Part shown: in pieces, positions 1 to 45,738 of the stretch
How positions within the stretch are numbered: the first letter of the stretch is position 1
How the letters are laid out: the number at the start of each line of letters is the position of its first letter
Assembly (NCBI GenBank): GCA_020436085.1
Contig: JAGQYM010000037.1
Coordinates: 1 to 45,738 of the forward strand
Origin: Cyclobacteriaceae bacterium
GTDB taxonomy: Bacteria > Bacteroidota > Bacteroidia > Cytophagales > Cyclobacteriaceae
Reading direction: 5' to 3'
Length of the DNA: 45,738 nucleotides
Program-made: the position numbers and the translations under genes
Notes under the pieces: model-generated
Seen by the model: only the letters and a program-made list of their open reading frames with translations
Told to the model about the DNA's origin: nothing
Databases searched by the model: none

Positions 1-354
1 TTTGACTATGGGACTCAGATCAAGTGGTCGGCTACCCAATTAGACAATGCTGGGGGATCAACGACAGGTCGTGTTTATTGGATAGCGATCGAGTCTGGAG
101 AAGATGCACCGGAGGAGTTTGATTTGGATGCAGACGAGAACGGAGTATGGACGTTTGGAACAGGAGAGGATGCGACCAGCACGGTTCAGGCGTTTAGTGC
201 GAGCATACCGGTATCTTCAGGCGCATCGGGGACAGTATTCAGTCCATTGACAGCGAACGGAGATCTGGATATTTATGCGGTGTTTGTGAGCAATACGGGA
301 AATCGTAGTGCAATCACAGCTACTCCGATATTAACAGTGACAATGGTTCCATAA
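1..354 (+). CDS. C-terminal fragment of a surface lipoprotein, paralogue of the gene at 6793-8478
   Basis: An open frame runs in from the left edge and ends at TAA 352-354, giving about 117 residues. The start is outside the window, so signal peptide and domain order cannot be judged. The fragment aligns nearly end to end with the C-terminus of the lipoprotein at 6793-8478; by hand count roughly 70-75% of residues match, including the blocks GSTTGRVYWIA, DADENGVWT and SGTVFSPLT. I infer a beta-rich extracellular domain. It is followed by a hairpin terminator almost identical to the one after its paralogue, so it probably closes an upstream susC-susD-lipoprotein unit. Function is unknown; the family is not one I can name. 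Confidence 0.8.
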   Translation, partial: FDYGTQIKWSATQLDNAGGSTTGRVYWIAIESGEDAPEEFDLDADENGVWTFGTGEDATSTVQAFSASIPVSSGASGTVFSPLTANGDLDIYAVFVSNTGNRSAITATPILTVTMVP

Positions 355-377
355 CGCGAACTCAGAGTCATAAAAAT

Positions 378-405
378 AAAAGCCCCTCTATGAGGGGCTT
401 TTTAT
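378..405 (+). terminator. Rho-independent terminator after the left-edge lipoprotein gene
   Basis: An 11-bp perfect stem (378-388 with 392-402) closes on the 3-nt loop TAT and runs into a T-rich tract. It lies 23 nt after the stop codon. The same stem core, GCCCCTC/GAGGGGC, ends the paralogous gene at 8478. Confidence 0.85.
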
Positions 406-755
406 TTTTATCCTTTGAACCCATCGATAATTTATTCAATGTTTCAAGTTAAATAAGGTGATAGGCGAAACTTATTCGGAATTACAAAATCTGTACAATA
501 TTGAACTCTAACTGTGCTATTATGCCACTCATGATTCATTGATTGAAATAAAAAAATACCGATCTCGACTAGCTAAGATTGAAACCTTTTTTTTCACTTT
601 AAGTATATGAGTAGGTAGATGTTTGCCCAAACTGATACACCATTTAACGTTACAAGAAACAAATGACGAACAGTGAAGAGAATAGAAATGGGCTTTTTGT
701 TTTGGAAACAGTTGTCTAAAAAAATCTAATTGGGGTATTTTAAAAGTAATTATCC
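406..755. other. Gene-free stretch between the left terminator and the response regulator
   Basis: About 350 nt with no convincing gene. A 13-codon reading frame starts with ATG at 688. The 15 nt at 676-690 are identical to those at 4921-4935, just before and including the susD start codon. I found no clear TAnnTTTG promoter for the regulator here. Confidence 0.5.
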
Positions 756-1403
756 ATGAATAAAGTTAACCTCTCTTCACTTGGAAAAAAAAAGGTGGCC
801 ATTATTGAAGACAATAAAGAGCTACGAGACGGATTTGATTTTATTGTAAAAAGCTCAAACAAGTATAATGTCACAGGCCTCTATGACAGCTATGAAGATG
901 CTATCCAGAAGATTTCCAAGAACCTACCTGACGTAATCCTGATGGATATTGAGTTGCCCGGTAAAAATGGAGTTGAGGCAACAGCGTTGATAAAAGAAAA
1001 ATTTTCTCAGGTCGAGATTGTTGTTATTTCGGTTCACGATGACAATAACTTGATTCTCGAAGCATTTAAAGCGGGGGCTTCCGGATATCTAATCAAAGAT
1101 TTTAATTATGTTGAATTGATACAGGCGATTGATGATGTGCTTTCAGGTGGGTCACCGATGAGCAGCAGTGTTGCCAGACTTGTGGTTGATCAATTTCATG
1201 TTAATGTTAACTCGCCTCTTAGTCACAGAGAGATTCAGGTACTGCAAATGATTTCAAGAGGAATGACTTATTCTCAGATCGCTGAGGACTTGAATATTTC
1301 CAAAGAGACTTCTAAGGTTCATATTAGAAATATCTACAAGAAGCTTCAGGTAAATTCCAAATCTGAGGCCATTGCACTTGCGCAGAAGGAGCGCTTCATC
1401 TGA
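756..1403 (+). CDS. NarL/FixJ-type response regulator with LuxR DNA-binding domain
   Basis: This 215-residue cytoplasmic protein has the two-domain layout of NarL-family transcription regulators. The receiver domain (about 12-130) shows the acidic pair E18-D19, the phosphoacceptor D64 in VILMDIELPG, S92 after strand 4 and K114 in SGYLIKD. The LuxR helix-turn-helix (about 153-212) begins LSHREIQVLQ and contains the recognition helix in KETSKVHIRNIYKKL. Phosphorylation of D64 by a sensor kinase is expected to control DNA binding. No kinase is adjacent, so it is an orphan here. It sits 285 nt upstream of susC on the same strand but ends in its own terminator, so it is likely a separate transcript that may control the neighbouring uptake locus (inference). 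Confidence 0.93.
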   Translation: MNKVNLSSLGKKKVAIIEDNKELRDGFDFIVKSSNKYNVTGLYDSYEDAIQKISKNLPDVILMDIELPGKNGVEATALIKEKFSQVEIVVISVHDDNNLILEAFKAGASGYLIKDFNYVELIQAIDDVLSGGSPMSSSVARLVVDQFHVNVNSPLSHREIQVLQMISRGMTYSQIAEDLNISKETSKVHIRNIYKKLQVNSKSEAIALAQKERFI

Positions 1404-1430
1404 TCACATACAAACAATAAGTCTTTTCAG

Positions 1431-1466
1431 GCACCTTTTACTTGGTAGTAGAAGGTGCTTTTGTTT
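1431..1466 (+). terminator. Terminator after the response regulator
   Basis: An 11-bp stem with one G-U pair (1431-1441 with 1448-1458) closes on a 6-nt loop. It is followed by TTTTGTTTT. It lies 27 nt after the stop codon at 1403 and separates the regulator from susC. Confidence 0.75.
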
Positions 1467-1688
1467 TCTACTACTTCATGGTTGATATGACATACCTTAA
1501 TTGTGGGGATGGACTGTATCATGGGTTAGCGACTTAACGTAATGACAGGCTGATTACACGCTTTTTCATAAAAAATACTAACAATTGGTTTAGAAATACA
1601 GATTTCTGATTCTGAGAAATTTGAAATAAGCATTAGTCTGCAAAAGCTGACTGAATGTGAAATCAATTCTTTAACAAAAAAATAACCT

Positions 1689-4600
1689 ATGAAGAAGTTT
1701 TTACTGTTATGCTTCTCATTTGTTTTTGTGCTCAGTGCATGGGCCCAGGAGCGAGTGGTTTCAGGTAAGGTTACAGCCTCAGAAGATGGCTCAACTTTGC
1801 CTGGTGTCAATGTGGTTCTGAAAGGGACTACAAATGGTACCGTTACCGATGTTGATGGTAACTACCGTTTGAACGTGCCGTCAAGTGGCGGGACATTAGT
1901 ATTTTCATTTATTGGTCTACAAACCCAGGAACTTGCTATTGGTGAGCGCTCCATTATCGATATATCGATGGGTTTGGATGTACAGCAGTTGACCGAGGTG
2001 GTAGTAACAGCTCAGGGTATTGAGCGTGAGCGCAAGTCCATGGGATTTGCTTCTACACAAATATCAGCTTCTGATATTGCAAATAAGCCGGAGACAGACT
2101 TAGGCCGTGCATTGCAAGGTCGTACACCAGGTCTTCAAATCCTGAACTCATCAGGATTGGCAGGATCAGGTTCGAAGATCAACATCCGCGGTATCAGTTC
2201 GGTGTCAGGTAACACACAGCCATTGTGGGTTGTGGACGGAGTGCCTATCAACACAGGATCTAATGATTCTAACCAGGACTTCCGTGATGGACAAGTGTCA
2301 CCAACTCGCTTTATCGACTTGGATCCTAACAACATTGCCAGCATCAACATCCTGAGGGGTTTGAGTGCGACAACGCTATATGGATCACAAGGTCGTAACG
2401 GTGTGATCCTTGTAACCACCAAGGCTGGGGCGAGCGGTAAGCAGACCAGAAACTTCGAGGCTTCTGTAAGCCAATCGCTGTTTGCAGTTGAAGCAATCAT
2501 TCCAGAGTTCCAGAACAAGTGGGCGAATGGATTTGATGGTGACTATGGAGAATTCTTCAGTACCTGGGGATATGTGTTTGATGGCAATGTGCCTCCAAAC
2601 AATCCACGTCACCCTTACTTCGAGCATGCAGCTACATTCCCTGAGTTTCCTGAATTTGCAATGTCAGAGGGTTATGTTCCTACAGCACAGCCGAACAACA
2701 TCAGTGATTTCTTCCAGAAAGGAACTTCTTCTAATACATCATTCAACGTGGGAGCACGTAATGAATTTGGAAGCCTTAATTTCAACTTTAGTCACTTGGA
2801 TGAAACCGGGTTTGTAAAAAATAACGGTATCGAAAGAAACAACTTCTCATTGGGAGGTACTGCAAAGCTTACCGATAAATTCAGCATCAACAGCGTTTTC
2901 AATTTTGTAAAAACTGATTTTGAGACACCACCTACTGGTGCTGGTACAGGTAGCAACTCTGCAGGAGCACCTTCAATATTTTCGAATCTATACTTTATCC
3001 CAAGAAATATTGACCTGACACACTGGCCATACCAGAACCCGGTAACAGGAGCATCAGTATACTATAGGAATGGAAATGATATTACCAATCCTTACTGGAT
3101 TTTGGATAACGCGAGACAAACGTCAACAACAAATCGTTTCTTTAGTAACATCAGTTTCAACTATGATTTTACTGACTGGTTTAAGTTAACTTACCGTTTG
3201 GGACTCGATACCTACAGTGAAAAACAAACTTTGTGGGTTAACAAAGGTTCTGTTGGATACCCAGCATCAGCAATTGCATTCTCAACTGGTTTGTTCCGTA
3301 CCGTAGATGTTAGCAATACAATCCTGGATCACTCAATTATCGGTACAATTCAGAAAAAATTGAACGCTGATCTTGACCTGACTGCGATTGTAGGTTTTAA
3401 TGCTAGAACAGATGAGAGAATTCAGAGCGGCTTGGAAAGTTCAGGTCAGGTAGTATACGGCCTTATTGAACACAGAAACTTTGCCAACACACAACCTCGC
3501 GATTTCCGTAACAACTCACTTTCGAATCTTAACCGGGTTGAGAGAAGAACCTGGGTTGGTGCGTATTTCGATGCAGGATTGGGTTATAAGAATTTCTTGT
3601 ACTTGAATGTGACTGGTCGAAATGACTGGGTATCTACTTTGGAAAAGGAGAACCGCACGTTGTTCTATCCAGGTGTAAGTGCATCGTTCATCCCTACCGC
3701 TGCATTCCCAGGTTTTGCAGCGGGCGTACTTGACTTCTTGAAATTGAGAGCGGGTTACGGAACATCGGCTAACTTCCCTGATCCATACAACACACGTCCT
3801 GTATTGAATACTAACTCAGTATATCAAGTGGATGCCTTGGGAACAGTTTCATCACAAGGTTTGGACAGAACTTTGGCTAACCCAGGCCTGAAGCCAGAGC
3901 GTCAGACTGAATTGGAGTTTGGAGTTGAAGCACAAGCACTTGATAACAGGGCTAAGATTGACTTGTCATTCTATAATCGCACCGCTAAGGATCAGATATT
4001 AAGTCGAACACTTGACCCTGCCACGGGATATCAACAAACATTGATTAACGCTGGAGAGATTACTAATAAGGGTATTGAAGCAGGTGTAACTCTTACACCA
4101 GTACGCAGCAACGCAGTAACGTGGAACGTGAGGGTAAACTGGACCCGCAACGTGAGCGAGGTTGTTAGTCTACCAGAAGGGTCTAAGGAGATCGTAGTTA
4201 GCGGATCAGTTACAAACGTTGGTGTAGCTAACTTTGCTATCGAAGGACAACCTTTCAATGTTATCCAAGGTACCTATGGATTAAAGGATGCTAACGGTGT
4301 GTCCCTTATCACTTCAAACGGTGACTATGCAATCTCTCCAGAAATTGGAGTGATAGGTAACCCGAATCCTCAGTGGCTTGGATCATTGATCAATGATGTA
4401 ACCTGGAAAGGAATCACTTTGGGCTTCCAGTGGGATTATGTGCATGGAGGAGATACTTACTCTTTCTCAGCTGCAACAACGGTTGCTCGCGGTACTGCTA
4501 AGGAGTTGGAAGACTTCGATCCAAGATTGCCATTGATAATCCCTGGTGTACTTCAATCAGATGGTGTTACACCAAACAACATACCCATGCCACCATCCCA

Positions 4601-4913
4601 ATTCTTCTTTGGTAACTCCATTATTGGATCCAACGCGAACGACACTGGTATTTTTGATTCTTCCAGGATTCGTTTGAGAGAAGTGTCATTGAGCTACAAC
4701 ATACCTCAAAACATTATCTCCAAACTTTCAATTCGCAGCGCAAACATTTCGCTGGTAGGAAACAACATGTGGTTCCGTGCCATCAATGCACCAAAGTATT
4801 CGAAGGTTGATTTTGACAGGACGGCTTTTGGAGTAGCTAACGGAGCAGGAATCGATTTTCTTGGAGGTCCGTCAGCTAGACGTTACGGTGTGAACCTGAG
4901 ACTTACTTTCTAA
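1689..4913 (+). CDS. SusC/RagA-family TonB-dependent outer-membrane transporter
   Basis: The 1074-residue product is the channel of a SusCD uptake complex in the outer membrane, powered by TonB-ExbBD. A signal peptide (1-19, cut after AWA) leads into a CarboxypepD_reg-like domain (about 23-95), a TonB-box-like EVVVTA at 103-108, a plug domain with the family pattern around NIRGISS and WVVDGVPI, then a long beta-barrel. It ends in Phe (GVNLRLTF), as expected for Bam-inserted barrels. Length is normal for the family. susD starts 19 nt downstream, so the two are surely co-transcribed. The substrate cannot be read from sequence; no glycosidase or peptidase gene is in the unit. I found no clear promoter in the 285 nt upstream. 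Confidence 0.96.
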   Translation: MKKFLLLCFSFVFVLSAWAQERVVSGKVTASEDGSTLPGVNVVLKGTTNGTVTDVDGNYRLNVPSSGGTLVFSFIGLQTQELAIGERSIIDISMGLDVQQLTEVVVTAQGIERERKSMGFASTQISASDIANKPETDLGRALQGRTPGLQILNSSGLAGSGSKINIRGISSVSGNTQPLWVVDGVPINTGSNDSNQDFRDGQVSPTRFIDLDPNNIASINILRGLSATTLYGSQGRNGVILVTTKAGASGKQTRNFEASVSQSLFAVEAIIPEFQNKWANGFDGDYGEFFSTWGYVFDGNVPPNNPRHPYFEHAATFPEFPEFAMSEGYVPTAQPNNISDFFQKGTSSNTSFNVGARNEFGSLNFNFSHLDETGFVKNNGIERNNFSLGGTAKLTDKFSINSVFNFVKTDFETPPTGAGTGSNSAGAPSIFSNLYFIPRNIDLTHWPYQNPVTGASVYYRNGNDITNPYWILDNARQTSTTNRFFSNISFNYDFTDWFKLTYRLGLDTYSEKQTLWVNKGSVGYPASAIAFSTGLFRTVDVSNTILDHSIIGTIQKKLNADLDLTAIVGFNARTDERIQSGLESSGQVVYGLIEHRNFANTQPRDFRNNSLSNLNRVERRTWVGAYFDAGLGYKNFLYLNVTGRNDWVSTLEKENRTLFYPGVSASFIPTAAFPGFAAGVLDFLKLRAGYGTSANFPDPYNTRPVLNTNSVYQVDALGTVSSQGLDRTLANPGLKPERQTELEFGVEAQALDNRAKIDLSFYNRTAKDQILSRTLDPATGYQQTLINAGEITNKGIEAGVTLTPVRSNAVTWNVRVNWTRNVSEVVSLPEGSKEIVVSGSVTNVGVANFAIEGQPFNVIQGTYGLKDANGVSLITSNGDYAISPEIGVIGNPNPQWLGSLINDVTWKGITLGFQWDYVHGGDTYSFSAATTVARGTAKELEDFDPRLPLIIPGVLQSDGVTPNNIPMPPSQFFFGNSIIGSNANDTGIFDSSRIRLREVSLSYNIPQNIISKLSIRSANISLVGNNMWFRAINAPKYSKVDFDRTAFGVANGAGIDFLGGPSARRYGVNLRLTF

Positions 4914-4932
4914 TCCAAAAAAGAGAATAGAA

Positions 4933-6678
4933 ATGAAAAAGACATATAGAATATTAGGTTTGGTCTGCATCCTTTTCGCGCTGTCGTGCGATCTGGATAA
5001 GGATCTTGATAATCCCAACGAGGTAGGGTTGAGTACAGCCGACCCGACCCTTTTGATGAACGGGATTCAGCGTGACCTTGCTGGTTTTTTTGAAAGAGTG
5101 TCTGGAGCAGACAGGGTGAATACACGTGGAGTGGATGAATTGATCCGCCATCGCGTGATGTCTGGTGGTTTTAACTACCAGACTGCTTACACACCTCAAA
5201 ACCTGGATGAGACCTGGCAATGGGCCTATCAAAAAGTGCTGGTAAATATTGAGGCTATGTTGCCATTGGCAGAAGAAGCCAATCTCACCACTCATATCGG
5301 AGCTGGAAAAATCATCAAAGCATATGTGTTGATGACCCTGGTTGATATGTTCGGAGATGTTCCCGCAACTGAAGCCCTAAAAGGTACCGAAGCGATTTTG
5401 AATCCAAACGTTGACCCGGGAGCCACAGTTTATACAATGGCCATCGACCTTTTGGATGAGGCACGTACAGAACTTGCCAAAACTGGAGCAGATGCCGGAG
5501 CAGGGCTGTCACGCGACATTTTCTATAACGGTGATCGTGAAAACTGGACAGCTTTAGCAAACTCACTTGAGTTGAAGGCCCAGCTGAATATGACAGTTGG
5601 GGCTACGGCCGTACCTGCCAGAATAAACACACTGTTGGGTGAAAACCTTATTGATACTGATGCTGAGGAATTCACCTACAAGTATGGTACTGCGGCTGTT
5701 CCATCAACCTCCCGCCACCCTTACTATACTGACACCTACAGGCCAGTTGCAGGATCTGCAAACGGTTGGATTGGTAATATGTTCCTAAAGGAAATGTTCA
5801 ACGGTTTAGGAGTTCAGGATCCGCGGTGGAGATATTATTTCTATCGTCAGGTAGGTAGCTTAAAACAGGCATTGTCTATAGACCCTAAGTCAATTACATG
5901 CTTAAACGCAAATGCTCAGGTTACTGGCACGCCATCACATTATACATCTTTCTATAGTAACCTGGATCGCCCTGTACTTTACTGTGCTTTCGATCCTGGC
6001 TTTTACGGAAGAGATCACGGTAATGCGGAAGGCCGAAACCCGGATGCACAAGTAGTTGTTGCTCCCGGTGTTTATCCTGTTGGAGGAAGAGTGGATACCA
6101 ACCCAACCGGTGCAGCGGGTAATCCTAACTATGCAGTGTTTACGCAATTAGGCCAGGGTGCCAATGGAGCTGGTATACTTCCGATCTACATGTCATTCTT
6201 TACGGATTTCATGAAGGCAGAGATTCAAATTCGCCTTGGTGGGACCCCAGCTGCGGCAAAATCAGCGCTTGAGGCTGGTGTTAACAAATCGATCGACCGA
6301 GTTCGGGCATTTGGTGTAAGCAGAGCACAGACATTGCCTGCAGGGCTAGAGCCAGAGCAAGTTATCTATCTGTCAACGTTAAGTGCATCTTGGGATGCAG
6401 CGACAACCAACGCTCAGCGAATGGACATAATTGGCAAAGAATACTGGAAGGCATTGTGGGGTAACGGACTTGAAGCCTATAACCTTTATAGGAGAACGAG
6501 TACGCCAACCGACATGCAACCAGTGGTTCGTGCAACACAACCTGGATTGGCGGGGCCCTTCTGGAGATCAATAGTTTATCCAGCGGTGTTTGCCAACCTT
6601 AATGCTAATGCTCCTTCGAACGAAGGTAAGGCAACAAGGAAAGTGTTCTGGGATACAAATCCTGATGATTTAGATTAA
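4933..6678 (+). CDS. SusD/RagB-family substrate-binding outer-membrane lipoprotein
   Basis: This 581-residue lipoprotein is the lid and ligand-binding partner of the SusC channel. The signal peptide ends in the lipobox ALSC with acylated Cys19, followed by DLDKDLDNPNEVG, a start typical of SusD-like proteins (NPNEV). The middle is helical and TPR-like, including AYVLMTLVDMFGDVPATEA, a classic SusD signature. The C-terminal part (LWGNGLEAYNLYRRTSTPTD) resembles the SusD-like_2 subfamily. The gene follows susC by 19 nt. Ligand is unknown. A strong hairpin lies directly after the stop codon, before the third gene of the unit. Confidence 0.94.
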   Translation: MKKTYRILGLVCILFALSCDLDKDLDNPNEVGLSTADPTLLMNGIQRDLAGFFERVSGADRVNTRGVDELIRHRVMSGGFNYQTAYTPQNLDETWQWAYQKVLVNIEAMLPLAEEANLTTHIGAGKIIKAYVLMTLVDMFGDVPATEALKGTEAILNPNVDPGATVYTMAIDLLDEARTELAKTGADAGAGLSRDIFYNGDRENWTALANSLELKAQLNMTVGATAVPARINTLLGENLIDTDAEEFTYKYGTAAVPSTSRHPYYTDTYRPVAGSANGWIGNMFLKEMFNGLGVQDPRWRYYFYRQVGSLKQALSIDPKSITCLNANAQVTGTPSHYTSFYSNLDRPVLYCAFDPGFYGRDHGNAEGRNPDAQVVVAPGVYPVGGRVDTNPTGAAGNPNYAVFTQLGQGANGAGILPIYMSFFTDFMKAEIQIRLGGTPAAAKSALEAGVNKSIDRVRAFGVSRAQTLPAGLEPEQVIYLSTLSASWDAATTNAQRMDIIGKEYWKALWGNGLEAYNLYRRTSTPTDMQPVVRATQPGLAGPFWRSIVYPAVFANLNANAPSNEGKATRKVFWDTNPDDLD

Positions 6679-6741
6679 AAAGAGTTCATCAAAGTGCCCT
6701 CGTCCCTTTCAGAGCGGGATGGGGCACTTTGTTAACTCTTT
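6679..6741 (+). terminator. Long bipartite hairpin between susD and the third lipoprotein gene
   Basis: Three nested stems are visible: 8 bp (6679-6686 with 6734-6741), 10 bp (6690-6699 with 6722-6731) and 4 bp (6703-6706 with 6716-6719). It begins at the base after the susD stop. The trailing T tract is short and interrupted, so it may be a partial terminator or an RNA-stability element that lowers expression of the downstream gene. Confidence 0.6.
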
Positions 6742-6792
6742 AGTCAAATGAAAATGGCGGTTTGAAGTAATCGCTAATAAATTAAGACACAC

Positions 6793-8478
6793 ATGAAAAG
6801 AATAATGAATAAAATAATCGTTCTAACAATGGTCGTAGTGGCGGTTGCCTGTACGGATGATTCGTTAGACCCATTTCGCCTGAGCGAATTGAAGAAAGGT
6901 TCGTTATTGGCATTGAGGGGATCAGATGGAACCGCAGGTAATCTGGATCCGGATGCCAATTTTTTCTTCAGAGACAATCTGACAGGAAATGAAACCTTCA
7001 CTTATGTTGCTGACTTTATATCTGAGGACCAAACTCTTTTGTCGGGTGTTCAGGTTTATGCGAGGCTTGCAATATCCAATGAACCTGAGGGTGCGCGTGT
7101 TTTGATAAAGACTGTGCCTGGAAGTGCTTTTGTTGCTCCTTCTGGAACGACCACACGTCAAGGTACGGTGTCAGTTACGTTGGACGAGGTTTTGACTGCT
7201 ATGAGTTTAGGAAATCCCGACACACTAAGTAGAACAAACCTTCTTATTGAATCTGATATCGAGCTGACCGATGGAACCATTGTTCCATCTTCAGCAATCG
7301 TAAATTCAGGTTTGTTCGCAGCGTCCGCTTTCTTTCCCGCTCATCAATTGAATTACTATGCGGAGGAGTCGGACGATTTTCGTCCAGAGGCAACTTCGAA
7401 ACTAGCAGGAGAGGTGGTTACTAATGCTGACGGTGAGGTAACATCGAGACCGGTTTTCCCTCTGAAAGCTGGTGCTCGTGACACTGTGATGTTTACATTC
7501 TCAGATGCGGTCGATGCTCCACCCGTAATTTCATTTAGCCCCGCATCAGCGGTAACGCCAATTGGAGCTGTTGAGCAATTGGAAGACACGGATACCTACT
7601 ATCAAATCTTCGAAGCAACTGGAGTGAATACCACTGCTGTGACGGCCACTGCGTCTGGTTCTACCTGGGAGGTACTTGAGATCACCCTGGTAATGAAAGA
7701 CAAAACGCAGACGATTAACATAGATAATACCCCTCCGCAGCTTGTCAGCCTTGAAACAGGAGATCTGATTGGACGTGGTCAGCTGGCTACGATCACCGCA
7801 AAATTCAATGAGAAAATGAGTAGCAAGACAGCAAACAGACTAAAGGTTTCAGTTAGCGGTCAGGGGCAAGAGGGTGTTACAGATCAGAACATGACTCTGT
7901 CATCTGACGGACTCTCATTGAGTTATGTATATCTTTTCAAAGAGGCTACCGAGGGTTCGGCAACTCAGGGTCCTTTGACGATAACGTTTACTGGAGGAGC
8001 TGATGAGGCTAGCAATGCATTGGATGTATCTGTCTTGAATACCGCAGCAACTGGTGCGCTTGTAAGTGATGTAGCTACTCCAGATGAGCCTACACTTGAC
8101 ATTGATGAGATAACTCCTGACTATGATTATGGAACACAAATTAAGTGGACCGCTGGTCAAACTTCCGGTGTTGGTGGTTCAACCACAGGTCGGGTGTATT
8201 GGATCGCTCTTGCAGCTGGTGATCCGGCACCAACAGGTTTCGATATAGATGCAGATGAAAATGGTGTTTGGACAATTGGAACAGGGGAGGACGCAACTAC
8301 TTCTATCCAATCATTTACTGCTAGCATACCTGTAAGTAGTGGATCTTCCGGAACAGTATTCAGTCCGCTGACTAAAAATGGCGATGTGGATATTTGGGCA
8401 GTATTCGTTAGCAGCACAGGGAACAGAAGCGCGATTCCGGCCGCAGCACAATTGACGAGTGTGACAATGGAGCCCTAG
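6793..8478 (+). CDS. Surface lipoprotein, third gene of the susCD unit, function unknown
   Basis: This 561-residue protein has a signal peptide with lipobox AVAC and Cys20, so it should be a lipoprotein, probably surface-exposed like SusE/SusF in the same gene position (inference). The sequence is beta-rich throughout. One segment (NTPPQLVSLETGDLIGRGQ, then ITAKFNEKM) resembles bacterial Ig-like domains. The last ~120 residues are paralogous to the fragment at the left edge. Translation could start at Met1 or at Met5 (6805); both keep the lipobox. It lies 114 nt after susD, beyond a large hairpin. I do not recognise a named family for the N-terminal part and assign no enzymatic role. Confidence 0.85.
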   Translation: MKRIMNKIIVLTMVVVAVACTDDSLDPFRLSELKKGSLLALRGSDGTAGNLDPDANFFFRDNLTGNETFTYVADFISEDQTLLSGVQVYARLAISNEPEGARVLIKTVPGSAFVAPSGTTTRQGTVSVTLDEVLTAMSLGNPDTLSRTNLLIESDIELTDGTIVPSSAIVNSGLFAASAFFPAHQLNYYAEESDDFRPEATSKLAGEVVTNADGEVTSRPVFPLKAGARDTVMFTFSDAVDAPPVISFSPASAVTPIGAVEQLEDTDTYYQIFEATGVNTTAVTATASGSTWEVLEITLVMKDKTQTINIDNTPPQLVSLETGDLIGRGQLATITAKFNEKMSSKTANRLKVSVSGQGQEGVTDQNMTLSSDGLSLSYVYLFKEATEGSATQGPLTITFTGGADEASNALDVSVLNTAATGALVSDVATPDEPTLDIDEITPDYDYGTQIKWTAGQTSGVGGSTTGRVYWIALAAGDPAPTGFDIDADENGVWTIGTGEDATTSIQSFTASIPVSSGSSGTVFSPLTKNGDVDIWAVFVSSTGNRSAIPAAAQLTSVTMEP

Positions 8479-8483
8479 TGTAA

Positions 8484-8548
8484 GAACGGTCAAAACTTAA
8501 AACAAGAAAGCCCCTCTCTGAGGGGCTTTTTTATTGAACGGTCAAAAC
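8484..8548. repeat. 13-nt direct repeat flanking the terminator
   Basis: GAACGGTCAAAAC occurs at 8484-8496 and again at 8536-8548, bracketing 39 nt that contain the terminator hairpin. The other copy of this terminator (378-402) lacks such flanks. Confidence 0.8.
8507..8532 (+). terminator. Terminator closing the susC-susD-lipoprotein unit
   Basis: A perfect 10-bp stem (8507-8516 with 8520-8529), loop TCT, runs into a T tract. It starts 28 nt after the stop codon at 8478. The stem is nearly the same as at 378-402. It is flanked by a 13-nt direct repeat, GAACGGTCAAAAC, at 8484-8496 and 8536-8548. Confidence 0.88.
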
Positions 8549-8604
8549 CAACAATTCATTGTTCCTTAACTTCATGAATTAGAGTAGAGTCGCAATTACT
8601 TGGT

Positions 8605-10029
8605 ATGGTAAAACAACTGTTACTTCTTCTGATTATTTTTTGCTGTGTCGCCTGTTCAACGAAACACAACTCAACTACTATTTCAAATGTTCGCATCATC
8701 AACGTGGGTAACGGAAATGTAGGACCACTTGTCGACATACATAGTGTGGATGGTGTGATTACTAAAATTGCAGAGCATGATCCTGACGTTTCGGGTGGTG
8801 ATCAACATGGATTTGATTCTGCATTTGTTATTCCGGGCCTATGGGATATGCATGCTCATCCAGACGATCCAGAGGTATGGAGGATGAGCCCAACCCGTGA
8901 ATCCCGCGATAAGATGATACCGCAATTTGTACTCAATGGCGTGCTGGGTATTAGAGATATGGGTGGAAGTCTTGACGAAATCAAGCGCTGGCGGACAATG
9001 AGACGAGAAGGACAACTGGTTGTACCCGAGATAGTGGCAGCAGGCCCGTTGTTGGATGGACCAAATCCTATGTGGGACGGATCGGTTGGAATAGCAAGTC
9101 CCGATGTAGCAAATCAGGTAGTGGACTCGTTGCTCAGTGAAGGAGTTGATTTTCTAAAAATATACTCACTGCTTCCAAGAGAGACATACTTCGCCATCGC
9201 CAAATATGCCAATGATATTCATGTTCCTTTCGCGGGGCATGTGCCCTATACTGTAACACCGACTGAGGCCGCGAGGTCAGGTATGAAGAGTCAGGAACAT
9301 TTGTTAGAAATTCTAAAAGAGTGCAGCGACTACGACTCACTTGTGACATCCAAAGTTTTTGATCCGACAAAATATAAAGGAGTTGAGAAATATGTAGCTA
9401 CAAATGAGTTTATGCTGTCTCGTTTTGATACAACAAAATTCATATCGTTGCTCAATGCCTTTAAAGAGACTAATACTTGGATTTGTCCAACCGTAAGTAT
9501 GTGGTATAAAAATGCATGGTTTGAAAAGGAAAGAGTAAGTGATGATAGCCTCTGGCAATATCTCCCAAGCTATCTTAAGAGGTATTGGACGACTGATGAA
9601 AACGATCACTTAAAAAATCGCGACAACGTTGCATTTATTGAAGTGAAGAAAAAGCTGGTGAAGCTTTATGGATATATGATAAAAGAGATGGCTGAGAGAG
9701 ACATACCATTGTTATCAGGTACAGATACTGGCGCGAACCCACTCTGTTGGCCGGGAGTTGGAGTTGTGAATGAGGTGGTAATGCTCAATGAGATAGGCGT
9801 ATCCAGACTCAAGGCGTTGCAATCGGCTACGATTAATCCTGTAGAATTTCTTGGATTGGATTCGCTTGGAGATGTGAGTGTCGGAAAGAAAGCTGATATG
9901 TTGATACTTAAGAGTAACCCCCTCGATAACTTGAATGCGCTCAGAGATATACGGGGGATTTTTCATGACAACAAATTCTACAATACTGAGGAGAGAAGGC
10001 GACTCCTGGAGCTTACGAAGTCATTTTAA
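8605..10029 (+). CDS. Amidohydrolase-superfamily lipoprotein
   Basis: This 474-residue enzyme belongs to the metal-dependent amidohydrolases (imidazolonepropionase/prolidase-like group), which hydrolyse C-N bonds of amides or peptides. Putative binuclear metal ligands are all present: H83 and H85 in PGLWDMHAH, K185 in FLKIY (possibly carboxylated), H212 in FAGHVPY, H232 in SQEHL and D374 in SGTDTG. The C-terminal LGDVSVGKKADMLIL closes the small beta domain. A signal peptide with lipobox VAC and Cys17 places it outside the cytoplasm. It lies 126 nt after the lipoprotein gene and beyond a terminator, so it is a separate transcript, though it might act on material taken up by the neighbouring SusCD (inference). 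Its last 17 nt overlap the convergent AraC gene. Confidence 0.92.
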   Translation: MVKQLLLLLIIFCCVACSTKHNSTTISNVRIINVGNGNVGPLVDIHSVDGVITKIAEHDPDVSGGDQHGFDSAFVIPGLWDMHAHPDDPEVWRMSPTRESRDKMIPQFVLNGVLGIRDMGGSLDEIKRWRTMRREGQLVVPEIVAAGPLLDGPNPMWDGSVGIASPDVANQVVDSLLSEGVDFLKIYSLLPRETYFAIAKYANDIHVPFAGHVPYTVTPTEAARSGMKSQEHLLEILKECSDYDSLVTSKVFDPTKYKGVEKYVATNEFMLSRFDTTKFISLLNAFKETNTWICPTVSMWYKNAWFEKERVSDDSLWQYLPSYLKRYWTTDENDHLKNRDNVAFIEVKKKLVKLYGYMIKEMAERDIPLLSGTDTGANPLCWPGVGVVNEVVMLNEIGVSRLKALQSATINPVEFLGLDSLGDVSVGKKADMLILKSNPLDNLNALRDIRGIFHDNKFYNTEERRRLLELTKSF

Positions 10030-10423
10030 CTACTAATTCGTTAGCATAAAGCATACTAGGAGGGATGCCCGTGATTGCCTTGAATTGCCTGCTAAATGAA
10101 TGAATGTCCCGGTAGCCTAAAACTTGCGACACCTCACTGACGGACTTGTCTCTCAGCAAAGACTTTGAGAGTTTGATCTTTTCGCAAATGAAATATTTCT
10201 GAGGTGTAATTTTGTACACTTCTTTAAAGCAGCGTATCAAATGAAACTTTGATAAGGCGACTGCCTCAGCTAACTTTTCAAGATCAAATTTTGAATGAAG
10301 AGACCCGTCAAGATAAGCCCTGGCCATTTCGGCACGATTTAATATTTCTTTTTTTGTGCTCAGTCTTGATCTTTTGATGCAATCCAGTTGAGTGTTCTCC
10401 AATGACATAATTATCCGGAACAT
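10013..10423 (-). CDS. Short AraC-family transcription regulator (DNA-binding domain only)
   Basis: This 136-residue protein consists almost only of the two helix-turn-helix AraC DNA-binding domain, about residues 40-130. The first helix pair includes DLEKLAEAVALSKFHLIRCFK and the second includes SVSEVSQVLGYRDIHSFSRQFK, followed by GIPPSMLYAN. No ligand-binding or cupin domain is present, so it may respond to a partner or act constitutively. Start is ATG at 10423, with an alternative ATG at 10408. It is divergent from the pirin gene across a 159-nt region and could regulate it (inference). The 3' ends of this gene and the amidohydrolase overlap by 17 nt. Confidence 0.88.
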   Translation of the reverse strand: MFRIIMSLENTQLDCIKRSRLSTKKEILNRAEMARAYLDGSLHSKFDLEKLAEAVALSKFHLIRCFKEVYKITPQKYFICEKIKLSKSLLRDKSVSEVSQVLGYRDIHSFSRQFKAITGIPPSMLYANELVVKMTS

Positions 10424-10582
10424 TATTAATCCGGCATAATTTTATCAAAGGCGTTTGCTGTTGATAGTATAAATCGGACAGGACGTAGATAGATGTCGAA
10501 TTAGATCATTGAAGATTAATTTAGTTCCCTTAAGTTGGGTGATGAATGAGATTTAGCTTTTAAAATATTGTAAATTGATTTT

Positions 10583-11455
10583 ATGATTAATAAGCTGGTT
10601 GTTGAGGAACGGGCAAGTGATATCGGTAATTTTTTGGTTGGGAGACTCCTTCCATTTCGCCAAAAAAGACAAGTCGGACCATTCACTTTTATCGATCACA
10701 TGGGGCCAGCAACTATTGGTCCTGGAAAGTACATGGATGTAGATCAGCATCCTCATATCGGTCTTTCAACTCTAACGTATTTGTTTGAAGGGCAAATTGA
10801 ACACAAGGACAGTACGGGTGCGTTGCAAATAATTCGGCCTGGTGATGTTGGGTTTATGACTTCAGGGTCGGGTGTGACTCACACTGAGAGGACTCCATCA
10901 CAATTGCGCGATAGCAATGAGACCGTAATGCATGGGTATCAAATCTGGGTGGCTCTACCAAAAGACGTGGAGGAATCTGACCCGCAGTTTCAATATATAC
11001 CTTTCGACAAATTGCCTAGATGGAACCAAGGTGATCTTGAGTTGACGTTAGTTGCAGGGCGGGCTTTTGGAAAGGAATCACCGCTTCAGGTTTACTCGCC
11101 ATTATTCATGATGGATTTATATTCACCGGTTGAGCATGATCTGGATTTGCACGGCCATTTTGAGGGAGAGATTGCCTTTGTGGTGGCAAAGGGAGAGGTG
11201 AGTGATGGAACTGATGAAATAGGTCAGGGGCAGATGCTGATTTCCAAATCAGAAGATCAATGTAAAATCAAACTCGCTGCAGGCACAAGACTGATGATTT
11301 TTGGTGGGCAACCATTGCCTGAGCCGCGCTATTTATACTGGAATTTTGTTTCGTCAAGCAAAGAAAGATTGGAAAAGGCCAAGCAAGATTGGCGGGAGAA
11401 GAAATTTCCGAAAGTTCCAGGAGACAATACCTACGTGCCGTTGCCCCAGTTTTGA
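10583..11455 (+). CDS. Pirin-family bicupin protein
   Basis: This 290-residue protein has the pirin fold: two cupin domains, the N-terminal one (about 20-125) carrying the metal site. The ligands H56, H58, H100 and E102 are all present (motifs DQHPHIG and THTER), matching the family pattern. Several bacterial pirins are quercetinases or redox-responsive regulators, so the exact role is open. Translation starts at ATG 10583. Upstream, TTG at 10535-10537 and TAGCTTTT at 10554-10561 give a poor promoter match with a 16-nt spacer. The stop codon is 1 nt from the end of the convergent C45 gene. Neighbourhood gives no clear substrate. Confidence 0.92.
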   Translation: MINKLVVEERASDIGNFLVGRLLPFRQKRQVGPFTFIDHMGPATIGPGKYMDVDQHPHIGLSTLTYLFEGQIEHKDSTGALQIIRPGDVGFMTSGSGVTHTERTPSQLRDSNETVMHGYQIWVALPKDVEESDPQFQYIPFDKLPRWNQGDLELTLVAGRAFGKESPLQVYSPLFMMDLYSPVEHDLDLHGHFEGEIAFVVAKGEVSDGTDEIGQGQMLISKSEDQCKIKLAAGTRLMIFGGQPLPEPRYLYWNFVSSSKERLEKAKQDWREKKFPKVPGDNTYVPLPQF

Positions 11456-11456
11456 A

Positions 11457-12446
11457 TTAGTACACGAGCCCTTTGCGGGCACTCGTCATCATTGGCACAA
11501 TTCGATCTTCCGTAAAATGATCAAATGACTGGATAATTTGGTTATCAGGCCATAGTACCTCAGCTTCCTTTTTTTCAAGCCTATATATTATAGTGTATAA
11601 AGTCCCAAAGGACTTCTCAAAGTTTGTGTTGTATAAAGGGGGGTGAAGAAACCGCTTGAGCATCGTTGTTTCTGTCTCATACGGAGACGACACCATCTCA
11701 TCCAGAAATTTTTTTCGTTCGATAGTCCCGGTGAGAGAAGCATAATCACCCCACTCCACTTCCACCTGGTGATTGGTGGCAACCGGTGAAGTAACTACTA
11801 CGGGTGGTCTGTCAGGTGAAAGATAGAGGGTCGCGAAGTTTCCGCTGGTATCTATTAAAGTCACATTGTAGGCCATGTGTACCGGTACTCTGCTGAGTAT
11901 ATTAATTCCCTCCTCTACGTTGGTTGCAGTCTCAAGAATGTAACGAATGATAATGGGAATACCGAAGCCTTCGCCAACCACTTTGCGCCCGCCAAAAGTT
12001 AACGAGGCCGCCAGTCCACTTGCATTCATGCCATCAAGCAAGCCCCATGTGCAGTCACTCACGCCAATCACAGGTTGTAGCCATTTCGTGCTAAGCATTG
12101 TGCCCTCAAACATTTTGAAACTATAATCATAATTTCGAATGAGCGAAGTGCTTCCTTTTGTCCACGCTACCTGCGAACAGCCGGACATATAAGCTGGCGG
12201 GGAATACATGCTGAGAAATCGCCCTTCCAGATCTCCGCCACCAGCGAGTTCAACAAGTTGTTCGTACAGAGGCAACAACTCCGGCATATGATTTTTTAAC
12301 TCGGAGTATGAAGTGAGGTAACCCTTTCGGGCCATGTACCCTTCAGAGAGAAACCAGTTGCGGTAGTGTGGCCATGTTCGGTCGAACAGTGCTTTCCATT
12401 TTTCTCCTGGAGACGCTTCCTCAACACAACTGAACGAGATCAACAT
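11457..12446 (-). CDS. C45/AAT-family Ntn acyltransferase or amidase
   Basis: This 329-residue protein resembles the acyl-CoA:6-aminopenicillanate acyltransferase group (peptidase family C45), Ntn enzymes that mature by self-cleavage and then transfer or hydrolyse acyl groups on amines. The likely cleavage site is Gly89/Cys90 in YMSGCSQVAW, making Cys90 the new N-terminal nucleophile. The following LIRNYDYSF (102-110) is the family pattern, as are GFGIPIIIRYILE and the ATNH segment further on. The start at 12446 is 4 nt after the stop of the ATP-grasp gene and an in-frame stop lies just upstream, so it is the last gene of the minus-strand operon. No secretion signal is convincing. Substrate is unknown; an amide made by the adjacent ligase is the natural candidate (inference). 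Confidence 0.85.
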   Translation of the reverse strand: MLISFSCVEEASPGEKWKALFDRTWPHYRNWFLSEGYMARKGYLTSYSELKNHMPELLPLYEQLVELAGGGDLEGRFLSMYSPPAYMSGCSQVAWTKGSTSLIRNYDYSFKMFEGTMLSTKWLQPVIGVSDCTWGLLDGMNASGLAASLTFGGRKVVGEGFGIPIIIRYILETATNVEEGINILSRVPVHMAYNVTLIDTSGNFATLYLSPDRPPVVVTSPVATNHQVEVEWGDYASLTGTIERKKFLDEMVSSPYETETTMLKRFLHPPLYNTNFEKSFGTLYTIIYRLEKKEAEVLWPDNQIIQSFDHFTEDRIVPMMTSARKGLVY

Positions 12447-12450
12447 GCGA

Positions 12451-14040
12451 TTACATCATTTTGAACCCACCAATCTCTGCTACTTCAGCACGAGGTGCTT
12501 TCACTACGGAAAATGGTTCCGATCGATATAGATTTTTGATTGCGTTGATCCATGCAACAGCGCGAGGTTTTAGTTTGAAGTCATCCGTCATCAAGCGACC
12601 GCGCATAACTAAAATACCCATGTCTGCCCCTTCATAGAAATAATCGTTGCTTCTGCTGATGCGAAGGAAGAACGCCTCATTCTCTTTCTCTACAGCTCTT
12701 CTGTGAGTATCCATTCGTGAGAACTTAATCGTATCATCGGCATTCATAATATAGATGCCCGAGCGTGGTGCCTGGGTAATGATACGCACATCCTTCTCGG
12801 TATACTTGATCACCAGTTGCCCCCATGAGTCAATGTTCTCTGGTTTGAACCAACGGCCGTTGATCGAGTTCACGCTGAGCTTGTAGGGTTGATTCATCCA
12901 CTCCAACATATGGAAAAGGAACAGCGGCATATCTGATAAAGCAAACACCGCATGATTAGTAATTGAGCTGGCTCCGGTGATTCGCGGGTTTAGTTCCCCC
13001 AGGTACAACTCTCCGTTATCCTGATCAATAAGGAAGTCAAGTTCAAAATATCCTTTGTATCCTTCTTTTCTAAGCTGATCTCCGAAGAGCTGAGTGTATT
13101 TTCTTGCCTTCTTCCTAATTGACGGAGTAAATGCACCTGCATAGATTTCGTTTCCACACCAACCACCTTTGTAGGGGGTGAGTTCTTTGAAGCCAACAAG
13201 TTCTGTCATTAGCGGAGCTACGATGGTGCCATGTTGAGTGACACAAGCTTCTATAGCTGAGCCACGGCAATTAATGCGCTTCATGATCTTCACTTCCTTC
13301 TCTGCCACGATTTCATCTGCGTATCTTTCCCATTCTTTTTCATTTGCAACAAAGAACGTGGTATGCCCTGAGTCACCAAAAGGAGTTTGAATAACAAGAT
13401 CAGTTCCTAATTTTTTCTTACTTACGTCCAAAAGGTGTTTGTAGCTCTTGACTTTTGACAACACGTAAGGCACGCACGGAACACCGGCCTTCTCTGCAAT
13501 CCGGTTGGTGTTCACTTTGTTGTCCATATAGTTCCGCATCTTGGCAGACGGGAAACAAACTTCAAGTCCATTTTGCCTTGCCAGTTTTTCCGTTTTCTCA
13601 TCGAACATTAAAAAGAGCGCCTTTCCTTTGCCTCCTCTGCTTTTTATGTAGTCTACTACTTCTTTATGTTCCAGTAGGTAATTGTTGATGTCTTCTATGC
13701 TTTGAAATTCTTCGTGTGGCAGTTCTTCCTTTGGAGAAAAGACATTTGGATGAAGTCCATCAAAGCACTCGATGTAGCAAATGAATTTGAACCCTTTGAT
13801 CCACTCGTCAGCACCCAGTAAGTTGAAGTTGGTAGCACTGATAAAATAGATTGGAGTTTCATTTCTATAAAAAAATCTGCGGATATCGGATATGCCGTTG
13901 AGAACTTCACCACGCTTACTCACTTTACGCGAAGTTGTTTTGCGTGCGGAAGACTTAGCGGCCTTTTGCTTTTTTACTTTTGTGGCAGTTTTTTTTGCTG
14001 CCTTGACTTTTTTGGGTCGTGTTGCTTTTTTCTTTTTCAT
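12451..14040 (-). CDS. ATP-grasp carboxylate-amine ligase with lysine-rich N-terminal tail
   Basis: This 529-residue protein is an ATP-grasp enzyme, a class that activates a carboxylate as acyl phosphate and joins it to an amine or thiol. Residues about 130-360 hold the fold: NKVNTNRIAEKAGVPCVPY, then DLVIQTPFGDSGHTT (nucleotide-binding strand and loop), MKRINCRGSAIEACV, and the metal-binding ELDFLID and GELNPR (about 348-353). Automatic pipelines may call it biotin carboxylase, but nothing here points to biotin. The first 44 residues are almost only Lys, Ala, Thr, Arg and Ser, like a histone H1-type tail; no usable start codon lies between the tail and the fold, so it appears genuine. It is 24 nt after the permease stop and 4 nt before the C45 gene. 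Confidence 0.85.
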   Translation of the reverse strand: MKKKKATRPKKVKAAKKTATKVKKQKAAKSSARKTTSRKVSKRGEVLNGISDIRRFFYRNETPIYFISATNFNLLGADEWIKGFKFICYIECFDGLHPNVFSPKEELPHEEFQSIEDINNYLLEHKEVVDYIKSRGGKGKALFLMFDEKTEKLARQNGLEVCFPSAKMRNYMDNKVNTNRIAEKAGVPCVPYVLSKVKSYKHLLDVSKKKLGTDLVIQTPFGDSGHTTFFVANEKEWERYADEIVAEKEVKIMKRINCRGSAIEACVTQHGTIVAPLMTELVGFKELTPYKGGWCGNEIYAGAFTPSIRKKARKYTQLFGDQLRKEGYKGYFELDFLIDQDNGELYLGELNPRITGASSITNHAVFALSDMPLFLFHMLEWMNQPYKLSVNSINGRWFKPENIDSWGQLVIKYTEKDVRIITQAPRSGIYIMNADDTIKFSRMDTHRRAVEKENEAFFLRISRSNDYFYEGADMGILVMRGRLMTDDFKLKPRAVAWINAIKNLYRSEPFSVVKAPRAEVAEIGGFKMM

Positions 14041-14064
14041 AGCCCCATACTCAGATTTAAAACT

Positions 14065-15504
14065 CTATTTATAGTTTTCTAATATAAGATATTCTCTTTC
14101 CTCTTCGGGTGTTGTATTTCTGCTTTTTTTGGACCTCACCCAAAAGACAAGACCGAGCAGCGCGAGTGTTATTAAAATTACCCACTCTAGTGGCCATCGC
14201 AGTGCCGCAGGACTTCCAGGTATCGTGATGGCCATCAAAATTAAAATGGAACCTGCCACCGCGATATAACCAGTTGCTTTTCCTCCAGGCACCTTGTAAG
14301 GGCGGTGTTGGTCAGGAAATTTGCTTCTCAGTTTTAGAAAAGAAAATGACACACCAAGAAATGCTGCAGCGATACAACATGATCCCACATCTACGAATGC
14401 AATCATAGCACCGCGTCCTAAAAATGAAGCAACCAGAGTGACGATGCCGCTGAAAAGAACAGCGCGGTAGGGAGTCTTATAAATAGAATGAGTTTTACCA
14501 AGAGCCGGAGCGATAATTCTCCCTCTTCCCATCGCAAAAAGTACTCTTGATCCAGCAAGAAAGAATCCGTTCCAACTGGTAAGCAGCCCAATGATGATCG
14601 CGAAAAGAATCGCATTGACCACGAATTCGGAGCCAAACGTAATTCTAAAAGCCTCAGCGGTCAATAACTCTGCATGAAGTAAAGATGGCCATTCGCCAAT
14701 CATTGATGTGCTGATGATGAGTACTATGTAAAAACTGACTGCTGCAATAATTGAAATCAAGATAAGAATTCCGATTGTGCGATAAGAGACCGACTCTTTT
14801 GCTTCTTCTGCTCCCTGCGGTATGGTGTCGAATCCAACCAGCCAAAATGGAACAGTTGCAAAAACACCAATGATGCCGGCAATCACACCGTTTTCACTTT
14901 CTTGAAAAAAGTAAGGGCGTAAATTTTTGAATTCCCCTGCCGAGAGGCCAGCTATCGCTACACCAATGACAATAACTATAAACGCGATGGTGAGATAAAC
15001 TTGAAATCGCATGGAACTCTGAACGCCAACGTAGTTGATCCATGTGATGAGGGAAACGAAAACCAAAGCCAGTAGTAAGTGACTTCCATAAATTACATCG
15101 CCACCAATGCTATACAACGGCCATCTGTCAATGCTGGGGAAGAGATAACTCATGATCTTGCCAACAGAAATTGCCTCAAAAGCCGAGACTGACAGATAAC
15201 CGAATGCTAAGAACCAACCGACAAGAAATGATTTAGAACTGCCATAAGCTTTGTAAGCATAAGCTACTTCACCACCCGACACCGGAAGCATAGCTGTGAC
15301 TTCTGCATAACAAAAGCCAATGAATAGCATGAGCACACCTCCGATACCAAAAGCGATAGCTGAGCCTATTGGTCCTGCAGTTCTCAGCCAAGGCCCCATG
15401 GCAGTCACCCACCCAACTCCTATCATCGCTCCGAACGCGAGACAGAAGAATCCAATCTTACTTATGTCTTTTTTTAGAGAAGCCCGTTCAGAAGAACCAC
15501 TCAT
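14065..15504 (-). CDS. APC-superfamily amino acid permease
   Basis: This protein is an integral-membrane amino-acid transporter of the APC superfamily with about 12 predicted helices. The first helix holds the substrate-binding loop GAMIGVGW, and SGGEVAYAYKAYG follows helix 2, both typical. I start at ATG 15504 (479 residues), 4 nt after the decarboxylase stop and preceded by AGGTGG; an upstream GTG at 15549 would add 15 residues and overlap the decarboxylase. APC carriers next to amino-acid decarboxylases are often amino acid/amine exchangers (AdiC, CadB, PotE), so exchange of a basic amino acid for its amine is the simplest inference. Uptake only is also possible. Confidence 0.9.
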   Translation of the reverse strand: MSGSSERASLKKDISKIGFFCLAFGAMIGVGWVTAMGPWLRTAGPIGSAIAFGIGGVLMLFIGFCYAEVTAMLPVSGGEVAYAYKAYGSSKSFLVGWFLAFGYLSVSAFEAISVGKIMSYLFPSIDRWPLYSIGGDVIYGSHLLLALVFVSLITWINYVGVQSSMRFQVYLTIAFIVIVIGVAIAGLSAGEFKNLRPYFFQESENGVIAGIIGVFATVPFWLVGFDTIPQGAEEAKESVSYRTIGILILISIIAAVSFYIVLIISTSMIGEWPSLLHAELLTAEAFRITFGSEFVVNAILFAIIIGLLTSWNGFFLAGSRVLFAMGRGRIIAPALGKTHSIYKTPYRAVLFSGIVTLVASFLGRGAMIAFVDVGSCCIAAAFLGVSFSFLKLRSKFPDQHRPYKVPGGKATGYIAVAGSILILMAITIPGSPAALRWPLEWVILITLALLGLVFWVRSKKSRNTTPEEEREYLILENYK

Positions 15505-15508
15505 CCAC

Positions 15509-18322
15509 CTATGATTTAGAGCTGGTGGATTTTCCCTTTCGCGTGCCACCGAGCCCAGCCATAGCAGCCGCTGCGCCCATCAAAGCAGTTCCTGATTGGT
15601 GACGATTGAGTGCAGAGTCTGTAAATATGCGAAGTCCAAGCTCAGGGCGATAGCCATGAATCTCTTTCACATCCAGGGCCTGCAAAAAATCCAGAATCTC
15701 TTTCGTCATCACCTGTCCTGGCACTAATACCGGAAAACCAGGCGGATAAGGAATCACAAAAGCTGCCGACACTAATTCTCTTCCTGAATCCATTAATGCC
15801 TGACATGATGTTAATTTCACGTATTCACATTTGTTTTCCTGATACGCGAGGAAATAAGCCTCTCTCATTCGGCCTCCAGGTATGCCCGCCACGGCCCTAA
15901 ATGAATCGTGGAAATGGCTGAAGTCGGGGAGAGGAGGAGCTTGGTCCGTTAGTGAATATATTTTGTCTTGGAGAATTCTATTCTCTTCAGGATTGAGGGA
16001 GTCAAATTGAATATCGATTTGCTCTGCAATTTTTAATAAGGCGCTGATGAGATAGCTGACAGAACTTCGGGTTGTACCAATGTTTGTCATGAAGAGCACA
16101 GAATTTCTTGACGTCTTATTGATCTGTATGTGAAACTGATCCATCAGATACTTGTTCTTGAAAGTATCTCCGTCTACTCCCGTGTTTCCGATGTGGAGGT
16201 TGATCTTAGTGGGATCAAGAACGAACTCATCATTCTCCCATGCGTTTTCCAATCGCTGCCAACCATGCTCCGGATGATAATACTCTGAAAGGCCCGACTG
16301 CCGATACTGATCTGGAATAATATCTTTGATGGTAAGTACTTTGAAATATTTTCTCAGCTTAGGATGATCGTTGATTTTTGCTCGAAGCAACATTGCCATT
16401 TCAATACTCTTCTCGACTAGCTCATAACCCTCGAATGAAACTTGCCTGCGACCAACATCGAGCGAGGCGAGGATTTGATAGTTCGCGGAAGTTGACGTGT
16501 GCGTCATGTAAGCTTCGTGAAAGGAGTTCTCCACTTTTCTTTCAAATTCCTCATCATAGATGTGAATCATCGATCCCTGACGAAGTGAAGTAAGTGTCTT
16601 GTGCGTGCTTTGTGTGGAGTAAACGCGAATCTTTACTAACTCTGGGTTCGGCATCCTGGGTACTTCTTGTCCACTTGCTTTGATATCTGCCAGATGTTTT
16701 TTGTATTGCTCTTTGTACTCCTCAGTTTTATACTTCTTGCAAAGTTTGTTGGCAACAAACATTGCTGTGCGTTGCCTGAAGGTGTGTGTGAAAGCAGCAA
16801 AACCAAACCAAGCTTCATCCCAAAGGAAGATCATGTCGGGTTTGATGGCCAGTACTTCTTCCATCACACGCTCTACGTTGTAAACAAGACCGTCAAAAGT
16901 GCAGTTGGTCAGCAGCAACATCTTTACGTGATCGAGCCTTCCAGCTTCTTTCAATACAAGTAACCTCTCTCTTATTTCAGAAAGGGGAACAGCGCCATAC
17001 ATTGAATATTTTTGAAGTGGGTACGAGTCTAGATACGTCACATACGCTCCGGACAATACCATACCATAATGATGGGATTTGTGACAGTCTCTATCAATCA
17101 ATACTACATCACCTGGCTCCACCAGCGCCTGCAGCACAATTTTATTTGAGGTAGAGGTTCCATTGGTAGCGAAGAATGTTCTCTTGGAGCCGAACGACTT
17201 CGCGGCCAACTCTTGCGCTTTCTTCAGAGGACCAGTCGGTTGGAGGAGAGAATCCAATCCGCCAGTGGTTGAAGAAGTTTCTGCAAGAAAAAGATTTCTG
17301 CCGTAAAACTCTCCAAAGTCATCCACCCAATTTGATTTGAAAATTGAGTTACCACGTGAGATGGGCATAGCGTGAAAAACTCCCGTTGGCTTCTGACTAT
17401 ATTCTTTTAGCGCAGTGTAAAATGGCGTAGCATAGCGGTCTTTAATTCCGCGAATGATACTGAGATGAAGTTCCTGTGCATCTTCTTTTCTGTAGAATAT
17501 TCTTTGAAATATTTTTAGAGCACTGTCAGGTAAACTGTTGACAGCATTGTCGGTCACATAATATATATCCAACTCTGGCCGCAACTGTCGAATGGCTTCT
17601 CCTAATAATATGCCAAGTTCATACTCTGGATTCTCCTCGTAGTCATATTTGAGAACATCTTTAACAAAGGGATTGAGTATTCCTTTCGTATTCTTCGACT
17701 TGAACTGGATCTCGTAGCGAATAACACATGCTTGAATGTTAGGATTTGCAACCAAAGCAATCAATGAATCTTGAAATGATTTGGCGTAAACCAATTGATA
17801 GATGAAGTGTTCTTTTGGATCTCTGACCTCAGCTAGTTTCTTAGAAATAACCTGCTCTTCACGAGAGGTGAGCTTGTCCACAAACAGAACTTCAAAATAT
17901 CTTCTCTTCGATTTCTGATCAGGTACACTTTTTTGTTCTTTTCCTTTCAGTAAATGGGCAAGCGAAAACGATTCGGGATCCTGCCGGTAGTCTTCACTCA
18001 CAAGTAGTCGCAAAACCTCTTTTATGGAATTACGCAGAATCTGAAATTCATCATTTTTCAGAAAGTCATTCAGCACATTCAAAAGATCTAAGCCTGGAAA
18101 TGCATAGTACTGTTCAATGTCACGTAGCGTTTTGAATGCACGGTTCATCTGGATTTTACCTTCATCCTGTTCAATCTTATTTTTTTTGCGGGCTAGCTGA
18201 TAGGCTTGCAGCTTGAGGTCCGTCCACAACTCCGTACGGAGTTGACTTATATTATAATAGTGTCCCTCATGATGATGAGCGCTTTTTCCGTTTGAATTGC
18301 TCTTTCCGTTAGTCATAGCCAT
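15509..18322 (-). CDS. Long Orn/Lys/Arg-type PLP-dependent decarboxylase
   Basis: This 937-residue protein contains the fold-type I major domain of Orn/Lys/Arg decarboxylases at roughly 330-700. Visible landmarks are TFFATNGTSTSNKIV (cofactor phosphate loop), DRDCHKSHHYG, FLWDEAWFGFA (Asp to the PLP pyridine nitrogen) and the Schiff-base Lys575 in STQSTHKTLTSL. A C-terminal domain with AAFVIPYPPGFPVLVPG matches the family. It is much longer than AdiA or CadA (about 710-760): about 300 residues precede the core and a Lys/Ser-rich tail ends it. The substrate could be arginine, lysine or ornithine and cannot be settled by eye; some relatives carry out oxidative decarboxylation. It lies 12 nt after the VOC gene and directly precedes the permease. 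Confidence 0.9.
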   Translation of the reverse strand: MAMTNGKSNSNGKSAHHHEGHYYNISQLRTELWTDLKLQAYQLARKKNKIEQDEGKIQMNRAFKTLRDIEQYYAFPGLDLLNVLNDFLKNDEFQILRNSIKEVLRLLVSEDYRQDPESFSLAHLLKGKEQKSVPDQKSKRRYFEVLFVDKLTSREEQVISKKLAEVRDPKEHFIYQLVYAKSFQDSLIALVANPNIQACVIRYEIQFKSKNTKGILNPFVKDVLKYDYEENPEYELGILLGEAIRQLRPELDIYYVTDNAVNSLPDSALKIFQRIFYRKEDAQELHLSIIRGIKDRYATPFYTALKEYSQKPTGVFHAMPISRGNSIFKSNWVDDFGEFYGRNLFLAETSSTTGGLDSLLQPTGPLKKAQELAAKSFGSKRTFFATNGTSTSNKIVLQALVEPGDVVLIDRDCHKSHHYGMVLSGAYVTYLDSYPLQKYSMYGAVPLSEIRERLLVLKEAGRLDHVKMLLLTNCTFDGLVYNVERVMEEVLAIKPDMIFLWDEAWFGFAAFTHTFRQRTAMFVANKLCKKYKTEEYKEQYKKHLADIKASGQEVPRMPNPELVKIRVYSTQSTHKTLTSLRQGSMIHIYDEEFERKVENSFHEAYMTHTSTSANYQILASLDVGRRQVSFEGYELVEKSIEMAMLLRAKINDHPKLRKYFKVLTIKDIIPDQYRQSGLSEYYHPEHGWQRLENAWENDEFVLDPTKINLHIGNTGVDGDTFKNKYLMDQFHIQINKTSRNSVLFMTNIGTTRSSVSYLISALLKIAEQIDIQFDSLNPEENRILQDKIYSLTDQAPPLPDFSHFHDSFRAVAGIPGGRMREAYFLAYQENKCEYVKLTSCQALMDSGRELVSAAFVIPYPPGFPVLVPGQVMTKEILDFLQALDVKEIHGYRPELGLRIFTDSALNRHQSGTALMGAAAAMAGLGGTRKGKSTSSKS

Positions 18323-18334
18323 CGCAGATCATTT

Positions 18335-18745
18335 TTAATTCTTGGAATGTAAAGCCAGGCGATTTCCCTCCGTGTCCATAAATAGGGCGAAGTAACCGAC
18401 TGCATCGTTGATCAAAGTTTTTCCCATGATGACACGTCCTCCCGCAGGTTCCACACGCGATAACACCACGTCAAGGTCTTTACCTCCATTCAGATATAAT
18501 AAAGGACCGGTTGTGTTTGGCGTGCACCCTTCACCCGTTACTACCGCGCCACCTATTCCATTCTTTGCCGGAAAGAAAGCCATCGAGTACCCGTTAATTT
18601 CTGTGGAGTCCATTTCAATAGCGTAGATCTGACTATAAAATGAAACAGCTCGTTCAAAATTGTAAGCTGGTATTTCAAACCAGTTGACAAAGTGTTTCAG
18701 ATTAAGGGGCTTTTCTTTTTTCGCATGCTTCACAGACGTTTTCAT
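18335..18745 (-). CDS. VOC-family (glyoxalase/bleomycin-resistance fold) protein
   Basis: This 136-residue protein is a single VOC-superfamily unit. It shows FVNWFEIPAYNFERAVSFYSQ near the start (about 19-39) and DTEGNRLAL near the end, the usual edges of the two beta-alpha-beta-beta-beta modules. A Lys-rich stretch of about 16 residues precedes the fold. Members bind a divalent metal and act as lyases, isomerases, dioxygenases or binding proteins, so no reaction can be assigned. It lies between the amidase (28-nt gap) and the decarboxylase (12-nt gap). Detoxifying a reactive aldehyde made by the pathway is one possibility, but this is inference. Confidence 0.82.
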   Translation of the reverse strand: MKTSVKHAKKEKPLNLKHFVNWFEIPAYNFERAVSFYSQIYAIEMDSTEINGYSMAFFPAKNGIGGAVVTGEGCTPNTTGPLLYLNGGKDLDVVLSRVEPAGGRVIMGKTLINDAVGYFALFMDTEGNRLALHSKN

Positions 18746-18773
18746 GTTCGCTGACTTTATGTTAACTCATTTT

Positions 18774-19703
18774 CTATATCTTCAATTTATTCCACCAGGG
18801 TGTAGCCACAGTTTGTTCCTCGTTGTTTGACTGCAGCACTTCAGTGATTTGTTCAAACCTTGTCGGCTTATGTAGTTTTCCAAGCGTATTCAGGTAAGGA
18901 AGTTGTGCTCCTTGTTGATAGATTTCAAATTTGATATTTCTATCTCTAAAGCTTTTGAGTGGTTGACCTAACCGAAGCACTCCCATTTCACGGCTTCTCT
19001 TCACCCGATCCATATCAATCTCGATCGGAATTAGTTCCTCTCCAGTACTGGCCTGATGCAATACCCTTCCATCGGGGCCGCAGATAATCGATCGGCCGGT
19101 GCCACCATCACCAAGTCCGTTGATATCGAAAATGAAACATTGGTTGGTGGCGGCTGTAGCCTGGACGATCGAAAGCTCTATGTCGCGGTCGATAGTTGCC
19201 GTCAGTGTTGGATGCAGTATCACTTCTACTCCGTTGACGGCAAGTGTTCTTGAAGTTTCAGGGAACCACATGTCGTAGCAAATCGTGAGGCCGAACCTCC
19301 CGATTTTGGGCACATCCCAAATTAAAAACTCATCACCTCCGGTTACACCTACTTCGTACGGGTAAAACGGAAACATTTTATTATAACGGCCTACAACTTC
19401 TCCCTGCGGGTTGATTACCGTTGCCGTGTTGTAGATTTTATCTTCTTTCTTTTGGAACATGGTTCCAGGCACCAACCAGATGCCATGTTTTTTTGCCAGT
19501 TCACAAAACTCATTCTCCACGTCATTGGGAAAATCCATGGCGTGATAGGTGAGTGGTCCAAACGGGCACAATTCGCTGAACATCACCATTTGTACCCATG
19601 GATAGACTGACATCATCACGTCAACCTTGTGTTTCATGATTGGCACATTACTGTGGCTGGCCGAAACGTGCATCTGAATCCCCGCAATCGAAAATGGCGT
19701 CAT
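18774..19703 (-). CDS. Carbon-nitrogen hydrolase (nitrilase superfamily) amidase
   Basis: This 309-residue cytoplasmic enzyme hydrolyses a non-peptide C-N bond of an amide or carbamoyl compound. The catalytic set of the superfamily is complete: Glu44 in MFSELCPFG, Lys109 in YNKMFPFYPYE, Glu117 in the same block and the nucleophile Cys142 in TICYDMWFPE. The K..P..P.E spacing is reminiscent of aliphatic amidases. Related enzymes act on N-carbamoylputrescine, 5-aminovaleramide or 4-guanidinobutyramide, all products of basic amino-acid breakdown, which fits the neighbouring decarboxylase and aminotransferase; which one applies is unknown. It starts 1 nt after the aminotransferase stop, so translation is probably coupled. 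Confidence 0.9.
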   Translation of the reverse strand: MTPFSIAGIQMHVSASHSNVPIMKHKVDVMMSVYPWVQMVMFSELCPFGPLTYHAMDFPNDVENEFCELAKKHGIWLVPGTMFQKKEDKIYNTATVINPQGEVVGRYNKMFPFYPYEVGVTGGDEFLIWDVPKIGRFGLTICYDMWFPETSRTLAVNGVEVILHPTLTATIDRDIELSIVQATAATNQCFIFDINGLGDGGTGRSIICGPDGRVLHQASTGEELIPIEIDMDRVKRSREMGVLRLGQPLKSFRDRNIKFEIYQQGAQLPYLNTLGKLHKPTRFEQITEVLQSNNEEQTVATPWWNKLKI

Positions 19704-19704
19704 C

Positions 19705-21039
19705 CTAGTTCGAAATTTTTATAAGTTCTTCTTCAATAATATCAAGCCCACGATTCAGTAGCTCCTCTGAGATGACCAACGGGCTTAGAATGCGGATCAC
19801 GTTTTTATAAGTACCTGCACTTAATAATATAACACCTCGGTCAAGGCATGCTTTGGTAAGCCTGGTCACGGTGTCTTCATCGGGTTGTGATGGATCACCG
19901 TTCTTCACGAATTCGATGGCCTGCATTGCGCCCAACCCACGCACGTCACCTATTGCCGAACATTGCTTCTTCAACTTTTGAAAACGTTCGTTTACGATCT
20001 GGCTCACTTTGCTTGCTTTCGCGTTGAGGTCGATCTCCTCCATATACTTAATAGTGGCAAGCGAAGCGGCACAGCAAACCGGATTTCCAAGGTAGGTTCC
20101 ACCAATTGAGCCTACTGCAGCTGCGTCCATCACTTCCTGTTTTCCAATGACTGCACCTATCGGCATTCCCGATCCCATTGATTTGGCCCAGGTGGATATG
20201 TCAGGTGCAACACCGTAATGTTCATGCGCAGCCCACTTTCCGGTACGACAGAATCCGCTTTGCACTTCATCGAAGATCAACATGATTCCATGCTTGTCGC
20301 AAAACTCACGAAGCCCTTGAATATATTTTTTTGGAGCCACGTTGAATCCTCCTTCCCCCTGAACCAACTCCAAAATAATAGCGGCCACATCGTTCACATC
20401 TACCATGGAATGAGTCGCATCCTCCATGCGAGCTAGTTCCTGTGCCGAAAACTCATCTTCCGTCATTCCCTGGCCATTGTGGTAATAATTTGGAAAGGGT
20501 AAGCGATAGACCTCTGGCGCGAAAGGTCCGCAGTTGGTTTTGTAGTTGATTTTGGAAGTGAGGGTCATTGCCATCATCGATCGGCCATGGAAGGCCTCTG
20601 TGAAGCAGATTACAGCTGACCTCTTGGTCGCCTGACGGGCGATTTTTATGGCGTTTTCTACGGATTCTGCACCTGTATTGGTGAGCATCACCTTAGTCTT
20701 TTTGCCGTGGGGAATCAGCTCTGCCAATTTCTCTGCGAGTTCCAGATAGGGCTCATAGGTGGAGATATTAAAGCAAGCGTGAATAAGTTTTGCTGCCTGA
20801 TCCTGTATGGCCTTTACCACCGGCTCAGGACAATGCCCAGCATTGAGCACACCGATACCGCCTCCAAAGTCTATCAGTTGATTTCCATCTGCATCTAAAA
20901 TGGTTCCATCCTTGGCACTTACCGCTGTTGAGGGAACGAACACACTCACACCGTTAGCCACCACGGCCTTTCTTCTTTCGATGAGTGCCTGCGTTTTTTT
21001 GAATGATAATGTTTTTGATTCCGTTGTCGCGCTTTCCAT
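19705..21039 (-). CDS. Class III omega-aminotransferase, GabT/DavT-like
   Basis: This 444-residue protein is a PLP-dependent class III aminotransferase similar to 4-aminobutyrate/5-aminovalerate aminotransferases. Features in order: DADGNQLIDFGGGIGVLNAGH, TNTGAESVENAIKIAR (phosphate loop), AFHGRSMMAMTLT, FDEVQSGFCRTGK (Asp to the pyridine ring) and Lys286 in STWAKSMGSG. The reaction is transfer of a terminal amino group to an oxoacid, giving a semialdehyde. It is the first gene of the seven-gene operon and follows a plausible promoter. Assignment to GABA, aminovalerate, putrescine or ornithine is not possible from motifs alone; gabT is used for similarity only. Confidence 0.92.
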   Translation of the reverse strand: MESATTESKTLSFKKTQALIERRKAVVANGVSVFVPSTAVSAKDGTILDADGNQLIDFGGGIGVLNAGHCPEPVVKAIQDQAAKLIHACFNISTYEPYLELAEKLAELIPHGKKTKVMLTNTGAESVENAIKIARQATKRSAVICFTEAFHGRSMMAMTLTSKINYKTNCGPFAPEVYRLPFPNYYHNGQGMTEDEFSAQELARMEDATHSMVDVNDVAAIILELVQGEGGFNVAPKKYIQGLREFCDKHGIMLIFDEVQSGFCRTGKWAAHEHYGVAPDISTWAKSMGSGMPIGAVIGKQEVMDAAAVGSIGGTYLGNPVCCAASLATIKYMEEIDLNAKASKVSQIVNERFQKLKKQCSAIGDVRGLGAMQAIEFVKNGDPSQPDEDTVTRLTKACLDRGVILLSAGTYKNVIRILSPLVISEELLNRGLDIIEEELIKISN

Positions 21040-21090
21040 GTGCTCTGATTATTTCTAAAGTGGTTTAAGTTGATATCACACAATTGTACT

Positions 21091-21121
21091 CAAAATTATC
21101 ACGAATCTTAGCGGCACCAGA
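21091..21121 (-). promoter_or_regulatory. Bacteroidota-type promoter of the seven-gene operon
   Basis: Read on the minus strand: TCTG (21121-21118, 3 of 4 bases of the -33 TTTG), 19 nt, then TAATTTTG (21098-21091), a full match to TAnnTTTG. Transcription would start near 21084, leaving a leader of about 45 nt before the aminotransferase ATG. Confidence 0.55.
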
Positions 21122-21123
21122 TG

Positions 21124-21240
21124 TCACCGATTAATCGCTGCTTGAATTTGTTTTTCACCGACCTGCTTCTTGTCCTTCGCCACGAATGCACTCAGGGTAG
21201 TTGAGCCAACTGGAAGAGTCGGTTCATAATATACTAACAT
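21124..21240 (-). CDS. Possible 38-residue small protein or gene remnant
   Basis: An ATG at 21240 opens 38 codons ending in TGA at 21126-21124. The peptide begins MLVYYEPTLPVGSTT and ends in a charged, soluble stretch (AKDKKQVGEKQIQAAINR) with ordinary codon choice. It lies between the membrane-protein gene and the operon promoter, so it would not be an operon leader peptide. No family is recognised. It could be the decayed 3' end of an older gene. Confidence 0.2.
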   Translation of the reverse strand: MLVYYEPTLPVGSTTLSAFVAKDKKQVGEKQIQAAINR

Positions 21241-21251
21241 TTATGGCTAAA

Positions 21252-21268
21252 AGCCACGAAAAATGGCT
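21252..21268 (-). terminator. Weak hairpin after the small membrane-protein gene
   Basis: A 5-bp stem (21264-21268 with 21252-21256) with a 7-nt loop is followed, on the minus strand, by TTT. It lies 12 nt beyond the stop of the gene ending at 21281. The stem is short, so this is tentative. Confidence 0.3.
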
Positions 21269-21280
21269 ATTTTGGAGGTT

Positions 21281-21856
21281 TTAGGTGATTAGCCATGCGT
21301 CCCAGTTCACAATTATAGAGACGATCACTGTAGCCACCCATGCAAGAACGATGACCTTGTGCACCCATTCGCTGATGCCTTGGAGAAACGCGGCAAAACC
21401 GAGCACAGCAATTATGACAATTTGTAGTGCGACTCCTTCAATCCCATTGCCTGCAAATGCAAAGTTTTCTACGGCTGAAAGAAATGCGAAGCACACAATG
21501 ACCGCGAAGAATTTTTTGTAGTTCGCTAAGTAGAATTCTTTGTAGTCGAGTTCGATATCATCATGACCATGTGCTGGAAAGAGTAACCTGGCGAGAATGA
21601 AAAGATTAATCGGATACAGACTGATGAATAGAAATGTGGGAAGTCTCCAGGTGTCAATTGTCCGCAGGTCATATATGTTCCACCATTCCTGAATATGCAA
21701 AAAGAAGATAATCACCATCCACAGCGTGTGAGGCCAATAGAGTTTTACACGCTTCCAATGATGAATGATGTCAGCAATTCCCGTTACGATCTGCGTGATA
21801 CCCAATCCTAAAATGATGGAAATGAGAACACTTACATATTCAAATGGACTGAGCAT
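21281..21856 (-). CDS. Integral membrane protein of unknown function
   Basis: This 191-residue protein is almost entirely hydrophobic, with about six membrane helices: near residues 8-28, 43-60, 72-92, 113-135, 140-160 and 167-188. A conserved-looking loop, HIQEWWNIYDLRTIDTW, lies between helices 2 and 3, and a charged loop (HGHDDIELDYKEFY) between 3 and 4. I do not recognise a named family or any catalytic motif. It is divergent from actA and is followed by the decay region before the aminotransferase operon. A perfect 10-bp inverted repeat lies just ahead of its start codon and may control it. Confidence 0.75.
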   Translation of the reverse strand: MLSPFEYVSVLISIILGLGITQIVTGIADIIHHWKRVKLYWPHTLWMVIIFFLHIQEWWNIYDLRTIDTWRLPTFLFISLYPINLFILARLLFPAHGHDDIELDYKEFYLANYKKFFAVIVCFAFLSAVENFAFAGNGIEGVALQIVIIAVLGFAAFLQGISEWVHKVIVLAWVATVIVSIIVNWDAWLIT

Positions 21857-21861
21857 GGGAA

Positions 21862-21887
21862 AATGAATTTAGCTATTTAAATTCATT
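21862..21887. promoter_or_regulatory. 10-bp perfect inverted repeat ahead of the membrane-protein start
   Basis: AATGAATTTA (21862-21871) and TAAATTCATT (21878-21887) are exact reverse complements separated by 6 nt. It begins 5 nt upstream of the minus-strand start codon at 21856, in the region between this gene and actA, so it could be an operator or a leader hairpin. Confidence 0.5.
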
Positions 21888-21997
21888 CTAAATTGACATC
21901 AAGGAAGTGAAAATTTGATGGTCGGGATGAAGAAATTACAGAGTCGATTGCATGTACCAAAAGTGCCCAAAATAATACCTCCGACCGCAAAAATTTG

Positions 21998-22028
21998 TTT
22001 GAAATAATACATTACGAATGTAGATTTG
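21998..22028 (+). promoter_or_regulatory. Bacteroidota-type promoter of the act-cox operon
   Basis: TTTG at 21998-22001, a 19-nt spacer, and TAGATTTG at 22021-22028 match both boxes of the Bacteroidota primary promoter (TTTG, 19-21 nt, TAnnTTTG). Transcription should start near 22035, about 33 nt before the actA ATG. Confidence 0.75.
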
Positions 22029-22067
22029 TGCCACTCCGTATAAAAGCGGACACCTAAACAAATCACG

Positions 22068-23294
22068 ATGACGCACCAAATCTCTGGTTTATTAAAGAAT
22101 CTCGCCTCAGCCCTTCTCATAGTTCTAAGTTTTACATCGTTTGCACAGGAAATTTCTTCAGACCCCGCTGTAGTTGCTGATGGGGCAGCGCTATTTGATG
22201 CCAACTGTAAGGCTTGTCACCGGGTGAAGCAAAAACTTATAGGTCCTGCGCTGGCTGGCGTATATGACCGCGCTCCATCTCTGGATTGGATCAAGAATTT
22301 CGTTCGGAATTCATCCAAAGTCATTGCCAGTGGAGACGAGTATGCAAACAAAATCTATGAAGAGAATGGCAAGACATTAATGACGGCTTTCACTTCCTTC
22401 AGCGATGATCAGATTATGTCGATCATGGCCTACGTGAAAGCGGAAGCGGAGAAACCTGACGAAGCACCTGCGGCAACAGCTGGGGGTGGAGATGGTGCCG
22501 GACAGCCCTCATTACCAACGACTTACCTTAATGCCATTCTTATCGGAATGGTTATAATCCTGGTTCTGCTACTCGTTATTCTTGGATTGATCATCAATGC
22601 GCTCAAACGTTATCTGGATCAAAAGGACCTGAGCGAAGAGGACAGAGAAGTAGTTCATTCGCCATTTACCCTGGGTACAGTTATGCGAAGCCCCGGGTTC
22701 GTTTTTGTAGTGGTGTTCATTGTAGCATGCGTTTCATTCAAAACAATAATCGATGGACTGTATTCGATAGGGGTGCAGCAAGGCTATCAGCCAAAGCAGC
22801 CCATCGCATTCTCACACAAGGTGCATGCGGGTCAATACGAGATTGAGTGTAAATATTGTCATACCGGTGCAATGAAAGGACGCAGCGCCAATATCCCATC
22901 TCCTAACATCTGTATGAATTGCCATACACAAATAAGGAAGGGAACCATCACCGGTGAATCGGAAATTGCAAAGATCGTGGCCGCTGTTGAGAATAACAGG
23001 CCAATTGAGTGGGTAAGAATCCACAATCTGCCAGACTTGGCATATTTCAATCACTCGCAGCACGTGAATGTGGGGGGCATTGAATGTCAGACCTGCCATG
23101 GTCCAATTCAGGAGATGGATGTTGTTAAGCAATATTCATTGCTTACCATGGGCTGGTGTATTGATTGCCACAGAAAGACTGATGTGAATACAAAAGGCAA
23201 TGCCTACTACGACAACCTACTGGAACTCCACAATAATAAGGCAATGAAAGTGGAGGATATTGGTGGGCTTGAGTGTGCAAAGTGTCACTATTAA
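22068..23294 (+). CDS. actA: Alternative complex III subunit ActA, multiheme cytochrome c with extra N-terminal monoheme domain
   Basis: This 408-residue protein is the cytochrome subunit of the quinol-oxidising alternative complex III, facing the periplasm. After a signal peptide (1-26, cut after FA) comes a class I cytochrome c domain with CKACH at 47-51 and probable axial Met105, then an Ala/Gly/Pro linker (about 130-150), a helix (about 155-177), a cytoplasmic loop, a second helix (about 209-232) and the pentaheme domain with CKYCH, CMNCH, CQTCH, CIDCH and CAKCH. That makes six heme sites, one more than the pentaheme core of the classic subunit. It opens the act-cox operon behind a good promoter; actB follows after 36 nt. 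The extra domain may carry electrons to the oxidase (inference). Confidence 0.93.
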   Translation: MTHQISGLLKNLASALLIVLSFTSFAQEISSDPAVVADGAALFDANCKACHRVKQKLIGPALAGVYDRAPSLDWIKNFVRNSSKVIASGDEYANKIYEENGKTLMTAFTSFSDDQIMSIMAYVKAEAEKPDEAPAATAGGGDGAGQPSLPTTYLNAILIGMVIILVLLLVILGLIINALKRYLDQKDLSEEDREVVHSPFTLGTVMRSPGFVFVVVFIVACVSFKTIIDGLYSIGVQQGYQPKQPIAFSHKVHAGQYEIECKYCHTGAMKGRSANIPSPNICMNCHTQIRKGTITGESEIAKIVAAVENNRPIEWVRIHNLPDLAYFNHSQHVNVGGIECQTCHGPIQEMDVVKQYSLLTMGWCIDCHRKTDVNTKGNAYYDNLLELHNNKAMKVEDIGGLECAKCHY

Positions 23295-23330
23295 TAAAGA
23301 TACAATTCGATTTTTGGACTTAGATAAAGT

Positions 23331-26300
23331 ATGAACGATACAAAAAAGACATACTGGAAAGGTATTCAGCAGCTGAAAAACGATCCAGCATTTGTTAAGA
23401 ATGCGGATAAAGAGTTCGTTGACCTGGGTGTTGAAGATGATCCTCGCCATTCGCGCAGGGACTTTCTTAAAATGATGGGCTTTAGCGTGGCTGCGGCTTC
23501 ATTGGCAGCATGCGAGGCACCGGTAAGAAAGGCGATACCTTATGTTAACAAGCCAGTTGATGTTGATCCCAGTATACCTAACTATTATGCGTCTACCTAC
23601 GTCAATGGTGGTGACTATTGTAGCATAGTAGTAAAGACCCGCGAAGGTCGCCCCATTAAAATTGAGGGGAACTCACTCTCAAAAGTGAGTATGGGAGGTA
23701 CCAGTGCTCAGGTTGAAGCTTCGGTACTTTCGCTTTACGATAATTACAGGCTAAGGGGACCAAAGGCAGGCGCTGATAGCGCAAGCTGGGAAGATGTAGA
23801 TAAAGCAATAACTGGAAAGTTAGGGGAGATTTCAGCAGCAGGTGGTCAGATCAGAATTGTAAGCAATACGATACTAAGCCCAAGTACAAAGGCAGCGATT
23901 GGCCGTTTCACAGCTAAGTACCCGACAACGGTTCACGTGCAATATGATCCGGTGTCGTACACCGGTATCACAAAAGCCAATGAGGCAAGTTTTGGCAAGG
24001 CGATGATTCCGTCTTATGATTTTTCAAAAGCCAGAACCATTGTGAGTGTTGGTGCTGATTTTTTGGGTACGTGGTTAGCCCCTATTGAGTTTACAAAACA
24101 ATACAGCGAGAATAGAAAAGTTAGTGAGAAGGTCACTACCATGTCTCGCCATTATCAGTTTGAATCCAACTTGTCGTTGACAGGAGCAAACGCTGACTAT
24201 CGCACCATGATCCGTCCTTCTCAGCAAGGTCTGGTGGTGGCACAGCTATATAATATAATTGCAGGAAAGGCGGGACGCGCCTCTGTTTCTGCTGGGATCG
24301 ATAAAGTTGCCAACCTCGAAAAAGCCGCTAATGAACTTTGGGCTAGCCGTGGACAAGCACTTGTGGTTTGTGGATCAAACGACAAAGATGTTCAGGTGTT
24401 GGTAAACGGAATCAATGATATGTTGGGCAGCTATGGTACTACCATACATGCCAACAAAACGGTAAACTTCAGACAAGGCAACGATGAGGCCATGGCAGCA
24501 TTGATTGCTGATGTGGAGGCGAACAAAGTAGCTGGTGTGATTTTCTACAACTGTAACCCAGTGTTTGATCACCCGATGGGAGCTAAGCTTGAGGCAGCAC
24601 TCAAAAATGTTTCTCTTTCTGTTTCCACCTCTTCTACCGAAGATGAGACGGCTTCAGCATCGGGGTATAAAGCTCCTGATCATCATTATCTGGAGTCTTG
24701 GAATGACTTCGAACCAAAGACGAACTCATTCAGTCTTTCACAACCGGCCATTACTCCAATTTTCAAAACTCGTCAGGCACAGGAGAGCTTGATGACCTGG
24801 GCTGGAGAGCCGACTGAATATTTTGCTTTCTTAAAGGAAAACTGGAGAAACTGGTACTATGGTACTGCAGGCGGTGGATTGAGCTTCCAGTCTTTCTGGG
24901 ATAAGTGTTTGTATGATGGTGTCCTTGATCTTAGCAATGGCGAAGCGGAAACATTGACGTTCAGTGGAGATGTTGACGCTGCTGCATCGGCAATAAGTAC
25001 GAATTACAAATCAAATAATACTGGATTTGAGCTCGCGATCTATGAAAGCTATGCCATCGGAAACGGGTCACAAGCAAACAACCCTTTACTGCAAGAGTTG
25101 CCTGATCCAATTACCAAGGCGGTTTGGGATCACTATGCAACAATCTCTCAAAAAGATGCTGCTGAACTGGGTGTAGACAATGATGCCGAGGGGCGCACTC
25201 AGTATATTAACATAACAGCAGGCGGTAAGACGATAAAAGTACCTGCGTTGGTACAACCTGGTCAAGCACCGGGCACTATAGGTATCGCTATCGGTTATGG
25301 TCGCACCAAGGTGGGTGTAGTAGCTGCCAACATGGGAGTGAATATTTACCCATTGGTGACAATGGTTAACGGTTCGCTCAATTTTAATGTGACTTCTGGA
25401 GTGACCGTTGCTAAAACGGATGAAGCCTATCAAATCGCTCAAACACAGATTCATCAAACCTACATGGGCAGGAGTTCCGTGATTCAGGAGTCGGTTCTGA
25501 GTGAGTTCAAAAAAGATCCTCATGCAGGCCGTGAGTTTCCGAAAATCACGAAGTGGGACGAAAAGGTTGATCCGGGAACAGTGTCGCTTTGGAAAGGTCA
25601 TGACTACCTTGACCATCACTGGGGAATGGCAATCGACCTGAATTCATGTACTGGATGTGGGGCTTGTATTGTTGCATGTAATGTTGAAAACAATGTTGCT
25701 CTGGTAGGTAAGCAAGAAGTGATCAACAGACGTGAAATGCACTGGCTGCGTATCGACCGCTACTACAGCAGCGATGCAACAGACATCAGTAACTATGAAC
25801 AGTTGGAGCATGCTGCTGAGAATCCTGAGGTAGTGTTCCAGCCGATGTTGTGTCAGCACTGTAACAACGCACCTTGTGAAACGGTATGTCCCGTGGCAGC
25901 GACTACCCACAGCACCGAGGGTCTCAATCAAATGACTTATAACCGTTGTATTGGTACACGTTATTGTGCCAACAACTGTCCTTATAAAGTAAGACGTTTC
26001 AACTGGTTTAAGTATCACGACAATCAGCAGTTCTATCAGGCAAACCCTGCTATGAACACTGACCTTGGTCGTATGGTGCTCAATCCTGATGTAACAGTTC
26101 GTTCACGTGGTGTAATGGAAAAATGTTCATTCTGTGTACAGCGTATTCAGGCAGGTAAGCTGAATGCGAAACGCGAGAAAAGGACTGTAAAAGATGGAGA
26201 AATCGTAACAGCCTGCCAGGCTTCATGTACGTCAGGAGCAATTCTCTTTGGTGACTTGAATGACGAAAACAGCCAGATCAGCAAGTTGTTGCAAGTAAAG

Positions 26301-26438
26301 CGCAATGAGAAAAGGCCTAACAGCCCGGATAAGCAAATTGGAAATCCTCGCGCTTACAGGGTATTGGAGGATATCGGTGTGAAGCCGAACATCTACTACC
26401 TGACCAAGATCAAGAACAAAGATTTAACTAACGCATAG
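23331..26438 (+). CDS. actB: Alternative complex III subunit ActB, molybdopterin-fold and iron-sulfur protein
   Basis: This 1035-residue subunit resembles a fusion of a molybdopterin oxidoreductase-like domain with a DMSO-reductase-B-like ferredoxin domain. In characterised complexes the first part binds no molybdenum cofactor and the second carries the iron-sulfur clusters. A twin-arginine signal SRRDFLK (41-47) precedes a hydrophobic stretch and AAC with Cys61, which looks like a lipobox, so the protein may be Tat-exported and lipid-anchored. Cluster cysteines start at Cys773 in CTGCGACIVACN, continue with MLCQHCNNAPCETVCP and RCIGTRYCANNCPY, and end with EKCSFCVQRI and CQASC. It is flanked by actA and actC at 36 and 21 nt. 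Confidence 0.95.
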   Translation: MNDTKKTYWKGIQQLKNDPAFVKNADKEFVDLGVEDDPRHSRRDFLKMMGFSVAAASLAACEAPVRKAIPYVNKPVDVDPSIPNYYASTYVNGGDYCSIVVKTREGRPIKIEGNSLSKVSMGGTSAQVEASVLSLYDNYRLRGPKAGADSASWEDVDKAITGKLGEISAAGGQIRIVSNTILSPSTKAAIGRFTAKYPTTVHVQYDPVSYTGITKANEASFGKAMIPSYDFSKARTIVSVGADFLGTWLAPIEFTKQYSENRKVSEKVTTMSRHYQFESNLSLTGANADYRTMIRPSQQGLVVAQLYNIIAGKAGRASVSAGIDKVANLEKAANELWASRGQALVVCGSNDKDVQVLVNGINDMLGSYGTTIHANKTVNFRQGNDEAMAALIADVEANKVAGVIFYNCNPVFDHPMGAKLEAALKNVSLSVSTSSTEDETASASGYKAPDHHYLESWNDFEPKTNSFSLSQPAITPIFKTRQAQESLMTWAGEPTEYFAFLKENWRNWYYGTAGGGLSFQSFWDKCLYDGVLDLSNGEAETLTFSGDVDAAASAISTNYKSNNTGFELAIYESYAIGNGSQANNPLLQELPDPITKAVWDHYATISQKDAAELGVDNDAEGRTQYINITAGGKTIKVPALVQPGQAPGTIGIAIGYGRTKVGVVAANMGVNIYPLVTMVNGSLNFNVTSGVTVAKTDEAYQIAQTQIHQTYMGRSSVIQESVLSEFKKDPHAGREFPKITKWDEKVDPGTVSLWKGHDYLDHHWGMAIDLNSCTGCGACIVACNVENNVALVGKQEVINRREMHWLRIDRYYSSDATDISNYEQLEHAAENPEVVFQPMLCQHCNNAPCETVCPVAATTHSTEGLNQMTYNRCIGTRYCANNCPYKVRRFNWFKYHDNQQFYQANPAMNTDLGRMVLNPDVTVRSRGVMEKCSFCVQRIQAGKLNAKREKRTVKDGEIVTACQASCTSGAILFGDLNDENSQISKLLQVKRNEKRPNSPDKQIGNPRAYRVLEDIGVKPNIYYLTKIKNKDLTNA

Positions 26439-26459
26439 CAATAAACGGATAACGACTTT

Positions 26460-27833
26460 ATGCAAGTAAGCTCATCACTACGCGAATCTCTCATCACCGG
26501 TGGCAAAACAGTAGGTGACGTATCGGAAGATATTAGCCGCCAGGTAGAGGGTAAACCTACTCAACTCTGGTGGATGGCCTTTGGAGTTTCTACAGTGCTG
26601 TTGCTCTTTGGAGTTTACTGTATGAGCATAACCCTGTGGGAAGGCATCGGAAAGTGGGGACTGAATAAAACTGTGGGTTGGGCCTGGGATATCACCAACT
26701 TCGTGTGGTGGGTCGGTATTGGTCACGCAGGAACGCTGATCTCAGCGATCCTTTTGTTGTTTCGTCAGAAGTGGAGAATGTCTATCAACCGTGCCGCTGA
26801 GGCGATGACAATCTTTGCAGTAATCTGTGCTGCCAGTTTTCCGCTGATTCACATGGGACGCCTGTGGTTGGGATTTTATTGGGCACTTCCGTTGCCCAAT
26901 GCATTCGGATCACTTTGGGTTAACTTCAATTCACCGCTGTTATGGGACGTGTTTGCGATCTCAACTTACTTCACCGTATCATTGGTATTCTGGTACATGG
27001 GTCTTATCCCTGACTTTGCCGTGATACGCGACAGAGCAGTGAGAATGGGACACAAAACTCGTGCAGCTGTTTATAATGCAATGAGCTTTGGATGGTCTGG
27101 TGGAGCAAAGACCTGGATGCGCTACGAATCAGTAGCACTTATTCTCGCAGGACTTTCAACACCTCTCGTACTTTCAGTTCACACCATTGTATCCTTCGAC
27201 TTTGCAACTTCAGTAATCCCCGGATGGCACACTACGATCTTCCCGCCTTACTTTGTGGCCGGTGCGATCTTCTCTGGTTTCGCGATGGTATTGACACTTC
27301 TGTTGATTACCCGTAAGGTGTTCAAACTTGAAGATTACATTACGATCTACCACGTTGAGTTGATGAACATTATCATCATCGTGACAGGATCAATTGTGGG
27401 TATCGCCTACATCACTGAGTTCTTCATCGCTTGGTACGGACAAGTGCCGGCAGAGCAGTATGCATTTATTAATCGTGCGTTTGGACCTTACTGGTGGTCA
27501 TACTGGTGTATGATGACTTGTAATGTGATTTCACCACAGTTGTTTTGGATTAAGAAAATCAGAACCAGTCTCGTGTCCACGTTCGTACTCTCTATCATCG
27601 TGAACATTGGTATGTGGTTCGAGCGCTTCGTGATTATCGTGACTTCGTTGCACAGAGATTATCTGCCATCAAGCTGGTCAATGTTCTATCCTACGATGTA
27701 CGATTTGGGTGAATACATCCTCACGTTCGGATTCTTCTTCTGTGCCTTCTTGTTGTTTGCCAAATTCTTCCCGGTAATCAACATGGCAGAGGTTAAGAGT
27801 ATTATTAAATCATCATCAGAAAAAAAGCATTAA
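26460..27833 (+). CDS. actC: Alternative complex III subunit ActC, NrfD-like membrane protein
   Basis: This 457-residue protein is one of the two NrfD/PsrC-like membrane subunits of the complex, expected to bind menaquinol near the periplasmic face and pass electrons to ActB. About ten helices are visible; characteristic segments are [19 protein letters not shown] and [14 protein letters not shown] in the first half and [20 protein letters not shown] near the middle. The His in GIGHAG and the acidic and His residues around FDF/WH fit quinone- and proton-handling sites in the family (inference from family structures). The gene is 21 nt after actB and 6 nt before actD. Confidence 0.95.
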
Positions 27834-27839
27834 TCGATC

Positions 27840-28364
27840 ATGGAAAGCAATAAAAATTTTGTTTTAGGTGTGTTTGATGATGAAGATGTACTTCTTCATG
27901 CAGTAGAGAGCGTAAGGGGTAAGGGCGTGAAAATACACGAGGTGTATTCTCCGTTCCCGGTTCACGGCCTTGATGAAGTCCTTGGTTATAAGCGTACCAG
28001 GCTTCCGATCGCGGCATTTCTTTTCGGTATGACAGGAACCAGCCTTGCTTTGATTATGCAGATTTGGATGTTGGGTTTTGATTGGCCAATGATTATTGGA
28101 GGTAAAAATTTTGCATCTCTGCCGCCATTCATTCCAGTAACTTTCGAGTTGACTGTGCTTTTGTCTGCTCTTGGTATGGTTGCAACCTTCCTGATCGTGA
28201 GCGACATGAAACCTTATAAGTGGCCGCAGCAATTTGACCTTCGCAGTACGGATGATAAGCACATTATGGCCATAGATCTCGCCAATAACAAGCTGGACAA
28301 AAGTGCAATTGGTGCGATACTGAAAGAAAGTGGAGCGCAGGAAGTAAACGACAAGAATTTCTAA
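27840..28364 (+). CDS. actD: Alternative complex III subunit ActD (DUF3341)
   Basis: This 174-residue membrane subunit has a soluble N-terminal part (1-55) beginning VLGVFDDEDVLLHAVESVRGKG, a ferredoxin-like fold typical of DUF3341, followed by two helices (about 57-80 and 100-122) and a cytoplasmic C-terminal tail. It packs on the ActC/ActF membrane core in known complexes and has no cofactor motif. Only 6 nt separate it from both actC and actE, so the genes are co-translated closely. Confidence 0.93.
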   Translation: MESNKNFVLGVFDDEDVLLHAVESVRGKGVKIHEVYSPFPVHGLDEVLGYKRTRLPIAAFLFGMTGTSLALIMQIWMLGFDWPMIIGGKNFASLPPFIPVTFELTVLLSALGMVATFLIVSDMKPYKWPQQFDLRSTDDKHIMAIDLANNKLDKSAIGAILKESGAQEVNDKNF

Positions 28365-28370
28365 AAAAGG

Positions 28371-29030
28371 ATGATGCAGCATATGCAGATACTAAAGACA
28401 ATAAGTGTAGGTTTCATTGGGGCAGCGTTGTTAGCAGGCTGTAAAGCTGGCGGTGACAACCAAGGCCGTGAATATGCACCTAACATGTACCACTCCGTTG
28501 CTTACGAGCCACTTACTCAAATTACCGATGAGAGTGCTGGTACTTGGGTGAACTCACTGGACAACGGAAGAGGAGAATACTTCAATTCCAACAAGTACAA
28601 CCCTCACAGAATGAACATGAGGGAGCCTGCGCCAAATACAGTAAAAAGAAACAAGCAGGGATGGCTACCTTACCGATTGGGCAAGGATGATTTGATTGCT
28701 GCAGCTGAAAACAAAAACCCTTTGGATTCTTCCGCAGCGATTATTGCGGAGGGTAAAGCTTTATACGCTGTCTACTGCAACCATTGTCATGGCCCTAAAG
28801 GACAAGGAGATGGCAAGGTGGCTACTGGGGTCACAATTGATGGTGTTGAAAAAGGATTAGTGGGTGGTGTAGCTAACCTGACAGGGGAGGCATACTTGAA
28901 TATTACTGAAGGCCATATTTTTCACGTAATTACCTGGGGCAAGGGCCTGATGCAAGCGCATGGTTCTCAAGTAAGTCCTGAAGATCGCTGGAAGATTGCG
29001 AAGTATGTGAAGACCCTTCAGAAGAAGTAG
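28371..29030 (+). CDS. actE: Alternative complex III subunit ActE, monoheme cytochrome c lipoprotein
   Basis: This 219-residue protein is the monoheme cytochrome of the complex. The lipobox LLAGC predicts lipid anchoring in the periplasm. The heme site CNHCH is at Cys136-Cys139-His140, with a likely axial Met in GKGLMQAHG. The N-terminal half (EYAPNMYHSVAYEPL, then NPHRMNMREPAPNTV) is a conserved extension that wraps over the complex in this family. Start choice is uncertain: ATG at 28371 has AAGG directly before it; ATG at 28383 gives a 20-residue lipoprotein signal, which is more usual. The gene is 6 nt after actD and 30 nt before actF. Confidence 0.93.
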   Translation: MMQHMQILKTISVGFIGAALLAGCKAGGDNQGREYAPNMYHSVAYEPLTQITDESAGTWVNSLDNGRGEYFNSNKYNPHRMNMREPAPNTVKRNKQGWLPYRLGKDDLIAAAENKNPLDSSAAIIAEGKALYAVYCNHCHGPKGQGDGKVATGVTIDGVEKGLVGGVANLTGEAYLNITEGHIFHVITWGKGLMQAHGSQVSPEDRWKIAKYVKTLQKK

Positions 29031-29060
29031 TAACGATTTGAAATTTTTGAAAAAAGATAA

Positions 29061-30410
29061 ATGATAGCCGAAGAAAAATACGAATTCAGCGCCACAGCCA
29101 AGAAGAATATAATGATTCTTGGTGTGCTTGGTATTGTGCTGTTCATCGCGGGAGTTTTTATGGCCATGAACAGTGGAGGACATGGAGAAGAGCACGCCTC
29201 TGCCATCGTTACCTCCAAATTGGTGGCCAGCGCTGATCAGGAAGCTGCCGCGGGTCACGAGGCTGCAGCTGAGGGGGAGCATCATGGAAGCCCCGTTTGG
29301 CTTAAGCGAATCTATACCTCCCTGTGGCAAAACAATGTGTTCTTCACCGGTCTCGGTATCATCGGTTTGTTCTTTGTAGCCATTCAATACGCAGCTCAGG
29401 CAGGGTGGTCTGCACCGATCAAACGCATTCCTTTGGCTATGGCCCATTGGATACCAATTGCGGGTGTTCTCATGCTTGTGCTTTGGTTTGTAGTGAAAGC
29501 TGATATTTTCCACTGGACGCACCACGATCTTTATGAAGAGGGTGGTGCAGGTTATGACCGAATTATTGCTGGTAAGAGTGGATTCTTCTTTTGGCCCTTA
29601 GAGGCGGGTGGATTCCCCATCTTTTATGTGCTAAGAATGGTGGTGTTCTTCGGCCTCTGGTATATGTTTTTTGTGTGGATCAAAAAGGAAATGTTGGCAG
29701 AAGACATTAATGGTGGCACTGCGCACTGGACCAAAGCGAGATCCTTGTCTGCCATCTTCCTTGTGATATTTGCTGTTAGCTCTTCAATAGCTGCTTGGGA
29801 CTGGGTAATGAGCATTGATACTCACTGGTTCAGCACTATGATGGGATGGTACGTATTCGCCAGCTGGTGGGTAACCGGCCTCGCGTTCATTACGCTGGTG
29901 GTGGCTAATCTCAAAGATAAGGGGTACCTCAAAATGGTTAACTCCAATCACCTTCACGACCTCGGAAAGTTCGTCTTTGCGTTCAGTATCTTTTGGACAT
30001 ACATCTGGTTCAGCCAGTTCCTATTGATTTATTACGCAAACATCCCTGAAGAGACAGTGTATTTTGTGACCAGAATTGCAAACAGCCCTTATAGCTGGAT
30101 ATTCTATACCAACCTCTTCTTAAACTTTGTACTTCCTTTTTTGTTGTTAATGACGAGAGATGCCAAGCGTCATATGTCAATGTTGAAGGTAGTTTGCCCG
30201 ATAGTAATCGTTGGTCACTGGTTTGATTTCTTTAATATGGTGACCCCTGGCGTGATGAAGCATGACGGAGGCTTTGGATTATTAGAGGTAGGATTGGCAA
30301 TGATATTTATGGCTGCTTTCCTTTTTGTTACGCTCAGTGCACTTGCGAAAGTACCTTTGGTGGCAAAAAACCATCCTATGATGGAGGAAAGCATGAATCA
30401 CCATATTTAA
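29061..30410 (+). CDS. actF: Alternative complex III subunit ActF, second NrfD-like membrane protein
   Basis: This 449-residue protein is the second polytopic core subunit, related to ActC, with about ten helices. It begins with a helix at about 13-35 and a His/Glu-rich loop (GGHGEEHASAIV and AEGEHHGSPVW), followed by the family core with WIPIAGVLMLVLWFVVKADIFHW, WDWVMSIDTHWFSTMMGWY and SIFWTYIWFSQFLLIYYANIP. In the complex it is thought to contribute to proton handling rather than quinol oxidation (established for relatives, not shown here). It is followed after 40 nt by the oxidase subunit II gene, so the complex and its oxidase partner share one operon. Confidence 0.95.
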   Translation: MIAEEKYEFSATAKKNIMILGVLGIVLFIAGVFMAMNSGGHGEEHASAIVTSKLVASADQEAAAGHEAAAEGEHHGSPVWLKRIYTSLWQNNVFFTGLGIIGLFFVAIQYAAQAGWSAPIKRIPLAMAHWIPIAGVLMLVLWFVVKADIFHWTHHDLYEEGGAGYDRIIAGKSGFFFWPLEAGGFPIFYVLRMVVFFGLWYMFFVWIKKEMLAEDINGGTAHWTKARSLSAIFLVIFAVSSSIAAWDWVMSIDTHWFSTMMGWYVFASWWVTGLAFITLVVANLKDKGYLKMVNSNHLHDLGKFVFAFSIFWTYIWFSQFLLIYYANIPEETVYFVTRIANSPYSWIFYTNLFLNFVLPFLLLMTRDAKRHMSMLKVVCPIVIVGHWFDFFNMVTPGVMKHDGGFGLLEVGLAMIFMAAFLFVTLSALAKVPLVAKNHPMMEESMNHHI

Positions 30411-30450
30411 GAGGAACGATTTTAAAACTGAAATTGCTTAATAAAATAGT

Positions 30451-31536
30451 ATGATGAGTCTGATAATTGGTCTGGGTGTAATACTGGTGCTGTTCATACT
30501 CTACTTGATTTTCAGAATCGGTAGGCTTGTCGGCCTTGTCAAAGGAACCAAGGAAAAGGAGCATGCTGGAAATGATATCCACGGATTCTTGTTTCTCCTA
30601 TTCTGTATTGTAGGGCTGGCAGTTTTTGCGTGGTATTCTTACGCTCATTTCGACCGCTACGTGTTGCCCGTTGCATCCGAACATGGGGCCATTACAGATC
30701 ATTTGTTTTGGATCACGATGGCGATCACTGTAGTAGCCTTTGGATTGATTTCTGTGGTTATGTTCTGGTTTACTTATAAGTACAGCTATGATGAAAACCG
30801 CAAGGCTACTTTCTTCCCGGACAGCCATAAGCTTGAAATCATTTGGACCGTTATCCCAGCGATAGTGTTGGCGCTGCTTATCTTCAGAGGTCTACGCGCA
30901 TGGAACGACATCACAAGCCCTGCATCGGAGCAGGCTGAAGTGGTCGAATTAATTGGTCAACAGTTTGCATGGACTGCGCGCTACCCAGGTGTAAAAGACA
31001 AGCAACTTGGTGATATTAACTATAAACTCATTGACGCGGTTAACGAGTTTGGTTTGGATCTCACCGACAAGAATACCTACGATGATTTCAAGGCTCTGGA
31101 ACTTCACCTTCCAAAAGGCAAAGAAGTTCACCTGATGATCAGAGCCAAGGATGTGTTGCATAGCGTATTTCTTCCTCACTTCCGGGTGAAAATGGATGCG
31201 GTGCCAGGGATGTATACCAACTTCAAGTTTACACCTACGAAATCAACTGAGGATATGCGTGCTGAATTAGGAGATCCTAATTTCAACTATGAAATGGCTT
31301 GTACTGAGATTTGCGGAAAAGGCCATTTTTCAATGCGTTTCCTGGTGGTGGTAGAAGAGCCAGAGGCTTACGAAAAATGGAAAGCGGCTCAGGAAACTTG
31401 GTTGAAACAAAATCCGGACTACCTGGCTAAGGTGCCCTCAGCGCTGAGGGAAGTGGCAATGATTAAATCGGGTATCCCCGTTGAAAGTGAAGCAGCTACT
31501 GCTGCAACAGCACAAACAGTATCAATTAGTAATTAA
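30451..31536 (+). CDS. coxB: Cytochrome c oxidase subunit II (aa3-type, CuA only)
   Basis: This 361-residue membrane protein accepts electrons at its dinuclear CuA centre and passes them to heme a. CuA ligands are visible: His237 in DVLHSVFLPH and the cluster Cys284, Cys288, His292 and Met295 in ACTEICGKGHFSM. Four membrane helices precede the cupredoxin domain (about 3-27, 47-70, 82-108, 125-147), two more than the classic subunit. There is no CxxCH motif, so this is not a caa3 enzyme; a separate or tethered cytochrome must dock. The Ala/Thr-rich C-terminus ends without a further domain. It is 15 nt before coxA. Confidence 0.96.
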   Translation: MMSLIIGLGVILVLFILYLIFRIGRLVGLVKGTKEKEHAGNDIHGFLFLLFCIVGLAVFAWYSYAHFDRYVLPVASEHGAITDHLFWITMAITVVAFGLISVVMFWFTYKYSYDENRKATFFPDSHKLEIIWTVIPAIVLALLIFRGLRAWNDITSPASEQAEVVELIGQQFAWTARYPGVKDKQLGDINYKLIDAVNEFGLDLTDKNTYDDFKALELHLPKGKEVHLMIRAKDVLHSVFLPHFRVKMDAVPGMYTNFKFTPTKSTEDMRAELGDPNFNYEMACTEICGKGHFSMRFLVVVEEPEAYEKWKAAQETWLKQNPDYLAKVPSALREVAMIKSGIPVESEAATAATAQTVSISN

Positions 31537-31551
31537 CAGACATCTCATAGA

Positions 31552-33432
31552 ATGGCAACAGTAGATATTCACACGCAGGCAGATGTTCATCACCATGACG
31601 ACCATGACCATGAACACCATCATGGTAATTTCTGGACGAACTACATTTTCTGCCAGGATCATAAAGTAATTGCCAAGCAGTTCCTCATCACGGGGATGTT
31701 TTGGGCGCTGATAGGAGGTACGATGTCTGTACTTTTCCGTCTTCAGCTTGGTTTCCCGGAAGCTAGCATCGAGTGGCTTCGCCCGGTGCTCGGAGGTTGG
31801 ATCACTCCAGAAGGGAAACTTGATACCGAGTTTTATCTGGCATTGGTAACAATGCACGGCACCATTATGGTGTTCTTCGTACTGACCGCAGGCTTAAGTG
31901 GAACGTTTAGTAACTTCCTCATCCCGCTACAAGTTGGTGCACGCGACATGGCATCAGGATTTATGAACATGCTTTCTTATTGGTTCTTCTTCCTGTCAAG
32001 TGTGATAATGTTTGTGTCGATCTTTATTTCAACCGGTCCTGCAAGTGGCGGTTGGACGATCTACCCCCCATTGAGTGCGTTGCCTCAAGCAATGTCGGGT
32101 TCCGGACTTGGAATGACGTTGTGGCTGGTGTCGATGGCTCTATTTATTGTGAGCTCGCTATTGGGTGGTATTAACTACATCACCACAGTGATCAATATGC
32201 GTACCAAGGGGATGTCTTTCTCAAGGCTTCCATTGACTGTTTGGGCGTTCTTCTTCACAGCGATCATTGGCGTGTTGTCATTTCCGGTACTTTTCGCAGC
32301 CGCTTTGCTTCTAATATTTGATCGAAGTTTCGGCACTAGCTTTTACCTGTCCGATATCTACATCAATGGTGAGGCATTGCCGAATCAGGGAGGCAGTCCG
32401 GTACTATTCCAACACTTGTTTTGGTTCTTGGGTCACCCGGAGGTGTATATTGTGATATTGCCTTCGTTGGGGATAACTTCAGAGATCATTGCAACCAATT
32501 CGCGCAAGCCGATCTTTGGATACAAGGCGATGGTGGGATCAATCCTCTTCATTACGATTCTTTCATTCGTAGTGTGGGCGCACCACATGTTCGTTACTGG
32601 TATGAACCCATTCCTGGGATCAATCTTCACGTTGCTGACATTGATTATTGCGGTGCCATCTGCTGTTAAGATATTTAACTATGTAACTACTCTCTGGAAG
32701 GGAAACATCATATTCACTCCGGCCATGTTGTTCTCTATTGGTCTGGTATCGTTCTTCCTTTCAGGTGGTATCACCGGAATTTTCCTTGGAAACTCTGCTG
32801 TAGACATTCAGCTTCACGACACCTATTTCGTAGTAGCACACTTTCACCTTGTAATGGGTAGCGCCTCATTCTTTGGAATGTTGGCTGGTGTGTACCATTG
32901 GTTCCCTAAGATGTTTGGCAGAATGATGGACGATCGCCTTGGAAAGATTCACTTCTGGATCACGTTCATCGGGGTGTACCTTGTGTTCTTCCCAATGCAC
33001 TATATCGGAATCGCAGGTTTCCCTCGTAGATATTATTCATGGACCAACTTTGAACTCTTCAATTCGTTTGCAGACCTCAACATGTTGGTAAGTACTGCGG
33101 CCATCCTGACGTTGTCAGCGCAGTTTATATTCCTGTTCAATTTCTTCTACAGTATTTTCAGAGGAAAAGTAGCGCCTGCCAATCCATGGAAATCAAATTC
33201 ACTGGAGTGGACAACACCCCGTCATCCTGGTCACGGAAACTGGCCTGGTGAAATTCCAACTGTCTATCGTTGGCCCTATGACTATAGCAAGCCAGGCGCT
33301 AAGGACGATTATATTCCTCAAACCGTTCCCTATTCTGAAACACCTGAATCCAATCTGCCTCATGAGAATGATCTCATCAAATTGGAAATGGAAGATAGCG
33401 GGGCGATTGTTGTAGAGGATAAAAAACACTAA
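31552..33432 (+). CDS. coxA: Cytochrome c oxidase subunit I
   Basis: This 626-residue catalytic subunit reduces oxygen to water at the heme a3-CuB site and pumps protons. Metal ligands are present: His102 (TMHGT, heme a), His295 and the crosslinked Tyr299 in GHPEVY, His344-His345 (WAHHMF, CuB), and His430 and His432 in VAHFH (hemes a3 and a). The Glu in HPEVY and the Tyr mark an A-family heme-copper oxidase. About 12 helices are expected. The first 25 residues are rich in His and Asp (nine His), unusual for the subunit and perhaps metal-binding. Its stop codon is 20 nt before the TTG start of ctaA. Confidence 0.97.
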   Translation: MATVDIHTQADVHHHDDHDHEHHHGNFWTNYIFCQDHKVIAKQFLITGMFWALIGGTMSVLFRLQLGFPEASIEWLRPVLGGWITPEGKLDTEFYLALVTMHGTIMVFFVLTAGLSGTFSNFLIPLQVGARDMASGFMNMLSYWFFFLSSVIMFVSIFISTGPASGGWTIYPPLSALPQAMSGSGLGMTLWLVSMALFIVSSLLGGINYITTVINMRTKGMSFSRLPLTVWAFFFTAIIGVLSFPVLFAAALLLIFDRSFGTSFYLSDIYINGEALPNQGGSPVLFQHLFWFLGHPEVYIVILPSLGITSEIIATNSRKPIFGYKAMVGSILFITILSFVVWAHHMFVTGMNPFLGSIFTLLTLIIAVPSAVKIFNYVTTLWKGNIIFTPAMLFSIGLVSFFLSGGITGIFLGNSAVDIQLHDTYFVVAHFHLVMGSASFFGMLAGVYHWFPKMFGRMMDDRLGKIHFWITFIGVYLVFFPMHYIGIAGFPRRYYSWTNFELFNSFADLNMLVSTAAILTLSAQFIFLFNFFYSIFRGKVAPANPWKSNSLEWTTPRHPGHGNWPGEIPTVYRWPYDYSKPGAKDDYIPQTVPYSETPESNLPHENDLIKLEMEDSGAIVVEDKKH

Positions 33433-33452
33433 CAGAGGTTCAATCCAACATA

Positions 33453-34484
33453 TTGAGCCAGCCAGCAACCAAGGGGTTTCGTAAGCTATGCTTTGCCACC
33501 TTGGTTGCTGTTTATTTTTTGATAATGGTTGGTGGCGTGGTACGCAGTACCGGCTCTGGAATGGGATGCCCGGACTGGCCAACGTGCTTCGGGAAGATCG
33601 TTCCACCTACCTCGGCAGAGCAGTTACCTTCTGATTATAAAGAATTCTACTCAGCATATCGGCACGCGAAAAATGTAAAGTTTGCCAAATACTTGTCTTT
33701 GATAGGTCTGGATGAGACTGCTGATCAACTGTTGGACGATGAAAGCATCAGAGAGGAAGCAGATTTTAACGCAACGAAGACCTGGGTAGAGTACATTAAT
33801 CGATTGGTTGGAGTGGCGGTTGGTCTGCTGATCATTACGTTGGTGTGGAAAGCACTTCCACTACGAACTACCCATCGCAGGGTATTTTTGTTTTCTGTGC
33901 TCACTCTGGTCACAGTTATCATTCAGGGCTGGTTTGGTTCCATTGTTGTGTCAACAAATCTCACCACCTGGACAATCACTATCCATATGTTTCTCGCGCT
34001 GGTAATCGTGGCATTTCTGATTTACATGTTGCACCTTGTTGAATCTACTTCAGTAAAGGCAAGTGCAGGAACAAAGTGGCTGCTGATTATTTGCATGCTT
34101 TTACTACTTGTTCAGACGTTTTTGGGAACGGAGGTTCGATCCTTGATTGATACGCTGGCGGGTACCGTAATTCCTCGTTCTCGATGGGTGGAGGCGCTTG
34201 GCCTTGAGTTTGTGGTACACCGGTCATTTTCATGGTCGGTTTTGATAGTGCACGTTATTTTGCTGATCAGAATTAGAAAAACTACGGGGGACAAAATTTT
34301 CCCTCTAACCCTAATAATTTTAATTTTGGGGGCCATATTGACGGGTACGGGAATGGCCTACTTCGGAGTGCCAGCATTCCTTCAACCGCTCCATTTGGTT
34401 CTCGCCACTCTCATATTTGGAGTGCAGTTAAAACTGTACTTCCGGATGAACACAGGGAGCGATTTGATGTTTAATAAAGCGTAA
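33453..34484 (+). CDS. ctaA: Heme A synthase (CtaA/COX15)
   Basis: This 343-residue membrane enzyme oxidises the methyl group of heme O to the formyl group of heme A, needed by the aa3 oxidase just upstream. The family start is clear: VAVYFLIMVGGVVRSTGSG, then MGCPDWPTCFG with two Cys, and helix-borne His residues (TIHMFLALV, VVHRSFSW, LQPLHLVLA) as heme ligands. About eight helices fit. The only reasonable start is TTG at 33453 with AGAGG 13 nt upstream; no ATG lies nearby in frame. The stop codon overlaps the ATG of ctaB by one base, so translation is coupled. Confidence 0.93.
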   Translation: MSQPATKGFRKLCFATLVAVYFLIMVGGVVRSTGSGMGCPDWPTCFGKIVPPTSAEQLPSDYKEFYSAYRHAKNVKFAKYLSLIGLDETADQLLDDESIREEADFNATKTWVEYINRLVGVAVGLLIITLVWKALPLRTTHRRVFLFSVLTLVTVIIQGWFGSIVVSTNLTTWTITIHMFLALVIVAFLIYMLHLVESTSVKASAGTKWLLIICMLLLLVQTFLGTEVRSLIDTLAGTVIPRSRWVEALGLEFVVHRSFSWSVLIVHVILLIRIRKTTGDKIFPLTLIILILGAILTGTGMAYFGVPAFLQPLHLVLATLIFGVQLKLYFRMNTGSDLMFNKA

Positions 34485-35386
34485 TGACACCATTTCAAGT
34501 ACAGCAACTTACTGGGTTTTCTTTGGTAGCCGCCAAAGTGAAAGCTTTTATGGAGTTGCTTAAAATCCGGTTGTCACTCCTTGTGGCATTTTCCTGTGCT
34601 TTTGGATATGCACTAGCCGCCCGTGGTGATATCAGCTGGACTTCTTTAATGATGGTTACGCTGGCGGGATTTCTTCTTTCGGGTGCTTCAGTATGTGTTA
34701 ATCAAATTTTGGAAAAGGATTTGGACAAACTGATGAACAGAACCATGAATCGCCCGCTTCCAACGCAGCGTTTGAATACTCAGGAGGCCACATGGTTTGC
34801 GATCGTGTGTGGATTGCTGAGCGTATGGGTACTATGGAATTATACCAATCCACTGACAGTGGCGCTGTCTGTGTTGTCAATGGTGTTATACAGTTTTGTT
34901 TACACACCTCTAAAACGTGTCGGACCAATTGCAGTATTTGTTGGCGCTATTCCTGGAGCACTTCCTCCGCTTCTCGGCTGGATAGCCGCGACCGGGCAAA
35001 TTACGCATGAAGCGTTGATCATTTTTGGCATCCAATTCATATGGCAGTTTCCGCATTTTTGGGCGATTGCCTGGGTAGCCGATGACGACTACCAAAAGGC
35101 TGGGTTCAAACTGCTCCCATCGAGAGAAGGAAAGAACATTAACACAGTGATTCAGATTATGGTCTATACCATGTTTCTGATACCGCTGGGTCTGCTTCCT
35201 GCATTGTTCGGGATTACCGGCATCAACTCTGCTGTGGTGGCAACAGTTTGTGGTGTGGCCTTCTTTGCGCAAACATTTTCGCTTATGAAAACAGGAAGCC
35301 GCCAATCAGCGTTAAGAATTATGTTTGGATCGTTTTTATATCTACCTATTGTGCAGATAGCGTACTTGTTGGATAAAGTGAATTAG
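34484..35386 (+). CDS. ctaB: Protoheme IX farnesyltransferase (heme O synthase)
   Basis: This 300-residue membrane prenyltransferase adds a farnesyl group to protoheme to make heme O, the substrate of CtaA. The UbiA-family motif NQILEKDLDKLMNRTMNRPL (aspartates binding Mg-diphosphate) follows the second helix, and a second Asp-rich segment, AWVADDDYQKAG, lies in the middle loop. Eight to nine helices are visible and length is normal. Its first base is shared with the last base of ctaA, and the first subunit III gene follows after 2 nt. Confidence 0.96.
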   Translation: MTPFQVQQLTGFSLVAAKVKAFMELLKIRLSLLVAFSCAFGYALAARGDISWTSLMMVTLAGFLLSGASVCVNQILEKDLDKLMNRTMNRPLPTQRLNTQEATWFAIVCGLLSVWVLWNYTNPLTVALSVLSMVLYSFVYTPLKRVGPIAVFVGAIPGALPPLLGWIAATGQITHEALIIFGIQFIWQFPHFWAIAWVADDDYQKAGFKLLPSREGKNINTVIQIMVYTMFLIPLGLLPALFGITGINSAVVATVCGVAFFAQTFSLMKTGSRQSALRIMFGSFLYLPIVQIAYLLDKVN

Positions 35387-35388
35387 AT

Positions 35389-35970
35389 ATGACTACTGAG
35401 TTTAAGATTGTTGAAGAACCTAAGAAACCATTATCCATGCATCCGAAGAAGTTCGCGATGTGGATATTTGTGGCGACTGTAGGGATGCTTTTTGCCGCTC
35501 TTACATCAGCCTATATTGTAAGGCAGGCTGAGGGCAATTGGCTGTATTTTAACCTGCCTACTTTACTTAATTGGACCACTGCCGTTATTCTGTTAAGTAG
35601 TGTGTCAATGCAATTGGCCTATTGGTCAGCAAAAAAAGACCTGCTCGATCGGGTAAAATTATGGATATCGGTAACGATGGTTCTGGGATTGGTTTTTTTG
35701 GTAGGCCAATTTCTGGCCTGGCAAGATCTGGTGGCTCACAATGTCTATTTTGTAGGCAATCCATCGGGCTCTTTTCTCTACGTAATTACCGGTCTACACG
35801 GCCTTCATATCATCAGCGCCATCATTTACCTGGTCATTGTAATGGTGTCGGCATATCGGTTTAAAATCCACTCCAGGAGCCTTGCACAGATAGAAATGTG
35901 CGCCACATATTGGCATTTTTTGGGCGGACTTTGGCTATATTTGTTCATCTTTCTAATATTGAATCGATAA
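35389..35970 (+). CDS. Cytochrome c oxidase subunit III, short form
   Basis: This 193-residue protein has five helices and is a short heme-copper oxidase subunit III. Typical segments are KFAMWIFVATVGMLFAALTSAYIVR near the start, FYVITGLHGLHIISAIIY-like sequence (here FLYVITGLHGLHIISAIIYL, residues about 124-143) and ATYWHFLGGLWLYLF at the C-terminus. The subunit supports proton uptake and stability of subunit I. It lies 2 nt after ctaB and 13 nt before the longer paralogue; the two together are common in Bacteroidota oxidase operons. Confidence 0.93.
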   Translation: MTTEFKIVEEPKKPLSMHPKKFAMWIFVATVGMLFAALTSAYIVRQAEGNWLYFNLPTLLNWTTAVILLSSVSMQLAYWSAKKDLLDRVKLWISVTMVLGLVFLVGQFLAWQDLVAHNVYFVGNPSGSFLYVITGLHGLHIISAIIYLVIVMVSAYRFKIHSRSLAQIEMCATYWHFLGGLWLYLFIFLILNR

Positions 35971-35983
35971 CCTAAATCTAACT

Positions 35984-36754
35984 ATGGCACATACTTCAGC
36001 CGCTACGGTAGCACCTGGTAGAAGCGTTTGGAACGGAGGGGTTTCACCGATGGGCGCCAGCTATGGAAAGCTCATGATGTGGTTTTTCTTGCTGTCCGAT
36101 GCGTTCACTTTTTCGGGTCTTCTCATTACCTACGGATTAATTCGTTCTGCTCACCCGGGGTATGCTGGCGAAGTTGAAGCCTTTACATTCTCTACCGAGT
36201 ACTGGCCCGTTCCAGAAAAGGTATTTGAAGCTGTTCCCTTCTTGCATGGCGTAGAGCTGCCCCTTGTGTTTGTGGGTATCATGACCTTCATTTTGATCAT
36301 GAGCAGCGTGACAATGGTATTGGCTGTGGAAGCTGGCCACAGAATGGATAGAAAAGCAGTTGAGAAATGGATGCTGTGGACAATTCTTGGTGGTATTACT
36401 TTTCTTGCCTGCCAGGCATGGGAGTGGACGCACTTTATCGTTGGCACTGACACACCAACACTTGTCAAGGATTTTGTAAACGGTGAGTGGGTAACCAAAG
36501 AAGTATTCGGAGCTAATCTTAGAATTAACCAATATGGTCCCCAGGACTTCGCGGACTTTTTCTTTTTCATTACGGGATTCCACGGATTTCACGTGTTTAG
36601 CGGTGTGATGTTGAATTTCTTGATCTATTATAACACAGTAACCGGAGTTTATGACCGCAGAGGTCATTATGAGATGGTGGAGAAGGTCGGTTTGTACTGG
36701 CACTTTGTAGACCTTGTGTGGGTGTTCGTGTTTACTTTCTTTTATCTTGTTTAA
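35984..36754 (+). CDS. Cytochrome c oxidase subunit III, long form
   Basis: This 256-residue subunit III paralogue has six to seven helices. Landmarks are GKLMMWFFLLSDAFTFSGLL, ACQAWEWTHFIVG, FFFITGFHGFHVFSGVMLN and GLYWHFVDLVWVFVFTFFYL at the end, the last being the typical WHFVDxVW signature. An inserted loop (YPGYAGEVEAFTFSTEYWPV region, about 44-75) between the first helices is longer than in the mitochondrial protein. It follows the short form by 13 nt and precedes subunit IV by 20 nt. Confidence 0.95.
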   Translation: MAHTSAATVAPGRSVWNGGVSPMGASYGKLMMWFFLLSDAFTFSGLLITYGLIRSAHPGYAGEVEAFTFSTEYWPVPEKVFEAVPFLHGVELPLVFVGIMTFILIMSSVTMVLAVEAGHRMDRKAVEKWMLWTILGGITFLACQAWEWTHFIVGTDTPTLVKDFVNGEWVTKEVFGANLRINQYGPQDFADFFFFITGFHGFHVFSGVMLNFLIYYNTVTGVYDRRGHYEMVEKVGLYWHFVDLVWVFVFTFFYLV

Positions 36755-36774
36755 TCTAATTCAATAGCGATACA

Positions 36775-37101
36775 ATGGCGCATGCACAAGAACCTCAAGT
36801 AACCGTAATTCCTCCTGACAAAGAGAAAATTAAGAAACTTTGGACTGTTGCGGGTATTCTACTTTTCGTTACGATTATTGAATTTATCATTGCTTTCACA
36901 ATGGGTCACGGGACGCTTAAAACCGCCATCTTCGTTGGTCTTACAATCGTGAAAGCAGCCTACATAGTAGGTGAATTTATGCACTTGCGTTATGAGGTGA
37001 AGGTATTGCTTTGGTCAATACTCATTCCGATGATTTTTGTGGTGTGGATGCTTGTTGCATTTGTGTATGAAGGAATGAAATTCTCAGAAATAAACTTTTA
37101 A
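36775..37101 (+). CDS. Cytochrome c oxidase subunit IV (prokaryotic type)
   Basis: This 108-residue protein has three helices (about 21-41, 46-66 and 74-98) and the usual form of prokaryotic subunit IV: KKLWTVAGILLFVTIIEFIIAF at the start and VKAAYIVGEFMHLRYE in the middle. It is a small accessory subunit with no cofactor, probably stabilising subunits I and III. It is the last gene before the terminator at 37121. Confidence 0.92.
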   Translation: MAHAQEPQVTVIPPDKEKIKKLWTVAGILLFVTIIEFIIAFTMGHGTLKTAIFVGLTIVKAAYIVGEFMHLRYEVKVLLWSILIPMIFVVWMLVAFVYEGMKFSEINF

Positions 37102-37120
37102 AGTTCTATAAACCGAAAGG

Positions 37121-37157
37121 GAAGGCTAAGGTGAATAACTTTAGCCTTCTTTTTTTG
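37121..37157 (+). terminator. Terminator after the oxidase structural genes
   Basis: A perfect 9-bp stem (37121-37129 with 37141-37149) with an 11-nt loop leads into CTTTTTTTG. It ends 6 nt before the start codon of the next gene, so it probably reduces rather than prevents read-through into the accessory genes. Confidence 0.8.
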
Positions 37158-37162
37158 TTACA

Positions 37163-37687
37163 ATGAAGGTGAAGTCGATACTCTTGGTGTTTGCTTTGGC
37201 GCTGCCAGTGTCCATATTTGTTTTTCTCTATCTGTTCGGAGAAAACAAATTCGAGGTGCCGGTTTATTTTCAGGAGTCAGTCATGGCTCCAAGTGAGTGC
37301 AATGACACCTATAAGATTCCCTACACAGTTGATCGTTCCACGATTCCTTTAAATGGGACAAGCGTGTTATTCTTTGCGAAGGGGTTGGGTACGGATGTGC
37401 TGAAGGAGTCAATTTTTCAGCTAAACAGGGTTAATAATGAGCTCCATGCTCCTGTCACCTTGACTTTGGTAAGTGTCGATTCATTGGAGTTAGGCGGGTT
37501 GGAGAATTTCGTGCAGATGGAGGATGGGGCATACAAGCAAGAGAGTAATTGTGTATTCATGACCAATACGAACAGGTTGGTGTTGGTAGACAGCCTGAAG
37601 AGGATCAGAGGTTTTTACAAAGAAGGCTCAATGAAGGAGATAGATCGTTTAATTTTGGAACTTAAAATTCTTCTCAACGAATATTAG
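37163..37687 (+). CDS. SCO-like membrane-anchored protein lacking the copper-binding cysteines
   Basis: This 174-residue protein starts with a membrane anchor or uncleaved signal (6-25). The rest resembles a degraded thioredoxin-fold SCO1/SenC domain: position after oxidase genes, length, IPLNGTSVLFFAKGLGTDVL where SCO proteins have the CxxxC copper site, and a terminal IRGFYKEGSMKEIDRLILEL like the family end. Only Cys46 and Cys130 exist, well away from the expected site, so it cannot bind copper in the usual way. Assignment rests on context and weak similarity. It starts just after a terminator and is followed after 5 nt by the DUF420 gene. Confidence 0.6.
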   Translation: MKVKSILLVFALALPVSIFVFLYLFGENKFEVPVYFQESVMAPSECNDTYKIPYTVDRSTIPLNGTSVLFFAKGLGTDVLKESIFQLNRVNNELHAPVTLTLVSVDSLELGGLENFVQMEDGAYKQESNCVFMTNTNRLVLVDSLKRIRGFYKEGSMKEIDRLILELKILLNEY

Positions 37688-37692
37688 TACGG

Positions 37693-38202
37693 ATGGCCCA
37701 GGAACCTTACAAGAAGCTGATCATTGTTTTATCGGTTGTGATCCCCCTTGCTGTAGCTCTTTTGTTTCAGGTAAAAATTGAAGGGTACGACTTTAGTTTC
37801 CTTCCGCCAATCTATGCCACCATTAATGGCGTTACTGCCGTTCTGCTAATACTGGCAGTTTGGGCAATTAAGAATAAAAAGAGAACACTGCACGAAAGGC
37901 TTATGAAAGTTAGCCTTTCACTGTCAGCACTTTTTCTTGTGATGTATGTGTTGTATCACATTACTTCTGACTCAACCCCCTATGGAGGAGAAGGCCCGGT
38001 GAAATATTTGTATTATTTCATCCTGATAACGCACATTTTACTATCAATAGCTGTTGTACCATTGGTATTGTTTACGCTCAGTAGAGCACTTTCGGCCAAT
38101 TTTGAGAAACATAAGGCGTTGGCTAAATTTACATTTCCAATCTGGCTCTATGTAGCTGTTACTGGGGTAGTAGTTTACTTGATGATTAGTCCGTATTATT
38201 AA
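37693..38202 (+). CDS. DUF420-family membrane protein
   Basis: This 169-residue protein has about five helices and matches the DUF420 pattern: FLPPIYATINGVTAVLLILAV, then KRTLHERLMKVSLSLSALFL, HITSDSTPYGGEGPVKYLYY and HILLSIAVVPLVLFTL. The conserved His residues (HERLM, YHIT, ITHIL) suggest a metal or heme site. Members are usually next to oxidase genes, and related proteins are implicated in oxidase assembly; function is not proven. It overlaps neither neighbour: gaps are 5 and 2 nt. Confidence 0.88.
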   Translation: MAQEPYKKLIIVLSVVIPLAVALLFQVKIEGYDFSFLPPIYATINGVTAVLLILAVWAIKNKKRTLHERLMKVSLSLSALFLVMYVLYHITSDSTPYGGEGPVKYLYYFILITHILLSIAVVPLVLFTLSRALSANFEKHKALAKFTFPIWLYVAVTGVVVYLMISPYY

Positions 38203-38204
38203 TA

Positions 38205-38462
38205 ATGAAGTCGAAGTTGCTCACACTGGTTTTTCTTTTAGTCACTTTGAGTGATTCCTTTTCTCAGTGCGCTATGTGCAGAGCTACCCTTGAGAACAAT
38301 GTTAGCAATGGGAATCCCGGTATTGCGGCAGGCATTAACTTCGGAATAATGTATTTGTTTTTTGCACCCTATGTGGCAGTGGCTGCTGTGGCTTTCTTCT
38401 GGTTCAAAACAAGCAGATCTAATGCGAGAAATAACTTGGGCAAAAGGCCTGTCCTCCGGTAA
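38205..38462 (+). CDS. Small membrane protein with CxxC motif
   Basis: This 85-residue protein has a signal peptide (about 1-20), the motif CAMCRATLENN directly after it, then one helix (about 46-67) ending in a basic tail. The CxxC placed outside the membrane could bind copper or handle disulfides. Similar proteins with SQCAMCRA occur after oxidase genes in Bacteroidota (from memory), so a role in oxidase biogenesis is plausible but unproven. It begins 2 nt after the DUF420 gene and overlaps the DUF983 gene by 41 nt. Confidence 0.75.
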   Translation: MKSKLLTLVFLLVTLSDSFSQCAMCRATLENNVSNGNPGIAAGINFGIMYLFFAPYVAVAAVAFFWFKTSRSNARNNLGKRPVLR

Positions 38463-38799
38463 GTGCCCGCGTTGCCGGAACGGCAGTATTTTTAAGACAT
38501 CAATGTTTGACCTGAGAGGGTTTTGGAAGATGAATACCCATTGTGAACATTGCGGCTCTACTTTCGAACCAGAACCTGGTTTCTATTTTGGGGCGATGTT
38601 CGTGAGCTATGCTATCAATGTTGCGCTCTTCGTGGCCATTGGAATTGCATTGTATGTCCTTGGTAATCCACAAGACTGGGTCTACATCATGGCCATTATT
38701 TTTGGGGCGATCATTTTCACGCCATTTTCATTTCGTTATTCGCGCATCTTGTTTCTCTATTTCTTTGGGGGGATTCACTATGACCCAACGCTGAAATAG
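38422..38799 (+). CDS. DUF983-family zinc-ribbon membrane protein
   Basis: The 125-residue product has an N-terminal zinc ribbon, with CPRCRNG and HCEHCG supplying four cysteines, followed by two helices (about 60-82 and 86-105) and a short tail, the DUF983 pattern. I start at ATG 38422, which gives MREITWAKGLSSGKCPRC; a TTG at 38362 would add a hydrophobic-looking stretch that is the shadow of the overlapping gene. The 41-nt overlap with the preceding gene suggests coupled translation. Function unknown; context implies oxidase assembly or heme/copper supply (inference). Confidence 0.85.
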   Translation: MREITWAKGLSSGKCPRCRNGSIFKTSMFDLRGFWKMNTHCEHCGSTFEPEPGFYFGAMFVSYAINVALFVAIGIALYVLGNPQDWVYIMAIIFGAIIFTPFSFRYSRILFLYFFGGIHYDPTLK

Positions 38800-38824
38800 C
38801 ATACTTGGAACTGTTTTTGTTAAC

Positions 38825-38847
38825 TTGATTGATTATCTGTCAATCAA
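38825..38847. promoter_or_regulatory. Inverted repeat covering the start of the sensor kinase gene
   Basis: TTGATTGA (38825-38832) and TCAATCAA (38840-38847) are perfect reverse complements with a 7-nt spacer; the last base is the A of the kinase ATG. It could be an operator or an RNA hairpin hiding the start. Confidence 0.45.
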
Positions 38848-41800
38848 TGCGTTACCGCAAAATTATATTGACTTTTGGTGCCGGTGTCTTAATGTTGACT
38901 GCCGGATATTTCACTTCAAAGTTTGAGGGTTTCACCTCTGACGATCTTGCTTCAACTATCCAACAGAATCTCCTCACTAACATTCAGCAGATAGAAGAGC
39001 AGGGAAATCGCATAATCAATCAAGAGGAGGGTGCGTGGCAAAATTCTGCGTTCTCATTTTTCCTGATGGACAGCGTGAAAATATTGAGATGGAATAGCAA
39101 TATTTTCGTTCCCGATGTCCGAACGGTCCAGGATGATTTTGAGCTTCGATTGTTACAATGGCCCCGCGGCACATTTTTATTGAGAAAATGGAAAAAAGAA
39201 GGCGCAAATTTCCTGCTAGCCGTCCTGCCTCTTCAGGATCGATACAAGATCAACAACCGGTACCTGATATCTGGGTTCAACAAGCAAATCTTTCCAATTC
39301 AATCTATCGCCATTACCGATCAGGTAGATGAGGGGTATCCCTTTCTTTGGAAAGGTAAATATCTTTTTAGTTTGACCATTCTGTCATTGCCAGATAGCAA
39401 GATGTCGGTCTTTTCAATACTGCTGTTTGGTATTGGATTGATATTGTCTGTTGGTGCAATTATTTTCTTTGCACACCATTTTCATCGAAGGAAAGAGCAC
39501 GGTTTAGCATTATTGATATTGATTTTGTTTTTTATTGGTGGCCGTATCCTTATGTTGATTTTGTCGGATTCTCCAGACGTTCCACTTTTCGACCCGGTCA
39601 ACTTTGCATCATCTGCCTTCAATCGTTCGATTGGTGATTTGCTGCTGAACGCATTGATTGTAATGGTACCTATTTCGTATTTGTTCTTCAACTATCATAA
39701 GTTCAAACTCACGTCATCAATACTTAGAGTTGAAAGCAAGCCAGTCAGGAGCCTTGTTACGGTGCTGATATTGGCCGCTGGCATGGCTTCATTCCTTTAT
39801 CCATTCCTTTTCTTTGAAACGCTGTTTCACAACTCGGCTATCTCAATAGACATCACTCAGTCGATTGCGTTCGGCTGGGTGCGTATCGTAGCCTATTTGT
39901 CTATAATAGTAGGCTGCGCGTCAGGTTTTATGATGAGCCATCTACTTTTGAGACTAGGGTCCAAAATGGCGGGTAGTTTTCAGTCCTTCATTGCAAGCGT
40001 CTTGCTGGCAGCGACTTTGTTTTTTCTTGTTTCTCTTTTTTCTGGCAAGGCGTATTCAATACCGATTGTGGTCAGTACCTTATTTTTCTGCGCGGTATAC
40101 TTTTCAAATTTGAATAAAAGTCTTCACAGGACGAGCTATACTACTTTTCTCTATGTCTTCTTAGCAATTATTGCTTTCTCAACTCAAGGGGCTTTATCTA
40201 TTAAAAAGTTCATGATTGAAGACAAGATTAATTCTCAGTTCCGATTTGCTTCAACGTTCCTGGCGGAGCGTGATTTTTTGGGCGAATTCCTTTTAAATGA
40301 AAGCGTCAATAGAATCAGTTCCGACCCCTTCGTTCAAACCAGACTGGGAAGCCCTTTCCTGAATAAATCCGCAGTAAGGCAAAAGGTGAAACAGATTTAT
40401 CTAAACTCATATTTTGACCGATACGATGTGAAAATATACTTGTTCAATTCGGCCGGTGTGTCATTTGACAACGCCACCAGCCAAACTTTTGCTCAACTTA
40501 TCACACAATTTCAAAATGAGGCTAGCAGGACCAATTTTGAGGGAATCTTTTATCTGAGAGATATCACTCCTGAGACGACCAAGAGATACCTCGCTGTAGT
40601 GCCTGTGAACCGGTTTGGTGGAGTGATTGGCTATGTGGTACTGGACCTTTCTCAAAAGAGAGTAATTCCAAGAAACGTATTTCCGGAACTTTTGCTTGAT
40701 GATAGATTCATTCAGTATTTTAAGAACAGAGATTTTAGTTATGCGGTTTTTTCAAAGGGAGAAGTAAAAAGTAGTTTTGGTTCTTTTCCCTTCGAAAAGG
40801 ATTTCAGTAAAGGCGATCTTGCTAACCCCCAATTGTTTAGTGAAGGGCTTATCAAAGCTGACTTTATTCATGTGGGTATAGCTGATGATTCAGAGAAGAT
40901 TACTGTGGTTTCATCACCTGGCTACCCGTGGTTGCGAATAGCGACAAATTTTTCCTTTCTTTTTGTAGTTGGATTATTACTGGTCTTGCTGGCACTTATG
41001 GTGTTTGGCCTGGTGTCATTGTATAGAAAGCGGCCGCTCAATTATTCTGCGCGGATACAACTATATGTCTACCTCGCGTTTGTGCTTCCTCTCGTCTTGG
41101 TTAGTCTCACCACGCTGGGGTTGATAGGTCGCTCTGCTGAGACTCAGTTGAATGAAGAGTACCTTGATCGATCAGTTGCGTTAGGGGAGCGCTTGTCTCC
41201 CTTATTGGACACATTACAGCTGGAGAATGGTGTATCCGGAGATGGATTGGACAGCAAATTGATTGATTTGTCAAGACTGGCAAACGTTGATGCGTCAGTA
41301 TTTAACACCGATGGCAAACTCATGGCCTCAAGTCAGCCATTGATATATGAGGACCGGATACTGTCGACTTTGGTTAATCGAAACGCATTCGAAAGAATAG
41401 TGGAAGGGGGGCAACAATCGTTTATTACTAATGAAAGAATCGGGTCGCTAACTTACAATTCATCTTATTCTGCCCTAAAATCGCCAGATTCCGGGAACCT
41501 GATTGGGATATTGAGTATACCATTCTTCGAATCTGCAACATCGCTTGAGCGCACTCAAATTAATGCGATGGCCAACATCATCAATATTTTCACCATTGTT
41601 TTTATTCTATTCTCGATGCTGTCCTTCTTTGCTGTTCGGTGGCTTACGTTTCCCTTACAGTTTATCACCCGTACACTTCAGCGAACGACACTTACTGGCG
41701 AGAACAAGCCGCTTACGTGGAGTTCTGATGATGAAATAGGGCTGATGGTAAATGAATACAACAGGATGGTTGAAAATCTTGAAAAAAGCAAGATTGAACT

Positions 41801-42476
41801 ATCTCGGGCTCAAAAAGAGTCAGCGTGGAGGGAAATTGCTAAGCAAGTGGCTCACGAGGTTAAGAACCCACTTACACCTATGAAACTTACACTCCAACAA
41901 ATGGAGTATGCAATCGCTAATGATGGATTGTCCAAAGAAAAGATAAAGGCATCTCTCGAAATGCTTTTGCAACAAGTTGAAATCCTCAATGATATTGCCG
42001 CTTCATTTAGTGCATTTGCCAGAATGCCCGCACCGATTCTGGAACGAATAGACATTACCAAGACGCTTGCTCATTCTGTCAACCTTCATCGCGGACAAGG
42101 GGGAACGATTACACTCGATCAGCCTAACCAAAGTGTTTTTGTCCAGGGTGACGAGCAGTTGTTAATACGTGTTTTTTCAAACGTAATAATCAATGCCCTT
42201 CAATCGGGAAATGAGGAATCGAATATAATACTCGAGATTAAGGGTGAAACAGTTGATGGGACTTATTTGATGTCATTTAAAGACAATGGGAGTGGAATTG
42301 ATCGCGAACTAATAGGGAAGGTTTTTTTACCAAATTTCAGTACCAAGAAATCCGGATCCGGTATTGGTCTTGCAATTGCCAAACAAGGTATCGAACAATC
42401 AGGAGGAAGGATTTGGTTTGAAACAGAAATCGGAAAAGGAACAAGCTTCTTTATTCAAATCCCGTTGGCGAGTTAG
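38847..42476 (+). CDS. Very large NtrY-like membrane sensor histidine kinase
   Basis: This 1209-residue kinase combines a long polytopic sensor with a classical transmitter. About 200 N-terminal residues form one extracytoplasmic region after the first helix; eight or so helices follow (about 190-450), then a second extracytoplasmic region (about 450-700), a helix pair enclosing a third (about 735-895), a HAMP domain (about 910-965), the H box AKQVAHEVKNPLTPMKL with His1003, the N box IRVFSNVIINALQSG and G boxes KDNGSGID and GSGIGLAIAKQG. The H-box type is that of NtrY. ATG 38847 is preferred over TTG 38829. No response regulator is adjacent. Its stop codon abuts the convergent mlaF stop. Confidence 0.92.
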   Translation: MRYRKIILTFGAGVLMLTAGYFTSKFEGFTSDDLASTIQQNLLTNIQQIEEQGNRIINQEEGAWQNSAFSFFLMDSVKILRWNSNIFVPDVRTVQDDFELRLLQWPRGTFLLRKWKKEGANFLLAVLPLQDRYKINNRYLISGFNKQIFPIQSIAITDQVDEGYPFLWKGKYLFSLTILSLPDSKMSVFSILLFGIGLILSVGAIIFFAHHFHRRKEHGLALLILILFFIGGRILMLILSDSPDVPLFDPVNFASSAFNRSIGDLLLNALIVMVPISYLFFNYHKFKLTSSILRVESKPVRSLVTVLILAAGMASFLYPFLFFETLFHNSAISIDITQSIAFGWVRIVAYLSIIVGCASGFMMSHLLLRLGSKMAGSFQSFIASVLLAATLFFLVSLFSGKAYSIPIVVSTLFFCAVYFSNLNKSLHRTSYTTFLYVFLAIIAFSTQGALSIKKFMIEDKINSQFRFASTFLAERDFLGEFLLNESVNRISSDPFVQTRLGSPFLNKSAVRQKVKQIYLNSYFDRYDVKIYLFNSAGVSFDNATSQTFAQLITQFQNEASRTNFEGIFYLRDITPETTKRYLAVVPVNRFGGVIGYVVLDLSQKRVIPRNVFPELLLDDRFIQYFKNRDFSYAVFSKGEVKSSFGSFPFEKDFSKGDLANPQLFSEGLIKADFIHVGIADDSEKITVVSSPGYPWLRIATNFSFLFVVGLLLVLLALMVFGLVSLYRKRPLNYSARIQLYVYLAFVLPLVLVSLTTLGLIGRSAETQLNEEYLDRSVALGERLSPLLDTLQLENGVSGDGLDSKLIDLSRLANVDASVFNTDGKLMASSQPLIYEDRILSTLVNRNAFERIVEGGQQSFITNERIGSLTYNSSYSALKSPDSGNLIGILSIPFFESATSLERTQINAMANIINIFTIVFILFSMLSFFAVRWLTFPLQFITRTLQRTTLTGENKPLTWSSDDEIGLMVNEYNRMVENLEKSKIELSRAQKESAWREIAKQVAHEVKNPLTPMKLTLQQMEYAIANDGLSKEKIKASLEMLLQQVEILNDIAASFSAFARMPAPILERIDITKTLAHSVNLHRGQGGTITLDQPNQSVFVQGDEQLLIRVFSNVIINALQSGNEESNIILEIKGETVDGTYLMSFKDNGSGIDRELIGKVFLPNFSTKKSGSGIGLAIAKQGIEQSGGRIWFETEIGKGTSFFIQIPLAS

Positions 42477-43226
42477 CTATTTGTCCTTTAAGTTTTGCAT
42501 CACTTTGTTGGTGAACACAAAGTTGTCGAGTTCCTCCACTCCAGACGACATGATTTCTTCTTTCGAACCCTCCCAAAGCTTCTGACCTTGGAATAGGAAT
42601 AAGATTTTCTGACCAATGCCCATCACGGAATTCATATCGTGCGTTACCACCACCGTTGTAATATCAAATTCCTCTGTGATCTCAAGGATCAGCTCGTCAA
42701 TCAGGATGGAAGTTTGCGGATCTAATCCTGAGTTGGGTTCATCACAGAAAAGGTAATTGGGGTTATTGACGATCGCGCGCGCAATACCAACACGTTTTTT
42801 CATACCACCGGAAATCTCTGATGGCATTTTACTATTCACATTTTCCAGCCCGACTCTTTTAAGACAGAAATTAACACGATCAATTTTTTCTGTTGGGGAC
42901 ATCTTTGTTAGGATATCCAGAGGAAACATGACGTTTTGTTCCACGGTTTTGGAATCGAACAGTGCCCCTCCCTGAAAGAGCATTCCAATCTCTCTCCGGA
43001 TCTCAGCTTTCATCTCTTTATCTGCGTCAGTGAAATTCCGGCCGTCATAAAATACAGTCCCGGTATCTGGATGAATCAGTCCAACGATACACTTTAAAAG
43101 AACACTCTTTCCTGTACCACTGGCACCAATAATGAGGTTAGTCATTCCCTTATCAAACACACCGCTGATGTTGTGCAGAATTTGCTTCTCGTTGAATGAT
43201 TTGGATATGTTTTGAATTTCGATCAT
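42477..43226 (-). CDS. mlaF: ABC transporter ATPase of the Mla/MCE lipid transport system
   Basis: This 249-residue ATPase belongs to the MlaF/MkL group that drives phospholipid transport between the membranes. Walker A GASGTGKS is at 34-41, the signature SGGMKKRVGIARAI follows the Q-loop segment GMLFQGGALFDS, and Walker B is YLFCDEPNSGLDP. The GGALFDS sequence after the Q-loop and the late switch His in VVVTHDM are typical. It overlaps the permease gene by 4 nt (ATGA), the usual coupling of these genes. No MCE-domain (mlaD) gene follows; the sensor kinase lies convergent at 0 nt. Confidence 0.93.
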   Translation of the reverse strand: MIEIQNISKSFNEKQILHNISGVFDKGMTNLIIGASGTGKSVLLKCIVGLIHPDTGTVFYDGRNFTDADKEMKAEIRREIGMLFQGGALFDSKTVEQNVMFPLDILTKMSPTEKIDRVNFCLKRVGLENVNSKMPSEISGGMKKRVGIARAIVNNPNYLFCDEPNSGLDPQTSILIDELILEITEEFDITTVVVTHDMNSVMGIGQKILFLFQGQKLWEGSKEEIMSSGVEELDNFVFTNKVMQNLKDK

Positions 43227-43951
43227 AACAGAAGTTGTGCAAGAAGATAATCTCCTATTAGCACTGCGATTACACTTGTTGTCACGGCCTCCGTACTTGA
43301 GATGCCTACTTCCAGTGCCCCGCCTTTGGTATAGTATCCTTTAAAGCAAGATATCGTTGATATCATAAATGCGAAAACGAATGACTTGATAAGTGCGAAC
43401 GTGATCATGTATTCATTAAACACAAATCGAATTCCATAGATGTAATCAGTCGGTGTAATGATCCCGGTGAGTGAACCGACAATATAGCCACCCAAAAGGG
43501 CACACACCCCGGCCAGTATGACCAGCATCGGGTACATGATGAGTGAGGCAACAACCTTAGGAAGTACAAGGTATGACGCAGAGTTGATACCCATAACTTC
43601 AAGTGCATCGATCTGTTCGGTGATCCTCATTGTTCCCAGTCCACCAGACATGCTGCTACCCACTTTACCTGCATAAATGATGGCAATAATTGTAGGTGCG
43701 AGTTCGAGAATGGTCATCTCCCTTACCACCTGTGAGATGATGAATTTTGGTATGAGTGGACTTACCATATTATAGGCCGTTTGTACGGTCGTTACCGCGC
43801 CCATAAAGGAGGAAACAAGGGCTACCAAAAGGATTGAATTGACCCCAACCAGTACGGCCTCTTCTATCGTTAACTTATAGTATGTTTTGAAGGACTCTCT
43901 CCTCACAACCAATGACGCGAGGAACATCAAGTACCTACCAAATCCCTTCAT
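43223..43951 (-). CDS. mlaE: MlaE-family permease of the Mla/MCE lipid transport system
   Basis: This 242-residue permease has about five to six helices and the typical MlaE blocks: SFMGAVTTVQTAYNMV, REMTILELAPTIIAIIYAGKVGSSMSGGLGTMRITEQIDALEVMG (here cited in parts: GKVGSSMSGGLGTMRITEQI, then DALEVMGINS), and the C-terminal GALEVGISSTEAVTTSVIAV. It forms the membrane core with two MlaF copies. The first gene of the pair; a TAnnTTTG box lies about 29 nt upstream of the start codon. Confidence 0.94.
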   Translation of the reverse strand: MKGFGRYLMFLASLVVRRESFKTYYKLTIEEAVLVGVNSILLVALVSSFMGAVTTVQTAYNMVSPLIPKFIISQVVREMTILELAPTIIAIIYAGKVGSSMSGGLGTMRITEQIDALEVMGINSASYLVLPKVVASLIMYPMLVILAGVCALLGGYIVGSLTGIITPTDYIYGIRFVFNEYMITFALIKSFVFAFMISTISCFKGYYTKGGALEVGISSTEAVTTSVIAVLIGDYLLAQLLL

Positions 43952-43979
43952 TTAGACCCTATTAAATAGCTATCTTGCT

Positions 43980-43987
43980 CAAAGATA
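43980..43987 (-). promoter_or_regulatory. Possible -7 box for mlaE-mlaF
   Basis: Read on the minus strand, TATCTTTG matches TAnnTTTG. I see no TTTG at 19-21 nt upstream, so only half of the promoter is supported. Transcription would start about 22 nt before the mlaE ATG. Confidence 0.35.
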
Positions 43988-44064
43988 AAAGAAATTGGTG
44001 ATCCCTTTGATGTAGATTGTGTCCTAAAACGGAACGATTTTCCGACAATCACCATTCAATTTAG

Positions 44065-44769
44065 ATGAATAGACTTATTGTAGTTTCTGGCGGAAGTAAA
44101 GGTATAGGGAAAGCTATTATTTCCAGGTTTGCCAAGGAGGGATTTGACGTCTTCACTTGTTCCAGAAGTGAATCGAATCTCAAAGAACTGAAGAAAGAGA
44201 TTGAGCGTACATATGGAGTTAATCTTTACTATAGTGTAGCTGACCTGAGCAAGAAATCTGATGTTGAGATTTTTGGAGAAGCTATACTTTCTCTAAAACG
44301 CCCTGTGGAAGTACTTGTCAATAATACAGGGTATTTTGAGCCAGGATTGATCACAGAGGAAGCGGACGGAGTGCTTGAGAAAATGATAGATACGAATGTT
44401 TATAGCGCCTATCGCCTTACTCGAATTCTCGTGCCTCAGATGAAATCTGCCAAGAGAGGTTATATTTTCTCTATTTGCTCTGTCGCCAGTCTTTTTGCCT
44501 ATCCAAATGGTGGATCTTATTCCATTTCTAAGTTTGCCTTGTTAGGTTTCTCTAAGGTATTAAGGGAGGAGCTAAAGAACTTTGGCATAAGGGTTACGGC
44601 AGTTATTGCCGGAGCCACCTATACCAATAGCTGGGCATCTTCTGGCTTACCTGTTGAGCGTTTTATGCGGGCCACAGATGTCGCAGATAGCGTATTTAGC
44701 GCCTATTCGCTGTCGCCACAGGCTGTTGTAGAAGAGCTCATTATAAGGCCTCAGCTGGGCGATATTTAG
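44065..44769 (+). CDS. Short-chain dehydrogenase/reductase
   Basis: This 234-residue protein is a classical-type SDR, a single Rossmann domain using NAD(P)H. The cofactor motif SGGSKGIG (8-15) is at the N-terminus, the NNTG motif (VLVNNTGYF) follows strand 4, the active-site Ser is in SICSVAS and the catalytic pair is in YSISK. The Ser-Arg after strand 2 (CSRSE) favours NADP (inference). Substrate is unknown. It is divergent from mlaE and lies 61 nt before ispG. Confidence 0.9.
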   Translation: MNRLIVVSGGSKGIGKAIISRFAKEGFDVFTCSRSESNLKELKKEIERTYGVNLYYSVADLSKKSDVEIFGEAILSLKRPVEVLVNNTGYFEPGLITEEADGVLEKMIDTNVYSAYRLTRILVPQMKSAKRGYIFSICSVASLFAYPNGGSYSISKFALLGFSKVLREELKNFGIRVTAVIAGATYTNSWASSGLPVERFMRATDVADSVFSAYSLSPQAVVEELIIRPQLGDI

Positions 44770-44779
44770 GCTCCGTTTT

Positions 44780-44793
44780 CAGGAACATTCCTG
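44780..44793. promoter_or_regulatory. 14-bp palindrome upstream of ispG
   Basis: CAGGAA-CA-TTCCTG is a perfect inverted repeat located 37 nt before the ispG ATG and ahead of its -7 box. It has no T tract, so an operator is more likely than a terminator. Confidence 0.4.
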
Positions 44794-44805
44794 CCAAATT
44801 GGGGT

Positions 44806-44813
44806 TAACTTTG
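44806..44813 (+). promoter_or_regulatory. Possible -7 box for ispG
   Basis: TAACTTTG matches TAnnTTTG; no TTTG at the expected distance upstream, where the palindrome lies. Transcription would begin about 11 nt before the start codon. Confidence 0.38.
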
Positions 44814-44830
44814 CGTAAGCATTTGCACTA

Positions 44831-45738
44831 ATGGATAGTTCAAATAAATCTAAAAGCTATTGTAACAGCCTTGTTGCATACAGCAGAAGGACCACCCGTG
44901 TGGTGAATATCGGAGGCGTTCCCATGGGTGGTACTAACCCCATTCGGATCCAATCAATGACAACAGTCGACACAATGGATACAGAAGGCTCCATTGAACA
45001 GTCTGTTAGAATGATTGAAGCAGGATGTGAGTACGTTAGAATTACAGCACCAAGTATAAAGGAAGCACAGAACCTTGCTGAAATAAAGAAAGGCTTGAGG
45101 AGTATGGGATATGCCACGCCATTGGTCGCTGACATCCACTTTACACCCAATGCAGCAGAGCTCGCAGCGGGCATTGTAGAGAAAGTGCGGGTAAATCCTG
45201 GTAACTACGCGGATAAGAAGAGATTCGAAACGATAGAATACACGGATGAGGCATATAAAGCCGAGCTCGAGAGGATCAAAAAGAAATTCACTCCTCTGGT
45301 GAACATCTGCAAAGAGAATGGCACTGCCATGAGAATCGGAACCAACCATGGATCGTTGTCCGATCGTATCATGAGTCGCTATGGTGATACACCTCTAGGG
45401 ATGGTGGAGTCCGCGCTGGAGTTTGTTCGAATTTGTGAGTCCATGGGATACTACGATATCGTTCTGTCCATGAAGGCAAGCAATCCTCAGGTGATGGTAC
45501 AAGCTTATCGACTATTGGTACAAAAACTAGATGAAGAAGGGTTGCAGCCTTATCCGTTGCACCTGGGAGTAACGGAAGCCGGAGATGGAGAGGACGGCAG
45601 AATAAAATCGGCAGTGGGGATTGGCACATTACTGGAGGATGGACTGGGAGATACCATTCGTGTTTCACTCACGGAAGAACCAGAAGCTGAAGTTCCGGTG
45701 GCAAAGATGTTGGCCGATCGATATGCAAACAGAAAGGG
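44831..45738 (+). CDS. ispG: 4-hydroxy-3-methylbut-2-enyl diphosphate synthase (IspG), 5' part
   Basis: The first 302 residues of IspG (GcpE) are present; the gene runs off the right edge. The enzyme makes HMBPP in the non-mevalonate isoprenoid pathway. Recognisable blocks are [92 protein letters not shown], and [14 protein letters not shown]. Residues 1-280 form the TIM barrel. The [13 protein letters not shown] insertion fits the long bacterial form known in Bacteroidota and Chlamydiae, in which an extra domain separates the barrel from the C-terminal iron-sulfur domain. That C-terminal part, with its cluster cysteines, is outside the window. Confidence 0.96.

Follow-up and report, generated by a model that had tools for sequence, protein, structure and literature searches.

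A conserved decarboxylase and ATP-grasp gene module that probably handles GABA through an amide-bonded intermediate

Why should a single bacterial operon encode a PLP decarboxylase, an ATP-dependent ligase, enzymes suited to amide cleavage and an aminotransferase? The question is raised by positions 11457-21039 of a Cyclobacteriaceae contig (JAGQYM010000037.1), analysed within a window, by which we mean the whole stretch of 45,738 nucleotides. A first-pass annotation had described there a minus-strand operon joining amine production, amide ligation, amide cleavage and transamination, and knew of no described pathway with this exact set; our literature search likewise found no description of the seven-gene set or of its pathway. 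We report that the gene set is a real module, and that the operon probably makes or uses GABA via an amide-bonded intermediate.

Gene layout and conservation

The segment contains seven complete ORFs, all on the minus strand, each starting with ATG and free of internal stops. The longest chance open frame in 100 mononucleotide shuffles of the segment reached at most 197 codons. From the first gene onwards, the features are:

19705..21039, minus strand: GABT, first gene, a class III aminotransferase that groups with GABA transaminases (PF00202, 405 bits)
18774..19703, minus strand: CNH, a likely amidase from an unnamed branch of the carbon-nitrogen hydrolases (PF00795, 106 bits)
18335..18745, minus strand: VOC-like small protein (PF00903, E 0.18 only)
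15509..18322, minus strand: DC, long PLP decarboxylase of the Orn/Lys/Arg fold, Rv2531c group (PF01276, OKR_DC_1, 259 bits)
14065..15504, minus strand: APC-superfamily amino acid permease, clade-specific (PF13520, AA_permease_2, 141 bits)
12451..14040, minus strand: ATPG, ATP-grasp ligase, NCBIfam PRK06524 'biotin carboxylase' (NF005096, 780 bits)
11457..12446, minus strand: C45, Ntn-fold acyltransferase/amidohydrolase proenzyme (NF040521, 155 bits; Pfam AAT/C45, 105 bits)

These ORF calls bear out the gene set as first described, with intergenic gaps of 1, 28, 12, 4, 24 and 4 nt along the operon; the permease ORF is taken from its ATG, the mechanical ORF beginning at a GTG at 15549. Judging from spacing and conservation, the seven genes would share one transcript. 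The plausible promoter reported ahead of the first gene was not confirmed: a scan of 10400-21500 for sigma-70-type sites returned 20 against 18.2 expected, none of them on the minus strand in the interval 21039-21500.

One collection scan located relatives of the ATP-grasp gene at 552 places. We examined the neighbourhoods of 80 loci chosen by this gene alone, counting only those with DNA reaching far enough. The decarboxylase was kept in 67/67 loci, the CN-hydrolase in 62/64 and GabT in 58/60, which makes these three genes and ATPG the most constant of the module. The VOC gene was kept in 49 of 64 (one stray VOC match excluded), C45 follows in 58 of the 80, and a succinate-semialdehyde-type dehydrogenase lies downstream in 52/70. 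The same genomes carry decarboxylase and ATP-grasp (Fisher p 1.5e-12), and the divergence of six genes is correlated (Mantel r 0.64 to 0.90 over 15 pairs, each with 0/999 permutations as high). The flanking pirin and amidohydrolase genes had a match in none of 92 loci, the AraC gene in one and the ORF at 21281-21856 in three. Neighbourhood conservation, co-occurrence and the near-absence of flanking genes rule out chance adjacency. The set clearly recurs across related loci, and this supports the proposal that decarboxylation, ATP-dependent ligation, amide cleavage and transamination form one functional unit.

Membership of the set is nevertheless looser than first described. The permease lies inside the operon here but between DC and ATPG in only 5/80 related loci, and a few kb downstream in three more; it is an addition of the window's clade. 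C45 is present in the window but has no match in 21 of the 80 loci; it is rejected as an essential step, given that 14 of these 21 loci run directly from ATPG to the dehydrogenase and that a C45 search of one genome (G464) came back empty at E 1e-6. The gene for the VOC-like protein is mostly kept, but its family label is weak, with PF00903 under its cut-off. The dehydrogenase had escaped the first-pass annotation because the window's clade lacks it in the operon; the best matches in its own genome are 28-30% identical. Inserted genes occur between DC and ATPG at two loci (L059 and L070), and the one checked belongs to no Pfam family. Parts of the module also occur on Pseudomonadota plasmids, and on a rhizobial plasmid the DC-ATPG-C45 part adjoins nitrogenase (nif) genes.

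Enzyme families and active-site residues

By domain content DC is an Orn/Lys/Arg decarboxylase (OKR_DC_1, 259 bits, and OKR_DC_1_C, 27 bits, in Pfam; STHK motif with K575). It aligns over residues 61-919 (788 bits) with the Rv2531c-type structure 9n0o, a 'probable amino acid decarboxylase' whose activity is called not clarified in the accessible part of PMC12910592. Our literature search found no known substrate for the DC group, which includes this solved protein of the tuberculosis bacterium. At the position of LdcI Glu526, the postulated side-chain ligand of lysine in lysine decarboxylase according to the accessible part of PMC5607190, DC has N735, shared by 99% or more of 76 sequences; the acidic residue for a basic side chain is thus absent. 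Rv2531c, homologous over most of the length of DC, also has Asn at this position but Ile in place of R739, where two rhizobial copies have Pro and Val.

N735 and R739 are common to DC and to homologues adjoining an aspartate antiporter gene. Around DC relatives without an annotated ATPG nearby, aspT was adjacent in four of the six plasmid regions opened, and the one AspT tested scored above its equivalog cut-off. Identity between DC and the AspT-paired decarboxylases is about 43-45%. One of the four aspT genes is followed by a gene for aspartate 4-decarboxylase, its usual partner. Two rhizobial plasmids carry glutamate-dehydrogenase-like genes (under the equivalog cut-off) on the strand opposite DC, at distances of about 1 and 5 kb from it; a third (L106) has none annotated near DC. 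Because Glu526 is replaced by N735 and some DC relatives pair with AspT, a basic amino acid is a doubtful substrate, and so is the conversion to an amine proposed at first. Simple polyamine synthesis was judged unlikely given the loss of Glu526. A route from arginine through agmatine and N-carbamoylputrescine to putrescine was also rejected: CNH falls far below the AguB cut-off, and the seven genes include no agmatine deiminase. Elsewhere in the genome, two PF00282 genes, candidates for a normal glutamate decarboxylase, match no NCBIfam family at 1e-60; one of two PF02784 genes encodes diaminopimelate decarboxylase, and the second resembles SpeA with a score far below cut-off.

GABT scores 501.2 bits with the GABA transaminase model TIGR00700 (cut-off 506.65) and only 251 bits with the putrescine aminotransferase model; its best-matching solved chains are GABA transaminases, and K286, R153 and R416 are the same in 99% or more of 64 sequences. 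A single downstream dehydrogenase, from a relative's operon, was tested; it scored best with succinate-semialdehyde dehydrogenases, under cut-off, and its best 25 listed matches include no malonate-semialdehyde model.

ATPG exceeds the cut-off of NF005096 (780 vs 684 bits), a family named 'biotin carboxylase'. Pfam finds in it ATP-grasp_3 (28 bits) and CPSase_L_D2 only, without the biotin-carboxylase C-terminal domain, and none of the operon's seven genes encodes a biotin carrier or carboxyltransferase partner. Biotin-dependent carboxylation was rejected on these two grounds, and the annotation looks misnamed. E349, N351 and R353 are invariant in 36 sequences. Among the 50 best fold matches listed for the predicted model (pLDDT 70.5), nearly all are biotin-carboxylase folds, with TM of about 0.34-0.46, too weak for a choice of substrate. 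CNH lies far under the cut-off of all nine NCBIfam families matched (AguB 74 vs 410, nitrilase 79 vs 500), and its E44, K109 and C142 are kept in at least 97% of 71 sequences. C45 stands above the NCBIfam C45_proenzyme cut-off (154.8 vs 85). Its predicted model (pLDDT 92) has isopenicillin N acyltransferase 2x1c as top fold match (TM 0.70), and C90, the predicted Cys nucleophile, R104, N105, D107 and N225 are invariant in 33 sequences. The family is autoproteolytic, and C45 would be expected to cut itself ahead of C90.

A possible GABA shunt with an amide loop, and its rivals

The reading that we favour, tentatively, is a variant of the GABA shunt with an amide side loop. DC would form GABA by taking the alpha-carboxyl off an acidic amino acid, glutamate being the likeliest. 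ATPG would activate a carboxylate with ATP and bind GABA to a partner through an amide bond, from which CNH, with C45 as helper or substitute, would set GABA free again. GABT would then pass the amino group of GABA to 2-oxoglutarate. The resulting succinic semialdehyde would be oxidised to succinate by the dehydrogenase, which in the window's clade would need a gene outside the operon; in this clade the permease would import the amino acid or swap it for the product. All substrates are putative, as are the roles of permease and VOC protein and the direction in which the amide reactions run.

Module conservation, the correlated divergence of six genes, the assignments of GABT and of the tested dehydrogenase, and N735 and R739 in DC favour this scheme, as do aspT beside DC relatives and the glutamate-dehydrogenase-like genes of two rhizobial plasmids. 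Moreover, CNH, ATPG and C45 adjoin genes of an arginine-to-GABA type in three plasmids without nearby DC. Against it, a ligase and hydrolases in one operon would form a futile cycle unless the amide serves a purpose, one that the scheme leaves unstated, and the AspT-paired decarboxylases may use aspartate. In one of their cases an aspartate 4-decarboxylase gene comes after aspT. R739 is not universal, L106 has no glutamate dehydrogenase annotated near DC, the window's clade lacks the dehydrogenase, and a Roseateles plasmid (XES5) with no DC near ATPG has a DC relative elsewhere.

The operon resembles the GABA shunt (glutamate decarboxylase, GabT and succinate-semialdehyde dehydrogenase) in combining a GABA-transaminase-type enzyme with a PLP decarboxylase and, in 52/70 relatives, the dehydrogenase. 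It differs in that its decarboxylase is of the Orn/Lys/Arg and not the PF00282 family, in the added ATP-grasp ligase, CN-hydrolase and, often, C45, and in lacking the dehydrogenase in the window's clade. With the E. coli Puu pathway (gamma-glutamylputrescine) it shares ATP-dependent amide ligation, amide hydrolysis and GABA-transaminase-type and aldehyde dehydrogenase steps around GABA, but it includes a decarboxylase, and among its Pfam and NCBIfam matches there is neither a PuuA-type ligase nor a PuuB oxidase nor a PuuD-type hydrolase. The rhizobial arginine transamination network CATCH-N likewise ends in GABA, succinic semialdehyde and succinate, and keto acid decarboxylase and ureohydrolase genes of the same annotation adjoin ATPG-C45 in Shinella plasmids, although ATP-grasp, C45 and CN-hydrolase are not named in the accessible part of its description (PMC7268258).

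A Puu-like logic underlies the chief rival, which we consider unlikely. ATPG would place a block on ornithine's side-chain amine, or on a diamine, and DC would decarboxylate the blocked amino acid; GABT and dehydrogenase would then yield blocked GABA, CNH or C45 would unblock it, and GABT and dehydrogenase would act again on free GABA. Blocking would prevent cyclisation of the amino aldehyde and would also account for the loss of Glu526. In Shinella-type plasmids neither DC nor GABT lies near ATPG. Their place is taken by genes for a D-amino acid dehydrogenase, an aldehyde dehydrogenase and a 2-keto acid decarboxylase, together with one resembling ornithine racemase but scoring under cut-off; between them these would give an equal net change from amino acid to acid. 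A Sinorhizobium meliloti enzyme, like the Shinella keto acid decarboxylase by annotation alone, is sevenfold more active on 5-amino-2-oxopentanoate (PMC7268258, accessible part), and the Cupriavidus necator pBB1 cluster holds a PuuC-like aldehyde dehydrogenase, under cut-off. This scheme nonetheless leaves R739 and the aspT pairing of DC relatives unexplained, sits poorly with the GABT scores (501 vs 251 bits), and finds no PuuA, PuuB or PuuD type family in the seven genes (Pfam, NCBIfam).

The other rivals are less probable. ATPG might instead couple an amine to glutamate at its gamma-carboxyl; DC would decarboxylate this conjugate, leaving a GABA amide from which CNH or C45 would release GABA and the amine, much as in the carrier-bound step of butirosin side-chain synthesis. 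Such a route would use each core gene once, in linear order, and would fit both the constancy of GABT, CNH, DC and ATPG and the loss of C45 while CNH remains. We find it quite improbable, as it spends ATP on what free glutamate decarboxylation already does, and as plasmids of Shinella, Sinorhizobium RAC02 and C. necator N-1 carry ATPG alongside CNH and C45 without any DC in the 12 kb flanks; for these plasmids (chromosomes aside) no DC is listed. Also improbable is the proposal of the first-pass annotation, that an imported basic amino acid becomes a polyamine, acylated and then released, for polyamine or acid-stress purposes. The Orn/Lys/Arg domains of DC and the amide chemistry suited to ATP-grasp, CN-hydrolase and C45 argue for it, and the PF02784 genes described above do not prove a further polyamine decarboxylase in the genome; the replacement of E526 by N735 and the rarity of the permease in relatives argue against it. 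Most improbable is an aspartate version, in which DC would make beta-alanine, ATPG a beta-alanyl amide cleaved by C45 and CNH, and GABT would act as beta-alanine transaminase. AspT is an aspartate antiporter, and insect Tan, a C45-type enzyme, splits beta-alanyl amides, but GABT scores as a GABA transaminase, and the dehydrogenase tested matched succinate-semialdehyde models best.

Implications

Extending the favoured GABA-amide reading, it is possible, if somewhat unlikely, that this is an undescribed and widespread module in which an acidic amino acid decarboxylase of the Orn/Lys/Arg fold is combined with an ATP-grasp enzyme and amide hydrolases that build and cleave a new GABA conjugate, which on the rhizobial plasmid with nif-adjacent DC-ATPG-C45 genes could be a symbiosis metabolite. 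The same set mostly surrounds the ATP-grasp gene in the 80 loci examined, out of 552 places with relatives, yet this gene is annotated as biotin carboxylase. Once named, the substrates of DC and ATPG could give many genomes a pathway and put right two annotations that mislead. Should the GABA conjugate prove real, the nif-adjacent position of its genes in a rhizobium would raise the question of a role in symbiosis.

Organization of the operon in the window

All seven operon genes listed in the first-pass annotation are complete and lie on the minus strand with spacings of 1, 28, 12, 4, 24 and 4 nt. They encode, in order, a GabT-like aminotransferase (GABT), a CN-hydrolase (CNH), a small VOC-like protein (VOC), an Orn/Lys/Arg-fold decarboxylase (DC), an amino acid permease (APC), an ATP-grasp protein (ATPG) and an Ntn-fold C45 acyltransferase/amidohydrolase (C45). 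Pfam and NCBIfam agree with the initial family labels for all products except VOC, which is a weak glyoxalase-superfamily match. The ends of C45 and of the convergent pirin gene are 1 nucleotide apart. In a sigma-70 scan, sites were no commoner than in shuffled sequences and none lay upstream of GABT on its strand, so that the promoter initially proposed is not confirmed. Elsewhere in the window (22068-26438, plus strand), two ORFs that carry CxxCH haem and iron-sulphur cysteine motifs may, judged by eye, open a cluster for an alternative complex III.

Conservation and spread of the gene set

The gene set is a conserved unit. Relatives of ATPG, sought regardless of neighbouring genes, were present in 7 of 395 genomes sampled from the phylum and 2 of 98 from the family, the window's own being counted in each, and the set is therefore sporadic. 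An independent search with DC retrieved 8 of 390 phylum genomes, namely the seven carrying ATPG and one (G286) whose DC sits next to VOC, CNH and GABT at the end of a contig. This co-occurrence has a Fisher's p of 1.5e-12, own genome excluded and the 390 taken as within the 395, a statistic that ignores kinship. A collection scan with an ATPG alignment yielded at least 552 relatives among 584 stretches, the best 80 of which were kept, a sample that favours near relatives. Among these best 80, and counting only loci with DNA reaching far enough, DC was found in 67/67, CNH in 62/64 and GABT in 58/60, which bears out the idea that related genomes keep these genes together. VOC was found in 49/64 (50 matched, but the 27% match in L073, located far away on the opposite strand, was discounted), and a dehydrogenase absent from the window in 52/70. 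C45 was matched in 59 of the best 80, on the same strand and directly downstream in 58, the remaining match (L095) being upstream on the opposite strand; APC was matched in 8, five between DC and ATPG and three downstream (Algoriphagus). Genes flanking the operon are not conserved across 92 loci: pirin and amidohydrolase were each found in none, AraC in one and the ORF at 21281-21856 in three. For six operon genes, pairwise distances are correlated (Mantel r 0.64 to 0.90, with 0 of 999 permutations as high for all 15 pairs), although shared organism history by itself would also yield this.

In the 21 of these 80 loci where C45 was not found, the dehydrogenase follows ATPG directly (14 loci) or after one small gene (3), or is absent (4); a whole-genome search of G464 gave no C45 match at E 1e-6. 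The constant core thus consists of GABT, CNH, DC and ATPG. The single downstream dehydrogenase tested (L089) scored highest as a succinate-semialdehyde dehydrogenase, below equivalog cut-offs; the window's clade lacks this gene, the closest matches in its own genome being 28-30% identical. Both Brumimicrobium loci (L062:11475-13957, L074:11495-13876) carry two tandem C45 genes after ATPG. An MscS-type mechanosensitive channel gene close downstream in four loci (L081:13531-14400, L040, L079 and L090; Pfam for L081 only) hints weakly at an osmotic function.

In a tree of 94 ATPG rows built by a quick method, 9 Pseudomonadota rows make up one side, Algoriphagus rows are separate from the window's Cyclobacteriaceae rows, and rows titled Gemmatimonadota, Balneolota, Calditrichota and Ignavibacteriota are interspersed among Bacteroidota-titled ones. 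Gene transfer behind this mixture is no more than suggested, because Balneolota and Ignavibacteriota belong to Bacteroidota under GTDB and the mixed rows are MAGs.

Properties of the enzymes

Over residues 61-919, DC aligns at 788 bits with Rv2531c, a protein of solved structure whose activity is described as not clarified in the accessible text of PMC12910592. By alignment, N735 of DC occupies the position of Glu526 in E. coli lysine decarboxylase, for which PMC5607190 reports docking, together with a previous suggestion that lysine is bound by this Glu. In the motifs listed for DC and its relatives, Asn occupies the same position and R739 is kept in nearly all, two rhizobial copies having Pro or Val instead. 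Since Asn replaces Glu526, the substrate side chain is read as probably non-basic, on evidence that is not proof, and the basic amino acid substrate of the first-pass annotation is doubtful.

GABT conserves the GABA-transaminase framework, and CNH keeps E44, K109 and C142, which we take to be the Glu-Lys-Cys triad of its superfamily. The predicted structure of C45 (pLDDT 92) resembles isopenicillin N acyltransferase, which works on an aminoadipyl amide. ATPG is probably a carboxylate-amine ligase. NCBIfam NF005096 labels it a biotin carboxylase, a role unsupported by domains and context: Pfam did not find the biotin-carboxylase C-terminal domain, and no carrier or carboxyltransferase lies beside the gene.

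Candidate functions and plasmid contexts

The operon's gene content suggests that GABA is consumed. The best single reading, itself tentative, is that DC would convert glutamate to GABA, ATPG would store or carry GABA as an amide, CNH or C45 would free it, and GABT would turn it into succinic semialdehyde; the purpose of the amide is left unexplained.

Contexts of ATPG in Pseudomonadota, drawn from a plasmid collection
Roseobacter ponti: CNH-DC-ATPG-C45, close to GabT and an oligopeptide transporter
Cupriavidus oxalaticus: CNH-DC-ATPG-C45, then a DctA/GltP-type symporter
Shinella, Roseateles XES5, Sinorhizobium RAC02: ATPG-C45, DC absent within 12 kb; CNH nearby on the other strand
Cupriavidus necator N-1: thiamine-diphosphate enzyme, PuuC-like dehydrogenase and Opp-type transporter, then CNH-ATPG-C45
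Rhizobium and Sinorhizobium plasmids: DC-ATPG-C45; Opp-type transporter in three

Around ATPG-C45 in Shinella, Roseateles XES5 and RAC02 are genes for a permease, agmatinase-type (an unlabelled ORF takes this position in RAC02) and 5-guanidino-2-oxopentanoate-decarboxylase-type enzymes, an aldehyde dehydrogenase, a D-amino acid dehydrogenase, an ornithine-racemase-like protein and RidA; a relative of DC is encoded at another place on the Roseateles plasmid. Genes of the arginine-to-GABA type replace DC where none is near, which fits the GABA reading. The main rival, which we consider somewhat less likely, holds that ATPG shields the side-chain amine of ornithine or a diamine; the exchange in Shinella of DC and GABT for a racemase, a D-amino acid dehydrogenase and a keto acid decarboxylase fits it at least as well, but it does not explain the pairing of DC relatives with aspT. 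Where no annotated ATPG is near, aspT adjoins the DC relative in 4 of 6 plasmid regions opened (Phyllobacterium, Rhizobium T1473, Rhodobacter CZR27 and Ensifer; L118, L119, L120, L122) and is not beside it in two; aspD follows aspT in Rhizobium T1473, which weakens that case. On these four alphaproteobacterial plasmids the DC relative and the aspartate-alanine antiporter aspT appear to make up a decarboxylase-antiporter couple not described before, and no description of the pair was found in the literature searched.

The searches covered the ATP-grasp/C45/GABA combination, PRK06524, NF005096, 'C45 family autoproteolytic', the rhizobial gene set and the aspT-decarboxylase pair, and found no description of the operon among the papers listed, in a literature where subscription papers were mostly outside scope. 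The CATCH-N network, a related arginine-to-succinate system, differs in that the accessible part of its description does not name the operon's genes (PMC7268258).

Glutamate-dehydrogenase-like genes lie near DC on two rhizobial plasmids, L011 and L104. L011, the fourth rhizobial plasmid, has a broken DC, a shortened C45 and insertion-sequence genes nearby. Rhizobium leguminosarum CB782 (L104:14992-17644) carries two tandem ATPG-like genes, 52% and 43% identical to that of the window, the second matching no Pfam family at E 2. No glutamate-dehydrogenase-like gene lies near DC on the Rhizobium leguminosarum plasmid L106, where genes for an Opp-type transporter, an amidase and a hydrolase of the beta-lactamase family come after DC-ATPG-C45 (7246-14471). 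The same three genes adjoin nifHDKEN, a placement that makes a symbiosis metabolite possible.
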